Shown here one piece after another: positions 1 through 64,000 of a stretch of DNA of 64,000 nucleotides (the stretch's first letter is position 1; each line of letters starts with the position of its first letter). The notes beneath the pieces are model-generated. The model ran no database searches, was not told the DNA's origin, and worked only from the letters and a program-made list of their open reading frames with translations. Origin of the DNA: Flavobacterium lipolyticum (GTDB lineage Bacteria; Bacteroidota; Bacteroidia; Flavobacteriales; Flavobacteriaceae); NCBI RefSeq assembly GCF_020905335.1, contig NZ_JAJJMN010000002.1, forward strand, positions 248,001-312,000, given 5' to 3'. Both the position numbers and the translations under genes were made by a program.

Positions 1-310
1 ACAATTATCTTAATTTTTCAAAGAATTTTCTAAAGTAGAAGTTCTATTGTTAAAACCTTAATATTATCTCCCGTTTGCCCACGCCCTTTCAGGGCTATTT
101 GTAGCATTAGTTTAGATCATAGTGCGTTGCACTATGTTGGTGCTTTTGGGCTTTCAGCCCATTTTAGCCGTTTCGAGTGTTTATATTAGAATGAAACAAT
201 TTTATAAATAAGAAGTAATAAAATGATGCTTCTATTTGCAATAAAACACTAGAATTCTATGGAGTTACGAACTTCGATAACCAGAATAATTTTTAGTAGC
301 CTACGAAATA
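1..310. repeat. Large imperfect direct repeat, copy A
   Basis: This gene-free sequence is repeated, with drift, at about 590-885. The best conserved part (1-175 versus 590-757) includes the dyad CATAGTGC-GTT-GCACTATG at 118-136 and the short inverted motifs CCCTTTCAGGG and GGGCTTTCAGCCC. The similarity continues more weakly to about 300, where the sequence resembles the 3' end of the AAA ATPase gene at 873. Such small palindrome-rich intergenic units look like REP-type elements. No transposase gene is present here. Promoters or terminators are not otherwise evident. Confidence 0.75.
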
Positions 311-330
311 TAGTGCGATCTTTAAAACAT

Positions 331-433
331 AAGTATTGGAAACCGGTCGCTCTGAAAGAGCCTTGGTAAAAGCATGTTGCGAAGCATCATGACTAATGAT
401 GATGATTGTCTAAGCCCCGAAAGAATGAAAGCC
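331..433. repeat. 103-bp direct repeat, copy 1
   Basis: A 103-bp unit starting AAGTATTGGAAACC and ending GAAAGCC recurs at 462-564 with about a dozen differences. It carries the same gene-free, palindrome-containing character (GCTCTGAAAGAGC) as the flanking larger repeat. Confidence 0.75.
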
Positions 434-461
434 TGGTTGCTCTAAAAAACTAACCAATCCT

Positions 462-564
462 AAGTATTCGAAACCTATTGCTCTGAAAGAGCCTTAGCAA
501 AAGCATGTTGCAAAGCATCATGACTAATGGTGATGAATGCCTAAGCCCTGAAAGGGCGTAAGCC
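462..564. repeat. 103-bp direct repeat, copy 2
   Basis: Second copy of the unit at 331-433, separated from it by 28 bp. It ends in CCCTGAAAGGGCGTAAGCC, the inverse orientation of the CCCTTTCAGGG motif in the larger repeat. Confidence 0.75.
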
Positions 565-589
565 AAGCCCCCCAAAAGAAAAAATACAC

Positions 590-885
590 TGATCTTAATT
601 TTGCAAAGAATTTTCTAAAGTAGAAGTTCTATTGTTAAAACCTTAATATTATCCCTGCTTGCTCTCACCCTTTCAGGGCTATTTGTAGTATTAGTTTAGA
701 TCATAGTGCGTTGCACTATGTTGGTGCTTTTGGGCTTTCAGCCCATTTTTAGTCGTTGCGAACACCTATAATAGAACTAAACATAAAAATTACAAGTAAA
801 AAAATGATCTTTTATTTGCAATAAAATGTTTGAAAACTGAGGTGTTGCTATCGTTAATAAACGGAATGATTTTTAACAGTCCACA
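590..885. repeat. Large imperfect direct repeat, copy B
   Basis: Second copy of the 1-310 repeat. The dyad CATAGTGC-GTT-GCACTATG lies at 702-720. The right part runs into the 3' end of the AAA ATPase gene (stop at 873), so the duplication may have included the tail of that gene. Confidence 0.7.
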
Positions 886-1640
886 ACATTCTCTACTGTT
901 TCTGTTTTTTGTTGCTCCTGGAGCTCCAGTTCGGCAATAATTTGCTTTTTCATTGTGGTATGCACATAGTCTTTGGCTTCGGCATAAGATACATTATAGT
1001 TACGTTTAATTTCCTGAAGATGAATTGGAAAATGAGTAAGCAGTTTGTCATAATAGGCATTCAGTTCTGTATTATTGGGCATTTCAAATTTTAGTTTGAT
1101 TTGAAATCTTCTCAGCAAAGCCGTATCTATACTGTCGTAATAATTGGTTGCACAAATAAGTAAACTGTCTGCCGGAAGATAATCAATCAATTGAATGATC
1201 GTATTTACCAGGCGTTTCATTTCAGCCACATCTTTGTCCTGGCTGTCACGGCTTTTACCAATCTGATCAAATTCATCGAGAAATAAAACTGCTTTTTCAC
1301 GAATTGCTTTATCAAACAACACTTTTACATTTTTAGAAGTTTCTCCAATTTTAGCATCGATTAGGGTACTGAGATTCACAATAACAATGTTCTTGTTTAA
1401 AGCGTTTGCAATGGCTTTTGCGGTAGTGGTTTTACCACAGCCGGAATGCCCGTGCAGTAGTATTTTGTTGTCTACTTTGAGATTGTACTTTTTTAATTCT
1501 TCGATGTATTTATGTTCTTTGATCGTCTGAATTAATACCGTTTTATTCTCTGTGCTAAAAAGTAAATCTTCCAGTGCTATTTTTTCGGTATCGTTTACAA
1601 TAAGTTCGTGCAGATTCATTTGTGATTTTATTTGGTGCAA
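873..1640 (-). CDS. AAA-family ATPase
   Basis: A 255-residue single-domain AAA+ ATPase, probably cytoplasmic. Walker A is GHSGCGKT at residues 64-71, Walker B VLFLDE at about 118-123, sensor-1 region LICATN near 161-166, and an RRF arginine-finger-like motif near 177-179. This resembles stand-alone SpoVK/Ycf46-like ATPases that remodel or unfold partner proteins. The substrate cannot be told from sequence. The start ATG is 9 bp beyond the stop of the upstream yggS-like gene on the same strand, so the two are very likely one transcript. A second Met at residue 8 is an alternative start. No N-terminal substrate-recognition domain is apparent in the first 50 residues. Confidence 0.85.
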   Translation of the reverse strand: MHQIKSQMNLHELIVNDTEKIALEDLLFSTENKTVLIQTIKEHKYIEELKKYNLKVDNKILLHGHSGCGKTTTAKAIANALNKNIVIVNLSTLIDAKIGETSKNVKVLFDKAIREKAVLFLDEFDQIGKSRDSQDKDVAEMKRLVNTIIQLIDYLPADSLLICATNYYDSIDTALLRRFQIKLKFEMPNNTELNAYYDKLLTHFPIHLQEIKRNYNVSYAEAKDYVHTTMKKQIIAELELQEQQKTETVENVVDC

Positions 1641-1649
1641 AATTAGACT

Positions 1650-2381
1650 TTATTCTGCAATATTTTCGTTCCAGATTTCTTTTCCTAAAAAGCGGTTTCC
1701 AAAAATTGAAGTTCCAATTCGTATCAGATTCGAACCTTCAGCAATGGCCAGTTCTAAGTCCTGTGACATTCCCATTGAAAGTTGTAAATTATTGATCCCT
1801 TCAATTTCAGCTGCGTAAATTTCATCTCTTGTTTTTCGAAGCAAACGCAATGACGGACGCATTTTTTCTTTTTCGACATCCAGCAATCCAATAGTCATTA
1901 GTCCTTTAATCTTAAGAGTTTCGTAACGTTTTATCTTTTGAATAAATGAAAGTACTTCTGTTGGAGGCAGTCCGAATTTACTTTCTTCAAATGAAGTGTT
2001 TACCTGTATAAAAACCTCCAGTGTTCGTCCTTCTTTTTGCAATTGCTTGTCTAATTCATTGGCCAAACTTAGTCTGTCGAGAGATTGAATACAAGTGACG
2101 TACTTAAGAACGTCTTTGACTTTATTGGTTTGAAGATGGCCAATAAAATGGCGTTCGATTTTTAAATCTTTTAGTGCCGAATTTTTATCACGGAGTTCCT
2201 GCATTTTGTTTTCGCCAATGAGTGTCTCTCCGGCATTGATCGCAATTTGAATGTCTGCTGCGGAAACGGTTTTAGTCGCCAGTAATAGTTTCACATCTGA
2301 TACATTTCTGCCGGAACTTTTACAGGCATTCTCCATGCGTTGATGAACCTGTTTTAAGTTGAAAATTATATCTTCTTTCAT
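1650..2381 (-). CDS. yggS: YggS/PROSC-family PLP homeostasis protein
   Basis: A 243-residue protein of the YggS/YBL036C family, a fold-type III PLP-binding protein involved in pyridoxal phosphate homeostasis and not known to catalyse a reaction. The PLP-anchoring lysine is in LLLATKTVS (K37). It is followed by the family signature IGENKMQEL, then HFIGHLQTNK, VNTSFEESKFGL and LSMGMSQDLELAI. Length is normal for the family. It is first in a probable two-gene operon with the AAA ATPase and divergent from the redox protein at 2564. The intervening 182 bp carry a nested dyad that could be an operator for both promoters. Confidence 0.95.
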   Translation of the reverse strand: MKEDIIFNLKQVHQRMENACKSSGRNVSDVKLLLATKTVSAADIQIAINAGETLIGENKMQELRDKNSALKDLKIERHFIGHLQTNKVKDVLKYVTCIQSLDRLSLANELDKQLQKEGRTLEVFIQVNTSFEESKFGLPPTEVLSFIQKIKRYETLKIKGLMTIGLLDVEKEKMRPSLRLLRKTRDEIYAAEIEGINNLQLSMGMSQDLELAIAEGSNLIRIGTSIFGNRFLGKEIWNENIAE

Positions 2382-2417
2382 GAGGCAAAAGTAGCGGTAA
2401 GCAGAAGTACTTAAAAG

Positions 2418-2496
2418 ATCCAGTTTTTAGTATAAGTAATAGTCCAGATTGGATGTAAACTGGACCAGATTAGGACTATAAATGAAAAAACTGGAT
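2418..2496. promoter_or_regulatory. Nested dyad with 21-bp-spaced direct repeats in divergent promoter
   Basis: An outer inverted repeat ATCCAGTTTTT (2418-2428) / AAAAACTGGAT (2486-2496) encloses an inner pair ATAGTCC (2439-2445) / GGACTAT (2473-2479). Inside are two direct copies of CCAGATT at 2444 and 2465, exactly 21 bp apart (two helical turns). The region lies between yggS (start 2381) and the redox gene (start 2564). A TAATTTTG box, matching the Bacteroidota -7 consensus, sits at 2521-2528. The direct-repeat spacing would suit a dimeric regulator, possibly MocR/GntR-like; that is inference. Confidence 0.55.
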
Positions 2497-2563
2497 TATA
2501 TAGCAGATCCTGAATCGAAGTAATTTTGTACAGACAATAAAGTCAAATTTAAAACAAATTAAA

Positions 2564-2797
2564 ATGAGTAAATCAATTTTTTATCATGCCGGCTGTCCGG
2601 TTTGTATTAGTGCAGAACAGGATATTTTAAGTTTAATTAATCCTGCTGAAGTTGAAGTTGTCGATCTGGGTGCCGATAAATCAAGAATTGCAGAGGCTCA
2701 AAAAGCAGGATTGCAATCGGTTCCGGCTTTGGTAACGCCAAACGGAAATGTGCTTCATATTAATTTTGGCGCTTCTATAGCAGATGTAATTGGATAG
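2564..2797 (+). CDS. Small glutaredoxin/thioredoxin-like CxxC protein
   Basis: A 77-residue protein with a glutaredoxin-like start: a beta strand then GCPVC (the CxxC redox pair, C10 and C13) and a SVPALV segment equivalent to the cis-proline loop of thioredoxin folds. It is therefore a likely thiol-disulfide exchange or thiol-carrier protein in the cytoplasm; no signal peptide is present. The next gene (DUF2024) starts 38 bp after its stop on the same strand, and a strong terminator follows that gene, so they form a two-gene unit. A TAATTTTG -7 box lies about 36 bp upstream. Confidence 0.85.
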   Translation: MSKSIFYHAGCPVCISAEQDILSLINPAEVEVVDLGADKSRIAEAQKAGLQSVPALVTPNGNVLHINFGASIADVIG

Positions 2798-2834
2798 ATT
2801 CACTGTGAGAGGTGAGATGTAAAATGTAAATCGT

Positions 2835-3098
2835 ATGAAAATAGCAGTGTGGGATACCTATGTAACCCGAAAAGACGGAACAGTAATGCATTTTGATATT
2901 CTGGTTGACGAACGTACGGTTGATGAAAACCAGATTTTTGAATATGGCAAAAAGTATCTTAAAACAGTAGCGCAGGAAGGGCAACCGCTGACCTCAAAAG
3001 AATGCAAATTTTGTCATATTGACAAGGCTCCTGAGACTGTGGAAAGTCAGATTCTTAAACAGGGATTTTCGATTATCGAAATGGAGAACTGTCATTAA
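2835..3098 (+). CDS. DUF2024 family protein
   Basis: An 87-residue protein that fits the DUF2024 family of Bacteroidota and other bacteria, beginning MKIAVWDTYVTRKDG and containing the conserved MHFDILV segment and an ECKFCHID motif. The CxxC-H cluster could bind metal or take part in redox chemistry, in keeping with the CxxC gene upstream; this is inference. It ends 23 bp before a rho-independent terminator. No signal peptide or membrane segment is present. Function of the family is unknown. Confidence 0.85.
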   Translation: MKIAVWDTYVTRKDGTVMHFDILVDERTVDENQIFEYGKKYLKTVAQEGQPLTSKECKFCHIDKAPETVESQILKQGFSIIEMENCH

Positions 3099-3120
3099 CT
3101 GATTCTTTAGTTTGGTATAA

Positions 3121-3155
3121 AAAAGGCTGAAACAATAACGTTTCAGCCTTTTTTT
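3121..3155 (+). terminator. Rho-independent terminator
   Basis: The stem AAAAGGCTGAAAC / GTTTCAGCCTTTTT with a short loop is followed by a T run. It closes the redox/DUF2024 unit. The 190 bp after it up to 3346 show nothing else recognisable. Confidence 0.9.
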
Positions 3156-3345
3156 ATCGGTGTTCGTAAAAAAAAATGATTTAACGAATAGAAACATAGA
3201 TTTTAGTCAAATAAAGAAATCAAAAATGAAATTTATTTCTTTCAAATAAGAGTCTATGCACATTCAAACGAAGTGTAACGCCTTTTTTATAGAGACAGAG
3301 CCTGTGTTTCTATGTGTTAAATGAATTACACCCGATACATTACTA

Positions 3346-3639
3346 TTATAAACTTTTTAATTTTTTCATAAAAACCGGAAAGACTTCATTCAATTCTTCA
3401 AATAGAGGATTGTTGCGGTGCTTTAGTTTTATTTCGCTGAACAATTTGAGACCAAGTGCAAATTGGGTGGCTTCGTGTGGATTTTCAAACAGGTTTTTAG
3501 CCTTTATTTTTTCGATGATATCAAATATTTCATCATGATTGTCGAATTCTATTCCAAGTTCTTTTGCGGGTTCTGTTTCGCCGTTTGCGTATTCTTTTAA
3601 GCTTAAAGTCAGGTAATATTTGTTTGATCTTTTTTGCAT
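3346..3639 (-). CDS. DUF3861 family protein
   Basis: A 97-residue cytoplasmic protein matching the DUF3861 pattern as I know it: an N-terminal strand KYYLTLSLKE, a FDNHDEIFDIIEKIKAKNLF segment, then ATQFALGLKLFSEI, and a PLFEELNEVFPVFMKKLK tail. No catalytic residues are obvious and the family has no established role. It lies 18 bp upstream of the stop of nothing co-oriented but downstream of the LytTR regulator on the same strand (regulator stop 3658, this start 3639), so it may be a third gene of that transcript. Confidence 0.8.
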   Translation of the reverse strand: MQKRSNKYYLTLSLKEYANGETEPAKELGIEFDNHDEIFDIIEKIKAKNLFENPHEATQFALGLKLFSEIKLKHRNNPLFEELNEVFPVFMKKLKSL

Positions 3640-3657
3640 GGTATTATTTTTTAAATT

Positions 3658-4392
3658 CTATTTCAACCATTTGTCTACAATGGTTTTAAAGGTTTCTTTG
3701 TATTGTTCACCAACCGTGATCTCGGTTTTATTAATGAATATGGAGTTTTTACTGATGGAGTTTATTTTGTCCAGTGCAACTATAAAGGAACGGTTGATTC
3801 GCATAAATTTTTGGGAGGATAGTTTTTCTTCGAGTGCTTTTAAAGAAATCAAAGACATTAACCCTTTTGGGGAATTTTCAAGATGTACTTTCACATAATC
3901 TTTGAGACTTTCGATATACAAGATGTCTTTTAATGAAATTCGAACCCACTGGTATTCTACTTTCAGAAAAATAAAATCATCATCATCTGCGGTAATGGAC
4001 TGAAATTGACCGGAGGCCTCTTCTGTTAATTGTAAAACTTTGCTGGCAGCTCTTAAAAACTCTTCATAACTAAAGGGTTTTAAAAGATAATCAACAGCGT
4101 TAACCCGATAGCCTTCAATAGCGTAATGATTGTAGGCTGTGGTGAAAATTATTTTCGGTAATGTTCCCTGCTGTTCCTGTAAAAGGCGGGCAAGTTCCAT
4201 ACCGCTTAAATTCGGCATATTGATGTCCAGAAAAATAATGTCGGGTTGTTGTTCCCGTATCAGACTCATGGCTTCAATAGCATTATCGCAGCTTTGAACC
4301 AACTGTAAAAATGGAGTTTGTTCTATAAAAGTTTCCACCAATTTTAAGGCTAGCGGTTCGTCGTCTACTGCGATACATTTTAATACAATCAT
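3658..4392 (-). CDS. LytTR-family response regulator
   Basis: A 244-residue two-domain regulator. The receiver domain (about 1-120) has acidic pair D10/D11, phospho-acceptor D56 in DIIFLDINMP, and the LLKPF lysine near residue 108. The LytTR DNA-binding domain (about 140-240) contains ILYIESLKDYVKVH and RINRSFIVALDKI. It overlaps the kinase gene by 4 bp (ATGA-type), so the pair is translationally coupled. LytTR systems of this type in Bacteroidota commonly regulate adjacent transporters; here the divergently transcribed RND pump is the obvious candidate, which is inference. Confidence 0.95.
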   Translation of the reverse strand: MIVLKCIAVDDEPLALKLVETFIEQTPFLQLVQSCDNAIEAMSLIREQQPDIIFLDINMPNLSGMELARLLQEQQGTLPKIIFTTAYNHYAIEGYRVNAVDYLLKPFSYEEFLRAASKVLQLTEEASGQFQSITADDDDFIFLKVEYQWVRISLKDILYIESLKDYVKVHLENSPKGLMSLISLKALEEKLSSQKFMRINRSFIVALDKINSISKNSIFINKTEITVGEQYKETFKTIVDKWLK

Positions 4393-5462
4393 TGTTCTAA
4401 AGTTATTTGCAAGTTTACTTTATATTTTCCGTTTGGATCAATACCGGCCGTTAAACTGTGGTTGTCAGGATAGATGAGGTGTAATCGGCGTTTGGTATTG
4501 GTTAAACCAATTCCGCCCTGTTCTGTTGGAGCTGTTTTTTCGAAAAAAGTATTTTCTACTTCAAATTCAAGCAGGGTTCCGTTTTGTTTCAGCGCAAAAT
4601 GAATCTCGCTTTTGTCTGTAGCATGTACACCATGTTTAAAGGCGTTTTCGACTAAAGGCAGTAAAAGCATCGGTACAATCGGATAATCCTGAATTTTTTC
4701 CGGTATATCACCGGTAATGGTCAGTTTACTGTTGGCACGTAGCTTCATTAAAGCAATAAAGTCCTTCATAAAATCTACTTCTTTCAATAAAGTTGTTCTT
4801 TCGCCTTCGGTACTGTAAAGCAGGTATCGCATCATTCGGCTTAAAGTATGAAGCGCATTACGGGAATCTTCAATATTAGTATAGGTAAGGGAGTAAATGC
4901 TGTTAAGCGAATTAAAGAAGAAATGCGGATTGATTTGTGCTTTGAGCATGGCCAGTTCGGTCATCGTTTTGTCCTGCTCCAGTTTTTGTTTGTGCTGAGC
5001 GGCTCTTTGCCAATGCAGCAGCATGGCATAACTGGTACTGATGGCTAAAACCAGTAAGGTGAGGCTAAAAATATAATTGTCGAAATAGGTATTTCGGTAT
5101 CGTTTGAATCGGATAAGCGCAGCCAGTTTGTTATGCAAATCGGTGTTGAGGTTGTAAAAATAGGATGCCAGCTGCATGATGAAAATAATCAATAGAATCC
5201 ATAACAGGAAAGGGCCAATTTTGTCTTTAATGATGGTTTTTGGAACAATTACTTTGGCATTATAGTAAAAAATCGCAAGCATGAAAAGTAAAACAATGGT
5301 TTGCCAAATCCAGAATATAGGAGGAAGTACTATATTCCAGGTCAGCGGAATATAAAACAGCTGCATATATCCTAATAATACCCAGGCCAGGATGTGTAAT
5401 CCGGTAGACATAAACGGTTTAAAAAAATGGGGTTTCATTGTAAGTTGTGATTTTAGGGACAA
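4389..5462 (-). CDS. LytS/YpdA-type sensor histidine kinase
   Basis: A 357-residue membrane kinase with four predicted transmembrane segments in the first 150 residues (roughly 20-40, 50-67, 85-103, 131-149). A short linker leads to a His_kinase domain whose phospho-acceptor H180 is in INPHFFFNSLNSI, and then to a HATPase_c domain with LVENAFKHG (N box) and GGIGLTNTKRRL (G box). There is no large extracytoplasmic domain, so it probably senses something in or at the membrane. It is transcribed with the LytTR regulator at 3658. A second Met at residue 9 (position 5438) is an alternative start. Confidence 0.93.
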   Translation of the reverse strand: MSLKSQLTMKPHFFKPFMSTGLHILAWVLLGYMQLFYIPLTWNIVLPPIFWIWQTIVLLFMLAIFYYNAKVIVPKTIIKDKIGPFLLWILLIIFIMQLASYFYNLNTDLHNKLAALIRFKRYRNTYFDNYIFSLTLLVLAISTSYAMLLHWQRAAQHKQKLEQDKTMTELAMLKAQINPHFFFNSLNSIYSLTYTNIEDSRNALHTLSRMMRYLLYSTEGERTTLLKEVDFMKDFIALMKLRANSKLTITGDIPEKIQDYPIVPMLLLPLVENAFKHGVHATDKSEIHFALKQNGTLLEFEVENTFFEKTAPTEQGGIGLTNTKRRLHLIYPDNHSLTAGIDPNGKYKVNLQITLEQ

Positions 5463-5705
5463 TATTACATTTTATTTGAACAGCATATAAAACCAATCGC
5501 CGAAAATAGATTTACAACCCGTAAAAACCATTTTAGAGCCGACGAGGCTGTTACAAAAATACTTATTTATCAGGGAACATCTTCCATCGGTTCTCATCTA
5601 ATCTTTATCGATTGCAGGGGGCTTTTCGTCTATTGTAAAAATTTTGTGTGTTCTATTTCAGTTCTTTTGTTCCTTAATAAATAGATAATCATACAATCCA
5701 TAAAA

Positions 5706-6869
5706 ATGAACAAGCAATCTTTTTTAAGTATTCTAGCAGCATCTATTGTGATCACTTCGTGTGGAAACAAAAATGATAAAGCGGCTCAGGCTGGAGGTGC
5801 ACCACAAGTTAAAGAATATAAAACGCTGACTTTAGAACCTAAATCGGCTACTTTATATACAGATTACCCTGCGAGTATTCAGGGGCAGCAAAATATAGAA
5901 ATTCGTCCGCGGGTAGAAGGGTATATTGATAAGATTTTTGTTGATGAAGGTGCTGTGGTCAGAGTCGGGCAGCCTCTGTTTAAAATTAGTGCTCCGGAAT
6001 ATGAACAGGAAGTTCGCACAGCTACTGCAAGTATCAAAAGTGCTCAGGCTAATTTAAGTGCGGCTAAACTGGCAGTCAATAAAGTGAAGCCGTTGGTTGA
6101 AAAAGGAATCATCAGTAAATACGATTTAGAATCGGCACAATATACTTATGAATCGGCTTTAGCAACACTGGCGCAGGCCAATGCCAGTTTGGTAAATGCG
6201 AAGACAAACTTGGGATATACAACAGTAACCAGTCCTGTTGACGGTGTCGTGGGCTCTATTCCATTTCGTTTGGGAAGTTTAGTGAGTTCTAATACCGCAG
6301 ATCCTTTAACGACAGTTTCAAGCATCGGAAATGTATATGCTTATTTTGCAGTGAATGAAAAAAAGCTCCTGAACTTTACTCAGAATACAGATTCCGGAAT
6401 TGCACTGGCAGAAAAAATTAAAAAGATGCCTGCTGTTTCTCTGCTTCTTTCAGATGGTACAGCTTACGGTGAAAAAGGGCGTATTGAAACCGTAAACGGA
6501 TTAATCAATACCGAGACGGGTTCCGTTACTTTCAGAGCACGTTTCCCCAATACAAAAAGCATCATCAGAAGCGGAAACAGTACCACAGTAAGAATTCCAA
6601 ATGAAGTGAATCAAGCGATTATTGTTCCTCAAAGTGCCACTTTCGAGCTTCAGGATAAATTATTTACCGTAGTAGTTGGAAAAGACGGGAGAACTAAAAA
6701 TGCCAATATTACGGTTTTAGAAAACACTGCAGGAAATTATTATGTCGTAAAAAGCGGTTTGCAGAGCGGAGACCAAATTGTTCTGGAAGGGGTGGCAGCA
6801 CTTAAAGACGGAACAGAAATTAAAGCTCAGAATCAAAGTGCAGAAACGGTTTACGCGGATTTAAAATAA
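5706..6869 (+). CDS. RND efflux periplasmic adaptor (AcrA/MexA-like)
   Basis: A 387-residue membrane fusion protein that links the inner-membrane pump with the outer-membrane channel. It starts with a lipoprotein signal whose lipobox ends in ITSC (C19). Domains follow in family order: a biotinyl-lipoyl-like segment split around a coiled-coil hairpin (about 95-165, rich in Ala/Lys), then the beta-barrel and membrane-proximal domains. GYIDKIFVDEGAVVRVGQPLF is the lipoyl signature. Six bases separate its stop from the pump gene, so the three efflux genes are an operon. Divergent from the LytS/LytTR pair. Confidence 0.96.
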   Translation: MNKQSFLSILAASIVITSCGNKNDKAAQAGGAPQVKEYKTLTLEPKSATLYTDYPASIQGQQNIEIRPRVEGYIDKIFVDEGAVVRVGQPLFKISAPEYEQEVRTATASIKSAQANLSAAKLAVNKVKPLVEKGIISKYDLESAQYTYESALATLAQANASLVNAKTNLGYTTVTSPVDGVVGSIPFRLGSLVSSNTADPLTTVSSIGNVYAYFAVNEKKLLNFTQNTDSGIALAEKIKKMPAVSLLLSDGTAYGEKGRIETVNGLINTETGSVTFRARFPNTKSIIRSGNSTTVRIPNEVNQAIIVPQSATFELQDKLFTVVVGKDGRTKNANITVLENTAGNYYVVKSGLQSGDQIVLEGVAALKDGTEIKAQNQSAETVYADLK

Positions 6870-6875
6870 AAAGAA

Positions 6876-9800
6876 ATGTTTAAAATATTCATACAACGAC
6901 CGGTACTATCTACGGTAATATCGGTTATTATCGTAATCCTGGGGATACTGGGACTGGCAGCGCTTCCTATTGCGCAATATCCGGACATCGCACCGCCAAC
7001 CGTGAATGTAGCAGCAAGTTACACCGGAGCGAATGCAGATGTGGTCCTGAAAAGTATCGTAATTCCACTGGAAGAGCAGATCAACGGTGTAGAAAACATG
7101 ACCTATATGACTTCTACGGCGACTAATGATGGTAATGCCTCTATAAAAATTTTCTTTAAAGTAGGAACCGATCCCGATTTAGCTGCAGTAAACGTACAAA
7201 ACAGGGTTTCCAGAGCTACCAGTTTATTGCCGGTTGAGGTAACTCAGGCAGGGGTAACTGTAACCAAAAGTCAGAGTAGTAACTTATTGATTTTCTCTTT
7301 GTACAGTGACGATAAAGCCTACGATCAGACATTTCTTCAAAATTATGCTAAGATCAACTTAGTACCGCAAATTCAGCGTGTAGTGGGAGTAGGAGATGTT
7401 ACCGTTTTCGGTTCCAGAGATTATTCGATGCGTATCTGGCTGAAACCCGATGTAATGCAGCAGTATAAATTGATTCCGAGTGATGTTTCGGCTGCTTTGG
7501 CAGAACAAAATATTGAAGCGGCACCGGGAAAATTTGGTGAAAACGGAGATCAGGCTTTTCAATATGTAATCAAATACAAAGGGCGTTTAACAAGCGCAAA
7601 AGAATTTGAAGAGATTGTCATTAAATCAGCCGGAAACGGACAATTATTGCGTTTAAAAGATGTGGCAAAAGTAGAATTAGGTTCTTTAAGTTATTCTTCG
7701 ACCAGTACCACAAACGGACGCCCGTCTGTAGGTATTGCGATTAGTCAGACTCCCGGTTCGAATGCACGTGATGTCATTAATAATTCTAAAAAATTGATTG
7801 ACGAAGCCGTAAAAACGTTTCCGAAAGGCATAAAGTATACCGTATTAATCAATGTCAATGAAAATCTGGATGCTTCAATTGAGAAGGTAATTCACACTTT
7901 GGTAGAAGCTTTTATTCTGGTTTTTATTGTAGTATTTATTTTCCTTCAGGATTTTCGCTCGACTTTAATTCCTGCGATTGCAGTCCCTGTTGCGATTGTT
8001 GGAACATTCTTCTTCCTGAATTTATTCGGCTTTACCATTAACCTGCTGACGCTATTTGCGATGGTTTTGGCCATTGGTATTGTGGTCGATGATGCGATTG
8101 TAGTCGTCGAGGCGGTACACGCCAAACTCGACAATGGGTACAAATCGGCTAAGAAAGCTACTATTCATGCTATGAATGAGATTTCGGGAGCGATCATTTC
8201 GATCACACTGGTCATGGCAGCGGTATTTATTCCGGTAACCTTTATCACAGGTTCGACCGGGGTTTTCTATAAGCAATTCGGAATTACATTGGCGGTTGCG
8301 ATTATTTTGTCGGCCGTGAACGCACTTACTTTGAGTCCGGCCTTGTGTGCTTTACTTTTAAAACCACATGCTGACGATCACAAACATCAAAGTTTTATTC
8401 AGCGTTTTTATACCTCATTTAACGTTGCGTTCGACAATGTAACCGAAAAATACAAACGTTCTGTTCAGTTCCTTTCCATCAAAAAATGGATTGCACTGGG
8501 ATCTATACTTATTGCTGCGGGAGCTTTGTTCTATATGATGAAAACGACACCGTCAGCTTTCGTTCCGGCGGAAGATCAGGGGGTAGTTTTTGCCAATATC
8601 AGTTTGCCGCCTTCGGCTTCTATGGAACGTTCTGATGTTGTAGCGAAAAAGGTCGATAGTATAGCGCACACCATTCCGGGTGTCGAAAATACCCTTCGTA
8701 TCGTGGGTCAGAACTTTACCGCAGGTGCGGGTAGTGCCTATAGTATGGTAATTGTGAGATTGAAAAGTTGGGAAGATCGTGAGTTGAGTGTCAATGATGT
8801 AATTGGTCAGCTGTTTGCTAAAACCAGTGGCATTCGTGAAGCCAATATCTTCTTTATTTCACCGCCAACGATTCAGGGATTTGGACAAAGTGGTGGATTT
8901 GAATTTCAGTTACAGGATAAAGGAGGTCACAGTACAGCAGAATTTTATAAAGTAAACAATGAATTTCTGGCCAAGCTTTCGGCACGTCCGGAAATACAAT
9001 ATGCGACGACGCCTTTTAACCCGGGTTTCCCTCAGTACATGATGGATATTAATCTGGCAAAAGCGAAAGATGCAGGAGTTTCAGTCAATACTATTTTATC
9101 AACCATGCAAGGTTATTATGGTGGATTGTATGCTTCCAATTTCAATAAATTCGGAAAGCAATATCGTGTGATGATTCAGGCTTCTCCGGAGTTTAGAACC
9201 AATACCGAAGGTTTGAACAAGATCTTTGTTCGCAATAGCGCCGGAACCATGGCGCCTATTACCGAGTTCGTAAAAATGACCAGAGTATTCGGACCGGAAT
9301 CTATCTCAAGATTTAACCTGTTTACCTCTATTTCAATCACAGGAGCACCAAAACCGGGTTATAGTTCGGGAGATGCTATTAAAGCGATTCAGGAAGTTGC
9401 AGCAGAGAGTCTTCCTGCAGGTTATGGTTATGAATTTTCGGGATTAACGCGTGAAGAATTAGCATCAGGAAGTGAGACGATCTTTATTTTTGTATTGTGT
9501 CTGGTGTTTGTTTACTTCCTGCTAAGTGCACAATACGAAAGTTATATCCTGCCTTTTGCTGTACTGTTCTCAATTCCGTTTGGATTGGCAGGAGCCTATT
9601 TGTTCTCGATTATTTTCAAGTTGAACAGTAATATTTATTTGCAGATTTCCTTAATCATGTTAATTGGATTATTGGCCAAGAACGGGATTTTGATTGTCGA
9701 ATTTGCGCTTGAAAGACGTCGAAAAGGATTGCCAATTGTGCAGTCGGCTATTGAAGGAGCGGTAGCACGTTTCCGTCCGATTTTGATGACCTCTTTTGCT

Positions 9801-10046
9801 TTTATTTTAGGACTTGTTCCTTTGATGTTTGCTTCGGGCGCAGGTGCCGTTGGAAATAAATCGATTGGAACGGGTGCTGTTGGCGGAATGTTGATCGGTA
9901 CCATTTTAGGAGTATTTGTAATTCCGGTGTTGTTCATCATTTTTCAGACATTGCAAGAGCGTGTGAGTGGTCCGCCAAAAGAAAATTATGATGATGAAGG
10001 TGACGATGAAGAGGAAGTGCAATTGATAGAAACTCACAAAGAGTAG
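6876..10046 (+). CDS. RND multidrug efflux pump, HAE1 family (AcrB-like)
   Basis: A 1056-residue proton-driven inner-membrane pump of normal AcrB length. It begins MFKIFIQRPVLSTVIS, the typical first helix, and has two large periplasmic loops and twelve expected TM segments. The proton-relay aspartates are seen as LAIGIVVDDAIVVVEAVH (TM4), and the matching TM10/11 block is LIGLLAKNGILIVEFA. The C-terminus is acidic (DDEGDDEEEVQ). It works with the adaptor at 5706 and the channel at 10065. Substrate range cannot be predicted. No frame disruption is seen. Confidence 0.97.
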   Translation: MFKIFIQRPVLSTVISVIIVILGILGLAALPIAQYPDIAPPTVNVAASYTGANADVVLKSIVIPLEEQINGVENMTYMTSTATNDGNASIKIFFKVGTDPDLAAVNVQNRVSRATSLLPVEVTQAGVTVTKSQSSNLLIFSLYSDDKAYDQTFLQNYAKINLVPQIQRVVGVGDVTVFGSRDYSMRIWLKPDVMQQYKLIPSDVSAALAEQNIEAAPGKFGENGDQAFQYVIKYKGRLTSAKEFEEIVIKSAGNGQLLRLKDVAKVELGSLSYSSTSTTNGRPSVGIAISQTPGSNARDVINNSKKLIDEAVKTFPKGIKYTVLINVNENLDASIEKVIHTLVEAFILVFIVVFIFLQDFRSTLIPAIAVPVAIVGTFFFLNLFGFTINLLTLFAMVLAIGIVVDDAIVVVEAVHAKLDNGYKSAKKATIHAMNEISGAIISITLVMAAVFIPVTFITGSTGVFYKQFGITLAVAIILSAVNALTLSPALCALLLKPHADDHKHQSFIQRFYTSFNVAFDNVTEKYKRSVQFLSIKKWIALGSILIAAGALFYMMKTTPSAFVPAEDQGVVFANISLPPSASMERSDVVAKKVDSIAHTIPGVENTLRIVGQNFTAGAGSAYSMVIVRLKSWEDRELSVNDVIGQLFAKTSGIREANIFFISPPTIQGFGQSGGFEFQLQDKGGHSTAEFYKVNNEFLAKLSARPEIQYATTPFNPGFPQYMMDINLAKAKDAGVSVNTILSTMQGYYGGLYASNFNKFGKQYRVMIQASPEFRTNTEGLNKIFVRNSAGTMAPITEFVKMTRVFGPESISRFNLFTSISITGAPKPGYSSGDAIKAIQEVAAESLPAGYGYEFSGLTREELASGSETIFIFVLCLVFVYFLLSAQYESYILPFAVLFSIPFGLAGAYLFSIIFKLNSNIYLQISLIMLIGLLAKNGILIVEFALERRRKGLPIVQSAIEGAVARFRPILMTSFAFILGLVPLMFASGAGAVGNKSIGTGAVGGMLIGTILGVFVIPVLFIIFQTLQERVSGPPKENYDDEGDDEEEVQLIETHKE

Positions 10047-10064
10047 TAATTTAATTTTAAAAAA

Positions 10065-11471
10065 ATGACTTATAGTTCTAATAAATATATTCTTGTGGTA
10101 GTGGCAGCTGCTCTGCTGAGTGCGTGCTCGATTACCAAGAAATACGAACGTCCGTCGGCTATTTCGACCGATAAGTTGTATCGCGATCAAAATGCTGCCG
10201 ATTCGACTACTATGGCAAGTATGCCGTGGCAAACTGTTTTTAAAGATGAAAAACTGAATGCTTTAATTCAAAAAGGTTTAGATCAGAATCTCAATTTAAA
10301 GAATGCGATCGAAAATATAGTGCAGTCGAGAGCTACTTTGCGTCAGGCAAAATTGGCTTATTATCCAACGCTGAATTTTGATGCGAGTGCTACACATAAC
10401 AAACAATCAAAGGCGGGACTGAATTTCCCCCCGGGAATTAATATCAATACATTGACAACAACCTATAAGTTAGGGTTAAGTACTTCCTGGGAACTTGATA
10501 TTTGGGGAAAATTGAGCAGTTCAAAAAGAGCGGCTTTAGCTGCCTATCTTGCTACAGATGCTGCAAAACAAGCCATTCAGACACAATTGATCGCTGATAT
10601 TGCGAATAATTATTTTTTGCTGTTAGCGTATGACAAACAATTAGAAATTACCAAAGCGACTTTAGAAAGCCGTATTAAAAATGTGGAAACGATTAAAGCG
10701 TTAAAAGAAGGTGCAATAGTGACCGGAGCAGCAGTGGTACAAAGTGAAGCCAATCAACATGCAGCTGAGGTATTGATTCCGGATTTAAAACGAAGTATTC
10801 GTGAAACGGAGAATGCTCTTAATATTTTGTTGGGACAAGCTCCGGGCGCTATTGAAAGAGGGACATTGGGGAATCAGACCGTTCCGGAAAATTTGGCAGT
10901 AGGTATGCCGGCACAATTGCTGGAAAACCGCCCGGATGTTCGTCAGGCCGAGTTTAATTTCCGCACTGCGTTTGAAAGTACCAATATGGCTAAAACGTAT
11001 TTTTATCCAAGTTTAACACTTACCGCAAGTGGCGGATTCTCTAACCTGCAACTAACGGATTTCTTTACCAATTCTGTTTTTTATTCTTTGATAGGAGGCT
11101 TAACACAGCCTATTTTCAATCAGGGACTGAATAAGGCAAGATTAACAACAGCACAATCCAAACAAGTTCAGGCACTGAATGATTTTCAACAAAGTCTTTT
11201 AGTAGCAGGGCAGGAGGTATCAAATGCTTTGTATGCTTATGAAATGGCCGTTGAAAAAGAAGATTCAAGACAAAAACAAATTGAAGCCCTTGAAAAAGCG
11301 GTTGATTTCACACAACAGCTTTTAGAGTACAGCTCGGCAACCAATTATACCGATGTATTAACTTCAGAGCAAAATCTATTGGCAGCACAATTAAGCGGGA
11401 TTACTGATAATTTGCAAAAATTACAAGCAGTAGTTGATTTGTATCGCGCCTTAGGTGGTGGATGGAAATAG
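10065..11471 (+). CDS. Outer-membrane efflux channel (OprM/NodT family)
   Basis: A 468-residue TolC-like lipoprotein with lipobox LLSAC (C21). It contains two OEP repeats with heptad-rich helices, including LGLSTSWELDIWGKLSSSKRAA and, in the second half, LLENRPDVRQAEFNFR, both typical of the NodT subgroup. It starts 18 bp after the pump stop and completes the tripartite exporter. A clear terminator at 11507 closes the operon. Confidence 0.96.
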   Translation: MTYSSNKYILVVVAAALLSACSITKKYERPSAISTDKLYRDQNAADSTTMASMPWQTVFKDEKLNALIQKGLDQNLNLKNAIENIVQSRATLRQAKLAYYPTLNFDASATHNKQSKAGLNFPPGININTLTTTYKLGLSTSWELDIWGKLSSSKRAALAAYLATDAAKQAIQTQLIADIANNYFLLLAYDKQLEITKATLESRIKNVETIKALKEGAIVTGAAVVQSEANQHAAEVLIPDLKRSIRETENALNILLGQAPGAIERGTLGNQTVPENLAVGMPAQLLENRPDVRQAEFNFRTAFESTNMAKTYFYPSLTLTASGGFSNLQLTDFFTNSVFYSLIGGLTQPIFNQGLNKARLTTAQSKQVQALNDFQQSLLVAGQEVSNALYAYEMAVEKEDSRQKQIEALEKAVDFTQQLLEYSSATNYTDVLTSEQNLLAAQLSGITDNLQKLQAVVDLYRALGGGWK

Positions 11472-11506
11472 TCTTCGCGGCTTCTATTATTTTAAATTTT
11501 GAAACG

Positions 11507-11538
11507 AAAAGCGCCTCAGTTGATGAGGCGCTTTTTTT
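11507..11538 (+). terminator. Rho-independent terminator of the RND operon
   Basis: The stem AGCGCCTCA / TGAGGCGCT is followed by seven Ts, about 36 bp after the channel gene stop. The region from here to the GH28 stop at 11611 carries nothing else. Confidence 0.92.
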
Positions 11539-11610
11539 GTACTATTTAGAGTTTCGTGAGCTTTCTTTGAAAAACAAAATCACTCTTTTGGTTGCGTTCC
11601 CGTTATAATC

Positions 11611-13296
11611 TCAAAACTTCACAGCATTTTTGGGAACGGTTTCTCCGAGGGTAGTTGTTTTAGAAAAATCTGTTTTTGGAGATGCGGTCAACTCAATATT
11701 CTGGCAAGCTTCTCCGTTAATGGAGATTGCTTTCGCAGAAGTCGAATTAAAAGCTATATTTTTTAAAGACATATTTTTAGTATTGTAAATCTCAAATACG
11801 GTTGGGTTTTCGATGTCTAATTTGGCATTGTTGATTTTAATTCCGTTAGCATCAATAATCGAAAAGCCTTTTTCTGCTTTGGCAATCAAATTGGAGATTT
11901 CGATATTTTCCAGATTCATTTCAGGCAAACCTTGCAGAAATACCGCTTGCTGCGCGCCCTTAATGGTGATGTTTTTAATCGATATGTTTTTAAACTGTGG
12001 TGTTTGTTCGTTTACAGGAACAGCTTTTGTAGTTACGGTGTTTCCGCCTTCGGCCAAAGTTTCGGCTATGGATTTTCCCCCATAATACAAATCAAATGAA
12101 ATGGCTTGTGATGGAATATCGGTCATAAAGATATCCGAGATATAAATGTTTTCCACAATTCCTCCACGTCCACGGGTGCTTTTAAAACGCAAACCAACAT
12201 CCGTTCCCATGAAAGTACAATTGGAGACATGCAGATTTTTCACTCCGCCCGACATTTCGCTTCCCACTGTTACTCCGCCATGCCCGTGATAAACGATGTT
12301 GTTTTTTACGATGATATTTTCGCAGGCAACAGCTCGATCACGACCGTCTTTGTCTTTTCCCGATTTGATACAGATGGCATCATCACCCACATCAAAACTT
12401 GAATTTTCGATAATGACATTTTTGCAGGATTCTACGTCAAGACCGTCACCGTTTTGAGAAAACCACGGATTACGAACGGTTATGTTTCTAACAATTAAAT
12501 CCTCTACCATAAACGGATGAAGGTTCCAGGCAGGTGAGTTTTGAAATACCGGACCATCAAACAATACTCTTTTACTATTTTGTATGCTCACTAAAACTGG
12601 GCGAAGGAAGTCGTGAATGGCTTCAAATTCTTCTTTTGTTTTCAGATCATGACGAACATTCTGATCAGCACCTTTGGAGCCTTTTAAATATTGTTCAGAA
12701 GGATACCAGCTGTCTTTCTTGTCATTTAAAACGCCACCGGAAGCGATAAATTTCTTCCATTGTTCCTCCGTCAGTTTGTTTTTTTTAACCTGTCTCCAGG
12801 CTTCTCCGGAACCGTCCCACACACCACTTCCCGTGAAGGCAACATTTACCAGATTCTTACCATAAATAGGAGAGATGCATCGCCAGGTGTTAAGCCCTTC
12901 AAAACTGGTTTCAATAATGGGATATAAACTTTTGTCGGTAGAGAATTTAATTAAGGCGCCTGTTTGGGCATGAAGTTCAATATTGCTTTTTAGTATAATC
13001 GGACCTGTTAGCCAGATTCCGGGTGGAATAATTACTTTTCCACCACCTTTTTTTGACACGGCTTCTATGGCATCAGCGAAAGCTTTAGTGTTTAAAACAT
13101 AGCCGCCATTTACAGCTCCAAAATCTTTTAGATTTACAGTATTATTTGGTATTAACGGTTCATTGACTTTTGGCATTTTAAATTCGATGCCTTTGTATGT
13201 ATCATAAGAATCTGAATTTTGTGCAGTAAGTTCGGAACAGGTCAGAAGTAAAAATACCACTGTAAAAAACAAGTGATGAATAGATTTGGTTTTCAT
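11611..13296 (-). CDS. Glycoside hydrolase family 28 (polygalacturonase-like)
   Basis: A 561-residue secreted pectin-degrading enzyme candidate with a type I signal peptide (about 1-26, ending LTAQ). The right-handed beta-helix contains the GH28 signatures: NGDGLD at 282-287 (canonical NTD), GDD at 304-306 (the catalytic aspartate pair), GHGG at 338-341, and RFK at 370-372 (canonical RIK). The insertion at about 170-225 is longer than in fungal enzymes but usual for bacterial exo-type members. It stands alone, with no SusCD pair or other pectin genes nearby. A perfect 14-bp palindrome 71 bp upstream suggests LacI-type control. Confidence 0.93.
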   Translation of the reverse strand: MKTKSIHHLFFTVVFLLLTCSELTAQNSDSYDTYKGIEFKMPKVNEPLIPNNTVNLKDFGAVNGGYVLNTKAFADAIEAVSKKGGGKVIIPPGIWLTGPIILKSNIELHAQTGALIKFSTDKSLYPIIETSFEGLNTWRCISPIYGKNLVNVAFTGSGVWDGSGEAWRQVKKNKLTEEQWKKFIASGGVLNDKKDSWYPSEQYLKGSKGADQNVRHDLKTKEEFEAIHDFLRPVLVSIQNSKRVLFDGPVFQNSPAWNLHPFMVEDLIVRNITVRNPWFSQNGDGLDVESCKNVIIENSSFDVGDDAICIKSGKDKDGRDRAVACENIIVKNNIVYHGHGGVTVGSEMSGGVKNLHVSNCTFMGTDVGLRFKSTRGRGGIVENIYISDIFMTDIPSQAISFDLYYGGKSIAETLAEGGNTVTTKAVPVNEQTPQFKNISIKNITIKGAQQAVFLQGLPEMNLENIEISNLIAKAEKGFSIIDANGIKINNAKLDIENPTVFEIYNTKNMSLKNIAFNSTSAKAISINGEACQNIELTASPKTDFSKTTTLGETVPKNAVKF

Positions 13297-13366
13297 AGGT
13301 ATAGTTTTTTATGGATTTTTTTATTGATTTTGGAAATGTAGGCCAACATTAATAAAAAAAGTTAAA

Positions 13367-13380
13367 TGTAATCGATTACA
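13367..13380. promoter_or_regulatory. LacI-type palindromic operator candidate
   Basis: TGTAATCGATTACA is a perfect 14-bp palindrome with a central CG-containing core, the usual look of LacI/GalR-family operators. It is 71 bp upstream of the GH28 start. The rest of the 398-bp gap 13297-13694 is AT-rich. No LacI-family gene occurs in this window, so the regulator would be encoded elsewhere. Confidence 0.55.
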
Positions 13381-13694
13381 CAAAACTATTGAAAAATATT
13401 TATAAATGATAATTTACTTCAAAAATAAAATAATCATTAAATAAATTTCATTGTTGAACGTGATCGTTTTGCCACGAATGGCATCAATTTTACAAATTCT
13501 GTTTGATTTCTTTTTTTGCTATAGAAATTGTGCGAGTCAATATAAGTTTTTTTCTTAACTGAACTTATATAACATTTAAGATTTAATTTTAAGCTTGTTT
13601 TTTGTGAAAGAAATAATGTTATTTTAGCTGAAGATTTGTAATGTTAAATAGTGCATTTAATTTTACAAAGTATAACTAAAATATAAGTGATTTT

Positions 13695-15077
13695 ATGAAT
13701 AAAACACTTTGGGAAAAGGTTTTAGCATTTAGTTTTGATCAACCAAATGATCAATATGGGTTTTCAACAAGATTAGCACTAGAGAATCATTGGACGATTC
13801 ATTTTACTCAAAGTGCTATAATTGAATATAAAAAGTTTCTTTTTCTGGCCGCAACCAATAACGAAATGGTTTCACCTTCAGAAATTGTTGATATTGTCTG
13901 GCATCAACACTTAATTTTTACTAATTCTTATTCAGATTTCTGTGATTTATTAGGAAAAAGAATAGAACATATTCCCTCAACTCATAATAGATCAGAATTT
14001 GATAAGTTTAAAATGGCAAAAGAAAGGACAAAGGAGCTTTATGAAGTTAATTTTGGTCCACAGTTAGCTGAAATTTGGCATTATCATAATGAATTAGATT
14101 CTTTACATTTAGAGAGAAGCAGCTATGAAATTTCAAAACTTAGAAAAAACTTTTTAATCTATACCATCGCTCTGTCATTTCCGGTGTGTTTGGTTCTCTT
14201 TTCATTTTTAATAAAAATTAATAATCCTAATTTCCTTATAGCATATCTTTTGCTTTTTGTTGTTGTAATTTTATTCTTGAAATTTTACGTCCGAAAAAGT
14301 TTTCTTTCGCTATATGATACAATTAAGTCCAATTTTATTTTGCAGAATCTTACGGCACTTGAGATGGTGTTTTTTAGAGAAAACAAACTGGATGCTGTAA
14401 TTCATGGAGTGGTAAATAATTTGATTATAAATCATAAAATTAAGATTTTAACAAATGATAGATTAGAATTAATTGATGAAAGTTTCGTTGAAAATAGATA
14501 TGAGAACTGTATTGTCGAGATTATGAAAGATTTTGAGCCAATGTCTTATAAGGAATTATGCAAGACTGCCTCGCAAAAACCTATTTTTGAGCAGCTTCAG
14601 AAAGCAACCTACAGAATAAGAAACAGAATTTTTGATTCGAAAAAATTTGCGAATGTAGTGATCCTTGTAATGAGTATTTTAGGATTCTTGTTAAGCATTG
14701 GTTTTAGCCGATTTATAACTGGGGTTTGGAGAGGTAAGCCTATTACATTTTTACTTTTTGCGATTGTTCCTTTGGTTTTAGTTTCGTTGTATTATATCAA
14801 TCAGGTATTGAATTTAATGTTTACAACTATTATTCCTTCTGTTTTTGAAGATAAGGCAAGGATAGCTACAGCACATGAAAAGAATTGGGAGTGGGATTAT
14901 TTTCTTTATGGAAATATAATAGTAGCAAGTTCATTCATGCCATTGATTAATTACAATACAAATTCGGTTTCTTCAAATAATTTTACCAGTTCAGGATCAT
15001 GTGGGACTTCTTCATGCGGGACTTCTTCGTGCGGAAGTTCTTGCGGTTCTTCGTGTGGAGGGTGCGGTGGTGACTAA
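13695..15077 (+). CDS. Glycine-rich-domain (GRDP-like) / TIGR04222-like membrane protein
   Basis: A 460-residue protein. The N-terminal 150 residues resemble the GRDP/DUF1399 helical domain, with IVDIVWHQHLIFTNSYSDFC matching its W-H-H motif. Then come two TM segments (about 158-175 and 181-198), a soluble region (200-310) and two more TM segments (about 318-337 and 345-365). The tail (about 435-460) is almost only Cys, Gly and Ser: repeated CGTSS and CGSS units ending GCGGD. That architecture matches TIGR04222-type membrane proteins with Cys-rich tails. Function is unknown; the tail could bind metal or be heavily cross-linked. It is monocistronic, with a bidirectional terminator at 15099. 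Confidence 0.75.
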   Translation: MNKTLWEKVLAFSFDQPNDQYGFSTRLALENHWTIHFTQSAIIEYKKFLFLAATNNEMVSPSEIVDIVWHQHLIFTNSYSDFCDLLGKRIEHIPSTHNRSEFDKFKMAKERTKELYEVNFGPQLAEIWHYHNELDSLHLERSSYEISKLRKNFLIYTIALSFPVCLVLFSFLIKINNPNFLIAYLLLFVVVILFLKFYVRKSFLSLYDTIKSNFILQNLTALEMVFFRENKLDAVIHGVVNNLIINHKIKILTNDRLELIDESFVENRYENCIVEIMKDFEPMSYKELCKTASQKPIFEQLQKATYRIRNRIFDSKKFANVVILVMSILGFLLSIGFSRFITGVWRGKPITFLLFAIVPLVLVSLYYINQVLNLMFTTIIPSVFEDKARIATAHEKNWEWDYFLYGNIIVASSFMPLINYNTNSVSSNNFTSSGSCGTSSCGTSSCGSSCGSSCGGCGGD

Positions 15078-15098
15078 AAGAAATCATTAAAAAAACAA

Positions 15099-15135
15099 AC
15101 ATTCCGTCCCAGAAATCTGAAACGGAATGTTTTAA
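15099..15135. terminator. Bidirectional terminator between convergent genes
   Basis: Stem ACATTCCGT (15099-15107) / ACGGAATGT (15122-15130) flanked by A and T runs on both sides. It serves the gene ending at 15077 and probably the convergent DUF4374 gene ending at 15197. Confidence 0.85.
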
Positions 15136-15196
15136 TTAAAAAAAAAACTCAAGTAATAACAATTGTTATGAGTGCTTTTACTGCTTGTGCAGCTTT

Positions 15197-16534
15197 TTAG
15201 AATACTCCAATATAATGGTTTCCTGCTTTGTTTACCAGTTTAGCTCCTTTAGTAACAGCTCCTGTTGGGATATCGATAACGTAAATGTTTCCGTCTTTTC
15301 CAACTGGTGTAACCGCTAAGTAAAGCTCATTTCCATCCACTACAAAACCTTGGTACTGACCAAAATCTATAGCTGCGTCATAAGCAATGCCTTCTACTTT
15401 TTTAGCCGTTTTAGCATTTAAATCTACTCTTGCAACAAATCCTTGTTTTCCTGTTGCGGTTTGTGTGTAAAGTACATAAGCAATTCCGTTTCCTGCATAT
15501 CTCCAGGCATCGATATAAGATCCTTTTATGCCTAATGCAGCATCAAGGCTAATTACAAATGAGTCATCATATTGATTGTTTTGGTTGATTCTTACGATAT
15601 AAGAACCTCTGTTGGTATCTCTTTGGGTAGCCTGATAGATGTTACCGTCAGTTCCTAAGAAACTATTGAAGCTACGGAAACCGCTCGTATCTCCAAAACC
15701 AACTTTTGAAGAAATAATTTGTGGATTCGCTAATGATGGATAATCTACTACAACAGATTTAGCACCTAAACGGTCATAGGCAGTTTCGATTTGTCCTGTA
15801 GCCGGATTCGTTTTACGCAACCATGTCCCGATAATTACTTTGTTTCCCGCTTTGTTGATCGTAGGAGCATCTAAACGGAAAATATGGTGTCCCAAAGCTT
15901 CTTCCTGAGGGCTTAATGGAAGTTCATACTGATCGTATTTTGAAATACGAATACCTTTAAGGTCTAAAGCAAGAACAGTAGCAGTACCTCTTGTATACAT
16001 ATACGTTTTGTCCGGATTTGTTTTAATTACGGGAGAAGTTACATTTACAGCTACACCGGTTTTATCTCCATCAAAAAGTTTATTCCATCTTGGAGATGTT
16101 CCTGCATATTGAGAAATGTTTACAGTTGTACCTGATTGTGTAAAGTTTTTAGCTCCATTTACGGTATAGGTCATAAATTCTCCACCATTAGCTCCGGTAT
16201 AAGTAATGTTGAAAAGCGTTTTTCCGTCTACAGAAGATTGCAAACGAGCTGTTCTGTTGGATTGTACCGGCATACCATCTGCATAAACATTAATCGAATA
16301 GTTTGGATCTTTGGCGTTTTTCTTAGTTACGGCATAAACCATAGTTCCGCCGTTTCCGTCTCCTGGATTTTCCTGCATTAATGCTCCCGAAACCGTAATC
16401 CAGCGATCAGTTGTTTCAGGATTTATTGGATCTGCAACTTTCTCATCATTGCTACTACAGCTTGTAGTCAATGAAAATACACCTAAAACTAGACCAGATG
16501 TAAATAGTTTAAACATATTTTTTCTCATATTCAT
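15197..16534 (-). CDS. xusB: DUF4374 surface lipoprotein, XusB-like
   Basis: A 445-residue lipoprotein (lipobox LTTSC, C26) of the DUF4374 family, predicted beta-propeller. Its Bacteroides homologue XusB is described as a surface lipoprotein that captures xenosiderophores and hands them to the TonB receptor XusA. It lies directly downstream of a TonB receptor (19 bp gap, same strand), the same order as xusA-xusB. The PepSY reductase usually third in such loci (xusC) is not adjacent but lies at 22791. The name is assigned from family and gene order, not from experiment. Confidence 0.82.
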   Translation of the reverse strand: MNMRKNMFKLFTSGLVLGVFSLTTSCSSNDEKVADPINPETTDRWITVSGALMQENPGDGNGGTMVYAVTKKNAKDPNYSINVYADGMPVQSNRTARLQSSVDGKTLFNITYTGANGGEFMTYTVNGAKNFTQSGTTVNISQYAGTSPRWNKLFDGDKTGVAVNVTSPVIKTNPDKTYMYTRGTATVLALDLKGIRISKYDQYELPLSPQEEALGHHIFRLDAPTINKAGNKVIIGTWLRKTNPATGQIETAYDRLGAKSVVVDYPSLANPQIISSKVGFGDTSGFRSFNSFLGTDGNIYQATQRDTNRGSYIVRINQNNQYDDSFVISLDAALGIKGSYIDAWRYAGNGIAYVLYTQTATGKQGFVARVDLNAKTAKKVEGIAYDAAIDFGQYQGFVVDGNELYLAVTPVGKDGNIYVIDIPTGAVTKGAKLVNKAGNHYIGVF

Positions 16535-16553
16535 TGTATTAAAAAATTAGATA

Positions 16554-18962
16554 TTAAAAGTTATTAAGGGTATAATTCAGTTTTAGATAAAAAGCACGTC
16601 CGGGTTTTTGAACAGCGTAATTATCGAAAACTTGTTTATCAAAAATGTTTTTGGCATCAATACTTACCACAAATTGTTTGTTCGGAAAAACATAACTCAA
16701 ACCTAAATCCTGTGCAAATTGGGCTGGTGTTTTGGAATCCGGTACGTCAATCCAAATTGTTGGAAAAGGATCTACATAACCAAAGTTGTAGTACAAATTC
16801 AACTGTGATTTCTTTTGAATCAGTTCATTAAAGTTGTACTGAACGTTTCCGTTTACGGTAAAGAAAGGTTCATTAGGGATTTGTCTGTTGTAAAAATCCA
16901 GCTCCTTCCCATTATCATCGTATTTCTTTTTGTATAAGGAGTTGAATCTTGACAGGTTCATCGATACAAACAAACGGTCGTTATAGCTATAATTAAAGGA
17001 TGCTTCATAGCCAATGGATTGCGCACGTCCCAGATTGTCAAACGGTAAAACCTGTATGGCATCATTCACTCTGTCATTGGAGACACGAACAATTCTATCT
17101 CGGGTATTTCTCGAAAAACCTGTTGCAGCAACCGAAATTTTGTGCGTATTTATGGCGTAAGGGCCAAATTGTAATCCTAAATTGAAATTGTTGCTTTGCT
17201 CCGGTTTTAGATTGGGGTTAGCCAGTACATTTTCACTGGGTCTTCCAAATATTTCAGTTGCACCTGGTAATCTGATGGCTTTTTCTGCTGATGCCGTAAT
17301 CATAAGTTCAGGAGTAATAAAGTAGGAAGCGGCCAGTCCGTATCCAAATAGCGGAGTTGTACTTTTACTAATCTTTTCCACTACCGTGGTTTGCCCGTTT
17401 TGTGTGACCAATTCCGGTTTTCTGTGGTTTACTTTTTGTTCGTAAAACTTACCGAAAATATTGGTTCTCAGACGGGAGTCAAAAGCCTGCATTTCGTAGG
17501 CTAGGGAAGTAACCGTTTTTTGTAAATCAGATGTGGCTTCAAAATCTCTTTGAAATTCCGGTTTGATTAAATCGTCTTCATTTCTATCCAGTGTATAGAA
17601 TAAATTGCTGAATATAAATCTGTTTTTTTCATTTAGATTATAAGTCAATACGGTTCTGGAGCTAAGTACATTCTCTGAGATGGTATTGATTGTTGGTGCA
17701 CCTTGTTGTGCCCCCGTATAAGATAAAAGGGGTTTGCCTGTCCTTAAATCTATTACTCTTTCACCAAACCAGTTGTAAGTCCATCTGACAGTATCATTTA
17801 CGATTTGATGTTTACCGCTGTAGACCGTGTTGGTTGAAAAATCCAGTTTTTTAAATAGGAAATCTTTTTTAGAGTAATTCAGACTTAAAACAGTCGCATC
17901 AGCTTCGGAGAAACGACCTTTATAAGGTTTTGTCATGTATTGACCGTGCTGAATTTGATTGTGATCTTCAGAGACATTTAACCCAATTAGAAAATTGTCA
18001 GCCCATTTGACATTGGTAAAACCGGCTTCAAATCTTCCTCCGTAGGATCTGTATCGGTTTTCGAAACGTTTAACCCGCACCGCTTCACGAGTTCCGTCCG
18101 GTGCTATATTGTAAATAAATCTTCCCCATACTTCATAATCGTTATCAGAATAATTATAAAAACCGGATCCTTTTACCGTAAAACCTGATTTTGCGCGATA
18201 GGTTGTATTAAAGTTAGACTGAATAGTATTGAAAGAACCATAAGAAGCAGAGGCATTCAGTGTATTTTTGGCACCTTTTTTTAGAATCACATTTATAGCT
18301 CCACCCAAGGCATCATCAGCGAGTTCTGCAGGAGTGACTCCTTTGTACACTTCGATGCGCTCGATTAAGGCCGGTGGTATACTGTTAAGACTAAAGGAGG
18401 AGCCGTAGGTATCTAATGGAATTCCGTCAATAAAAATTCGGATGGCATTTCCGGACATTCCGTTCAGATTGTAATTTACGCTTGAACCTAATCCACCGTT
18501 TTGTCGGATTCGTACACCCGCAGAGCGGTCAAGTAATTCATTGGTTTGCAGATTTCGAGTGGCAGCGTCTTTAGTTTCTATCACATTGACAGAGAAACCT
18601 TTGGTCATAATTTCTCTTTTTACCGATGTCTTTTTTACAACAACCTCTTTTAAGGCTTGTGGATCATTTGATTTTTCCAATGAGATATTTACCTGAGCAG
18701 TAGGACTGTTTAAAGTTACCTTTACTGTTTTAGTTTTCGCTTCAAGTGATGTAATTTCGAGAATGTATGTACCGTAAGCAACATTTTTAATTTCAAATTG
18801 ACCATTGTTACCAACTAAGGCAAATTTTTGAGTTCCGGCAATTGTAACTGAGGCACCAAATGCAGATTCAGAATTTTCAAAAGTAACTTTTCCTTTAATA
18901 TTCCCATTTTGGGACCAAACTGAAAAATGAACGAATACCAACAATAACAATAAAAACCTCAT
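16554..18962 (-). CDS. xusA: TonB-dependent receptor, XusA-like siderophore receptor
   Basis: An 802-residue outer-membrane receptor. After the signal peptide (1-17) comes a carboxypeptidase-regulatory-like domain (about 20-105), the plug domain (about 120-230, with RIFIDGIPLDTYGSS and DDALGGAINVILKK), and a 22-strand barrel ending in the aromatic FYLKLNYTLNNF. It lacks a SusD partner; instead DUF4374 follows, which points to siderophore rather than glycan uptake. A Fur-like palindrome lies about 90 bp upstream of the start, in line with iron repression. Confidence 0.9.
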   Translation of the reverse strand: MRFLLLLLVFVHFSVWSQNGNIKGKVTFENSESAFGASVTIAGTQKFALVGNNGQFEIKNVAYGTYILEITSLEAKTKTVKVTLNSPTAQVNISLEKSNDPQALKEVVVKKTSVKREIMTKGFSVNVIETKDAATRNLQTNELLDRSAGVRIRQNGGLGSSVNYNLNGMSGNAIRIFIDGIPLDTYGSSFSLNSIPPALIERIEVYKGVTPAELADDALGGAINVILKKGAKNTLNASASYGSFNTIQSNFNTTYRAKSGFTVKGSGFYNYSDNDYEVWGRFIYNIAPDGTREAVRVKRFENRYRSYGGRFEAGFTNVKWADNFLIGLNVSEDHNQIQHGQYMTKPYKGRFSEADATVLSLNYSKKDFLFKKLDFSTNTVYSGKHQIVNDTVRWTYNWFGERVIDLRTGKPLLSYTGAQQGAPTINTISENVLSSRTVLTYNLNEKNRFIFSNLFYTLDRNEDDLIKPEFQRDFEATSDLQKTVTSLAYEMQAFDSRLRTNIFGKFYEQKVNHRKPELVTQNGQTTVVEKISKSTTPLFGYGLAASYFITPELMITASAEKAIRLPGATEIFGRPSENVLANPNLKPEQSNNFNLGLQFGPYAINTHKISVAATGFSRNTRDRIVRVSNDRVNDAIQVLPFDNLGRAQSIGYEASFNYSYNDRLFVSMNLSRFNSLYKKKYDDNGKELDFYNRQIPNEPFFTVNGNVQYNFNELIQKKSQLNLYYNFGYVDPFPTIWIDVPDSKTPAQFAQDLGLSYVFPNKQFVVSIDAKNIFDKQVFDNYAVQKPGRAFYLKLNYTLNNF

Positions 18963-19051
18963 GATTTATGTACTTCTTAAATAGAAATGCAAAGCTAGAT
19001 CATTGTTTATATTTAATCTAAATAAAGGAATTAGAAGATCATTAGAATTAC

Positions 19052-19068
19052 ATTAGAAATTCTAATGT
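19052..19068. promoter_or_regulatory. Fur-like palindrome upstream of the receptor gene
   Basis: CATTAGAA-A-TTCTAATG is an 8-1-8 inverted repeat 90 bp upstream of the TonB receptor start. A half copy CATTAGAAT precedes it at 19041-19049, so two regulator dimers could sit side by side. The 370-bp gap 18963-19332 also contains TTAGA-AG-TCTAA near 19094. The layout resembles Fur boxes (7-1-7 AT-rich inverted repeats), although the exact Flavobacterium consensus cannot be tested here. Confidence 0.6.
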
Positions 19069-19332
19069 TGGGATAGATTTAGATTTAGAAGTCTAAGAAT
19101 CGGATGTGTTTTGTACTATTATACTTTTTAAATTACCAAGGTCGAAATTAAGAATAGTTCACTGAAAGGTTTGGTGTTCTGTGTTTGTGGCTGATAAACA
19201 GTTGTTTGTGTTGTGCTGCAATAGTACATAATAATTTCTTAATTTTGAAATGAATTATTGCCAAAATAAGGTCAGTTTTTTGAAATGGCTTTTGTTTGTT
19301 TTATAATCGTTTGTCTCTAATTTCTTCTAATT

Positions 19333-20166
19333 ATGCTTTCTTTTCAAACCAACCATCAGGAATTTATTCCGGCCGAAGAATTACAAAAAAGCGTAAAGTG
19401 CTTTTGGTATGATAAGATTGATTACGGGAGAGTACCATCGAATTTTGAAGTGATACCGGATGGTTATGCTGAAATTATTTTTTATTTTGGAAATGAGCTT
19501 CGTATTTCTTCTAATGGAGTTATGAAACCACTGACATCACCATTTATGATTGGGTTACTCCATCAACCGGCTGTTTTCAATTCTGTTGATTCACTTGAAA
19601 TTATCGGTATTAGGTGTTATCCGTGGATGGTTTTTGATCTGCTTGAATTGTCTTCCCAAAAGGGTAAGGTGGGAGTACAGGCTTTTCAGCATCCTATTGC
19701 TAAACTTCAGTCTGTTTTGAACGATCTGATCGCTTCACACAAAATTGAAGAGGCAATTGCTAAAGTCGAAGACTATTTTTTGACAGTAGAAGTAAAATCT
19801 GGCACTAACACTTTGTTATCTAAAGCAGGTGCCGCCATGACAGTGGCTGGAGGAAGTATGTCGGTTGGTGAGGTTGCTGCGGTTTCTCATGTTACAATAC
19901 GTACTTTAGAAAGAAATTTTAAGCAATCGTCAGGTTATACGGTTAAAAATGTTTCGGCTGTCATGCGCTTTGAACAGGCTCGCAACCGATTATGGCTCGA
20001 GCCCAATCTAAGTATTGCCAGTTTAGCGCAGGAATTAGGTTATACGGATCAGTCTCACTTGAGCAGAGAATTTAAACGTTACAGTGGTACCACACCGGGT
20101 GCATTTGCACGAAAAGCAAAGCAACAGATGGTAAATTATGATTTTGTCGCATTTATACAATCCTAA
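19333..20166 (+). CDS. AraC-family transcriptional regulator
   Basis: A 277-residue regulator. The N-terminal half (about 1-150) starts FQTNHQEFIPAEELQKSVKCFWY and resembles the DUF6597-type sensory domain seen in many Bacteroidota AraC proteins. The C-terminal 100 residues form the double helix-turn-helix, with VGEVAAVSHVTIRTLERNFKQSSGYTVK and IASLAQELGYTDQSHLSREFKRYSGTTPGAFAR. It precedes the Tet(X)-like monooxygenase by 46 bp on the same strand and probably controls it. Its promoter shares the 370-bp divergent region with the TonB receptor. Confidence 0.92.
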   Translation: MLSFQTNHQEFIPAEELQKSVKCFWYDKIDYGRVPSNFEVIPDGYAEIIFYFGNELRISSNGVMKPLTSPFMIGLLHQPAVFNSVDSLEIIGIRCYPWMVFDLLELSSQKGKVGVQAFQHPIAKLQSVLNDLIASHKIEEAIAKVEDYFLTVEVKSGTNTLLSKAGAAMTVAGGSMSVGEVAAVSHVTIRTLERNFKQSSGYTVKNVSAVMRFEQARNRLWLEPNLSIASLAQELGYTDQSHLSREFKRYSGTTPGAFARKAKQQMVNYDFVAFIQS

Positions 20167-20212
20167 AATAACCGGATAGCAGAATTTTGTCATTCTTAAT
20201 TTAGAAGATAAA

Positions 20213-21343
20213 ATGATGTTATTAAAAGATCAAAAAGTAGCCATTATTGGTGCAGGACCAGTTGGTCTTACTATGGCAAAATTATTACAGCAAAACGGAG
20301 TCAATGTTACCGTTTATGAAAGAGATTTAAATGCCCAAACCAGAATTTCAGGTGGAACACTTGATCTTCACAAAGGTTCGGGACAAGAAGCTTTAAAACA
20401 AGCAGGTTTATTAGAGGGGTATTTGGATAAGGCACTACCCATGGGAAGAACAGTAGCAGATCCCCAGGGAAATGTGTTATTTTCTAAAACAATAACCGAA
20501 GAAGAACGTTATGATAATCCCGAAATCAACAGGAACGATTTAAGATTGTTATTGCTTAATAGTTTGAAAATTGATACTGTAGTCTGGAACAGCAAGTTTA
20601 CCAATCTTAAAGCCGACAGCGGAAAATGGTTTTTGGAGTTTGAAAACGGGACAAATACGATTGCCGATTTTGTTATTGGAGCTAATGGAGGAATGTCTAA
20701 AGCCAGAAAATTGATCACACCCGCTACAGTCGAATATACCGGAACATTGATGATACAAGGCGAGGTGCTTTGTCCGGAAACATCCTGCAGGAAGTTCAAT
20801 AAATGGTGTAACGGCACTATACTTATGACTTCTGGAAAAGAAGGCTTGTTGGTTGCGAATCCAAAGAATGGAAAAGTATTGAGTTATAATATCATTTTCA
20901 AAAGTCCGAAGGAGTTTATCAGGAAAGATGGTACTTTTGAGAGTACCGATGGTATTCGAAAGTACCTTTTAAATCGGTTTTCTGAATGGGATGAATGTTA
21001 TATAGAATTGCTTGAAGCTACTTTTTCTTTTGTTTTATGGCCAACAAGGAAGATCAGTCTAGATTATCAGTGGAAAAAAGAGCGTCCGCTGCCGATCACA
21101 CTCATAGGAGATGCAGCACATATTATGCCTCCATTTGCGGGCCAGGGTGCCAATATTGGGTTATTAGATGCTTTAATTTTATCGAATAATCTGACCAATG
21201 GAGAATTTGAAACGATAGAGGAAGCAATCAGCGATTACGAACAAAAGATGTTTGTTTATGCCACACAAGCACAACTCGAGACGGCAACTAACGAAATAGC
21301 AATGCTAAGTCCTGATTTTTCTTTCCTGAAATTTTACAGGTAA
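20213..21343 (+). CDS. Tet(X)-like FAD-dependent monooxygenase
   Basis: A 376-residue flavoprotein hydroxylase very close in layout to Tet(X) tetracycline destructases: GAGPVG (13-18), YERD, GGTLDLH (48-53), DNPEINRNDLR (101-111), the GD motif IGDAAHIMPPFAGQGAN (298-314), and a C-terminal helix. Against Tet(X) from memory, the tetracycline-contacting Gln is kept (Q182 in MIQGE), but the Arg of CNGNRLM is replaced (CNGTILM, I203) and the His of LHFGISF is Ser (LSYNIIF, S224). It could therefore act on another substrate, and resistance should not be assumed. It is encoded after an AraC regulator. NADPH use is expected for the family. Confidence 0.88.
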   Translation: MMLLKDQKVAIIGAGPVGLTMAKLLQQNGVNVTVYERDLNAQTRISGGTLDLHKGSGQEALKQAGLLEGYLDKALPMGRTVADPQGNVLFSKTITEEERYDNPEINRNDLRLLLLNSLKIDTVVWNSKFTNLKADSGKWFLEFENGTNTIADFVIGANGGMSKARKLITPATVEYTGTLMIQGEVLCPETSCRKFNKWCNGTILMTSGKEGLLVANPKNGKVLSYNIIFKSPKEFIRKDGTFESTDGIRKYLLNRFSEWDECYIELLEATFSFVLWPTRKISLDYQWKKERPLPITLIGDAAHIMPPFAGQGANIGLLDALILSNNLTNGEFETIEEAISDYEQKMFVYATQAQLETATNEIAMLSPDFSFLKFYR

Positions 21344-21381
21344 TTTTCTGGTTTTATTTTTATAAAGTGTCGTGTAATAAA

Positions 21382-21444
21382 TAGCCACGAATTCACGAAT
21401 TCTTTCTAATTTGTATTCTTAAAAAATTTGTGAATTCGTGGCTA
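21382..21444. terminator. Long hairpin / probable terminator
   Basis: Perfect 15-bp arms TAGCCACGAATTCAC (21382-21396) and GTGAATTCGTGGCTA (21430-21444) are followed by a T run. It begins 38 bp after the monooxygenase stop. Its arms resemble dispersed hairpin elements of Flavobacterium genomes, so it may also be a REP-like repeat. Confidence 0.75.
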
Positions 21445-21544
21445 ATTTTTTTAAGGTTATAGATTAAAAGAAAGAAATCTGAAATTATTAAAAAAATGCT
21501 TCAATATTAGCGCTTTGAAGGGGTAAAAATCTGCATTATCTGCT

Positions 21545-21720
21545 AACCCGAGCGATAGCGAACGGGCGAAGCAATCTGCGTGAAATAAAACTCTCGCAGA
21601 GGCGCAAAAGCGCAAAGTTTTGCATTGGAGTATTTGATGTCTTTAAAGAGAAAGATCTTAGCGTCTTCGTGACTTTGCGAGAAACAAAAATCTGCGTGAA
21701 AAAATACACTCGCAGAGTAT
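21545..21720. repeat. CGCAGAGGCGCAAAG-type intergenic repeat
   Basis: Two related stretches, ACTCTCGCAGAGGCGCAAAA (about 21590-21609) and CTTCGTGACTTTGCGAGAAA (about 21665-21684), form imperfect inverted copies, and AATCTGCGTGAAA occurs twice. The block is more GC-rich than its surroundings and has no coding potential I can support. It fills the rest of the 387-bp gap before the apbE gene. Confidence 0.5.
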
Positions 21721-21730
21721 CTTCAACAGA

Positions 21731-22744
21731 TTACAGTTTAGCCTTGAATTTCTTGATTTTGAAGTTTGCAGATTTGACTAATTTTCCGTTGTCGGTGATC
21801 ATGACACAGCTATAGTCGGGATATTTTTTTAAAAGAAGAAGTCCCGATTTTTGTCCCAAAACCATAAGCGAAGTACTTAACCCATTTGCAGTTTCTGCGT
21901 TTGGACCAAAAACAGAAACACTACACAAACCCGTAACAGGATATCCGGTTGCGGGGTTGATGATATGAGAATAACGCTTGCCGTTGAAAACAACAAATTT
22001 TTCATAACTTCCGGAGGTGGTCACAGCACCATTGTTTAACGGAACAACGGCAAACAAAGCATCGGGATGAAAAGGATTCGTCATGCCGATGTTCCAGTCT
22101 TTTCCGTTGGGCTGTCTTCCCCAGGCTGTCATATCTCCTGAACCGTTTACAATTCCGGCTTTAATACCTTTTGCAAGCATTACATTTCGGCATTTATCGG
22201 TTGCGTAACCCTCTCCCAAAGCGCCAAATCCAATTTTCATTCCTTTGAGTTTTAGGAATACGGTCGATTGAACGCTGTCGAGGATAATATTTTTGTAACC
22301 TACTTTTTCTACTGATTTTTTAATAGCCTCGGCAGAAGGCATTTCTGTCATTGATCCGTCAAATTTCCAGATTCGATCCATTGCGGCAAAACTGATGTCG
22401 AAACCGCCTTTGGTAGCTTCAGAAAATTGTAATGCTCTTTGGGTAAGTTCAAAAACTTCACGATCTACCTTTACGGGACGGATTCCCGCATTTTGATTGA
22501 CCTCAGATACTTGTGAATCAGATTTCCAGTCGGAGATCAGGTTTTCAATTCGTGTGATTTCAGCAATTACAACACCGATATTTTGTTCTGCGGTGAGCGA
22601 GTCTTTTGCAACGATCGAAATGTCAAAACGTCCTCCCATGAGTAGTGTAGTTCTTTTCCGTAAAACTTGTGCATTACTGGTCAGACCACCTAGTATTAGC
22701 AGTAAAAACAAGTAAGGAGTAAGAATTGATTTTTTGATTGACAT
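21731..22744 (-). CDS. apbE: FAD:protein FMN transferase (ApbE)
   Basis: A 337-residue exported flavin transferase that attaches FMN through a phosphoester to Thr/Ser of target proteins. It has an N-terminal signal peptide (about 1-25), then the ApbE fold with VNGSGDMTAWGRQPNG, HIINPATGYPVTG and NGLSTSLMVLG, matching the family's FAD- and Mg-binding motifs. It is last in a same-strand series (ankyrin protein, DUF2271, PepSY reductase, apbE) and starts 46 bp after the reductase stop. The likely target in the cluster is the DUF2271 protein, which carries a TGAS flavinylation-like motif. Confidence 0.94.
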   Translation of the reverse strand: MSIKKSILTPYLFLLLILGGLTSNAQVLRKRTTLLMGGRFDISIVAKDSLTAEQNIGVVIAEITRIENLISDWKSDSQVSEVNQNAGIRPVKVDREVFELTQRALQFSEATKGGFDISFAAMDRIWKFDGSMTEMPSAEAIKKSVEKVGYKNIILDSVQSTVFLKLKGMKIGFGALGEGYATDKCRNVMLAKGIKAGIVNGSGDMTAWGRQPNGKDWNIGMTNPFHPDALFAVVPLNNGAVTTSGSYEKFVVFNGKRYSHIINPATGYPVTGLCSVSVFGPNAETANGLSTSLMVLGQKSGLLLLKKYPDYSCVMITDNGKLVKSANFKIKKFKAKL

Positions 22745-22790
22745 TGAAATTTATTTTACATTTTAAACGAAAATCAGGTGTAATAGTTCA

Positions 22791-24983
22791 TTAGTAACAA
22801 TCGCTCAAAAGCTGACCGTTTTTCTTGTATTCAGAAAGGTTCCTGACATTTCTTTCGAGACACAATTGGTCGAGAATTGCTTCGACATCCTGCTGCATGG
22901 CAAGTGAACCGCAGATCATAATAACACCGCCTTTTTGCAACAAGTTGATAAAGAAATCAGCATCACGTTTGATGAGATCCATCACATAAAAATGCTCGTT
23001 TTCGCGGGACAGAGCCAGATGAAAACTATGCAGTTTTTGTTTCTGAATCATTTCGGCAGTAAACTTTTTATAGCCTGAAACCGTTTCTGTTTCCATTCGG
23101 AATCCTGAATATAAATGTGTTTCTGTCCTGGTTTTATTTTGCTCAATCATTCCAAGAAAAGGAGCAATACCCGTTCCGTTTGAAATAAAGGCAGCCTGAG
23201 GTACTTTTTTAGGAAAATGGAACGCTTTATTGTTGATGATTCTGGCTTTGATTGTGTTTCCAGGAACCAGAGCGTTTAGAAAACTTGAGCCCAATCCGTG
23301 TGGATGTAGTTTAACTACTAATTGTATGTTTCCGGAATGACTTCCGATGGAGTAGAGACGTTCCCTGCTGTCGTTAGCCGGATAAATAGCCAATAAGTCA
23401 CCAGAAGTAAATTTAGCCCTCATGTTGGCGCGCAAGGTGATCAGGAAAGTCTGCTCGGTTTCGGAAATAAGCGTTTTGTCCAGAACCATTAATTTTTGCA
23501 ATCCTTTGGGAACATGATTGTAAAGCGAAGGAGTTGTCGACAATGGAATTTCCATCTTAGCACTCCACAGTCTGATCCAGTTCACAAATTCAACTGCCGA
23601 TTTATCATTTATCGTCTGAACATCTAATAAACGTTCCGCCCAATTTTGATTTTCTAACTGTTTGTCAATTTCGAAAGCAAAACCGCAAAAATCAGGATAG
23701 GCATTTGAACCGAATCCTACTACAGAATAAGTGATTTTTTGCTGTTGCGGGTATTTCTTTAAAAGGGATATAAATTTATTTCCATTCGAAGGTGCATCTC
23801 CTAATCCGTGGGTAGAGGAGAAGACAATTAGATGTTCTGCTTTTGAAAAAGCAGTGTAGCTGTTCAATTCGGTAATGAATGCTTTTTTGCCCTGATCGAT
23901 CAATTGTTTGTGAACAGCATTGGCAAATCGTAAAGAACTTCCATTTTCTGAACCGACAAGCAATATAAATTCACTTTCATTGGCTTTGAATTTATTTTTG
24001 ATTCGGCTAGACCTTCTTTTTAAGGTAATTGCAAAACCCGAATAGATAAAAAAGAGGATGTTAATGCTGGCAATAGCAAGTACAAAAGCCCAAATTCCGT
24101 TGGCTCTTCCGGTATGAAGATCAAGGCTTAAGTCTGAAAACTGGGCTGTCATTGGAGAAAGTTTTTTTCCAACAATAGCACCGGTTACCTGATTGACTTC
24201 AATTTCACGGTCTTTTAACTCTATGATATAATATTCTTCCGGATCATCTGTAAAAGGAAATTCAATTTGTTTGACGTCCGCCAAAAGGGTATGTTTGAAA
24301 ACAGAAGTTTCTTTTTCTTCTTTGGAAATAACAGCTTTGACCACTTTGACTTTTTCCTGATCTTTTTTATCCATGAAGAAATTGAATTTTTCCAGAGATA
24401 AATACGTTCCCGTAAGTGCAATAATCAAAATCGGAATTAGTGCCAGTCTTCCCAGAACAACATGGTAGTATTGTGCGAAATATTCTTTAACTACTTTAGC
24501 GAAAAAATTACGAATGCCTCTTTGTCGGTTTAAAACCAATGCAAAACCCGAAATTGCAATTAAAACGAGTAAAAAGGAAATAACACCAACAAAAAATCGT
24601 CCCGTTTCATGAAGAAACAAAGAACGATGGAATCCGGTAACCCATTGAATAAATTCACTTTTTTTCAGGGGTGTTCCTAATTTTTTACCGGTTTTAGGAT
24701 CAATATAAGCGTTAACGTCATTGCCCTCTTCATCAATAGCCTGTAGGGTTACAAATTGATTGTGATCGATACTTATGGTAGTGATTTCAGAATAATTCTT
24801 TTTGAGTACGGTAAGGGCTTCTTCCAATGTGATCTTATCAAAATTCTCAGCCCGGTACGGAAGTGTTTTTTCCTGCATCGCATCAACAGCCAATATAGTA
24901 CCTGTTGCCGAAGCGAGGATTAAAAATAGAGAAGAGAATAAAGCAAGAGCCAGGTGCGCGTAACGCCAAAAAGAAAGAGTCAT
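22791..24983 (-). CDS. PepSY-TM flavodoxin/ferredoxin-reductase fusion (XusC-like)
   Basis: A 730-residue membrane oxidoreductase. The N-terminal third is PepSY-TM, with TM segments near 9-31, 130-152, 177-197 and 297-318 and an extracytoplasmic PepSY lobe around 45-110. Next is a flavodoxin domain (about 340-480, LVGSENGSS and SSTHGLGDAPSNG), then an FAD-binding region with RLYSIGS, and an NAD(P)H-binding region with NGTGIAPFLG and MICGSLAMQ. The design passes electrons from cytoplasmic NAD(P)H across the membrane, as in ferric-siderophore reductases and ApbE-linked systems. Its family places it as the XusC-type partner of the receptor and DUF4374 genes at 15197-18962. Confidence 0.88.
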   Translation of the reverse strand: MTLSFWRYAHLALALFSSLFLILASATGTILAVDAMQEKTLPYRAENFDKITLEEALTVLKKNYSEITTISIDHNQFVTLQAIDEEGNDVNAYIDPKTGKKLGTPLKKSEFIQWVTGFHRSLFLHETGRFFVGVISFLLVLIAISGFALVLNRQRGIRNFFAKVVKEYFAQYYHVVLGRLALIPILIIALTGTYLSLEKFNFFMDKKDQEKVKVVKAVISKEEKETSVFKHTLLADVKQIEFPFTDDPEEYYIIELKDREIEVNQVTGAIVGKKLSPMTAQFSDLSLDLHTGRANGIWAFVLAIASINILFFIYSGFAITLKRRSSRIKNKFKANESEFILLVGSENGSSLRFANAVHKQLIDQGKKAFITELNSYTAFSKAEHLIVFSSTHGLGDAPSNGNKFISLLKKYPQQQKITYSVVGFGSNAYPDFCGFAFEIDKQLENQNWAERLLDVQTINDKSAVEFVNWIRLWSAKMEIPLSTTPSLYNHVPKGLQKLMVLDKTLISETEQTFLITLRANMRAKFTSGDLLAIYPANDSRERLYSIGSHSGNIQLVVKLHPHGLGSSFLNALVPGNTIKARIINNKAFHFPKKVPQAAFISNGTGIAPFLGMIEQNKTRTETHLYSGFRMETETVSGYKKFTAEMIQKQKLHSFHLALSRENEHFYVMDLIKRDADFFINLLQKGGVIMICGSLAMQQDVEAILDQLCLERNVRNLSEYKKNGQLLSDCY

Positions 24984-25025
24984 TGAATGTAATCTATAAT
25001 GTAATCAAATGTAAGCGTTTTTTTT

Positions 25026-25076
25026 GCCACAGATTAAAAGGATCTGATTTTGTTGAAACTTTGTAGAATCTGTGGC
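25026..25076. repeat. Intergenic hairpin
   Basis: Arms GCCACAGATT (25026-25035) and AATCTGTGGC (25067-25076) flank a 31-bp loop, followed by a short T run. It sits between the DUF2271 gene and the PepSY reductase gene and could attenuate or stabilise the transcript. It resembles dispersed Flavobacterium hairpins such as that at 21382. Confidence 0.6.
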
Positions 25077-25126
25077 TGTTCTTTTTAAAGAAATTAATTT
25101 AATAGTGAACCGTACGATTACTACAA

Positions 25127-25606
25127 TTAAATTTTGTTTAATCTCACATATCTGATATAACCTTTTCCTTCTGTCTTGTCTGCCAATCCTTGAGTAGTAA
25201 GTGGAATTTCTAAATCACTTACGTAATATTTTTGATCTTCTACAGCCGATTCAAATCTTAGTTTATATCCTTTATTTATTTTAGAATCTTCTATTTCAAT
25301 GGTGGTGATACTTCGGTCTCCACCTGTAACAGAAGCTCCTGTTTTTGCACTGATATCAGTAGGTTTTGAAGTTTGAAATTTATTCCATTCTTTCAATGAT
25401 TTGTACCATTTTTTGTCGTCACCCATTACGTAAAGTGTTTTCTCGTATTCTCCTTTTGGATTGATAAGTGAAACAACGATGTAAGCACCTTCTCCCATAT
25501 AATTAGCCATTTGAAGCATACATTTGTATTTGCTTTGTGCTGCAGACTGAAAAGAGATCAAGCAGATTAATGCTGCTGTAAGGGCTATTTTAAATATTGA
25601 TTTCAT
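25127..25606 (-). CDS. DUF2271 protein, probable flavinylated electron carrier
   Basis: A 159-residue exported protein with signal peptide (1-23, ending SAAQ). The body matches DUF2271. The segment KTGASVTG (T89-S92) looks like the ApbE recognition motif (S/T-G-A-T/S), which would put FMN on S92 on the extracytoplasmic side. DUF2271 proteins occur in ApbE-PepSY clusters proposed to move electrons outside the membrane. Here it is flanked by the PepSY reductase and an ankyrin protein, with apbE two genes away. Serine at the acceptor position is less usual than threonine; modification is inferred. Confidence 0.82.
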   Translation of the reverse strand: MKSIFKIALTAALICLISFQSAAQSKYKCMLQMANYMGEGAYIVVSLINPKGEYEKTLYVMGDDKKWYKSLKEWNKFQTSKPTDISAKTGASVTGGDRSITTIEIEDSKINKGYKLRFESAVEDQKYYVSDLEIPLTTQGLADKTEGKGYIRYVRLNKI

Positions 25607-25610
25607 TTTT

Positions 25611-25717
25611 TTAGATTGTTAGATCTTTAGATTTTTAGATTGTTGGATTATCAGGTTTTTGAAACTTGAAACATGAAACATGAAACATGAAACTTGAAAC
25701 AAGAAACATGAAACATA
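25611..25717. repeat. Short tandem repeats (TTAGATTGTT and AAACATG types)
   Basis: 25611-25650 has repeats of TTTTTAGATTGTTGGA type, the same motif found at 31291-31352. Next, 25662-25717 is eight units of 7 bp, AAACATG with AAACTTG and AAACAAG variants. Both blocks lie between the ankyrin gene stop (25731) and the DUF2271 start (25606). Such tracts can expand and contract by slippage. Confidence 0.75.
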
Positions 25718-25730
25718 CAGTTTTTAGCTA

Positions 25731-27224
25731 TTACTTTAAAAAGTCAATAGAAACATTGTTTTTGGTTAACGATTCGTTTTCTTTTGCTAAAGCATAAGCA
25801 CTTTCGTCAAATTCCGTGTTGATGTCTTTTTTAGCACCAATGGATAAAAGATACTTTAAGATAGAGTCGTCTTTGGCAACCATAGCTGCTTTGTGTAAAG
25901 CGGTTAATCCATCCTTGTTTTTAGCATTAACGTCAATGTTTAAAGGAGCTAATTTTTTTACCAGAGTCAGGTCATTTTTAGCAATGGCAGAATGGTACAG
26001 TGAACTTCCGTCTTTTTGTACAGCTGCTAAGTTTAGTCCTTTTTCCTGAAGTAATTTTATTTTTGCTTCGAATGGATCTTGAGCAGCATTGGCTTCACGG
26101 CCCATCGGACGGTAAGATTGTACCAAATATACTCCCAAATTGTTTCCGTCTTTGTCTTTTACATTTACATCAGCACCTTTGCTCAATAAAGTAGCAACTG
26201 CTTCCGGTGCTCCTGATCTTACTGAGAAAGTCAATGCCGATTCACCTTTGGCGTTTTGCAGATTGATGTTTTTGGTAACCGGTAATAATTTATCTAATGC
26301 AGCAGTTTCTCTTGCTCCTGCAGCAATCATTAATGGTGTATTTCCGTCTTTGTCGATTTTGTTAGCATCAACACCTTTGGCCAAAAAGTAAGCAATGATC
26401 TCTCCCTGGTTGGGTTTGTTTGCCAATAAGTGAAGTACATTTTCTCCGGACTTACTGGTCGCAATAGCTTTTAATTTTACTTCTTCCACTAAATATTTGT
26501 AAGTTTCAAGAGTATTGGTTTCTCTACGTGAACCTTGTGCTGCGATTAGAAGCGCATTGTCAGTTGGTTTTACTTTTCGGTCTAAAAGTTTTTTTAGAAG
26601 AGTAATATTTCCTGTTCTTGCTGCATAATCGAAAGCAGTACTTCCGTTAGCATCAACATCCTTTAAAGACAATCCTTTTGATACTAAATAATCCGTCAAA
26701 ACAAGGTCTTTGTCAGAGGCTACAGCCATTAGTAACAAATTGGCACCATCGGCATATTTTTTCTTTGGATCAATTCCGGCTTTGAAAAAAGCATCGTACA
26801 AAGCAGTATTGGTTTGACCGTTTGAAGCAGCAAAAGCGATTGGAGTAGTACCGTGGCTGTCTTCCAGATTAATGTCAGAACCTTTTGCAATAAGGTAATT
26901 AACCAGTTCAAGATTTCCTCGGTAAGCTGCCCAATGCAGGTAAATACGATTGTCGTGAGTTAATTTAGCCGTGGTATTACCGGGCTGGTCCAATAAGAAT
27001 TTTATAGAAGCGATAGGAGCATCATTGTTAATCGCAACAACAGTCGCATCAAAAGCATTAGCATTGGGTACTGTCGGACTATTTCCTTTTGCAATTTCAG
27101 CTTTAACGGCATTTACATCCGGTGCTGTTTTCCAAAAAGACTGTTCTAATAATATGTTTTTTTGCTGAGCACTAACAAAAAAAGAGGCGGCTAATGCAAA
27201 AGAGAGAAAGAAATTCTTTTTCAT
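25731..27224 (-). CDS. Exported ankyrin-repeat protein
   Basis: A 497-residue protein with signal peptide (1-19, ending VSAQQ). From about residue 60 it is made of about ten ankyrin repeats of roughly 33 residues, for example IYLHWAAYRGNLELVNYLIAKGSDINLED and LTALHKAAMVAKDDSILKYLLSIGAKKD. Ankyrin stacks mediate protein contact, so a periplasmic scaffold for the neighbouring redox genes is plausible. It is first in the ankyrin-DUF2271-PepSY-ApbE series. A CTATT-TAG-AATAG dyad at 27297-27309 lies upstream and could be an operator, but this is weak. Confidence 0.88.
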   Translation of the reverse strand: MKKNFFLSFALAASFFVSAQQKNILLEQSFWKTAPDVNAVKAEIAKGNSPTVPNANAFDATVVAINNDAPIASIKFLLDQPGNTTAKLTHDNRIYLHWAAYRGNLELVNYLIAKGSDINLEDSHGTTPIAFAASNGQTNTALYDAFFKAGIDPKKKYADGANLLLMAVASDKDLVLTDYLVSKGLSLKDVDANGSTAFDYAARTGNITLLKKLLDRKVKPTDNALLIAAQGSRRETNTLETYKYLVEEVKLKAIATSKSGENVLHLLANKPNQGEIIAYFLAKGVDANKIDKDGNTPLMIAAGARETAALDKLLPVTKNINLQNAKGESALTFSVRSGAPEAVATLLSKGADVNVKDKDGNNLGVYLVQSYRPMGREANAAQDPFEAKIKLLQEKGLNLAAVQKDGSSLYHSAIAKNDLTLVKKLAPLNIDVNAKNKDGLTALHKAAMVAKDDSILKYLLSIGAKKDINTEFDESAYALAKENESLTKNNVSIDFLK

Positions 27225-27428
27225 ATTGTAAGATTTACTATTTTTTTAAAATGAGTTAGTTTTGGTACACTACTGAAATAGCTTGAGAAACACAATCTAT
27301 TTAGAATAGTTAAAAATAACGCAAATGTAAAAATTAATATTAGTAAATCAATGTATTTGCTGAAGAAACTCCAATTTTAATCTTTTTTTAAGGATTAAAG
27401 ACCGAAATGTTCAGAAAAGTAAAAGCCA

Positions 27429-27723
27429 CAGTTTGCAGTCTCAGTTTGCAGTCTCAGTTTGCGGTCTCAGTTTGCAGTCTCAGTTTGCAGTCTCAGTTTA
27501 CAGTCTCAGTTTACAGTCTCAGTTTACAGTCTCAGTTTGCAGTCTCAGTTTGCAGTCTCAGTTTGCAGTCTCAGTTTACAGTCTCAGTTTGCAGTCTCAG
27601 TTTGCAGTCTCAGTTTGCAGTCTCAGTTTGCAGTCTCAGTTTGCAGTCTCAGTTTGCAGTCTCAGTTTGCAGTCTCAGTTTGCAGTCTCAGTTTGCGGTC
27701 TCAGTTTGCAGTCTCAGTTTACA
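27429..27723. repeat. 13-bp minisatellite, 22 copies
   Basis: The unit CAGTTTGCAGTCT is repeated head to tail 22 times (27429-27714), followed by a partial CAGTTTACA. Variants are GCGGTCT and ACAGTCT. There are no spacers, so it is not CRISPR. Because 13 is not a multiple of 3 and the unit has no stop on this strand, all three forward frames are open for about 300 nt, which produces spurious ORFs. The tract starts about 205 bp upstream of the ankyrin gene start and ends 23 bp beyond the MFS gene stop. Confidence 0.97.
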
Positions 27724-27745
27724 TTTTACCGGTTTTGTTAGGTGA

Positions 27746-28981
27746 TTATTGTTTTCCTTTTTTTCCTTCGATGTTTGGCAAGAAACTGGTCAGAACACCA
27801 ATTAAAGGTAAGAAAGCACAAATTTTAAAGACATATTCGATGCTGGTAGTGTCGGCAAGTTTTCCCAGTACGGCAGACCCTAATCCTCCCATACCAAAGG
27901 CTAAACCAAAGAAAAGACCTGCAATCAGACCTACTTTTCCGGGAACTAATTCAGTAGCGTAAACCAAAATTGCGGAGAAGGCAGAGGATATGATCAATCC
28001 AATAATTACCGATAAAATTCCGGTCCAGAAAAGCGAAACGTAAGGTAATAATAGTGTAAACGGAGCAACGCCTAAAATAGAAACCCAAATAATATACTTT
28101 CGTCCAAAACGATCACCTAATGCGCCACCAAACAACGTTCCGGCTGCTACTGCACCCAGAAAAGCGAAAAGATAAATTTGTGATTCCTGAACTGATAAAT
28201 GAAACTTATCAATCAGATAAAAAGTATAATAACTGGTCATGCTGGCCATGTAGAAGTACTTTGAAAAGATCAGAACCAGTAAAATTCCCAAAGAAATTAT
28301 TACTTTTTGCTTAGAAAGGGTGTGGTGTCTTTCTTCAGAAATAGCCGATTTGTTTTTTGCCTTCAGATTCAAATGTTCCTGATACCATCTGGCAATACCT
28401 GAAAGTATTACAATGCCAACAATAGCGGCCAAGCAGAACCATATAATGTTAAACTGTCCGTAAGGAACAACAATTATCGCTGCTAATAATGGTCCGATAG
28501 CACTTCCGGCATTTCCTCCCAGTTGAAAAATAGATTGGGCCAGACCTCTTTTTCCTCCTGAAGCCAGATGGGCAACCCTTGACGATTCGGGGTGAAATAT
28601 AGACGAACCAATACCAATTAAACTTACCGCAAGTAAAATATTGACAAAGCTGGAAGCGACCGCAACTGCCGCAAGACCCACGAGGGTAAAGCCCATACCT
28701 ATTGCCAGCGAATACGGACGCGGCTTTTTATCGGTATAAAAACCAATGAAAGGCTGTAGGATTGAGGCTGTTAGCTGATAGGTCAGGGTAATAAGTCCGA
28801 CTTCAGTAAAACTCAAACTAAATTTAGTTTTTAAAATGGGGTAAACGGCCGGAATTACAGCTTGTAACATATCATTAATGAAATGCGTAAAACTGATCGT
28901 GAACAAAATGGAGAAAACGGTTTGCTGCGCTAATTGCTTAGAGTCTGTTAGGGTATTGGTAAAAGTAGTTTCTGTTTTCAT
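27746..28981 (-). CDS. MFS exporter, Fsr (fosmidomycin resistance)-like
   Basis: A 411-residue transporter with twelve predicted TM segments. It is closest in pattern to Fsr-type MFS exporters: HFINDMLQAVIPAVYPILK at TM1, GFYTDKKPRPYSLAIG in the loop 2-3 region, and SSIFHPESSRVAHLASGGKRGLAQSIFQLGGNAGSAIGP, a family hallmark. The substrate is unknown. A FadR-type regulator gene lies directly upstream (44-bp gap) on the same strand, and the gap contains the same palindrome as the regulator's own promoter. Confidence 0.9.
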   Translation of the reverse strand: MKTETTFTNTLTDSKQLAQQTVFSILFTISFTHFINDMLQAVIPAVYPILKTKFSLSFTEVGLITLTYQLTASILQPFIGFYTDKKPRPYSLAIGMGFTLVGLAAVAVASSFVNILLAVSLIGIGSSIFHPESSRVAHLASGGKRGLAQSIFQLGGNAGSAIGPLLAAIIVVPYGQFNIIWFCLAAIVGIVILSGIARWYQEHLNLKAKNKSAISEERHHTLSKQKVIISLGILLVLIFSKYFYMASMTSYYTFYLIDKFHLSVQESQIYLFAFLGAVAAGTLFGGALGDRFGRKYIIWVSILGVAPFTLLLPYVSLFWTGILSVIIGLIISSAFSAILVYATELVPGKVGLIAGLFFGLAFGMGGLGSAVLGKLADTTSIEYVFKICAFLPLIGVLTSFLPNIEGKKGKQ

Positions 28982-28999
28982 AAGTAATATTAGATCAGA

Positions 29000-29010
29000 T
29001 CATCTGATGA
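29000..29010. promoter_or_regulatory. FadR/GntR-type operator, copy 1
   Basis: TCATC-T-GATGA is an 11-bp inverted repeat within the 44 bp between the regulator stop (29025) and the MFS start (28981). It repeats exactly at 29705-29715 upstream of the regulator gene. Confidence 0.7.
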
Positions 29011-29024
29011 ATATGGATAAAAAA

Positions 29025-29690
29025 TTAGTAATTGATATGTCCTATAATTTTTGCGACAGTATTCCAGGCTTTTTTAGGATCCTGTGCAATAATATTTTCT
29101 AATAGTTGTTGGTGTACGGCTGATGTTTCCTGGAATATTTTCGTATCCCCATAAAGATGCAGGAATCCTTTTTTAAGATGTACGGAAGCAGATTTGTAAA
29201 GATCAGCCAGAATTTCATTTTTTGAAGCTTTTGCAATCGCAATATGAAATTGTATATCAGCTTCTACACATTCTTCCAGATTTCCTTCTTTGGCAGCGAT
29301 CATTCTGTTGAGTAAATGCTCTTTCATGGCAACGATATCGTCATCAGTTCTGTTGATTGCAGCTTTTTCAGCAATTTTCATTTCGAGTATTTGTCGAACT
29401 TCGTCCAGGTCCTGAACATTGGCGCGCATGATACGCTGATCCATTGGTTCGCGTGTACTGGTTAATCGCTCTACAAAAGTACCTACACCTTGTTGTATAC
29501 GTAAAAAACCTGAGTTAGCAAGCAATTTCATCGCCTCACGTATAGACGAACGACCCACACCAAAACTTTTCATCAACTCAGCTTCAATGGGTAGTTTTTC
29601 ATTAATTTTATAATGACCCAAGGTGATTTGCTCCTGTATTTTGGAGGCAACTTCTTCTGCAAGTGATTTTTTTTGGATTAGTGTTTTCAT
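29025..29690 (-). CDS. FadR-subfamily GntR transcriptional regulator
   Basis: A 221-residue regulator with N-terminal winged helix (about 8-75, IQEQITLGHYKINEKLPIEAELMKSFGVGRSSIREAMKLL) and C-terminal all-helical FCD ligand-binding domain (about 85-215). The domain keeps D-R-metal-binding features EVRQILEMKIAEKAA and FHIAIAKASKN. It lies upstream of the MFS gene, and both genes carry the same TCATCTGATGA palindrome, arguing for autoregulation and exporter control in response to a small carboxylate or similar ligand. Ligand unknown. Confidence 0.93.
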   Translation of the reverse strand: MKTLIQKKSLAEEVASKIQEQITLGHYKINEKLPIEAELMKSFGVGRSSIREAMKLLANSGFLRIQQGVGTFVERLTSTREPMDQRIMRANVQDLDEVRQILEMKIAEKAAINRTDDDIVAMKEHLLNRMIAAKEGNLEECVEADIQFHIAIAKASKNEILADLYKSASVHLKKGFLHLYGDTKIFQETSAVHQQLLENIIAQDPKKAWNTVAKIIGHINY

Positions 29691-29704
29691 GCGTAGTATT
29701 CACA

Positions 29705-29715
29705 TCATCTGATGA
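29705..29715. promoter_or_regulatory. FadR/GntR-type operator, copy 2
   Basis: Second TCATCTGATGA palindrome, extended here to ATCATCTGATGAT (29704-29716), 14 bp upstream of the regulator start. The 297-bp gap 29691-29987 to the next gene shows no other signal. Confidence 0.7.
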
Positions 29716-29987
29716 TCGCAAAAATAAAAGAATAATTGTAGAATCAACCATTATTAAGTCTTTTTTATGATTTAATTGGTGAGCTGATGATAGGGAATTG
29801 GGGCGATTTTATGGGTTGTTGGTTGCTTTTCAGTTTGTTATGTTTAGATATGGTTTCGTTTTAATTTGAATCTCTTAACAATAAAATTGTATAACTTTTC
29901 GGGTGAATTATATAAAGTTTTTCAATTTAAATTACAGAAATTTGATGTTGATACCCAAATATCATTTTTTAACTAAATCTACTATGT

Positions 29988-31214
29988 ATGAAAAATCTAA
30001 AACACATTGTGCTTCTTTCGGGCGTATTCTTTACTTTTCTGAGCTGTTCAAATGACAAAGAAACGCCATCTAATCCCGGTACGATTACAAATCCTGTAGA
30101 AGGTAATCCTGCGAATACGACTTATAAACCTGCTTTTGTAGGGCAAACTCGTACCAATGGTGTACAGACCAATACGGCATTTGAAGCTAAGGTTATTACA
30201 AGTGCGCTTACAAGCCCTTGGGGAGTTAAAAGTCTTCCAGATGGCCGTTTGTTAGTCACACAAAAGGGAGGTACTATGCGCATCGTTACAACTGCGGGAG
30301 TGATAAGTGATCCAATTACCGGTATTCCTGCTGTAAATGCAGGAGGGCAGGGGGGTCTGTTGGGCTTATGTCTGGATCCTGAGTTTGCATCAAACAGAAT
30401 GATTTATTGGGTATTTTCAGAAGCTACTGGCGGAGGAAATAACACGGCAGTGGCCAAGGGAAAATTATCGGCTAATGAGAAAACAATAGAAGGAGCGACG
30501 ATTATCTACAGAGCAAAGCCTGCCAATGCCAGCACCCTTCATTATGGCGGACGTATTTTGTTTGATAAGACAGGTAATTTGGTAGTTAGCACCGGAGAAC
30601 GTTCGGTTTTAGAAACAAGGCCTTTGGCACAATCGATTACATCAGGTCTTGGTAAGGTGGTAAGAATTACAAAAGAAGGTCAGCCGGCACCAGGAAATCC
30701 AACTTTTAGTCAGGCAGGAGCATTGCCTGAATTGTATACTTACGGACACAGAAATCCTCAGGGATTGGCGCTTCACCCGGTTAGTGGTGAAGTTTGGCTT
30801 TCGGAACATGGACCACGAGGAGGAGATGAAATCAATCGCTTAAAGGCTGGTACAAATTACGGATGGCCTACCATTACTTACGGAATTGAATACAGCGGAG
30901 AAAAAATAGGCGCGGGAATTCAACAGCAGGATGGTATGGAACAGCCGGTTTATTACTGGGATCCGGTAGTCTCGCCTAGTGGTATGACGTTTTATAGCGG
31001 TAATCGCGTTCCGGAATGGCAGAACAATCTTTTTATTGGGGCTTTAAGCGGAATGCATATCGTGCGTCTTGCTATAGATAATAATAAAGTTGTGGGTGAA
31101 GAGAGGCTTTTGGTGTCAGAGAATCAACGCTTCAGAGATATTACTCAAGGAAATGACGGGGCTTTATATGCGGTTACGGATGGCGGCAGATTGTATAAGA
31201 TTGATAAAAAGTGA
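29988..31214 (+). CDS. PQQ-type sugar dehydrogenase (glucose/sorbosone DH family) lipoprotein
   Basis: A 408-residue lipoprotein (lipobox FLSCS, C20) with a six-bladed beta-propeller fold of soluble aldose sugar dehydrogenase type. Signatures are SPWGVKSLPDGRLLVTQKGG, GQGGLLGLCLDPEFASNRMIYW, YTYGHRNPQGLALHP and WLSEHGPRGGDEINRLKAGTNYGWP, which includes the PQQ- and calcium-binding region. It would oxidise sugars in the periplasm or at the surface if PQQ is available; some relatives bind no PQQ. It is monocistronic, closed by a terminator at 31241. Confidence 0.92.
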   Translation: MKNLKHIVLLSGVFFTFLSCSNDKETPSNPGTITNPVEGNPANTTYKPAFVGQTRTNGVQTNTAFEAKVITSALTSPWGVKSLPDGRLLVTQKGGTMRIVTTAGVISDPITGIPAVNAGGQGGLLGLCLDPEFASNRMIYWVFSEATGGGNNTAVAKGKLSANEKTIEGATIIYRAKPANASTLHYGGRILFDKTGNLVVSTGERSVLETRPLAQSITSGLGKVVRITKEGQPAPGNPTFSQAGALPELYTYGHRNPQGLALHPVSGEVWLSEHGPRGGDEINRLKAGTNYGWPTITYGIEYSGEKIGAGIQQQDGMEQPVYYWDPVVSPSGMTFYSGNRVPEWQNNLFIGALSGMHIVRLAIDNNKVVGEERLLVSENQRFRDITQGNDGALYAVTDGGRLYKIDKK

Positions 31215-31240
31215 GATTTGAGTTTTGAAAATTAGGATAA

Positions 31241-31269
31241 AAAAATGGTGCTGAGAGGCGCCATTTTTT
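31241..31269 (+). terminator. Rho-independent terminator
   Basis: Stem AATGGTGC / GCGCCATT with a six-base loop, flanked by A and T runs, 26 bp after the dehydrogenase stop. Confidence 0.9.
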
Positions 31270-31290
31270 GTTGGTATAAAAGTGTTTTTT

Positions 31291-31352
31291 TTAGATTTTT
31301 AGATTGTTGGATTTTTAGATTGTTGGATTTTTAGATTGTTAGATTTTAGATT
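31291..31352. repeat. Tandem TTTTTAGATTGTTGGA repeats
   Basis: About three to four units of a 15-16 bp sequence. The same unit occurs at 25611-25650, so it is dispersed. It lies between the dehydrogenase terminator and the met leader; the remaining sequence to 31500 is AT-rich with no clear signal. Confidence 0.75.
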
Positions 31353-31501
31353 AGCGATTGCAGATTTTTAATTTTTGACTTTTAATTTTTAATTTAAGAT
31401 TGTTGATGACATTGTCCGTTTGATCATAATGGTTTTGAGACGCGCAACATGCTTTTAGTCTATTATTTTGATAGGTTAATAAAAGTTTTGTTCGTTTTTG
31501 T

Positions 31502-31531
31502 CTTGAAATTAAAAATAACTCATTAAATTTG
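31502..31531 (+). promoter_or_regulatory. Bacteroidota-type promoter of the met leader
   Basis: TAAATTTG at 31524-31531 is an exact match to the Bacteroidota -7 box TAnnTTTG. A CTTG (31502-31505) 18 bp upstream can serve as the -33 TTG element. The predicted start of transcription is near 31537-31540, right at the leader-peptide ATG, so the leader message may be almost leaderless. Confidence 0.6.
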
Positions 31532-31539
31532 CCGCATCA

Positions 31540-31635
31540 ATGAGAAAAAAGAACCAGAATAGAAGCTATTGTAACAGCAACATGATGATGTGCTGCGGCC
31601 CTGTTATGAGGTTAATTGATCTGGCTTACCTATAA
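31540..31635 (+). CDS. Met/Cys-rich attenuation leader peptide (31 aa)
   Basis: An ATG-to-TAA reading frame of 31 residues with three consecutive methionines then two cysteines (M15-M17, C18-C19, codons 31582-31596) and a further Met at 23. It lies directly upstream of metNIQ and before a terminator. The codon run sits in a hairpin: TAACAG (31572-31577) pairs with CTGTTA (31601-31606), with an inner stem around GCAACAT / ATGTGCTGC. GGCTT at 31623-31627 can pair with AAGCC (31656-31660), the 5' arm of the terminator, giving an antiterminator. This is the layout of ribosome-mediated attenuation responding to methionine (and perhaps cysteine). Function is inferred. Confidence 0.72.
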   Translation: MRKKNQNRSYCNSNMMMCCGPVMRLIDLAYL

Positions 31636-31655
31636 AATAATAGTATTTATTTAAG

Positions 31656-31687
31656 AAGCCTTTCATGATTTTTTGAGAGGCTTTTTT
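31656..31687 (+). terminator. Attenuator terminator ahead of metN
   Basis: Stem AAGCCTTTC (31656-31664) / GAGAGGCTT (31675-31683) and a T run, 23 bp before the metN ATG. A terminator between a promoter and the first operon gene is expected for attenuation. Its 5' arm can alternatively pair with GGCTT in the leader. Confidence 0.88.
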
Positions 31688-31709
31688 GTTTTTAAACTTG
31701 AATTACGGA

Positions 31710-32741
31710 ATGATTGAATTAAAAAATGTCACTAAGAATTTCCATCAGAAGGACCGAATAGTTTCTGCCTTATCGGATGTATCGCTTAGGGTTCCACCCG
31801 GGAAAATTTTTGGTGTAATAGGAACATCGGGAGCAGGAAAAAGTACCTTAATTCGATGTGTGAATTTGTTGGAAAGACCCACTTCGGGAGAAATTATTGT
31901 AGACGGAAAAGCATTAATGCAATTGTCTAATGCCCAACTGGCGGTAGAGAGAAGACAAATTGGAATGATTTTTCAGCACTTTAATTTACTTTCATCACGC
32001 ACGGTTTTTGAAAATGTTGCCTTTCCTCTGGAGCTTGTGGGAGCTTCTAAAGCTGAAATCAAAAGTCGTGTTTTAGAATTATTGGAATTGGTAGGTTTGA
32101 AAGAAAAGGCAAGTGATTATCCGGCAAGTCTTTCGGGCGGTCAAAAACAAAGGGTTGCCATTGCACGTACGCTGGCCAATAATCCCAAAGTACTTTTATG
32201 TGATGAGGCTACAAGTGCACTGGATCCTGCGACTACAAGATCGATTTTAAATTTACTGAAAGACATTAACCGTCGTTTGAACATTACCGTTCTTCTAATT
32301 ACGCACCAAATGGAAGTCGTGAAATCGATCTGTGATGAAGTAGCGGTAATCAGTCACGGAAAATTAATAGAGCAGGGAAGTGTTGGAGAAATTTTTGCTG
32401 ATCCGAAACACGAACTGACCAAAGAATTTATTGCTTCGTCTTTGCATCTTGATGTTCCACAGATCTATCAGGAAAGGCTGCGAAAGGAAGATGGTGAAGG
32501 ACTGAACCCGCTCTTGAGACTTGAAATGACGGGTAAATCGGTTAACGAGCCTGTTATTTCGGAGGTTTCGCGTTTGTTTGATACCAATTTTAAGATTGTA
32601 AGCGCGCAAATGGATCAGGCAGGAGAAGTTAATTTTGGTGTGATGCTGATCGAATTGTCAGGTAAACGTGAAAATTATGACGCTGCAATCCAGTATTTTA
32701 TTTCAAAACATATTAAAACAGAAATCATAGGTTATGTCTGA
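31710..32741 (+). CDS. metN: Methionine ABC transporter ATP-binding protein MetN
   Basis: A 343-residue ATPase of the D-methionine/L-methionine importer. It has Walker [11 protein letters not shown]-loop [17 protein letters not shown], signature LSGGQKQR, Walker [14 protein letters not shown] and the switch H in LLITHQME. The C-terminal NIL regulatory domain (about 265-343) binds methionine in homologues. The start is taken as the ATG at 31710 (MIELKNV); an upstream TTG in frame lies in the terminator T run and is not credible. It overlaps metI by 8 bp. Confidence 0.96.
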
Positions 32742-33387
32742 ATCCATTATTGAATTATTATTAAAAGGTACTTGGGAAACCATAGTGATGACTTTTGTCT
32801 CTGGTTTTTTTGGTTTTCTGCTTGGACTACCAACAGGTGTTTTGCTTTTTCTGACCCGAAAAAATCAAATTTTAGAACAGCCGGTTTTGAATCGGTTTTT
32901 ATCGGTTTTGGTGAACGTTTTTCGTTCGATTCCGTTTATCATCTTAATTGTATGGATGATTCCATTTACACGAGCGCTGGTAGGAACTTCTATTGGTGTA
33001 AGTGCAGCATTAGTCCCGTTAAGTATTGGGGCAGCTCCTTTTATTGCAAGATTGGTAGAGAATAGTCTTTTGGGACTTCCGTCAGGGCTAATCGAGGCAG
33101 CACGTGCATTGGGGGCAACACCTTTGCAAATCGTATTTAAAGTGTTGCTTCCGGAAGCTTTACCATCTTTAATCAATGCCGCTTCCATTACTTTAATCAC
33201 ACTTGTGGGATATTCTGCTATGGGTGGAGCAGTTGGAGCAGGTGGTTTAGGACAGGTGGGGTATCAGTACGGCTATATCGGTTATGATGCTGTAACGATG
33301 AACTCGGTATTGGCTTTACTGGTTGTTCTGGTATTCCTGATTCAGTTTGCAGGTGATGCATTGTCTAAACGATTTGATCTTAGATAA
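32734..33387 (+). CDS. metI: Methionine ABC transporter permease MetI
   Basis: A 217-residue inner-membrane permease with five predicted TM segments and the EAA loop [24 protein letters not shown] near residues 118-141, which contacts Met[24 protein letters not shown] is the MetI C-terminal signature. It starts inside the end of metN (8-bp overlap), so it is translationally coupled, and metQ follows 51 bp later. Confidence 0.97.
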
Positions 33388-33438
33388 CGTTTAATTGAGA
33401 GTAAAGAAGAAAGAGTTAAAATTATAAATAGTAGAAGG

Positions 33439-34257
33439 ATGAATAATAAACTAAATTTTTTAAAATTTGCAGGAATTGTGGCACTGTCAATTGTGGTGTC
33501 CAATTGCGGAAAAAGTAAAAGTAACGATCCGCACCATATTAAAGTTGGTGTTGCTGCCGGTCCGGAATATGTGGTGGCTCAGGCAGCTCAAAAAGTGGCC
33601 AAAGACAAATACGGTCTTGAAGTAGAATTGGTTTCTTTTAACGATTATGTGATTCCAAACGAAGCGTTGAGTCAAGGTGATATTGATGTGAATGCTTTTC
33701 AACACAAACCTTATTTAGACGAGCAATCGAAACAGCGCGGATACAAACTGGCGATTATTGCCAAAACCTTTATTTATCCAATTGCCGCTTATTCTAAAAA
33801 GATCAAAAACCTTTCGGAATTGAAAAACGAAAGCACAATCATTATTCCAAATGACCCGACAAACGGAGGGCGTTCTTTGTTGCTTTTAGAGAAAAACGGT
33901 GTACTGAAACTTCGCCCAAATGTTGGTTTATTACCTAAAGTAACGGATATAGTGGAAAACCCTAAGAATCTTAAAATATTAGAATTAGAAGCGCCGCAAT
34001 TGCCACGTGCTTTAGACGATCAGAATGTTGCAATTGCGATTATCAATAATACTTTTGCTTCACAGGCAGGACTGGTTCCGGCTCGTGATGCCCTGTTTGT
34101 AGAGGACAAAGATTCGCCTTACGTTAACTTAATCGTGAGCCGTGATGACAACAAAAAAGAAGAAAAAATAAAACAGTTTGTAGCAGCTTTTCAGTCAGCA
34201 GAAGTAGAACAAGCTGCGGTTCGTGAATTTAAAGGCGGAGCGGTAAAGGGCTGGTAA
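33439..34257 (+). CDS. metQ: Methionine-binding lipoprotein MetQ
   Basis: A 272-residue NlpA/MetQ-family substrate-binding lipoprotein with lipobox VSNC (C24). Family motifs are IKVGVAAGPEYV, LVSFNDYVIPNEALSQGDIDVNAFQHKPYLDEQ, and IIPNDPTNGGRSLLLLEKNGVL, which lines the methionine site. It completes the metNIQ importer. A strong terminator follows at 34328. Confidence 0.97.
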   Translation: MNNKLNFLKFAGIVALSIVVSNCGKSKSNDPHHIKVGVAAGPEYVVAQAAQKVAKDKYGLEVELVSFNDYVIPNEALSQGDIDVNAFQHKPYLDEQSKQRGYKLAIIAKTFIYPIAAYSKKIKNLSELKNESTIIIPNDPTNGGRSLLLLEKNGVLKLRPNVGLLPKVTDIVENPKNLKILELEAPQLPRALDDQNVAIAIINNTFASQAGLVPARDALFVEDKDSPYVNLIVSRDDNKKEEKIKQFVAAFQSAEVEQAAVREFKGGAVKGW

Positions 34258-34327
34258 AAGTTTTTCTAGAAATATTAAGTAGGTCGGATAATTTTTTTTT
34301 AATCTGGTAAAACCTTGCAGTTTTATA

Positions 34328-34364
34328 ATGCGCAATGATTTTTTAATCGTTGCGCATTTTTTTT
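34328..34364 (+). terminator. Rho-independent terminator of metNIQ
   Basis: Stem ATGCGCAATGATT / AATCGTTGCGCAT with a T loop and eight following Ts, 70 bp after the metQ stop. The remaining 276 bp to the next gene at 34641 are AT-rich; I see no clear further feature there beyond the presumed promoter of the Rhs operon. Confidence 0.93.
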
Positions 34365-34640
34365 GGCTAAAATCGACGTGGTGAAATCTGTTTTTCCATT
34401 GCTTTAAGATTTTGGGTTTGTTTAGTAGGCTTTTTTGTAATACTACCAAGTGTTACATAATTAAGCTTATTTATTTCATTAATGCTTCCAGTTGTTGATT
34501 TTGTTTGTGTTTGATTATTTTATTGTTTTAATTTTAATTAATGAATTAACAAGAATAAAGATACTTTTTGAGGTATAGAAATTAACTGTTTGATTTGATC
34601 CAGCCATTTAATTAACCACAAGATTAAAACGAAAAGCCTT

Positions 34641-36305
34641 ATGAAAAAATGCTATCTGTTACCTATGTTAATTTTATCCTTCTTTGCCTATTCTCAGGAC
34701 ATTCTCTGGGAAAAATCATACGGAGGGCAGCATGCCGATTATTTGTTTGACGCGCAGCCCACAGCCGATTATGGTTTTATCCTGGCAGGTAGTTCCTTAT
34801 CTAACAAAACCGGAAATAAAGACGATGATAATCATGGGGATCTGGATTACTGGATCTGGAAAATGGGTGAAAAAGGAGAACTGGTCTGGCAAAAAAGCAT
34901 TGGCGGAAGCGGCTGTGATTTGCTTCAGAGCATTAAAAACACCAGAGACGGCGGTTTCATTCTGGCTGGGACTTCTGACTCAGGAGTTGGCTTTCAAAAG
35001 AAAGATAGTTGCAAAGGCATTACTGATTTTTGGGTCATCAAATTGGATGCATCGGGTAGTGAACAATGGCAAAGAACTATTGGAGGTACAGGGAAGGATG
35101 AACTCTTATGTGCTTTTCAAACCAAAGACGGAGGTTATATGTTAGGAGGTTCATCCAGTTCCGATTATTCAGGTAATGGACTTACCGGAACAAACAGAAT
35201 TTCTAAGCCCACCACAAAAGCGGCTCAGTTTAATAAATTAGAGAAATGCCGTGGTAACATGGACTACTGGATTGTTAAACTGGACCAACAGGGCGATGTT
35301 GAATGGCAAAAGACCTACGGAGGAGCATATACCGATGTACTGAGAAGCATGGAACAAACCACAGACAATGGCTATATTTTGGCAGGTTATTCTAATTCTC
35401 CTGTTTCAGGGGATAAAACAGAAAATAACAAAGGAGTCGGTGATTACTGGATTATCAAAATAACGGATACCGGCGAAATTCAATGGCAGAAGACCTATGG
35501 AGCCGAAGGAGACGATCAGCCTTATGTCATTCATCAGACTGCCGATGGCGGTTATATTGCGGGCGGAAACTCCAACAGCAAAAATGCTTTGACCACACTG
35601 GGCGGCATAGTAGGCAACGGGACCGATTACTGGATCCTGAAACTCGATAAAGACGGAGGTGTGGTATGGAGTAAAACCTATGATTTTGGAAAAACAGACA
35701 TCCTGACCTCATTGGTAGAAAACCAAGATCAAAGTTACCTCATAGGCGGTTATGCGCAAAGCGAAAGCAGGCGTCCGCGTGAAGGGATCGTAGCCAAAGC
35801 ACTTAACACTGTCAGTAAAGAAAAAGAAGGTATTAACGACTATATCGCGATGAAAATAGACGATAAAGGCGAAGAAATCTGGAACAAAACCGTAGGCAGT
35901 GCCGGTGAAGATATCCTCAGGAAGTTAATCGAAACCCGAGACGGAGGATATCTGATGGCAGGAACCTCAAATTCGGCTTCCTCAAGAGATAAAAATGGCA
36001 GTATGGGAGGCAATGATTTTTGGGTAGTAAAACTCAAAGACAAAACCAAAGTAGAAAAGGTAAAATCCAGCATCGAAGTCATTCCTAATTCTGCTTCAAG
36101 CTATACCAACATCATCATTGGTTATGATTTTAAAGAGGGTACCGCCACACTGATCGACATCGCCGGACGCACCTTACAGGAATTTGACCTCAACAGCAGA
36201 ACCGTTCCCGTTAATCTAAGCCGATACCCTGAGGGAATCTACATCATCAAAGTCAGAACAGATGTGAAAACAGAATCTGTAAAAGTGATTAAAAGTGTAC
36301 GATAA
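34641..36305 (+). CDS. Secreted repeat protein with T9SS type A sorting domain
   Basis: A 554-residue secreted protein. It has a signal peptide (1-18, ending AYSQ), seven to eight repeats of about 55-65 residues of the form WxKxxGGxxxDxLxSxxxTxDGGYILAGxS, likely a beta-propeller, and a C-terminal domain of about 75 residues (YDFKEGTATLIDIAGRTLQEF ... LSRYPEGIYIIKVRTDVKTESVKVIKS) typical of T9SS type A cargo. It is the first gene before the two giant Rhs-type proteins, with gaps of 28 and 24 bp, so probably an operon. It may act as a surface partner of the Rhs system. Confidence 0.88.
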   Translation: MKKCYLLPMLILSFFAYSQDILWEKSYGGQHADYLFDAQPTADYGFILAGSSLSNKTGNKDDDNHGDLDYWIWKMGEKGELVWQKSIGGSGCDLLQSIKNTRDGGFILAGTSDSGVGFQKKDSCKGITDFWVIKLDASGSEQWQRTIGGTGKDELLCAFQTKDGGYMLGGSSSSDYSGNGLTGTNRISKPTTKAAQFNKLEKCRGNMDYWIVKLDQQGDVEWQKTYGGAYTDVLRSMEQTTDNGYILAGYSNSPVSGDKTENNKGVGDYWIIKITDTGEIQWQKTYGAEGDDQPYVIHQTADGGYIAGGNSNSKNALTTLGGIVGNGTDYWILKLDKDGGVVWSKTYDFGKTDILTSLVENQDQSYLIGGYAQSESRRPREGIVAKALNTVSKEKEGINDYIAMKIDDKGEEIWNKTVGSAGEDILRKLIETRDGGYLMAGTSNSASSRDKNGSMGGNDFWVVKLKDKTKVEKVKSSIEVIPNSASSYTNIIIGYDFKEGTATLIDIAGRTLQEFDLNSRTVPVNLSRYPEGIYIIKVRTDVKTESVKVIKSVR

Positions 36306-36333
36306 ATTAAATAATCAAAAAAATCAATAAGAT

Positions 36334-39300
36334 ATGCAAATGAAAAAATCCTTCATTCCTTTTTTGATTTTCGTTTTATTATTAAGTATTTCGAAAACAG
36401 TAGCGCAAAATGATGCTGATAGACAACCACAAATTACACCTCCATATCCTGCAACTGCTGATTTAGGGAATTATGGTAATGTTCCTGTTGGACTTTTTAC
36501 AGGTTCACCTTCAGTAAATTTAGAATTATATACACTTAAAGAAGGTGGAAATACAATTCCTCTGTCGATGTCTTATAATTCAAATGGCGTTCAGGTAGAT
36601 GCAATTCCCAGACAGCTTGGTATAGATTGGAATTTAATAGCTACTGGAGTAATTACTAGAAGTGTAGTGGATCAGCCGGATGATGAAATAGCTTTTTATA
36701 ATGTTGATGCCTCATTGATTGATTGCATTCCAAATGATACCGCTAGGAATATAGCGGGAGCAAATCAGGTTGATACGGAGAAAGATGTTTTTAGTCTGAA
36801 TGCATTTGGGTTGTCTGTCAAATTTATATTTGCAGATGATAGAAGAAATACAATCCAAATTGAACAGAGTAAAATTAAAATTGTTTACGAAGGTGGTTTT
36901 TTTACTGTCATAGACGTTGATGGAACTGTCTATACTTTTGGAGGAACGAATGCTGTTGAAGAGTCACTCAGCAGAAACGAAGGAGTCTCAGGCCCTGTCC
37001 CCCCAGTACAATATAACACCGCCTGGTATCTTACTAAAATTCAAAAGCCAGGTGGAGTATCACCAGTAGTTTTTTCTTATTCTCAAGAATGGATGAGATT
37101 TTACAGCTCTTATTTTCAAAAAGCAGTATCAACTCAACAGAATATACGTAGTACAGGTTATATGAGTGGTATTTCCCAACCAAGAACTCAGACGTATAAG
37201 AACAAACAATATCATAAAACATCATTATTAAAAGAGATAAAAATTAATAATAAGAAAATAATTTTTGATTATGATTATAAAAATCCGCCTGCGGAATTTC
37301 AGAGTCATAATTCAAAACAACTGATTTCTATTAAGGTTTATAATGACACTATCAATTTAGCAAATTCTCTAATTAAAAAAATCGATTTTAATTACGATCA
37401 AATAACACCATCCAATATTGGTGCTAATGGGTATACCAATGTTGATCAGAAATTAATATTTCTGAAAGAAGTGCGAGAACAAGGAAAAAGTTCATCAGCT
37501 GAATTTGTTAAATACTCCTTTGATTATTATCAGCCCGAAAAACTTCCGGCAAGGCATTCATTTGCAAAAGATTTATATGGTTATTTTAATGGAGGTAATG
37601 GGGTAAATGATCTTATTTTTAACAATATCTCTACCAGTACCGTTCCCGGAAATGAGTGTTATTCTTCTCCATTATTTACTGCTTATAAAAGTATTGGTTC
37701 ATTGAGAGCTCCTAATGATTTACATACCTACTGTGGGATGTTGAAATCTATTTATTACCCAACTAAAGGAAAGACAGTTTTGGAGTATGAATCAAATAAA
37801 CTTGTTGCAAATGTTTTTGTGAAAGGGAAAAATGTTTCAACTGTTACGGTTGATTGTATGGATAGTACAACAGGTGTTTCGATTCCCTTCCAAATTGGTA
37901 AAAGGCAGGTTGTTGCTATTTCTGGTAATGTTGGAATAGGTGATGAAGAAGGACTCTGTGAAAATTATTTTGCAGCGCCACACCATGTAACAGGGCAGAA
38001 AGTTGTTGTTAAAATTCTCGATGCGTCTACAGATGCTATTTTGTATTCGTTCGATAATACTCAGGAAAGGGTTATAAATAAAGAAGTATGCCTTGAAGCA
38101 GGTTGGTATAAAATTACGGTGAAAGCTTCAAAGTGCTCTTTTGGTAATGCGTCTATTAAGTTCTTTCCAACTGGGATGGAACCCCATTGGGAAAATAAAG
38201 AAACTTCGATGGCCGGAGTACGAGTTATGCGTACTACTGATTATGATAATAATGGATCTGCGAATGTAAAAAGATATTATTATGGCACTTTGAATAATTT
38301 GGAAACATCTTCGGGGTCATTTGCGACAATTGATCCTTATATAACGGAGAATATAGATGTTTCGGATGTTGATTTAATTGATTTGGGACAATATACAGGA
38401 GATATATCCACTAGAGATTTTGTTAGAACCTTCACTGTAACTTCCAGTCCAAAAAAAACCCTTATTTCATTTGACGGAACAACAATAGGATATAGTTCTG
38501 TAGTAGAGAGCTGGGGTGGGGATCATTTCGAAAATGGAGGTATTGAGAATATTTTTGATGTTCATAGTGACATTGAACCGTTAATGTTATGTCAGGAAAT
38601 TATTAGAAATGTTAACTATTCTAATTCTCATTTAAATGGGAAACTTAGAAAGAAAAGAATCTTTAAAAAAGAAAATAGCTTGGTAAAAAATATATCAGTT
38701 GAACAATATTTTTATGATGCTAAACCCGAGTTAGAATACAGTAAAAATAATTTTGTAGGAATACCTTATTATAGCGCTAAAAATTTCGTACTGTACGTAA
38801 TAAACCAATATTCGATTACAAGCAGATTTAGTTATTTATCAAAGAAAATAGTATCCTCATTTGACATTAAGGGGCAAAATCCTGTGTCAGTAACAACCTT
38901 ATACGATTATGCTAATAATACCCATCTACAGTTAACATCAGAAAGTATTTTAAACTTAAATGAAGAGAAAGAGTTAGAAAAGAAATATTACTATCCTGAT
39001 GATTTATTAAACGAGCCTTTTATGGCCGAGTTAAAAACAGCGAACAGAATCGGTATATCGATAGCTATTGAGAAATATAGGAGAGGAACACTTTTTTCTA
39101 AGGATAAAACAGTTTATGATAAAAGTACGTCAACTAGTAATTTATTGCTTCTAAAAGCGATATATGCAGCTAAGTTTACAAATGAACTCCTTAATATTCC
39201 TAATATAGGTAATCTTGAAAAGAAAATTACTTACGATCAGTATGATGATAAGGGAAACATTTTGCAATATACACCTGAATCAGGAGTACCGGTGTCTATA

Positions 39301-40857
39301 ATCTGGGGATATAATAAAACACAACCTATTGCCAAAATTGAAAATGTATCTTATAGTTCGATCCCGGCAGGAACTATAATAAATTTACAGGAGCTTTCAA
39401 ATGCAGATACTGATAATTGCATGTCAGATGATTGTAGGGAACAGTTATTGAGAGAGGCTTTGAATGCTTTAAGAAATTCTTTTCCAAATAGTTTTATTAC
39501 CACTTATACTTACAATCCACTGCTTGGTGTTACAAGTATAATAGATCCGAAAGGAGTATCTTCTTATTATGAATATGATTCCTTTGGCAGATTGAAATTT
39601 GTAAAAGATCAGGATCTAAATGTAGTTCAAAAATATTGCTACAATTATAAAGGTCAGCAAACGGATTGCAGCGATAATACTTCGGCCAGCGAGTATTTCT
39701 ATAAAAGTGCAGCCAGAAACGGATCGTTTACCAGAAATAATTGTGCTGCAGGAGGAACAGGTCAAATGGTGAGTTACAGTCAGGCGGTTGGGGCGTATAC
39801 GTCTACGATTTCGCAGGCTGATGCGGACAGCAATGGTTTAAATAAATTTAATACTGATGGGCAAGCCTATGCCAATGCAAATGGGACCTGCACTTTTTAC
39901 AGTGCCGCAATAAACCGATCTATTACTAAGAATAACTGCGCGACAGGAGGAGCAGGTTCAAGTATTGTCTATAGTCAGCCGTATGGCGCAGCCTTTTCTA
40001 ATTCTTCACAGGCGGAAGCCGACAGTAAGGGATTAACTAAATTTAATGCTGAAGGACAAAACTTTGCAAATACAAATGGAACTTGTACTTTTTCTAACGT
40101 TAGCATAACAGGAAATTTTACCAAAAACAATTGCGTTGCAGGAGGTGTTGGACAGGTAGTTAGTTATACGCTTCCGGCAGGTTCAAAAACATCGACTGTT
40201 TCCCAAGCCGATGCAGATTCCCAAGCAGCAACCTTATTTAATACAAACGGGCAGGTAAATGCTAACGCTATTGGTTCCTGTATCTTTTCAAGTGCAAGTT
40301 TAACGGGTACATTTACTAAAAATAGTTGCTTTGGAGGAGGTGTGCCACAGGTCGTTAATTATACGCTGTGGGCAGGGGCGAAAACATCGACAGTTTCTCA
40401 GGCTGATGCAAATGCACAGGCAACAGTATTATTTAATGCAAACGGACAGATTTATGCTAATGCTATTGGAACTTGTACCTTTTCTAGTGTAAGCAAGACC
40501 GGTACATTTACTAAAAATAATTGTCCTGTTGAAGGTGTTGGGCAGGTCGTAAGTTATACACTTCCGGCAGGTTCAAAAACATCAACTATTTCTCAGGCTG
40601 ATGCAGATTGGCAGGCATTAGCTTTATTTAATGTAAATGGACAAGCAAAAGCTAATGCGACAAGTATTTGTACTTTTTATAATAAAGCTAAAAGCAGAAT
40701 GTTTGTACTGAGTAAGTGTCCCGAAAAAAGTAATACTACATATACTGTTCCTGCCGGGCAATATTCCTCTACAATTTCACAAGAAGATGCAGATGCAAAA
40801 GCTCAAAAAGATATCAATGCGTTTGGAAAAGATTTCCGTAAAGGGAAATGTTGGTAA
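36334..40857 (+). CDS. Giant Rhs-associated protein with DUF5977 repeats
   Basis: A 1507-residue exported protein with signal peptide (about 1-26, ending TVAQN; the second Met at residue 3 is an equally good start). Residues 30-1110 form a beta-rich region with RHS/YD-like motifs, including GVSSYYEYDSFGRLKFVKDQD near 1075-1095. The C-terminal part is six DUF5977 repeats of about 64 residues (39709-40854), each with a TFTKNNC core, PAGSKTSTISQADADAQA and a second cysteine in CTF. It precedes the toxin-bearing Rhs protein by 24 bp. In such pairs it may help build the shell or anchor it on the surface; that is inference. Confidence 0.85.
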   Translation: MQMKKSFIPFLIFVLLLSISKTVAQNDADRQPQITPPYPATADLGNYGNVPVGLFTGSPSVNLELYTLKEGGNTIPLSMSYNSNGVQVDAIPRQLGIDWNLIATGVITRSVVDQPDDEIAFYNVDASLIDCIPNDTARNIAGANQVDTEKDVFSLNAFGLSVKFIFADDRRNTIQIEQSKIKIVYEGGFFTVIDVDGTVYTFGGTNAVEESLSRNEGVSGPVPPVQYNTAWYLTKIQKPGGVSPVVFSYSQEWMRFYSSYFQKAVSTQQNIRSTGYMSGISQPRTQTYKNKQYHKTSLLKEIKINNKKIIFDYDYKNPPAEFQSHNSKQLISIKVYNDTINLANSLIKKIDFNYDQITPSNIGANGYTNVDQKLIFLKEVREQGKSSSAEFVKYSFDYYQPEKLPARHSFAKDLYGYFNGGNGVNDLIFNNISTSTVPGNECYSSPLFTAYKSIGSLRAPNDLHTYCGMLKSIYYPTKGKTVLEYESNKLVANVFVKGKNVSTVTVDCMDSTTGVSIPFQIGKRQVVAISGNVGIGDEEGLCENYFAAPHHVTGQKVVVKILDASTDAILYSFDNTQERVINKEVCLEAGWYKITVKASKCSFGNASIKFFPTGMEPHWENKETSMAGVRVMRTTDYDNNGSANVKRYYYGTLNNLETSSGSFATIDPYITENIDVSDVDLIDLGQYTGDISTRDFVRTFTVTSSPKKTLISFDGTTIGYSSVVESWGGDHFENGGIENIFDVHSDIEPLMLCQEIIRNVNYSNSHLNGKLRKKRIFKKENSLVKNISVEQYFYDAKPELEYSKNNFVGIPYYSAKNFVLYVINQYSITSRFSYLSKKIVSSFDIKGQNPVSVTTLYDYANNTHLQLTSESILNLNEEKELEKKYYYPDDLLNEPFMAELKTANRIGISIAIEKYRRGTLFSKDKTVYDKSTSTSNLLLLKAIYAAKFTNELLNIPNIGNLEKKITYDQYDDKGNILQYTPESGVPVSIIWGYNKTQPIAKIENVSYSSIPAGTIINLQELSNADTDNCMSDDCREQLLREALNALRNSFPNSFITTYTYNPLLGVTSIIDPKGVSSYYEYDSFGRLKFVKDQDLNVVQKYCYNYKGQQTDCSDNTSASEYFYKSAARNGSFTRNNCAAGGTGQMVSYSQAVGAYTSTISQADADSNGLNKFNTDGQAYANANGTCTFYSAAINRSITKNNCATGGAGSSIVYSQPYGAAFSNSSQAEADSKGLTKFNAEGQNFANTNGTCTFSNVSITGNFTKNNCVAGGVGQVVSYTLPAGSKTSTVSQADADSQAATLFNTNGQVNANAIGSCIFSSASLTGTFTKNSCFGGGVPQVVNYTLWAGAKTSTVSQADANAQATVLFNANGQIYANAIGTCTFSSVSKTGTFTKNNCPVEGVGQVVSYTLPAGSKTSTISQADADWQALALFNVNGQAKANATSICTFYNKAKSRMFVLSKCPEKSNTTYTVPAGQYSSTISQEDADAKAQKDINAFGKDFRKGKCW
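39709..40854 (+). repeat. Six tandem DUF5977 repeats
   Basis: Units of about 190-200 bp encode related 64-residue repeats, each with paired cysteines. Units three to five are most similar to each other at DNA level, pointing to recent duplication. The last unit is shorter and ends KGKCW. Confidence 0.85.
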
Positions 40858-40881
40858 ATTCTGTTATTAATTGATAAAATA

Positions 40882-43800
40882 ATGACTCTTATGAAAATAT
40901 ATATAGCAGGAGTAATTTTACTATTCTTTATAAGTGAGAGTATCAAAGCTCAAACTTTAAGCAATGGCAACTTTATATACACCCTAAGTCCTAAAAAACC
41001 GGTTAAAGCAGCAAATCTAAGTACGCTGACCAAGGACGAAATGAGTCAGACTGTAACCTATTTTGACGGATTAGGCCGTCCGATACAAACCATTGCCATC
41101 GGTCAGGGAACAGGAGACAAAGACATTGTAACCCCTATGGAGTATGATGACTTTGGCCGGCAAGTCAAAGAATACCTGCCGTATGCAGTGGCCAATGGAA
41201 GCAACAGTTACCCCATGATCGACCCGAAAACAGCTATAAGTGCAGCAACCATCTTTTATGGTAAATCGGAATACGATAATACCTCAAATCCTTTCTCTCA
41301 AAAAGCATTTGAACCATCACCATTGAACCGCGTTTTAAAACAAGCTGCTCCGGGAGCTTCGTGGGAAATGGGCAAAGGCCATGAAATTAAAATCGATTAC
41401 CAGGCCAATACCGATGTGGATGCGGTAAAACTCTACAAAGCCAATACTACTTGGGACGCAGGTTTAGGATTGTACGACATTAGTTTTACTGATGCAGGAA
41501 CCTATGCGGAAGGAAGACTCTATAAAACGATTACGCACGATGAAAATACAACTGCAACCCCAAGCGAAAGTGCCGGTTCGACGGTAGAATTTAAAAATAC
41601 CGAAGGGCAGGTTATCTTAAAAAGAACCTACAATTCAGGCAATCCACATGATACGTACTACGTTTACGATATTTATGGGAATCTGACCTATGTATTGCCC
41701 CCAAAAGTATCGGGTGCAGTTAATGACGAGATTCTAAACGGATTGTGTTACCAGTACAAATACGACTACCGCAATCGTCTGGTCGAGAAAAAACTGCCCG
41801 GAAAACAATGGGAGTTTATAGTGTACGACAAACTCGATCGTCCCGTAGCCACAGGACCGGCTTTTTCACCTTTTAAAGATGAAACTGCCGAAGGCTGGCT
41901 CATTACCAAATACGACGCCTTTAGCAGACCTGTTTATACGGGCTGGAGCAGTCAAACCTCAAATTCAGCTACCAGAAAGGCATTACAGGATGCCCAAAAT
42001 ACCGCTGCCGTTTTATTTGAAACGAAACAAAGTTCAGGAACCATAGACGATATACCGGTATACTACAGCAATAACATTGCTCCAACGAAATTTAAACTTT
42101 TAACCGTTACCTATTACGACAATTATAATTATCCTAATGCAGCTGTTAAGCCTACAACTATTGAAGATCAGACCGTTTTAGACAATGCCAAAGGTCTGGT
42201 AACCGGAAACTGGACAAGAGCCTTAACCACTGCCTCAGAAACATCAGGAGAAACCACCACTACCTTTTACGATCGAAAAGCCAGAGCAGTGAGTACTCGA
42301 ACTCAGAATTATTTAAGCGGTTATACCAATACCGACAGCAAACTAGATTTTATTGGAAAGTCACTCTATACCATCACCAAACACAAACGTACCTCAGGAG
42401 ATACCGAGCTCATCATAAGAGAAGAATACACCTATTCGCCGCAGGATCGTTTGCTGACGCACACCCACCAAATCAATGGCGGAACAGTAGAACTTTTGGC
42501 AGATAACACTTATGATGACTTAGGACAATTGATCGTTAAAAATGTAGGGAACAACACAGCAAGCCCTTTGCAGAAAGTACATTATAGGTACAACATTAGA
42601 GGCTGGCTTACCGGAATCAACAATGTGGAGAACCTACAGCAAGATACGGACCCGGTGGATTTGTTTGCCTTTAAGATTAATTACGACAAACAGCCGGGTA
42701 ATTCACAGGTTCAGGCTTTGTACAACGGAAATATTTCAGAAACCTATTGGAAGACCAACACCGATCTTACCAAGCGTTCCTATGGGTATCAGTACGACAA
42801 TCTGAATCGTTTAACCAGTGCAATTTACAGTAAACCCAATGATGCTATTCCGATTTCAGGGGCCTATAACGAAAGTTTGAGTTATGATAAAAACGGAAAC
42901 ATTAAATCTTTGCAGCGATATGGAACCAGTGATGCACCGTCTATTGTTTTTCAAACAGATGATTTGACTTATGATTATTTAAATGAAAACTCCAATCAAC
43001 TGACCAGAGTAACCGACGGTACTGCCGGAAATGACAACGAGGGTTTTATAGATGCTAATAAAATCGGGGATGATTTTACCTATGATGCCAATGGAAATAT
43101 GATTACCGATAAAAACAAAAACATTACTTCTATCACTTACAACCACTTGAATTTACCTCTAAAAATTACCTTTGCGACCACCGGAAATATTGAGTACATT
43201 TACAATGCCAATGGCGTAAAACTAAGTAAAACGGTTAATAAAGGCACTTGTATCACTACCATTACAGACTATTTAGGAGGATTTCAATATGAAAGTATGG
43301 CCAACAAATGCACAAGGGCAGGAAGAGGATATACCGGAGTTCTGAAGTTTTTCCCAACTGCTGAAGGTTATGTAGAGCCTTCAGGAAGTTCTTATAAATA
43401 TATCTATCAATACAAAGATCACTTAGGTAACATACGATTGAGTTATACTAAAAATCCGGCAACCCAAGTTCTTACTATTATTGACGAGAATAATTATTAT
43501 CCTTTTGGATTGAAACACAAGGGGTATAATGATTATGTAGCTGCTAGTAATAAGTATAAGTACAACGGGAAAGAACTCCAAGATGAACTAGGACTTAACA
43601 TGTACGCAATGGATATTCGTCAATATGACCCAGCTATAGGTAGGTGGACAGTAATTGACCCCGTTACACATCATACAGAATCACCATATAGTGCATTTAA
43701 TAATAACCCTGTATTTTGGAAAGACCCAAGTGGAGCAGATAGTCAAATATCAGATTTAGTTAAAAAACTTTGGGATTTGACGCCTGATGATGGCAATGTT

Positions 43801-44463
43801 TATACTTATACTTTTAATAATGAAGACCCAAAAAAGAAAACGACAACAGATGCAGGTCATGGTGATAAAACTGGCTGTTGTGTTGACCCTGGTACAATAG
43901 ATGGTTCTGAATATGAAAAAGATTATGCCTTAAAAGTTGAACAATCCGTCAATAGTTGGTTAAATGAATGGGGTATAGATAATCAAAGTACTAGAACAGG
44001 GGACATAGATAAATCAGGACAAAAAAAAATTGCTTGGAGATTAAAAGCAGCTAAAAATCATGGTTCAATTATAATGGTTAGTATTCATATAGATTCAGGT
44101 GGTAAAGATGGTCTTTTTGCTATCTATGATAAAGATAATTTAGAATCTAAATCATTAGCTATGAAAATAGCAAGTAGTTACACATTTGGATTAGGAGACG
44201 CTGATGGCATTAAAGAGGATGTTAGAAATTTAGGTATAGTCCAAAGATTCTCCGGAAAAGCATCTGTTTTATTGGAATTAGGAGGTATTGCAAATAAAAA
44301 CATGAGAGATAGAATAAATACTAACTCAAATTTGATGGGCTATGATATAGCAAGAGGTATGTATTTATACCTAAATGGAGTAGAACCGCCTACGCCCCAA
44401 ACGAACAAAGCACCTGCAACAACATCACCATGGCCAGAAATGTTTAATCCTTTTAAATTTTAA
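40882..44463 (+). CDS. Rhs polymorphic toxin with C-terminal amidase_3 domain
   Basis: A 1193-residue exported Rhs/YD-repeat protein: signal peptide (1-24, ending IKAQ), a DUF6443-type N-terminal region (about 30-160), YD repeats (VYDIYGNLTYVLPP, EYTYSPQDRLLTHTH, YQYDNLNRLTSA and others), and the core-end motif KDHLGNIRLSYTKN to DPAIGRWTVIDPVTHHTESPYSAFNNNPVFWKDPSG. After this conserved boundary (about residue 950) comes a zinc N-acetylmuramoyl-L-alanine amidase domain with DAGHG (H993), EKD (E1012), SIHIDS (H1069) and LLELGG (E1132), all ligand and catalytic residues present. The toxin would cut peptidoglycan. A lipoprotein gene follows 2 bp later as likely immunity. Some caution: delivery route is unproven. 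Confidence 0.9.
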   Translation: MTLMKIYIAGVILLFFISESIKAQTLSNGNFIYTLSPKKPVKAANLSTLTKDEMSQTVTYFDGLGRPIQTIAIGQGTGDKDIVTPMEYDDFGRQVKEYLPYAVANGSNSYPMIDPKTAISAATIFYGKSEYDNTSNPFSQKAFEPSPLNRVLKQAAPGASWEMGKGHEIKIDYQANTDVDAVKLYKANTTWDAGLGLYDISFTDAGTYAEGRLYKTITHDENTTATPSESAGSTVEFKNTEGQVILKRTYNSGNPHDTYYVYDIYGNLTYVLPPKVSGAVNDEILNGLCYQYKYDYRNRLVEKKLPGKQWEFIVYDKLDRPVATGPAFSPFKDETAEGWLITKYDAFSRPVYTGWSSQTSNSATRKALQDAQNTAAVLFETKQSSGTIDDIPVYYSNNIAPTKFKLLTVTYYDNYNYPNAAVKPTTIEDQTVLDNAKGLVTGNWTRALTTASETSGETTTTFYDRKARAVSTRTQNYLSGYTNTDSKLDFIGKSLYTITKHKRTSGDTELIIREEYTYSPQDRLLTHTHQINGGTVELLADNTYDDLGQLIVKNVGNNTASPLQKVHYRYNIRGWLTGINNVENLQQDTDPVDLFAFKINYDKQPGNSQVQALYNGNISETYWKTNTDLTKRSYGYQYDNLNRLTSAIYSKPNDAIPISGAYNESLSYDKNGNIKSLQRYGTSDAPSIVFQTDDLTYDYLNENSNQLTRVTDGTAGNDNEGFIDANKIGDDFTYDANGNMITDKNKNITSITYNHLNLPLKITFATTGNIEYIYNANGVKLSKTVNKGTCITTITDYLGGFQYESMANKCTRAGRGYTGVLKFFPTAEGYVEPSGSSYKYIYQYKDHLGNIRLSYTKNPATQVLTIIDENNYYPFGLKHKGYNDYVAASNKYKYNGKELQDELGLNMYAMDIRQYDPAIGRWTVIDPVTHHTESPYSAFNNNPVFWKDPSGADSQISDLVKKLWDLTPDDGNVYTYTFNNEDPKKKTTTDAGHGDKTGCCVDPGTIDGSEYEKDYALKVEQSVNSWLNEWGIDNQSTRTGDIDKSGQKKIAWRLKAAKNHGSIIMVSIHIDSGGKDGLFAIYDKDNLESKSLAMKIASSYTFGLGDADGIKEDVRNLGIVQRFSGKASVLLELGGIANKNMRDRINTNSNLMGYDIARGMYLYLNGVEPPTPQTNKAPATTSPWPEMFNPFKF
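43363..43606 (+). repeat. Rhs core-end repeat R0 (within active gene)
   Basis: The 244-bp parent copy of a sequence encoding EGYVEPSGSSYKYIYQYKDH through ELQDELGLNMY. It recurs at 45214, 46860 and 48449 with the same 244-bp length and no indels, and truncated at 50244. Confidence 0.93.
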
Positions 44464-44465
44464 AT

Positions 44466-45056
44466 ATGAAAATAGAAAAATCATTATTGTTTATTTTTAT
44501 TATTTTATTAAATTCATGTAACTCACAAAATCATAATTCAAAAAAAGCGCTAATAAATAGTAGCAAAGTTGATGTTTTAACCGTAAATAGAGTAAAGGCT
44601 TTTTATTTTATGAACAAAATGGACAAATCTATTACAGCATTTGTAAAACTGGATACTATCAATCCAATAGATTTAGATGAAGTAATTGAAGAAAATTTAA
44701 AACTAAGTCCAAATTCATTTACAATTGAAATTAATAAAAAAATTATCGAACTTAATTTTAATGAGAAAATAAACAGGTGGATTAAGATAAAAAGTCAAAT
44801 AGATAATGCTATTGATAAAAGTGAAAATGTGGATTATTTAGAGTTTTTTTACAAAAATTCAAAAACAAATAAATTATTTAATAAGTATGTAACAAATAAA
44901 ATTTCACAAGATTGGGGTAGTTTATCAAGTTCAGATAGTTATAATGTATACTTTGATATAATAACGACTATATCTGATTTAGATAATAAAAATGAAAAAG
45001 AAGTAATTTCAAGTTTTTATCATTTTATGGAAGTATCATCAATTCCTAAAGATTAA
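44466..45056 (+). CDS. Putative immunity lipoprotein to the amidase toxin
   Basis: A 196-residue protein with a lipoprotein signal (lipobox LLNSC, C18). The rest is Lys/Asn/Glu-rich with no family I recognise. It starts 2 bp after the amidase-bearing Rhs gene on the same strand, the usual place for immunity. A periplasm-facing lipoprotein is what would be needed to block a peptidoglycan amidase. GC content is clearly lower than the Rhs body, typical of exchangeable toxin-immunity modules. Confidence 0.7.
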   Translation: MKIEKSLLFIFIILLNSCNSQNHNSKKALINSSKVDVLTVNRVKAFYFMNKMDKSITAFVKLDTINPIDLDEVIEENLKLSPNSFTIEINKKIIELNFNEKINRWIKIKSQIDNAIDKSENVDYLEFFYKNSKTNKLFNKYVTNKISQDWGSLSSSDSYNVYFDIITTISDLDNKNEKEVISSFYHFMEVSSIPKD

Positions 45057-45213
45057 AATAAGTAGCATTTCCTTTTATACTTCTGATTTAATTGAATATT
45101 CATAAAATACTCCGAGTAGTTCTTTATGAAAGCTATGGGAATGTTTCCTGACTTAACACCCACAAACCAACTAAAATCCATTCCTTATTCAGAGTGGCTT
45201 TTTCCCAACTGCT

Positions 45214-45457
45214 GAAGGTTATGTAGAGCCTTCCACAGGTTCTTACAAATATGTGTATCAATACAAAGATCACTTAGGTAACATACGATTGAGTTATACT
45301 AAAAATCCGGCAACCCAAGTTCTTACTATTATTGAAGAAAATAATTATTATCCTTTTGGATTGAAACACAAGGGGTATAATGATTATGTTGCTACTAGTA
45401 ATAAGTATAAGTACAACGGCAAGGAACTCCAAGACGAGTTGGGGCTTAACATGTACG
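45214..45457 (+). repeat. Rhs core-end repeat R1 (orphan cassette 1)
   Basis: A 244-bp near-copy of 43363-43606. Homology begins slightly upstream, at 45198 (CTTTTTCCCAACTGCTG also precedes R0). An in-frame stop lies just before the homology, so the cassette has no own start or signal peptide. Confidence 0.93.
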
Positions 45458-46314
45458 ATTATGGAGTAAGGAATTATGATCCTGCGATTGGGAGATGGAT
45501 GAATATTGACCCATTAGCAGAAATATCAAGAAGATTCTCTCCATATACTTATGCACTTGATAATCCAGTATTTTTTATAGACCCAGATGGTAGAAAAGCT
45601 GAAGCTGGACAATCTGGAAATTATTATGATTGGGATGAAGGAATTTACAAAAATAAGGATACGGGAGAACAAGTAGATGCTAATGTGGCTATTGCAAGTC
45701 ATACCAATGATATTGACCCACCCAAAAAAGGAAGTTCTTGGGGAGATAAATTTAGAAGTATGGCGGACTCAGCTAGTAAATGGGTTGATAATGCTTTTGG
45801 TAACGATGCTAGACAGATGGCAGATAATGCTAGTCAATGGGCAACGGATTATAGTGAAGCTCATTCGAGTATAGGTGCAGGTGATATTTGGGCTAGGCAG
45901 ATGGAACCTATCAAAGAGCTTTACGAATTAGGCTTAGGTGCGACGGGTGTAGGAATATCAAATACCAGAAGTTTTGCAAAATTTGCACCAGAAGGCTATA
46001 CTGTTGCGGCAGAAAAGTTTGATTATTTCTTTGGAAAAGTTAATTCTTCACCTGATAATATGAGAAGGTCTTTGCAGAATTTGAGTGATTTAAAAGAAAT
46101 GGGCTTAGCTTCTAAAGGTGCGTTGATAAGAATGTTTAATAAAGCATTTTCTTCTGGGACTGAAATAAGCACGAAGTTTACTCCGCATGGAACAACAATA
46201 ACAAAACAGGTACAAGTTGGTGAGCATGCGTTAAATGTAGGCTTTTTCTATAAAGCGGGCAATATGGATGCTACTCCAGCTGTAACAACTATTATTCCTA
46301 AATTAAAACATTAA
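45253..46314 (+). CDS. Orphan Rhs toxin cassette 1
   Basis: A 353-codon frame; the open frame begins near 45198, and the marked start is only an in-frame GTG inside the Rhs core, so it is probably silent as it stands. It holds the end of the Rhs core, DPAIGRWMNIDPLAEISRRFSPYTYALDNPVFFIDPDG, then a 250-residue toxin region. The last 100 residues (YFFGKVNSSPDNMRRSLQNL to ALNVGFFYKAGNMDATPAVTTIIP) resemble small nuclease-type toxin tips of polymorphic toxins, though I cannot name the family. A paired gene follows at 46317. Confidence 0.75.
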   Translation: MYQYKDHLGNIRLSYTKNPATQVLTIIEENNYYPFGLKHKGYNDYVATSNKYKYNGKELQDELGLNMYDYGVRNYDPAIGRWMNIDPLAEISRRFSPYTYALDNPVFFIDPDGRKAEAGQSGNYYDWDEGIYKNKDTGEQVDANVAIASHTNDIDPPKKGSSWGDKFRSMADSASKWVDNAFGNDARQMADNASQWATDYSEAHSSIGAGDIWARQMEPIKELYELGLGATGVGISNTRSFAKFAPEGYTVAAEKFDYFFGKVNSSPDNMRRSLQNLSDLKEMGLASKGALIRMFNKAFSSGTEISTKFTPHGTTITKQVQVGEHALNVGFFYKAGNMDATPAVTTIIPKLKH

Positions 46315-46316
46315 AT

Positions 46317-46778
46317 ATGAATATTAAATTTGAAAGAATAAAGAAAGCTGAATTTAAAAATAAGCAAAATTCTATTGTTTTATTCGAGAAAATATCAGAT
46401 GATAATTTCGGAGAGATTCAATCGAATGGATGTATTTTTCAATTTGGTTGGAGAGGAGATTTTATTTTGCCTGTTGTAAAAGAGATTGATTCGATGAGAT
46501 TTGGTTTAGGAGTTGACTTTAATTTTATTATTGTAGATAGTGAAAAAAAAGAAATTATATATAAAATAGAATTAGATGACTACTTTATTAATTTTATTGT
46601 TATCGGTAATGTGATTTATATTGCTTCTGAACTAAAAGTAATTCAACTAAGGATAGATAATTTTGAAATTTTAAATGAGTTTTATTTACCTGAAATATTT
46701 GATGATTTTGTTATAACAAATGATTCAATTATGGCTTCATGTATAGACAATCAAAGCATCAATTTGAATAACTTTTAA
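46317..46778 (+). CDS. Putative immunity protein, cassette 1
   Basis: A 153-residue cytoplasmic, beta-strand-rich acidic protein without signal peptide or recognised family. It starts 2 bp after the cassette 1 toxin stop, as expected for its immunity gene. A cytoplasmic location fits a toxin acting on nucleic acid inside the cell. It is AT-rich compared with the Rhs core. Confidence 0.68.
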   Translation: MNIKFERIKKAEFKNKQNSIVLFEKISDDNFGEIQSNGCIFQFGWRGDFILPVVKEIDSMRFGLGVDFNFIIVDSEKKEIIYKIELDDYFINFIVIGNVIYIASELKVIQLRIDNFEILNEFYLPEIFDDFVITNDSIMASCIDNQSINLNNF

Positions 46779-46785
46779 CATACAA

Positions 46786-46859
46786 CCCCCCGCTGGCGCG
46801 AGCGTCCCGCTCGTGAACGCAAAGAAAATCGATAAAGAATATAAAAGCCCCGAACTGCC
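46786..46859. repeat. GC-rich linker repeat L1
   Basis: A 74-bp unit starting CCCCCGCTGGCGCGAGCG, with hairpin CGAGCG-TCC-CGCTCG, then GAACGCAAAGAAAATCGAT and ending at the cassette 2 core repeat. It recurs at 48374 and 50171. It is far more GC-rich than its surroundings. Its reverse strand gives the familiar spurious HERDARASGG peptide, so it is a dispersed repeat, not a gene. Confidence 0.9.
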
Positions 46860-47103
46860 GAAGGTTATGTAGAGCCTTCAGGAAGTTCTTATAAATATAT
46901 TTATCAATACAAAGATCACTTAGGTAATATTCGTTTGAGTTACACGAAAAATCCGGCAACCCAAGTTCTTACCATTATTGACGAGAATAATTATTATCCT
47001 TTTGGATTGAAACACAAGGGGTATAATGATTATGTACCTACAAGTAATAAGTATAAGTACAATGGAAAGGAGCTTCAAGACGAGCTGGGGCTTAACTTCT
47101 ACG
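46860..47103 (+). repeat. Rhs core-end repeat R2 (orphan cassette 2)
   Basis: A 244-bp near-copy of R0, following linker L1 with no gap. Variants include FYDYGARNYDPALGRW just after it. Confidence 0.93.
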
Positions 47104-47957
47104 ATTATGGAGCTAGGAATTATGACCCTGCGCTTGGTAGGTGGATGAACGTTGATCCGTTAGCGGAGCAAATGAGAAGACACTCACCTTATAACTATGC
47201 ATTTAATAATCCTGTATATTTTCTTGATCCTGATGGAATGGCACCTGATGATTGGATACAAAGAAAAGGAAAAGACGGTAAAAGTACTTTTTTCTTTGAT
47301 GCGAGTGTTAAAACGCAAGAACAAGCCACAGCCGCATATGGAAATGATGTTAATATAGTAAAAGAAGGTACTAAAACTATGAGTATGAGTGATGGTAAGG
47401 CTGATGGTCGTTATTCATATACATATCACAATGATGGTAGTGTTACCGATGGAAATAATCAAAATGTTACTTTTTCTGATACTAAGATTGAAACTGAAGG
47501 GGGTACAACTATTGTAAATCCTGCTCATAAAGATGGAACTTTTTCAGGTATCTCTATGGGAGGAGCACTTGGAGGAGGAATTTCTTTAGAAGCTGGAATT
47601 GTAAATGATCCTACAGGTAGTAGTGCTTTATATTTTTCTTTTGGAGGAAATTCAGGACTTGGTGGTGGTTACGGTGCTAAAGGAGGAGCTATAACTCCAA
47701 CAGCTTCAAATCCTTTTTCCGTTAATGATTTTGCAGGAAAAGGAAATTCTTTTAGCGCGGGTATTGAATCTCCTATTGGTGGATATAGTATTGAAAGAGG
47801 CGGAACGCAGGGAAATAGTTTTTCGAATTATGGAACTGTGACGCAAGACAATGCACGACCATATACTTATACAGCAGGAAGCGTTGGCTCAAAGAGCTCG
47901 TTAAGTGTAGGAGCAATGGCTAGTGAAACAAAAACATGGATCTTTAAATATAATTAA
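46935..47957 (+). CDS. Orphan Rhs toxin cassette 2
   Basis: A 340-codon frame (nominal TTG start inside the core repeat; frame opens near 46850). After YDPALGRWMNVDPLAEQMRRHSPYNYAFNNPVYFLDPDG comes a 260-residue Gly/Ser/Thr-rich tail with GGALGGGISLEAGIV and SFGGNSGLGGGYGAKGGAI. No catalytic motif is seen. The Gly-rich beta pattern could insert into membranes, in line with the single-TM partner gene, but this is speculation. No own promoter or signal peptide. Confidence 0.7.
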   Translation: MSYTKNPATQVLTIIDENNYYPFGLKHKGYNDYVPTSNKYKYNGKELQDELGLNFYDYGARNYDPALGRWMNVDPLAEQMRRHSPYNYAFNNPVYFLDPDGMAPDDWIQRKGKDGKSTFFFDASVKTQEQATAAYGNDVNIVKEGTKTMSMSDGKADGRYSYTYHNDGSVTDGNNQNVTFSDTKIETEGGTTIVNPAHKDGTFSGISMGGALGGGISLEAGIVNDPTGSSALYFSFGGNSGLGGGYGAKGGAITPTASNPFSVNDFAGKGNSFSAGIESPIGGYSIERGGTQGNSFSNYGTVTQDNARPYTYTAGSVGSKSSLSVGAMASETKTWIFKYN

Positions 47958-47959
47958 AA

Positions 47960-48349
47960 ATGAAAAATGAAGGGTTTGAGTTATCAGCTAAACAATTAAA
48001 AGTTATTTTAACTGTTGTAACAATTATATTTGTGATTTTTCTCATGTATAATTTTTTTATTTTAGACAACAGAGAGAAATTACTTGATACCTCATTAAAA
48101 AATATTCAAGAGGAAAATTATCAAGGATTTGTAATTAATAAAAACTATGACAAAGACAATCATAATTCTCCAATGATATATTTAAAAAATGAAACTAAAG
48201 TTGCTGTATTTGGTGAGTTTTGGTCTAAAATAGAAATTGGAGATTCTATCGTAAAGAAAAAAGGAGAAACAGTTATTACAGTTTACAGAAATAATGAAAA
48301 ATTTATATTAGATAATCAAGAAATTATTAATGGTTTAAAAAAGAAATAA
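47960..48349 (+). CDS. Putative immunity protein, cassette 2
   Basis: A 129-residue protein with one strong TM segment at about 14-33 (VILTVVTIIFVIFLMYNFFIL) and a soluble C-terminal domain of about 90 residues, probably outside the cytoplasm. It starts 2 bp after the cassette 2 toxin stop. The membrane anchor suggests the toxin acts at the inner membrane or periplasm. Confidence 0.68.
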   Translation: MKNEGFELSAKQLKVILTVVTIIFVIFLMYNFFILDNREKLLDTSLKNIQEENYQGFVINKNYDKDNHNSPMIYLKNETKVAVFGEFWSKIEIGDSIVKKKGETVITVYRNNEKFILDNQEIINGLKKK

Positions 48350-48373
48350 TTTCTGCACTCCGCTGTTCGAAGT

Positions 48374-48448
48374 CCCCCGCTGGCGCGAGCGTCCCGCTCG
48401 TGAACGCAAAGAAAATCGATAGAGAATATAAAAGAGCCCCGAACTGCC
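48374..48448. repeat. GC-rich linker repeat L2
   Basis: Second copy of the linker at 46786, one or two bases longer (GATAGAGAATATAAAAGAGC). It again joins directly to a core repeat. Confidence 0.9.
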
Positions 48449-48692
48449 GAAGGTTATGTAGAGCCTTCTGCAGGTTCTTATAAATATATCTATCAATACA
48501 AAGATCATTTGGGTAACATACGATTGAGTTATACTAAAAATCCAGCAAGCCAAGTTCTTACCATAATTGACGAGAATAATTATTATCCTTTTGGATTGAA
48601 ACACAAGGGGTATAATGATTATGAAGCTGCTAGTAATAAGTATAAGTTCAATGGAAAAGAACTGCAGGACGAGCTAGGGCTTAACATGTACG
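48449..48692 (+). repeat. Rhs core-end repeat R3 (orphan cassette 3)
   Basis: A 244-bp near-copy of R0, directly after linker L2. Confidence 0.93.
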
Positions 48693-49501
48693 ATTATGGA
48701 GCAAGGAATTATGATCCTGCGATTGGGAGGTGGATGAATATGGATTCTAAAACTGAAGCTTATTATCCGATATCACCATACCAGTATGTACTTAATAACC
48801 CTGTTGTTAATATTGATGTTAAAGGAGAATGGACAGTTACGAGACACTATAATTTGACTTATAATTCACTTGCCGCAGCTGGAATAGGAAAAGTACAAGC
48901 TAATTTATTAGCGCATTATGTATCAGTATATGCAGATAATCCAGGAAGCCACATAAATGCAAATAATATGGCACATCCAACTAATCAGAAATTTTATTCG
49001 CCATATATTGATTATTCGGGTACTTCAAATTCGCAGGTTACCGATTATACAGGTAAAGGATATAATTATAATATTTGGCATTCTATGCGTTCAGAATGGG
49101 AAGAAGACAATAATACAATTTCGGCTCATGATGCAACCGAAAGGGGGATGGAATTTGGATGGGACAAAATTTTCCAATCAGCCGAAGAAGGACAACTTAA
49201 GGATTTAAAAGCAAATAGTAAAGGAATTGAAGCTTTTGGACAAGGTGTACACGCGCTACAAGATGCGTATGCACATAAAGGGCGTTCAGATGTTGGTGTA
49301 GGGCATTTGTGGAATGATAGATATGGCGATACATCAGGTGCACAAAGAATTTCGGACTCAGCAATTACGGTTCACAATATTATGTCTGGTAATTGGAAAG
49401 CTTTTGAAGGTAAAGAAGAAATAAAATTTGATGCAAATGGTATGACTAAGAATCAATTTGCAAAAGCAATGGAACAAATTAATAAATATTTAAATCAGTA
49501 A
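48509..49501 (+). CDS. Orphan Rhs toxin cassette 3, phospholipase C-like
   Basis: A 330-codon frame (nominal TTG start inside the core repeat). After YDPAIGRWMNMDSKTEAYYPISPYQYVLNNPVVNIDVKGEW comes a toxin region of about 250 residues rich in His and Asp: TRHYNLTYNSLAAAGI, NNMAHPTNQ, YNIWHSMRSEWEED, and GQGVHALQDAYAHKG. The H-x-LQD-x-x-AH pattern is like zinc-dependent phospholipase C / S1-P1-type folds, where it supplies zinc ligands. A lipid-cleaving toxin would agree with the multi-TM partner at 49506. No own promoter. Confidence 0.72.
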   Translation: MGNIRLSYTKNPASQVLTIIDENNYYPFGLKHKGYNDYEAASNKYKFNGKELQDELGLNMYDYGARNYDPAIGRWMNMDSKTEAYYPISPYQYVLNNPVVNIDVKGEWTVTRHYNLTYNSLAAAGIGKVQANLLAHYVSVYADNPGSHINANNMAHPTNQKFYSPYIDYSGTSNSQVTDYTGKGYNYNIWHSMRSEWEEDNNTISAHDATERGMEFGWDKIFQSAEEGQLKDLKANSKGIEAFGQGVHALQDAYAHKGRSDVGVGHLWNDRYGDTSGAQRISDSAITVHNIMSGNWKAFEGKEEIKFDANGMTKNQFAKAMEQINKYLNQ

Positions 49502-49505
49502 AATT

Positions 49506-49883
49506 ATGACGAAATTAATTAGGATTTTTAGTGTACTATTAGTAATATTCTCATTAGGAATGATTATTTTATTTGGTGCTTCAGGTCATAAATTCGACTT
49601 GAATAAACATGATAATCAAGTTTATCTACTCTTTATTCTCTTGTACTTGTCATCAGCAATTGTTTTGTTTTTTTCTTTATATAAAGAAAGTCTAATAATG
49701 AAAAGAATTGCAGTTACTCTTTTATTCTTGATTTTGATTTCATTCATATATTTATTTTATGAGATAGTTTCAATTACAATAGGCGATTTTTCCGCGATAA
49801 TACCAATAATTTTTAGTTTAGTTATTATTTATATGGATATAAAAATTTTGTCAATTCTAATTAGTAGTAATCCTAATGTCTAG
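49506..49883 (+). CDS. Putative membrane immunity protein, cassette 3
   Basis: A 125-residue integral membrane protein with four predicted TM segments (about 7-25, 38-58, 66-86, 94-116) and few soluble residues. It starts 4 bp after the cassette 3 toxin stop. A membrane-embedded immunity protein is expected if the toxin attacks phospholipid. Confidence 0.7.
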   Translation: MTKLIRIFSVLLVIFSLGMIILFGASGHKFDLNKHDNQVYLLFILLYLSSAIVLFFSLYKESLIMKRIAVTLLFLILISFIYLFYEIVSITIGDFSAIIPIIFSLVIIYMDIKILSILISSNPNV

Positions 49884-49907
49884 TCCTGAAATATCGGTAA
49901 ACAAAAA

Positions 49908-50061
49908 TTGCCTTTGCAAGCCCTAGATCAATTGTGTACATTTACAACGTTGCGAGACAAAAACTTTGAAAAACTGTAAACGAAACCTGTAAACCTGCTA
50001 CTACAACCGGTTGTCTGTTTGGTTATCAGTATGATAACGATGCTTTAGAGTTTATTAAAAA
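49908..50061 (+). pseudogene. Decayed Rhs core fragment
   Basis: Read in the frame from 49908 it gives IAFA..SIVYIYNVARQKL-stop-KTVNETCKPATTTG..GYQYD, which aligns to the active gene's ITFATTGNIEYIYNANGVKLSKTVNKGTC..GGFQYE (about 43162-43290). An internal TGA replaces the serine. It covers the stretch just upstream of the 244-bp repeat, which the other cassettes do not retain, and is much more diverged than they are. Confidence 0.75.
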
Positions 50062-50170
50062 TTGGGTTATGATTATAGACTTAGCTATAACATTAATTAT
50101 TTTTTTTCTGAAAGCATTATAATATATAATTTTTTAAATATAAATTTTCAAGAAATAAATAACTACATAG

Positions 50171-50243
50171 CCCCCGCTGGCGCGAGCGTCCCGCTCGTGA
50201 ACGCAAAGAAAATCGATAAAGAATATAAAAGCCCCGAACTGTG
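50171..50243. repeat. GC-rich linker repeat L3
   Basis: Third copy of the linker at 46786, joined to the truncated core repeat of cassette 4. The preceding stretch 50062-50170 is AT-rich with no supported gene. Confidence 0.9.
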
Positions 50244-50523
50244 GAAGGTTATGTAAGAGCCTTCAGGAAGTTCTTATAAATATATCTATCAATACAAGGA
50301 TCACTTAGGTAATATACGATTAAGTTATGCTAAAAATCCGGTGACTCAGGTTCTTACCATTATTGACGAGAATAATTATTATCCTTTTGGATTGAAACAC
50401 AAGGGATATAATGATTATGTAGCTACTAGTAATAAGTTAAAGTTTTATTCAATTAATAAAAGAAGGTTTAGGAATAAGAAGTTCAGTAAGAATATTGAAA
50501 ATATCAGCTACTACAACATTTAA
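50244..50523 (+). pseudogene. Truncated Rhs cassette 4
   Basis: The core repeat is present for about 194 bp, with one inserted A near 50254 (GTAAGAGCC for GTAGAGCC) that shifts the frame. After YVATSNK it departs into KLKFYSINKRRF.. and stops at 50521. The toxin and immunity genes are missing. The tail may be the remnant of a toxin end joined by deletion. Confidence 0.8.
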
Positions 50524-50628
50524 AAGAAACGTTTCAATTACTCTGAGTATTACCAATTCAATTAATAGAAAAGGAAAAAAATAGGAAGTGGGTAAACTGT
50601 GTATTTTCGTTTTTAAACAATTTATTTA

Positions 50629-51960
50629 CTACTCAAGCAAACAAATCTCAAAAATAGTTTTACCATTTTCATTACGGTGCGTGATGTAGCCGCCGTGTGC
50701 CTCAATGATATTTTTAGATAACGTTAAACCAATTCCGGCGCCTTCTGTTCGGGTGGTGAAAAAAGGAAGGAATACTTTGTTCTCAATCTCTTTTTCGATT
50801 CCGTTTCCGGTGTCCGTGATTTTAATGAAAGCCCTATTTTCTTTAAACTCTGCCGACACCGTTACTGTTTTTTCCGTGGCATCATTTAAAGCATAGATGC
50901 AGTTGGTCAATAGGTTGATAAAAACCTGTTCGATTTGCTGTGAATCGATCGTAATCCAGTGTTTGGAAGTAATAGTGTTGACAACTTCAATACCTTTTTC
51001 TCTGAACAGGGGAGCCATAATCTGAAGACAATTGTGCATCAGTAGCTGTAAGTCAGCTTTCTCTTTTTTTGGTGTAGGTAGCATGGCCAATTTTCGATAA
51101 CCTTCAACAAATTTTTGCAGGTGATCGCTCCGTCTCAACATGGTCTCGACACTATTTTTCACATCTTCCAAATCTTCAGCGGACATAGTATCCTGATCAA
51201 CCAGATCTTGTAGATTCTGGCAAATAGAACGAATGGGAGTGATCGAATTCAAGAGTTCATGCGAAATGACTTTCATTAAGTTTACCCAGGCATCTTTTTC
51301 TTTTTTTTCGACTACATTCTGAATCGAATCCAGTAAGACAATAAAGTAATCTTTTCCAAAAACTTCTGTACGCGAAGCCTGCAACACAAAGGTTTGCATG
51401 TTTTGCTCTTGTACCCGAATTTCTAAGGAGGTTTTGACTTCCTGAAAATCGTCAGCTTCGATAACTTCACATAACGAAGGTAATTGGTCTTTAAGATATT
51501 TCCATTTGGAGACTTTGGGAACATTAAAATGAGAAGAAAAATGATCGTTCATTAGGAAAATGTTCCATTCCAATTCTTCTTTTTGCAGAATGATAATCCC
51601 GGATTCAATAGTGTTTAAAATCGAACGATAGACAATGTCTTTGGAGATTTGTTCGTTTTGTTTGCTTTTTAGAGTATCGTAGAGGAGAAATAATTCGTGG
51701 TAGTTTTTATTGTATTTATGTTGTGAAAAATCCGAACCGAAATCATTTTGTAGTATAGAGGAGATAGTTCTGTTGTAGAGTAAAACAAAATTTCGAACAT
51801 AAAAGTACATTTCGCGAACGAGCAGAAAGACAATAAAGAGACCAAATATTCCGGTAAAGAGTAACTCTTTCTTAAAAAAGAGCAAGGAGATTTCGATCAT
51901 CACAACAATTAAGATCAGTCTTAAAAACAACAATTTATAGGTTTGAAATGTTCTGAACAT
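50629..51960 (-). CDS. NtrB-like sensor histidine kinase
   Basis: A 443-residue membrane kinase: two TM segments (about 12-29 and 34-54), a PAS-like region (about 105-215), HisKA with H234 in ISHELLN, and HATPase_c with N box LLTNCIYALNDA, DTGNGIEKE, and GAGIGLTLSKNIIEAHGG. It starts 1 bp downstream of the response-regulator stop, so the regulator and kinase form one operon (regulator first). It faces away from the ABC exporter at 53592. Confidence 0.93.
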   Translation of the reverse strand: MFRTFQTYKLLFLRLILIVVMIEISLLFFKKELLFTGIFGLFIVFLLVREMYFYVRNFVLLYNRTISSILQNDFGSDFSQHKYNKNYHELFLLYDTLKSKQNEQISKDIVYRSILNTIESGIIILQKEELEWNIFLMNDHFSSHFNVPKVSKWKYLKDQLPSLCEVIEADDFQEVKTSLEIRVQEQNMQTFVLQASRTEVFGKDYFIVLLDSIQNVVEKKEKDAWVNLMKVISHELLNSITPIRSICQNLQDLVDQDTMSAEDLEDVKNSVETMLRRSDHLQKFVEGYRKLAMLPTPKKEKADLQLLMHNCLQIMAPLFREKGIEVVNTITSKHWITIDSQQIEQVFINLLTNCIYALNDATEKTVTVSAEFKENRAFIKITDTGNGIEKEIENKVFLPFFTTRTEGAGIGLTLSKNIIEAHGGYITHRNENGKTIFEICLLE

Positions 51961-51961
51961 A

Positions 51962-53311
51962 TTAGTTGATATTGATGTTGTATTTTTCTAAACGACGGTA
52001 CAAAGAGCCTCTGGACAATCCTAATTCTTCAGCCGTTTTACTGATATTATTGTTGTTTTTCAGCAAGGCTTTCTCAACTGCGGCCTTCTCTACGGAAGAA
52101 AGCTGAATGTCATCCGGGTTTTCTTCGTAGGGAGTTATGGTCTCTAAATCTAAATCGGAAATGGTGATTTTATTGTTTTCGCACAGAATAACGGCACGTT
52201 CAATTTTATTTTCCATTTCTCTGATGTTGCCATTCCAGGCATGTTTTTCAATTTGTTCCAGTACTTTTTTGTCAAATTGAATACCATTTCGGTCGTATTT
52301 TGCAATCATTTTGTCGAGAAGATATTCTGCCAGTGGAATTTTATCTTCATGACGTTCCCGTAATGGAGGCAGAACGATTTCCATGGTATTGATACGATAA
52401 TAAAGGTCTTCTCTAAAGTTTTTATCGGTAACTTCTTGTTTAAGATTTAGGTTGGTTGCTGTAATTATTCGGACATTTAGTGGTCTTGGCTTTGTTTCAC
52501 CCAGCCTGGTTACTGTTTTGGTTTGAATAACCTGTAGCAGTTTCGATTGTAAATGCAGCGGTACATTCCCAATTTCATCCAAAAAGATAGTTCCGTTTTG
52601 CGCCATTTCGAAACGTCCGGGAGTATCGGTTTTGGCATCTGTAAAAGCACCTTTGGCATAACCAAATAGTTCACTTTCGAAAATGTTTGAATTTAAGGCT
52701 CCCAGATCGACGGCTACAAATGGATGGTTTTTCCTTTCGGATTGGCTAAAAATATGATGTGCTAAAACAAATTTACCCGTTCCGTTTTCGCCCAAAATCA
52801 AAACGTTGGCATCCGTTTTAGCGACTTTATCGGCAAGGGAATAGGATTTTTTGATCATTTCGGAAGTACCAATAAAAAAGTCATTTTCAATTTCGATATC
52901 CCTGGTTTTCTTTTGCTCCTTTCGGGATTTGTCGACGGCTTGTTTGACCGATTCCAGTAGTTTTTTATTTTCCCAGGGTTTTAATATATAATCAAAAGCA
53001 CCTGATTTTAAACCTTCAACAGCTGTTTCGACTTTGCCAAAGGCGGTCATTAGAATCACAACGGTTTTTGGCGAAAGCGTTTTGATTTCCTTTAATAGAT
53101 ACAACCCTTCTCTTCCGTCTTCAAAACCTATTCTGTAATTCATGTCGAGCAAAACAACATCAATGTGTTTTTGTGACAATAATTCGACAATATTTTTCGG
53201 ATTATTGAGCGTATAAATGTCTTCAAAATACTTTTTCAGGAACACTTTCGACGCAAAAAGGATGTCTTCCTGATCGTCTATGATTAATATTGCGGCATTT
53301 GTCTTTTTCAT
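51962..53311 (-). CDS. NtrC-family (sigma-54 AAA+) response regulator
   Basis: A 449-residue regulator: receiver (1-120; D12/D13, phospho-acceptor D56, K111), AAA+ domain (about 145-375; Walker A GENGTGK at 174-180, Walker B TIFLDEIGN) and a Fis-type helix-turn-helix (NNISKTAEELGLSRGSLYRRLEKY). The sigma-54-contacting loop reads GAFTDA (221-226) instead of GAFTGA. It is transcribed divergently from the ABC exporter, the likely target. I found no clean -24/-12 (GG-N10-GC) element in the intergenic 280 bp. Confidence 0.93.
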   Translation of the reverse strand: MKKTNAAILIIDDQEDILFASKVFLKKYFEDIYTLNNPKNIVELLSQKHIDVVLLDMNYRIGFEDGREGLYLLKEIKTLSPKTVVILMTAFGKVETAVEGLKSGAFDYILKPWENKKLLESVKQAVDKSRKEQKKTRDIEIENDFFIGTSEMIKKSYSLADKVAKTDANVLILGENGTGKFVLAHHIFSQSERKNHPFVAVDLGALNSNIFESELFGYAKGAFTDAKTDTPGRFEMAQNGTIFLDEIGNVPLHLQSKLLQVIQTKTVTRLGETKPRPLNVRIITATNLNLKQEVTDKNFREDLYYRINTMEIVLPPLRERHEDKIPLAEYLLDKMIAKYDRNGIQFDKKVLEQIEKHAWNGNIREMENKIERAVILCENNKITISDLDLETITPYEENPDDIQLSSVEKAAVEKALLKNNNNISKTAEELGLSRGSLYRRLEKYNININ

Positions 53312-53591
53312 TTTTGTTCAGTTTTGGACGAAAGCTGTCCATTATTGGACACTTGCGGATTCTTTTAAATACTAAAAAATTTAAAATAAGGCAGTTATAA
53401 ATTTTAAATTTTTGGCACGAAAATCATATTACTATTAACAAATCATCAAATAGGAGAATGATTATTGCCGGTAAATGTAACAAAAATAGATATTTATAGA
53501 TTATCTTATCAATTATCTTAATTTAGGATCTGTTTTTTACTTCGGCAATAAAATTCTCAAAAGGAAAAACAAACATCAAAAACAAAGTAGT

Positions 53592-54305
53592 ATGATCAGA
53601 ATTAAAGAGCTTTCAAAAATTTTCAGAACCGAAGAAGTAGAGACAAAAGCCTTAAGCGAAATTTCATTAACCGTAAACGAAGGCGATTTTGTATCGATCA
53701 TGGGACCTTCGGGTAGTGGAAAATCAACTTTGTTAAACATTATCGGTTTATTGGATAGCGCTTCCGGCGGAAGTTATGAACTGTTAGGACAGGAAATGAT
53801 TGGTCTGAAGGAAAATTTAAAATCAAAAGCGAGAAAAGAAAATATCGGATTCATTTTTCAGAATTTTAATTTAATTGATGAATTATCGGTCTCTGATAAT
53901 ATTGAATTACCGCTGATTTATAATAATGTTCCCTCAGCAGAGCGAAAGAAAAAAGTACAGGAAATGGCTACTATATTGGGCATTTCACATCGTTTGAAAC
54001 ATTATCCGCAGCAGCTTTCGGGAGGACAGCAACAGCGTGTAGCCGTTGCAAGGGCTTTAATCAATGATCCGAAAATTATTCTTGCCGATGAACCTACAGG
54101 AAATCTGGACAGTAAAAATGGTAATGAAGTAATGGAATTGTTGACAGATCTTCATGCGGGAGGTGCGACAATTCTAATGGTTACACATTCAGATTATGAT
54201 GCTTCGTTTTCGCAAAAAACAATTGTTATGAAAGACGGCGTTATTCTTTCGGAGAAAATGAACCATAGAAATGTAGATGTTTTAGTAAACCATTCAATAA
54301 ACTAA
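53592..54305 (+). CDS. MacB/LolD-type ABC transporter ATPase
   Basis: A 237-residue ATPase: Walker [11 protein letters not shown]-loop [16 protein letters not shown], signature LSGGQQQR, Walker [17 protein letters not shown] and H-loop VTHSD. The sequence LLNIIGLLD and the lack of TM segments place it in the MacB/LolD/FtsE-like class, which powers FtsX-type permeases. It heads a three-gene operon with two permeases (gap 3 bp, then 1 bp). Substrate unknown. Confidence 0.95.
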
Positions 54306-54308
54306 ATC

Positions 54309-56732
54309 ATGCTAAAGAACTGGATCAACATATTTATTTACCACATCAAAAACAACAAGCTTTTTACAGCTTTAAATGTTTTGGGCTTGAGTATTGGAAT
54401 CGCGGGATTAATTTTTGCTATTTTGTACTGGAACGATGAACAATCCTACGATCAGTGGAACCCTAATAAAGACAAAATTTTTTTAGTAACCAATAAAATG
54501 AATGCTACGACCTATTGGTCTTCGAGCTCAGCACCGGTAGGATCAGCGTTAAAAGCTGCAAGTCCTGAAGTCGAATCATTTTGTTATTTAAACGGAGGTT
54601 ATGATAATGACATTCTTTATTTTAAGGACAAAAAAGTACAATCGGACAAGATTACCATTGCCCAAGGAAACTTCTTTGATTATTTTCCGTATGAATTTAC
54701 TGAGGGCAGTCGAAAGGGAGCTTTACCGGATGTAAACAGTATTTGTTTATCGGAGGATTTAGCGTTTAAGCTTTTTGGAAATCAAACTGCTGTAGGCAAA
54801 AAAGTAGTTTTACAGAAGAAAGTTTTGATGGTACGAGGCGTTTATAAGTTGGATAAAAAATCAGCCTATAATCCTTCCTGTGTTGTTAATTTTATGGACC
54901 AGCGAATTAATGCAAACATTCAGTTATGGGGAAACTTTCAGTATGTTTTATTACTGAAACTGAAAGAGCAGGGGAATCAAAAACAAGTAGCAAAAAATCT
55001 CCAAAAAATATATTTTGAAAACCTGACGGTCCGATTTGCAAAAGAGAAGGGAATTACTCCTAAGGAACTTATTCGCAAATATGGTGAAGTAAAACCAAGT
55101 TTAGAGTCTCTGGCCTCAGTTCGTCTGCATACCAAAACCGGAGGTATGACAGAATCGAAAGGGAATTTCCAATTTTTACTTATCATGGTAGGGTTATCGG
55201 TTTTAATCCTTCTGTTATCGATTGTAAATTATGTTAATTCAGCTACGGCAAATGCGGTGAAGAGAGCGAAGGAAGTTGGAGTTCGAAAAATTATAGGTGC
55301 TTCAAAATATGGTATAATTCAACAATTTTTTTTTGAAACGGCTCTCATTGCGTTGTTTGCCATTTTGGTATCATTGGTTATCGTCGAAATTTCGCTACCG
55401 TATTATAATGCCTTTTTAGAAAAATCACTCGTATTACAAAGCAGTCAGTTTTATCTGCAGCTGATGGTTATATTTTTTATAACGGTTGTATTGGCCGGTA
55501 TACTTCCGGCAGTTTACGTTTCTAATTTTGAGCCTTTAAAAGTGTTGAAAGGAAACTTTGGCCGAAGTAAAAACGGTATTTGGCTCCGTAACGGTATGTT
55601 GATTTTTCAGTTTAGTGTGGCCGCTTTCTTTATTATCGGATCTTATATTGTGTATCAGCAAATAGAACATATGAACTCTAAAGAGTTAGGTTTTAATGGA
55701 AAACAAATTCTGAACATTTCGTATAAGAACATCTATGGAGAAAAAATCAGCAATAAAGAGCGATTGGACCGATATACTAGCATCAGGAATCAATTGCTTC
55801 ATATCAAAGGGGTTAAAGAAGTTTCGGGTGGCGGTTTTGTCCTGGGATATGGTCCAAAATCGACTATAACCTATCAATATAAAGATAAAAGTGTAGACGG
55901 AGAAAATATACCAATAGACTTTGGATTATTGGAAATGTTGAAGATTAAAATCGTTAAAGGGCGCTATTTGGATCCCAAATTTGCTCAGGATACTGTCAGT
56001 TCAATGTTGATTAATGAGACTGCACTCAAGTTATTGAACGAAAAAGATCCGATAGGGAAAAAGATAAACTGGAATGGTCAGGATGCCATTATTGTGGGAG
56101 TTGTAAAAGATTTTAATCTGCTGGATCCGGGTCAGGCTATTCCTCCGATGTCTTTTTTTCATTTTAAAACAGTACCTTGGTTTACAGAACTTTTGAATAA
56201 TATTTATATCACTGCGGATGCCAAAACGATGCAGCAGACTTTGACCGATATTGAAAATCTTTGGGTAAAAAAAGTAGATACAGAATATCCGTTTTCCTAT
56301 GATTTTGTCGATAAAGGGTACAAAAGATCGTATAGTAATTATGTGAGGCAGAAAAATCTATTTTCTTTATTAAATGTTATCGTTATCACCATTGCACTCT
56401 TTGGATTATTTGCTTTGGCTTCGTACTCTATCGAACGACGTATGAAAGAAATCGCGATTCGAAAAACACTGGGTGCGGAAACCAATGTTTTACTAAAAGA
56501 ACTTTGTAAGCAGTATGTGGTTTTCAGTGTTATAGGTTTTTTAATAGCATTGTTTCCCGTATATTATCTGTTGAACAAATGGTTAGAGAATTTTGCTTAC
56601 AGAATTAATATCTCTGTATATCCCTTTGTGATTGGATTTACTGCTTTACTTACGCTAACCTTAGTAGTGGTACTAACAAGAGCGTATCAGGCTACTAAAA
56701 TAGATGTTTTGAAATATTTAAAATACGAATAA
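54309..56732 (+). CDS. FtsX-like ABC permease (MacB_PCD), first paralogue
   Basis: An 807-residue permease with the double-FtsX layout common in Bacteroidota: TM1 near 20-42, a MacB periplasmic core domain (about 50-275), three TM segments (about 285-415), a second TM and periplasmic block (about 430-680), and a final three TM segments (about 690-800). SIVNYVNSATANAVKRAKEVGVRKIIGASK and RRMKEIAIRKTLGAE are the paired FtsX motifs. It ends YQATKIDVLKYLKYE. Next gene starts 1 bp later. Confidence 0.93.
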   Translation: MLKNWINIFIYHIKNNKLFTALNVLGLSIGIAGLIFAILYWNDEQSYDQWNPNKDKIFLVTNKMNATTYWSSSSAPVGSALKAASPEVESFCYLNGGYDNDILYFKDKKVQSDKITIAQGNFFDYFPYEFTEGSRKGALPDVNSICLSEDLAFKLFGNQTAVGKKVVLQKKVLMVRGVYKLDKKSAYNPSCVVNFMDQRINANIQLWGNFQYVLLLKLKEQGNQKQVAKNLQKIYFENLTVRFAKEKGITPKELIRKYGEVKPSLESLASVRLHTKTGGMTESKGNFQFLLIMVGLSVLILLLSIVNYVNSATANAVKRAKEVGVRKIIGASKYGIIQQFFFETALIALFAILVSLVIVEISLPYYNAFLEKSLVLQSSQFYLQLMVIFFITVVLAGILPAVYVSNFEPLKVLKGNFGRSKNGIWLRNGMLIFQFSVAAFFIIGSYIVYQQIEHMNSKELGFNGKQILNISYKNIYGEKISNKERLDRYTSIRNQLLHIKGVKEVSGGGFVLGYGPKSTITYQYKDKSVDGENIPIDFGLLEMLKIKIVKGRYLDPKFAQDTVSSMLINETALKLLNEKDPIGKKINWNGQDAIIVGVVKDFNLLDPGQAIPPMSFFHFKTVPWFTELLNNIYITADAKTMQQTLTDIENLWVKKVDTEYPFSYDFVDKGYKRSYSNYVRQKNLFSLLNVIVITIALFGLFALASYSIERRMKEIAIRKTLGAETNVLLKELCKQYVVFSVIGFLIALFPVYYLLNKWLENFAYRINISVYPFVIGFTALLTLTLVVVLTRAYQATKIDVLKYLKYE

Positions 56733-56733
56733 C

Positions 56734-59145
56734 ATGCTAAAGAACTGGACCAACATATTTATTTATCACATCAAAAACAATAAGTTTTTTACAGCTTTGA
56801 ATGTTTTGGGTTTAAGTATTGGAATTGCAGGATTGATCTTTGCCACTCTGTATTGGAATGATGAACACTCTTATGACGAGTGGAATCCTGAGAAAGATAG
56901 AATTTATACGGTCCTGAACAATATTGGCGGGGGCAATGTTTGGGCTGTAAATTCGCCTATTCCGGGACCTCTTTTAAAAAGAATGAGCCCGCCTTTAGAG
57001 AGTTATTGTTATTTTACAAGCAATTATGCCAGAGAAACAATACAGTACAATGGTAGAATAGAAGTAGTCGATAAAATTTTCTCAGGGCAGGGTAATTTCT
57101 TTTCTTTTTTTCCTTTTGAGTTTATTCACGGCAGTGGAAAAAGCGCACTTTACGATCGGAACAGCATCGCTTTTTCTGAAGAGACAGCTTCCCGCTTGTT
57201 TAAAAGTGAAAATCCAATAGGAAAGCAGGTTAAGTATGCCGACAAAATTTTTATTGTTCGGGGCGTATACCGATTGTCTAAAAAAGCTTCAGTAATGCCT
57301 AATGCTGTTACAACTATAATTGAATACGAAATAGATAAAAACAGAGAAAGCTGGGGACTGCGCTATGGATTAATGTTAAAGTTAAAAAAGCAGAGGGACA
57401 CGACAGCAATACTCAAAAATTTGAATACCATCTATATCGAAAAGAAAGTCAAAAAGCAGGCAAAAGCGGAAGGAATCACTTATGAAGGTTATTTGAAAAA
57501 GTACGGAGAGGTAGAAAAAGCTAAGTTACTTCCGTTTTCAGGAACAAGATTGTATCAGGGAAGTTACCCTTTTCCGGAAGGAGGAGCCAATCTTCGGTTT
57601 TTAAAAATTTTAATGGGATTATCAATTCTTATTTTACTGCTGTCAATTGTCAATTATGTTAACCTTGCCACCGCAAATGCTGTAAAGCGAGCTAAAGAAG
57701 TTGGAGTAAGAAAAATAGTTGGTGCCACAAAATCGCAAATTATTACTCAGTTTGTTTTTGAAACAACTCTGATCACGCTTTTTTCACTTTTGTTGGCATT
57801 GGTGATTGTTGAACTTTCATTGCCTTTTTACAATTCACTTTTGCACAAAGAGCTGATTCTTGAAGGCTCTCAGTTTTATTTACAGCTAATTTTCATTTTT
57901 ATAATCGTCATTACGGTTTCGGGAGTTTTGCCTGCGATGTATGTCTCCAACTTCGAGCCTTTGAAGGTTTTGAAAGGGAATTTTTCCCGCAGCAAAAACG
58001 GAATCTGGCTTAGAAACGGTATGTTGGTTTTGCAATTCGCTATTGCTACATTTTTTATCATTGGTTCAATTATAGTATACCAGCAGGTTAATTATATGGC
58101 TCATAAAGATTTAGGATTTAAAGGTGCTCAGGTGATGGATATTTCTTTTAAACCTAAGAAAGGAAGAAATCAATTTGAAAGATACAAAACGATACGGCAG
58201 GAACTTTTGAAAATAAAAGGCGTTAAGGCAGTTTCGGCAGGGGTATTTTCTATCGGTAACGATATTAATTCATGGTCAGGCATGCACTACAAAGCAAATA
58301 AAGAAGTGATAACACAGCAGATGGCGATTGACTTTGGGATGATGAATGTTTTGGGGATCCGGATAGTTAAAGGAAGAGATTTAAACAGCAAAATTGCATC
58401 AGATAGTAGTAGTAATGTTTTGTTGAATGAAGCTGCCGCCAAAACACTCTTAGAAAAAGATCCTATTAACAAAGAAATCATCTGGGAAGATAGAAAATTA
58501 AAAGTTGTTGGCGTGGTAAAGGACTTCAATTACTTTGGACTTGAAAATAGTATTTCGCCCATGATTTTCATGCACATCAAAGCTTTCGAATGGATGGAAA
58601 AGGATTTGCTTAACATTTCGGTTAAAATCGCACCACAAGATATGCCCGAAACAATTGCGGCTATAAATAAATTTTGGATAACAAAAGTAGATGCAGAATA
58701 TCCTTTTGAATACAATTTTGTTGACAGAAGCTTTGCCCGGACATATAAAATGTATGAGAAACAAAGCCAGCTGTTTTCACTCTTAAACGGAGTTGTGATT
58801 CTTATTGCCGTTTTTGGATTGTTTGCTTTAGCTTCTTTTTCAATGGAAAGAAGAGTAAGGGAAATTGCGATTAGAAAAACATTGGGAGCAGACACCACTA
58901 TTTTACTCGGTGAATTATCGAAACAATATGTCGTTTTTTGTATGATTGGTTTTGCAATCGGAATAATTCCTGCTTATTTTTTATTGCGAAAGTGGCTTGA
59001 GGACTTTGCTTTCCGGATTGAAATTCCTTTGCTTCCTTTTATAGTTGCTTTTGTATTGTTGCTCTTTTTAACCTTATCAATTGTGTTGGCAAAAGCCTAT
59101 CAGGTAACCAAAATAGATGTTTTGAAATATTTGAAATACGAATAA
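56734..59145 (+). CDS. FtsX-like ABC permease (MacB_PCD), second paralogue
   Basis: An 803-residue paralogue of the preceding gene, same domain order. The first 55 residues are nearly identical (MLKNWTNIFIYHIKNNK..NEHSYDEWNP) and the C-termini match (KIDVLKYLKYE), whereas the periplasmic domains are clearly diverged. This indicates tandem duplication with divergence of the outside-facing parts, perhaps forming a heterodimeric exporter with one ATPase at 53592. Confidence 0.93.
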   Translation: MLKNWTNIFIYHIKNNKFFTALNVLGLSIGIAGLIFATLYWNDEHSYDEWNPEKDRIYTVLNNIGGGNVWAVNSPIPGPLLKRMSPPLESYCYFTSNYARETIQYNGRIEVVDKIFSGQGNFFSFFPFEFIHGSGKSALYDRNSIAFSEETASRLFKSENPIGKQVKYADKIFIVRGVYRLSKKASVMPNAVTTIIEYEIDKNRESWGLRYGLMLKLKKQRDTTAILKNLNTIYIEKKVKKQAKAEGITYEGYLKKYGEVEKAKLLPFSGTRLYQGSYPFPEGGANLRFLKILMGLSILILLLSIVNYVNLATANAVKRAKEVGVRKIVGATKSQIITQFVFETTLITLFSLLLALVIVELSLPFYNSLLHKELILEGSQFYLQLIFIFIIVITVSGVLPAMYVSNFEPLKVLKGNFSRSKNGIWLRNGMLVLQFAIATFFIIGSIIVYQQVNYMAHKDLGFKGAQVMDISFKPKKGRNQFERYKTIRQELLKIKGVKAVSAGVFSIGNDINSWSGMHYKANKEVITQQMAIDFGMMNVLGIRIVKGRDLNSKIASDSSSNVLLNEAAAKTLLEKDPINKEIIWEDRKLKVVGVVKDFNYFGLENSISPMIFMHIKAFEWMEKDLLNISVKIAPQDMPETIAAINKFWITKVDAEYPFEYNFVDRSFARTYKMYEKQSQLFSLLNGVVILIAVFGLFALASFSMERRVREIAIRKTLGADTTILLGELSKQYVVFCMIGFAIGIIPAYFLLRKWLEDFAFRIEIPLLPFIVAFVLLLFLTLSIVLAKAYQVTKIDVLKYLKYE

Positions 59146-59157
59146 ATCATAAAAAGT

Positions 59158-59194
59158 AAAGCCTTCAAAGTGAGAACATTTTGAAGGCTTTTTT
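59158..59194 (+). terminator. Rho-independent terminator of the exporter operon
   Basis: Stem AAAGCCTTCAAA / TTTGAAGGCTTT with loop GTGAGAACAT and following T run, about 12 bp after the second permease stop. Confidence 0.93.
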
Positions 59195-59291
59195 AATGGC
59201 AGAAAACTGGGAAAAAGAATTATCTTTGAAATAATAAGATTCTATTGGTAAAAAAAAGAATGTGTTTTTTTAATTTTTCAGGCTATATTTT

Positions 59292-60071
59292 ATGAAGATG
59301 TTTTTCCTTAAATCGGTACTGTTTATATTTTGTCTGACCTTATTTTCCTGCGAAAGTAAAAAGCAAAATCCAGGCGTCAAAGCTTATGAAGCTGGTGTAA
59401 TTTTATCTTTTGATGATGCCTATGTAGACGAATGGGCCGAAGCCGATCAGGCTTTGAGAAAATACTCCTGGAAAGCTACTTTTAATGTCTGCCGTATTGA
59501 TTCGATTGGGAAACCGCAAATCGAAAAACTTCTTGAAATGCAAAAATACGGACATGAAATAGCCGGACATGGCTATCATCACTATAATGCCGTTAAATTT
59601 GTCAATAAAAATGGAATGGATGCTTACATTGATCAGGAAATTACCCCTATGATCGCTTCCATGAAAAAACATTCTTTTAAAATGACCACCTTTGCTTATC
59701 CATACGGATTAAGATCTGATGCATTGGATAAAGCGTTATCTCCCAAATTTAAAATTATTAGAGGAAGAGCTTTTGGAGGAGAACTTCCGGAAAAACAGGA
59801 CAGCTATTTTAACAATTCTAAAATTGTATTTGCCTTTGATATCGACAATAGCCATATTCATTTCAGTATTCCGTATCTTCTAGAATTATTGCACTATGCA
59901 AAACAACACAACAAAATCCTGATTTTATGTGGTCATAAACCCGTTAGAAATGTTACCGAAAATTATCAGACTAAAATCGAAACTTTAGAATTTATCTGCA
60001 GGTACATGAAGTTAAACGATCTCAAGTTTTATACCTTATCGGACTTAGACCGTTTGCTCGAGCACAAATAA
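59292..60071 (+). CDS. Polysaccharide deacetylase (CE4) lipoprotein
   Basis: A 259-residue lipoprotein (lipobox LFSC, C19). The NodB-like domain has the first motif ILSFDDAY (catalytic base and metal Asp in DD) and the second motif HEIAGHGYHHYNA (the HxxxH zinc pair), then FAYPYG and, near the C-terminus, ILILCGHKP. It would remove acetyl or similar groups from a surface or cell-wall polysaccharide. It stands alone after the exporter terminator. Confidence 0.92.
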   Translation: MKMFFLKSVLFIFCLTLFSCESKKQNPGVKAYEAGVILSFDDAYVDEWAEADQALRKYSWKATFNVCRIDSIGKPQIEKLLEMQKYGHEIAGHGYHHYNAVKFVNKNGMDAYIDQEITPMIASMKKHSFKMTTFAYPYGLRSDALDKALSPKFKIIRGRAFGGELPEKQDSYFNNSKIVFAFDIDNSHIHFSIPYLLELLHYAKQHNKILILCGHKPVRNVTENYQTKIETLEFICRYMKLNDLKFYTLSDLDRLLEHK

Positions 60072-60380
60072 ATTTTCTTCAACGTTAAATAACAATAATT
60101 TTTTGCTGAAACGAAAGATTCAGATCAGCTCTTTTTTCGACAGAAATCATGTGTTTTTCACTCAGGTCAATCTTTAAAAATGGAGAGAAGGTCTTTTGTG
60201 AGAATAGCTGTTTTTTTTCGAAATTAGGGAGGTGATAGGTTAGAAATCAGTGTTTTGGCCGGTGAATTTGAGGTGCGCTACAAGCTCCCGATCAAACGAT
60301 TTCGTAAATAATCCGGCATATTTTTTCAAAAATCGTATCTTTGTATCAGGAAAATTGTAGAATTAATTATTAGTTAAATT

Positions 60381-60396
60381 GTAGAACAAGTTCTAC
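60381..60396. promoter_or_regulatory. TGTAGAA-type palindrome upstream of two-component genes
   Basis: GTAGAAC-AA-GTTCTAC (7-2-7 inverted repeat) lies in the 757-bp gap 60072-60828. Further half sites TTGTAGAAT (about 60354-60362) and GTTCTACAG (60412-60420) surround it. A matching site TGTAGAA-ATAA-TTCTACA is at 63413-63430 after the regulator gene. The rest of the gap is AT-rich with no gene I can support. Confidence 0.6.
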
Positions 60397-60828
60397 AGGC
60401 TATTATAAAATGTTCTACAGTCGATTTAATTTCAGCATACTATTTTTGCTACTTATTAAGAAAATAGAAACAATTATATATTTAAAAAATAGAATAAAGT
60501 AAGGTTTTTGTATAAAACACATTTATTCTAAAAAAAAAGATCCCCCCAAATCTCTTTTAAATATCTGTTGTGTTATGGTTACTATTGATAGAGAAGTATT
60601 CTGCTTTGTTGTTTTTTAAACAAAGAAAGAGTATCTTAGAGGAATAAGATCTGTTATCAGTATTAAAAACAGAATTAGTATTTGCTAATTTTTGCTATAG
60701 AACAATATTTATTCAAAATGTAGTACATCATTCAGGATGTTCTTTCGATACCTAATTAAAAAAGTGGCATGAGTTATTGATTTGATTCTGTGACTCATTA
60801 TTTTATTTATCATTTTAAAATATAAATT

Positions 60829-62580
60829 TTGATTAGAAAAGATTCCTTAAATAGTACCTTTAGTTTTTTTAAACTAAAGTTCAAACACAGAAAAATAATT
60901 CACTACACTTTAATAGCCTGTGTTATTCTTTTACAAATAATTGCTATCGTTATCTGGTATAACGAATCGTCTAATGAAGCAGAAATGTCGAAGACTTTAA
61001 ACTCGATGGATTCATTGAATAGAATAACGCATTTTACCAGCGGTATAAATAATTCATTTGTTGATTCTCAAAAGAGTTTTAGTAATTATACCTATTATAG
61101 AGATAAAGAATCACTGAATAAGTACACCGCTTCTTTAAATGAGATCAGTCGTTTGATCGACAGCTTAAGCTTAATTACCAGAGATAATAAGGCGTTCATG
61201 AAGATTCTAGAAGAAAAGAATCAGTCAGAGCACTCTGTAGAGGCTATAAAATCCAGTATAGATTCTATTATTGAGTCGCAGATTAATTCCGATAAAACTG
61301 CTTTATCAAAGCCTTTTAAATTAAACAAGTTTGAGTTTAAAAAGATCTTAGACAGCATTAAAACGGACTCTTATATGACCGTAGACAGTGTATCTAAAAA
61401 AGGTTTGTTCTCAAGATTGGGAGCTGCTTTGGCCGGAAAAGTGGATGTGCAAAAAGAGAAGCTGAATATTACGGTTACGATGAAATACGATAACAAAGTA
61501 GTTACCGGAAGTATCGAAGAACAGTTTGCGAACCTGTTTAATACCACTAATAAATTTTACGAAGAGCAGTTTAAGAACTTAAAGAAGTCATTTGCTAATT
61601 TAAAAGATCAGGATGCTAAACTAAAAGAATTCAATAACGAATTACTGAATTTAGAGTCGGCGATTATGCCGAATTACAATAATTCATTGAAATTGCTTCA
61701 GGACAATACTCAGAAACAATTGCAAAAGCAGTACGAATCCAATAAAATAGCGAGAAGTTATACCATTGGGATTTTGATCCTGATGATGTTTATCGTTTCG
61801 CTTGTGCTTTTCGGCTTCACGAGACTGGCTTTCCAATACGAAAAAAGACTGACTACTGCTCAGATGCAGATCCGTGAAAACCTGAATTTTAAGAACAGAA
61901 TTATGGGAATGATCAGTCATGAAATAAGATCGCCTTTAAGTATTATTTCTATTTACAGTAAGATGATTAGTGCTTCTATAAAAGATGCCGAAATAAAAGA
62001 TACTTTTAAATCAATTCAGTTTACTACAAACTCATTGCTTCTTTTGGCCAATCAGATTCTGGAGTATTCGAAAGACGGAAATTATGAGCCCAAATTGAAC
62101 AATAAGAAGTTCCTGCTTAAGGAAGAGATTCATCAGATTGTTCATTCGATGGCTTCATTGGTTGAAAGTAAAGGAAATAAGATTGAAGTTAATTCTAATC
62201 TGATTTCAAATCTTGAAGTGAATTCTGATGCAGCAAAAATTCATCAGCTTTTTTATAACATTATTGGGAATGCGAATAAGTTTACCGAAAATGGATTGAT
62301 AAAAATTGCGATGGATCTCGAGAAGACCTCTGATAAGCAAGTAAATTTAAAAATAGAAATTGAAGACAGTGGAATTGGAATTGCCAAGAATGACCTGAAA
62401 AACATATTCGAACTTTATTATCAGGGTACCGTTTCAGGAAAAGTAAACGATCTTGGAGTAGGTTTGGGGCTCAATTTGTGTAAAGAAATTGTAGAATTGT
62501 TTGATGGGAAAATAGATGTTCAGAGCGAAGAAGGCAAAGGGACAACGATTATTTTCAACCTCTTCATAAGTTTAGTTTAA
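60829..62580 (+). CDS. Sensor histidine kinase with large periplasmic domain
   Basis: A 583-residue kinase. TM1 is at about 24-43, then a 265-residue, mostly helical and charged extracytoplasmic domain (coiled-coil character near 250-310), TM2 near 312-331, HisKA with H364 in MISHEIRSPLSI, and HATPase_c with GNANKFTENG, DSGIGIAKND and LGVGLGLNLCKEIVELF. The start is unusual: the frame opens at a stop at 60823, leaving only ATT or TTG (60829) before TM1; the next Met is residue 53, beyond TM1. It is paired with the NarL-type regulator 90 bp downstream. Confidence 0.88.
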   Translation: MIRKDSLNSTFSFFKLKFKHRKIIHYTLIACVILLQIIAIVIWYNESSNEAEMSKTLNSMDSLNRITHFTSGINNSFVDSQKSFSNYTYYRDKESLNKYTASLNEISRLIDSLSLITRDNKAFMKILEEKNQSEHSVEAIKSSIDSIIESQINSDKTALSKPFKLNKFEFKKILDSIKTDSYMTVDSVSKKGLFSRLGAALAGKVDVQKEKLNITVTMKYDNKVVTGSIEEQFANLFNTTNKFYEEQFKNLKKSFANLKDQDAKLKEFNNELLNLESAIMPNYNNSLKLLQDNTQKQLQKQYESNKIARSYTIGILILMMFIVSLVLFGFTRLAFQYEKRLTTAQMQIRENLNFKNRIMGMISHEIRSPLSIISIYSKMISASIKDAEIKDTFKSIQFTTNSLLLLANQILEYSKDGNYEPKLNNKKFLLKEEIHQIVHSMASLVESKGNKIEVNSNLISNLEVNSDAAKIHQLFYNIIGNANKFTENGLIKIAMDLEKTSDKQVNLKIEIEDSGIGIAKNDLKNIFELYYQGTVSGKVNDLGVGLGLNLCKEIVELFDGKIDVQSEEGKGTTIIFNLFISLV

Positions 62581-62670
62581 AATAAGACCAAATTAATATA
62601 CTTTTTGTATATTGACAGTAAAAAGGCAATTAGTTAGAGAAAAGCGCTGAAACAACCCTAAATTAGGTAA

Positions 62671-63321
62671 ATGAAAATGAAATCCCCATCCAATAACTAT
62701 AGCTTTTTAGTAGCTGATGACCATAGTGTGGTTCGACAAGGCGTTTCTTTGATGATAAAAGAGTTATTTTCGAATGCTTTAATTCATAAAGCCGGAAATT
62801 TTAAGGATACCCTTACTATTTTAAAAGAACAGAGTATAGATTTATTAATCTTAGATGTAAATTTTCCTGACGGAAACAGTATCAGTATCATAACAGAGAT
62901 TAAATCCATCCAGCCCGAAGTGAAAATACTGATCTTCTCCGCTTATGATGAGAATATTTATGCAATGCGGTATTTGAATGCGGGAGCATCCGGATACCTG
63001 AACAAAGAAACTTCGGAGGAAGAAATGAAAAACGCAATCAGTTCGATGATTTTGTCCGGAAAGTATATTACACAGAATCTTAAAGACAGGATTCTGGACT
63101 CTTATATTTCAAAAAAACCAACAAATCCATTAGATGTATTGTCTAACAGAGAAATTGAAGTGGCACAGCTTTTAATTAAAGGCTATGGTAACCTCGAAAT
63201 AATTGAACACCTGAACATTAAGAAAACAACGGTAAGCACCTATAAAAACAGGATTTTTGAAAAGCTTGAAATTGATAATCTGGCCGATTTGATCAAAGTT
63301 TTTCATTTGTATGCGGACTGA
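62671..63321 (+). CDS. NarL/FixJ-family response regulator
   Basis: A 216-residue regulator with receiver domain (about 8-128; D16/D17, phospho-acceptor D62 in LLILDVNFPDG, K112 region) and C-terminal LuxR-type helix-turn-helix (LSNREIEVAQLLIKGYGNLEIIEHLNIKKTTVSTYKNRIFEKL). It follows the kinase at 60829. The TGTAGAA palindromes on both sides of the pair may be its binding sites. A Met at residue 3 is an alternative start. Confidence 0.94.
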   Translation: MKMKSPSNNYSFLVADDHSVVRQGVSLMIKELFSNALIHKAGNFKDTLTILKEQSIDLLILDVNFPDGNSISIITEIKSIQPEVKILIFSAYDENIYAMRYLNAGASGYLNKETSEEEMKNAISSMILSGKYITQNLKDRILDSYISKKPTNPLDVLSNREIEVAQLLIKGYGNLEIIEHLNIKKTTVSTYKNRIFEKLEIDNLADLIKVFHLYAD

Positions 63322-63350
63322 TAAACAACATACTTCAAACCTATTTTAAA

Positions 63351-63380
63351 AAACAGGACTTTTTAAGTACCTGTTTTTTT
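63351..63380 (+). terminator. Rho-independent terminator
   Basis: AAACAGG-ACTT and AAGT-ACCTGTTT form a stem followed by a T run, 30 bp after the regulator stop. Confidence 0.85.
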
Positions 63381-63412
63381 TGTGATTATTATTTTTTTTG
63401 TGATGTTTTTTC

Positions 63413-63430
63413 TGTAGAAATAATTCTACA
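63413..63430. promoter_or_regulatory. TGTAGAA-N4-TTCTACA palindrome
   Basis: An 18-bp inverted repeat with perfect 7-bp arms, in the 387-bp gap (63322-63708) before the PAS-type gene. It has the same arms as the site at 60381. The remainder of the gap, 63431-63708, is T-rich with no further recognised element. Confidence 0.65.
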
Positions 63431-63708
63431 ACAAGGTGTTCCATGTTCTATAACGTATTGATTTTATTGCATGTATTTTTGTTTTGTCAGGAAGACGCAG
63501 TTGCTGGAACTTTATAAATAAGATGGATTTGTAGCAGAATGGATTATTTTTTTTCAGCATCTAGCTTCCTGTATTAAAAGACACTCTTTTGTTGTTACGG
63601 ACGGCTTTTTTTGTTTTTGCTTTTGTTTTTTGGGTTATAAAAGTCAGGTCAATTTTTATTTTTTTAGAAGATCGCCGTCTGATCAACAAATAGTGCTTTT
63701 AAAATCTA

Positions 63709-64000
63709 ATGCAAATTTTAATGCTAAAGAAAACTACAGTTAATAGAAAGGGAATGTATAAAAGTAAGACTATGGAATTCGATTTTTATAATACAAAGAA
63801 GAAAGCAAATGTGAATGTTTTTAAATCTAAAGCATTTGATGAGGTTCAGGACGCTCTTTTCGTATTTACGATTTCGGCAGATAACGATTATGAGATGCCC
63901 TTTATAAATGACGCCACTTATGAAATGTTTGAAGTTTTATCCAATAAGATGTTTACTAATACCGTACTTTCTATATACGATCGAATTCATCAGGATGATA
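63709..64000 (+). CDS. PAS-type sensor protein, 3' truncated by window end
   Basis: An open frame from the ATG at 63709 to the window end (97 codons), beyond which it continues. Alternative ATGs are at 63721 and 63754; an A/G-rich run directly precedes the last. The translated part includes DALFVFTISADNDYEMPFINDATYEMFEVLSNKMF and IYDRIHQDD, the pattern of an N-terminal PAS domain, so a PAS sensor kinase or similar is likely. It follows the kinase/regulator pair and the TGTAGAA palindrome, and may belong to the same regulon. Confidence 0.65.
   Translation, partial: MQILMLKKTTVNRKGMYKSKTMEFDFYNTKKKANVNVFKSKAFDEVQDALFVFTISADNDYEMPFINDATYEMFEVLSNKMFTNTVLSIYDRIHQDD

What the first reader, a model, noticed from the sequence alone, without database searches (positions are those of the whole stretch)
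43363..50523. Rhs toxin-tip array with exactly repeated 244-bp recombination blocks
One complete Rhs gene is followed by three orphan toxin/immunity cassettes and one broken one. Each intact cassette begins with a copy of the Rhs core-end sequence of exactly 244 bp (43363, 45214, 46860, 48449), without indels, and the toxin sequence diverges just past it. The orphan frames lack a signal peptide, a credible start codon and a promoter. Rhs toxin-tip displacement and orphan cassettes are known in Enterobacteria; this looks like a long Bacteroidota example where homologous exchange could switch the toxin.
Basis: partly seen in the sequence, partly recalled or inferred. Interest (0 to 1): 0.85.

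Follow-up and report, generated by a model that had tools for sequence, protein, structure and literature searches.

The report
Swappable toxin tips in a Flavobacterium
This bacterium carries a large secreted toxin gene followed by spare toxin-and-antidote ends, and a close relative carries one of those spares joined to a full-length gene, so the toxin end appears to be swapped by DNA recombination, as is already known in other bacteria.

Summary
In detail: a full-length, signal-peptide-bearing Rhs gene with an amidase tip is followed by three orphan toxin/immunity cassettes and one broken copy, each starting with a Rhs core-end copy. The four intact blocks are equal in length (244 nt) but only 89-93% identical, so "exactly repeated" is true of length, not sequence. 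The same genome has three more such arrays. Recombination is well supported. Third-codon-position identity in the block is 0.75 within an array and 0.45 between genomes, while the adjacent core tail shows 0.49 and 0.45. The window's third orphan tip is joined to a full-length Rhs core in the close relative Flavobacterium sp. UGB4466 (98.7% identical over the first 150 nt past the crossover, block only 91% like the orphan's), and a 79% identical tip is attached in a second species. Main-gene cores about 785 kb apart share an exact 1601-bp tract. This is Rhs C-terminal displacement with orphan cassettes, known from Enterobacteria and bee-gut bacteria, here documented in Flavobacterium. It is a new member of a known kind. 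Silence of the orphans, delivery route and toxin activities remain inferred.

The parts
34641..36305 (+). Secreted protein with a Por_Secre_tail (T9SS sorting) domain, upstream of the Rhs genes; a homologue precedes the Rhs genes at locus C
   Evidence: Pfam PF18962 at E 7.1e-6, 26.7 bits, just under its cut-off of 27; homologue at locus C in the ORF list; the UGB4466 copy of locus A is 92-93% identical to locus C
36334..40857 (+). Rhs-like partner protein, 1507 aa, with DUF5977 repeats
   Evidence: PF19404, 6 stretches, E 2.9e-122; 195-nt repeats
40882..44463 (+). Full-length Rhs (main) gene: signal peptide (read by eye), DUF6443, Rhs core, Amidase_3 tip (A1)
   Evidence: PF20041 and PF01520; TIGR03696
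41029..42629 (+). 1601-bp tract identical to the main Rhs gene of array B, about 785 kb away on the same contig
43363..43606 (+). Core-end block of the main gene (A1)
44466..45056 (+). Putative lipoprotein immunity gene for the amidase tip
   Evidence: position, and lipobox-like start read in the sequence; no Pfam match
45175..46311 (+). Orphan cassette A2 (repeat from 45204, tip from about 45592)
   Evidence: TIGR03696
46317..46778 (+). Putative immunity gene of A2
   Evidence: position; no Pfam match
46785..46865 (+). Hairpin-containing linker before A3; the full linker was found only before six orphans of arrays A and B
46845..47954 (+). Orphan cassette A3 (block from 46860, tip from about 47241)
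   Evidence: TIGR03696
47960..48349 (+). Putative membrane immunity gene of A3
   Evidence: position and hydrophobic stretch read in the sequence; only Pfam matches under their cut-offs
48374..48454 (+). Linker before A4
48404..49498 (+). Orphan cassette A4 (block 48449-48692, tip from 48827); attached to full-length Rhs genes in UGB4466 (98% aa), G110 (79%) and, as a more distant relative, Aquaticitalea (54%)
48639..48699 (+). Inferred crossover zone of A4: identity passes from own-core type to foreign-tip type
49506..49883 (+). Putative membrane immunity gene of A4, also found behind the attached tip in UGB4466 and G110
49903..49983 (+). Decayed piece of Rhs core downstream of the A4 immunity gene, shared with UGB4466
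50171..50523 (+). Linker plus broken fifth core-end copy (A5); the part from 50366 on is also present in UGB4466 (99.2% over 10 kb with the right flank)

Best explanation
It is a Rhs locus with C-terminal displacement. One exported Rhs gene carries the current toxin tip and its immunity gene. Displaced or stored tip/immunity cassettes, each led by a fragment of the Rhs core end, lie silent downstream. Homologous recombination inside the core-end block, just upstream of the tip-specific core tail, joins a different tip and its immunity gene to the full-length gene, or brings in new ones from other strains. Shown: the anatomy, the identity breakpoints, the same cassette orphan here and attached in a close relative, and identical tracts between main-gene cores of different loci. 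Inferred: that the main gene is expressed and the orphans are silent, that recombination is RecA-type homologous exchange, that the tips are antibacterial toxins, and how they are delivered.
For: Four such arrays in one genome. Block third-position identity 0.75 in the same array, 0.72 in other arrays of the same genome, 0.45 in other genomes; adjacent core tail 0.49, 0.49, 0.45; block exceeds tail in 17 of 19 stretches that hold a pair. All 55 of 55 same-array pairs show an identity drop, 46 of them 68-292 nt before the tip start. The A4 block is 92-98% like its own main gene in the first 180 nt and then falls to 78% and 54%; against the G110 main gene it is 55-78% there, then 90% for 60 nt and 60-88% through the tip. 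UGB4466 joins the A4 tip and immunity gene to a full-length core: 98.7% A4-like over the first 150 nt past the crossover, but the block before it only 90.9% A4-like. In other species, G105 and G151 main genes are 42-75% identical through the core, then 92-100% from 180 nt before the tip start. Cores of arrays A and B share an exact 1601-bp tract, C and D one of 1430 bp. All 9 A/B blocks carry the A/B core form and all 7 C/D blocks the C/D form.
Against: No within-population swap was seen. UGB4466 is a draft whose contig C192 (locus A, left side) shares a 77-nt end overlap with C80, so its A and B cores may be collapsed: whether the A4 tip sits at locus A, B or both is not certain, and a chimeric join inside the block is not wholly excluded. 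The 40 nt before the UGB4466 crossover fit no G000 copy well (A3 87.5%, A4 and A2 85.0%). The amidase tip has no orphan counterpart in 299 genomes, and the A4 tip is rare: 4 of 299 genomes, one of them the own genome and two with only distant matches. Two of 19 stretches do not show the block/tail contrast. In 9 of 55 pairs the drop lies at the tip start itself (-25 to +11), as mere tip difference would give.
Confidence: 0.87

Rival explanations
1. The array is mainly an archive of immunity genes: displaced tips are dead, and the downstream immunity genes, read through from upstream or from their own starts, protect against relatives' toxins.
For: Each intact orphan has a downstream gene with its own ATG. 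The scan found only one + strand terminator-like site in the array, before A2, and its total is no more than shuffles give. The B4 immunity gene is kept in UGB4466 (99.5% over 1517 nt including it) although no match to the B4 tip was reported there.
Against: Orphan tips A2-A4 keep long open frames, and A4 is attached to full-length genes elsewhere. The two readings are compatible.
Confidence: 0.3
2. Tandem duplication of a whole Rhs gene end followed by divergence, without exchange.
For: Equal block lengths and similar spacing within the array: 1851, 1646, 1589, 1796.
Against: Tips of the window's array found no similarity to each other (blastp, E 1e-4) while blocks are alike. The core tail next to the block is nearly as diverged within an array as between genomes. 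The A4 cassette is shared with other genomes across a breakpoint.
Confidence: 0.04
3. Orphan frames are stand-alone expressed toxins.
For: Open frames of 365-379 aa between stops. In A2 and A4 an in-frame ATG in the last 7 nt of the block could start the tip. I raised this from 0.06 to 0.08 when I rechecked that call.
Against: No signal peptide on such a product (read by eye), and A3 has no ATG until past its block. The promoter scans do not help either way.
Confidence: 0.08
4. The cassette order or the UGB4466 junction is an assembly artefact across repeats.
For: UGB4466 contigs break at Rhs repeats, some with 77-nt end overlaps.
Against: G000 has only 7 contigs and the four arrays differ in content. 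A related tip is also attached in G110, a one-contig assembly, and the breakpoint falls in the same zone in both comparisons.
Confidence: 0.06

Closest known systems
Rhs C-terminal displacement in Enterobacteriaceae (Jackson et al. 2009, PMC2935791; passages seen, including part of the abstract)
   Same: Strings of dissociated tips with core fragments downstream of an intact rhs gene; core fragments of the same clade as the main gene; tips attached in one strain and dissociated in another.
   Different: Flavobacterium; core fragments of nearly fixed length in arrays A and B, with a shared hairpin linker before six orphans; long identical tracts between cores of different loci.
Main/orphan rhs rearrangement in Salmonella LT2 (Koskiniemi et al. 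2014, PMC3967940; passages seen, including the abstract)
   Same: Orphan lacks start and export signals; a repeat (522 bp, 95%) allows fusion of the orphan tip to the main gene; the orphan toxin is found on full-length genes in other strains.
   Different: That switch was selected in the laboratory; here only natural strains are compared. The block is shorter (244 nt) and less alike (about 92%).
Rhs orphan arrays in bee gut bacteria (PMC8125069; passages seen)
   Same: Arrays of orphaned 3' ends with immunity genes; recombination as driver.
   Different: Those are T6SS effectors. The main protein here has a signal peptide (by eye) and no T6SS domain match in Pfam.
Polymorphic toxin cassettes (Zhang et al. 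2012, PMC3482391; 12 passages seen)
   Same: Toxin/immunity cassettes exchanged at the 3' end; RHS carriers in Bacteroidetes listed.
   Different: General survey; 'Flavobacteri' does not occur in the part of its main text that is held.
TANFOR polymorphic toxins of Bacteroidetes (PMC7073777; passages seen, including part of the abstract)
   Same: Bacteroidota toxins with T9SS substrates encoded nearby.
   Different: No TANFOR match in the two main and eight orphan proteins scanned with NCBIfam (the upstream partner genes were not scanned there); 'orphan' does not occur in that paper's main text.

Membership tests
Rhs/YD-repeat polymorphic toxin | Rhs-associated core domain followed by a variable C-terminal tip | tested here: met
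   TIGR03696 in 10 of 10 main and orphan proteins scanned; no tip similarity within the window's array
Rhs/YD-repeat polymorphic toxin | Tip followed by an immunity gene of its own | tested here: inconclusive
   A4 tip and the same downstream gene together in three genomes; for A1-A3 by position only. Immunity function not tested
Rhs C-terminal displacement array | Intact gene followed on the same strand by orphan core-fragment/tip/immunity units | tested here: met
   Window and three other own-genome loci; 15 of 45 examined stretches in all, stretches chosen for high scores or clustering
[quoted passage not shown]
   9 of 9 A/B copies and 7 of 7 C/D copies
Rhs C-terminal displacement array | The same tip attached in one strain and orphan in another | tested here: met
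   A4: orphan in the window, attached in UGB4466 as assembled (98% aa); relatives attached in G110 (79%) and Aquaticitalea (54%)
Rhs C-terminal displacement array | Observed recombination that expresses an orphan tip | not testable with these tools
   needs culture
T6SS Rhs effector | N-terminal T6SS (PAAR or similar) domain | tested here: not met
   Only DUF6443, Amidase_3 and a sub-threshold RHS_repeat found in Pfam; signal peptide read by eye. The genome was not searched for T6SS genes
T9SS substrate | C-terminal sorting domain on the toxin | tested here: not met
   Of 10 proteins scanned only the neighbour 34641-36305 has Por_Secre_tail, just under its cut-off

The most novel reading that the evidence does not exclude
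The four arrays act as one dispersed exchange system. Core genes are kept recombinable by gene conversion between loci about 785 kb apart, and cassettes led by a fixed hairpin linker plus block multiply and move between arrays A and B as ready-made modules, so that each strain renews much of its toxin set while the flanks stay 97-99% identical.
Probability: 0.3. Interest if true: 0.62.

Novelty: new member of a known kind. Interest (0 to 1): 0.47.

Why it matters
It gives strain-level and genus-level sequence evidence that Rhs toxin tips are exchanged by recombination at a defined core-end window in Flavobacterium, outside the Enterobacteria and bee-gut bacteria of the papers I saw on this process. 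It also shows long identical tracts between cores of different loci, which would keep exchange possible. UGB4466 and its close relatives make the switch directly testable by long-read sequencing. In eight full-text searches of the open-access library I saw no listed paper whose title or abstract start describes such Flavobacterium arrays; two of the lists were cut (20 of 45 shown; 15 of 43), and most subscription journals are not held there.

Tried and rejected
Amidase tip as the marker of exchange: 2 of 299 genomes match, one of them the own genome and the other weak (32% over about 105 aa), so it gives no test.

Hairpin as a dedicated recombination site: rejected as a requirement. The hairpin is a genus-wide repeat (58 of 150 genomes including the own one, up to 1 mismatch), is absent before the first orphan A2, and is not part of the C and D blocks, though one weak 29-nt match lies in array D (E 0.009). 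The full 81-nt linker was found only before six orphans.

Promoters and terminators: counts not clearly above shuffles.

Toxin function of A2-A4: no Pfam family above its cut-off and no PADLOC match. Against solved structures A2 has one weak match to a CdiA chain (E 0.017) and A4 none; A3 was not searched there. A4 looks to me like a zinc-dependent phospholipase C-type protein from its conserved histidines; that is recalled resemblance, not a test. Structure prediction was requested five times and the machine was busy each time.

Assigning the UGB4466 A4 tip to locus B: as assembled it continues from locus B's flank, but the probably collapsed core makes locus A possible.

Absence of cassettes in UGB4466: these searches scored only 40 of 67, 40 of 127 and 40 of 131 first-look candidates, the genome is a draft, and the query held only the last 162 nt of the B1 tip. 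So absence is shown only to that depth, and hardly for the B1 tip.

Prevalence: the 45 stretches (5 own, 40 picked from the list for high score or clustering) give no prevalence estimates. One search dropped 6 of 99 core-end hits (short or partial). One search used 78 sequences, UGB4466 counted as another genome.
Full report
Observation. A full-length Rhs gene (40882-44463) is followed by three orphan cassettes and a broken fifth copy. The main protein has DUF6443 near its N-terminus and an Amidase_3 tip. The four intact core-end blocks are 244 nt each without indels and 89.3-92.6% identical; the fifth is 79-83% identical and has indels. Before the end of the block the orphan frames offer only GTG or TTG codons, except for an ATG in the last 7 nt of the block in A2 and A4; A3's first ATG lies beyond its block.

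The same genome. G000 (5.77 Mb, 7 contigs) carries 18 matches to the block: 5 in the window's array A, 4 in array B (main + 3 orphans), 2 in C (main + 1), 5 in D (main + 4), and 2 at a further site on C1 with one orphan and one fragment. A/B blocks and C/D blocks form two core types without mixing, 9 of 9 and 7 of 7. Main-gene cores of A and B are 97.9% identical and share an exact 1601-bp tract (window 41029-42629). Of the 71 mismatched positions, 41 lie in the first 147 nt; the last ten come from how I cut the sequences. C and D share an exact 1430-bp tract, and A/B against C/D is about 80%. I read the tracts as recent gene conversion or recombination between loci.

The genus. 81 of 150 same-genus genomes, the own one included, have a match to the core end. 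From that list I fetched 40 stretches, which with five own-genome stretches make 45. 15 of these 45 show a main gene followed on the same strand by orphan(s), in 7 genomes. They were chosen for high scores or clustering, so this is not a prevalence.

Is the block more alike than core conservation demands? Third codon positions of 78 sequences were compared. In the block, identity is 0.75 within an array (55 pairs), 0.72 between arrays of a genome (133) and 0.45 between genomes (2815). In the 48 codons directly downstream it is 0.49, 0.49 and 0.45. Block exceeded tail in 17 of 19 stretches that hold a pair; the exceptions are G022 L059 and G149 L052. All 55 of 55 same-array pairs have a drop in identity of more than 0.2, with a median 141 nt before the tip start; 46 lie between -292 and -68, the other 9 between -25 and +11. 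A drop somewhere is expected because the tips differ; what speaks for recombination is that most drops lie upstream of the tip, in the core.

The exchange of A4. Among 93 tips, several orphan tips resemble attached tips elsewhere. The clearest is the window's third orphan (A4): 79% identical to the attached tip of G110 over the whole tip, with the same downstream gene. Along the DNA, A4 is 92-98% like its own main gene for the first 180 nt of the block while 55-78% like G110. From 48639 its likeness to its own main gene falls to 78% and 54%, while that to G110 is 90% for 60 nt and then 60-88% through the tip. In 299 genus genomes, the own one included, the A4 tip occurs in 4; only G110 has it at high identity and in a long frame.

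A close relative. The named-genome scan found Flavobacterium sp. UGB4466 (isolate from rainbow trout larvae), 97% identical over residues 14-365 of the orphan frame. Its stretch L100 follows the left flank and core of G000's array B at 97.8%, then carries the A4 tip and immunity gene (96.96% over 5997-7541) in an open frame of 1184 aa. Over L100:5997-6226 it is 95.2% like A2, 94.3% like A1 and 90.9% like A4; over 6251-6400 it is 98.7% like A4 and at most 62.7% like any other copy; the 40 nt between 6211 and 6250 fit no copy well (A3 87.5%, A4 and A2 85.0%). The crossover therefore falls at about window 48653-48693, inside the zone found with G110. Parts of both flanks of loci A and B exist in UGB4466 at 97-100% identity. 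No match was reported there for the tips and immunity genes of A1, A2 and A3, for the B1 and B2 immunity genes, or for the B2 and B4 tips; B3 has one weak match (70% over 120 nt), and the B4 immunity gene is present. These searches scored 40 candidates each, and the B1 tip was hardly in the query, so this absence is provisional. Caveat on the junction: the assembly is a draft. Contig C192 (locus A) ends with a 77-nt overlap into C80, so the A and B cores are probably collapsed and the A4 tip could be at A, B or both. Aquaticitalea lipolytica has a related attached tip (54%, frame of 1346 aa).

Other species. Main genes of G105 and G151 are 42-75% identical through the core, then 92-100% from 180 nt before the tip start and 90-97% through the tip. 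Orphan D2 matches its own main gene at 93-100% from -660 to -180 and then drops.

Linker. An 81-nt linker with a hairpin precedes A3, A4, A5, B2, B3 and B4 (93-100% identical to the A3 copy); at the other places matched with E below 0.001 only its first 30-60 nt recur. The hairpin is a genus repeat. A5 and B3 share the same extra base in the block. This suggests one junction that later multiplied with its cassettes, inferred rather than shown.

Mechanism. The anatomy matches the published model of C-terminal displacement (PMC2935791, passages seen) and the main/orphan fusion selected in Salmonella (PMC3967940, passages seen). Shown here: breakpoints and orphan/attached states. Inferred: silence, recombination pathway, toxicity, delivery. 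T6SS delivery is not supported by the domains found, and the T9SS link rests only on a neighbour gene just under the Pfam cut-off.

Verdict. Real, well explained, and a new member of a known kind, with clear comparative evidence for Flavobacterium.

Noticed in passing
window 41029-42629 and array B (L021): Main Rhs cores of two loci about 785 kb apart share an exact 1601-bp tract; the cores of C and D share 1430 bp exactly.
   Followed up: yes
window 46787-46827, 48374-48414, 50171-50211: Hairpin repeat found in 58 of 150 same-genus genomes (own included), in several listed genomes as close inverted pairs; looks like a REP-type element.
   Followed up: partly
window 36334-40857: 1507-aa partner of the Rhs gene with DUF5977 repeats of 195 nt; a similar gene precedes the main gene at locus C, but I saw none directly upstream at loci B and D.
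   Followed up: partly
window 49903-50070: Decayed remnant of Rhs core, resembling the longer core fragments that lead some orphans of arrays C and D.
   Followed up: partly
L021:6916-7341: The immunity gene of cassette B4 is kept in UGB4466 (99.5% over 1517 nt including it) while no match to the B4 tip was reported there; the contig ends at that point.
   Followed up: partly
L023:8475-11084: A further orphan Rhs end on another contig (C1), with a tip 77% identical to an orphan in G148.
   Followed up: partly
L021:7345-8061 and window 48827-49498: The B4 and A4 tips both have weak, sub-threshold matches to DUF6765 (E 0.00016 and 0.23).
   Followed up: no
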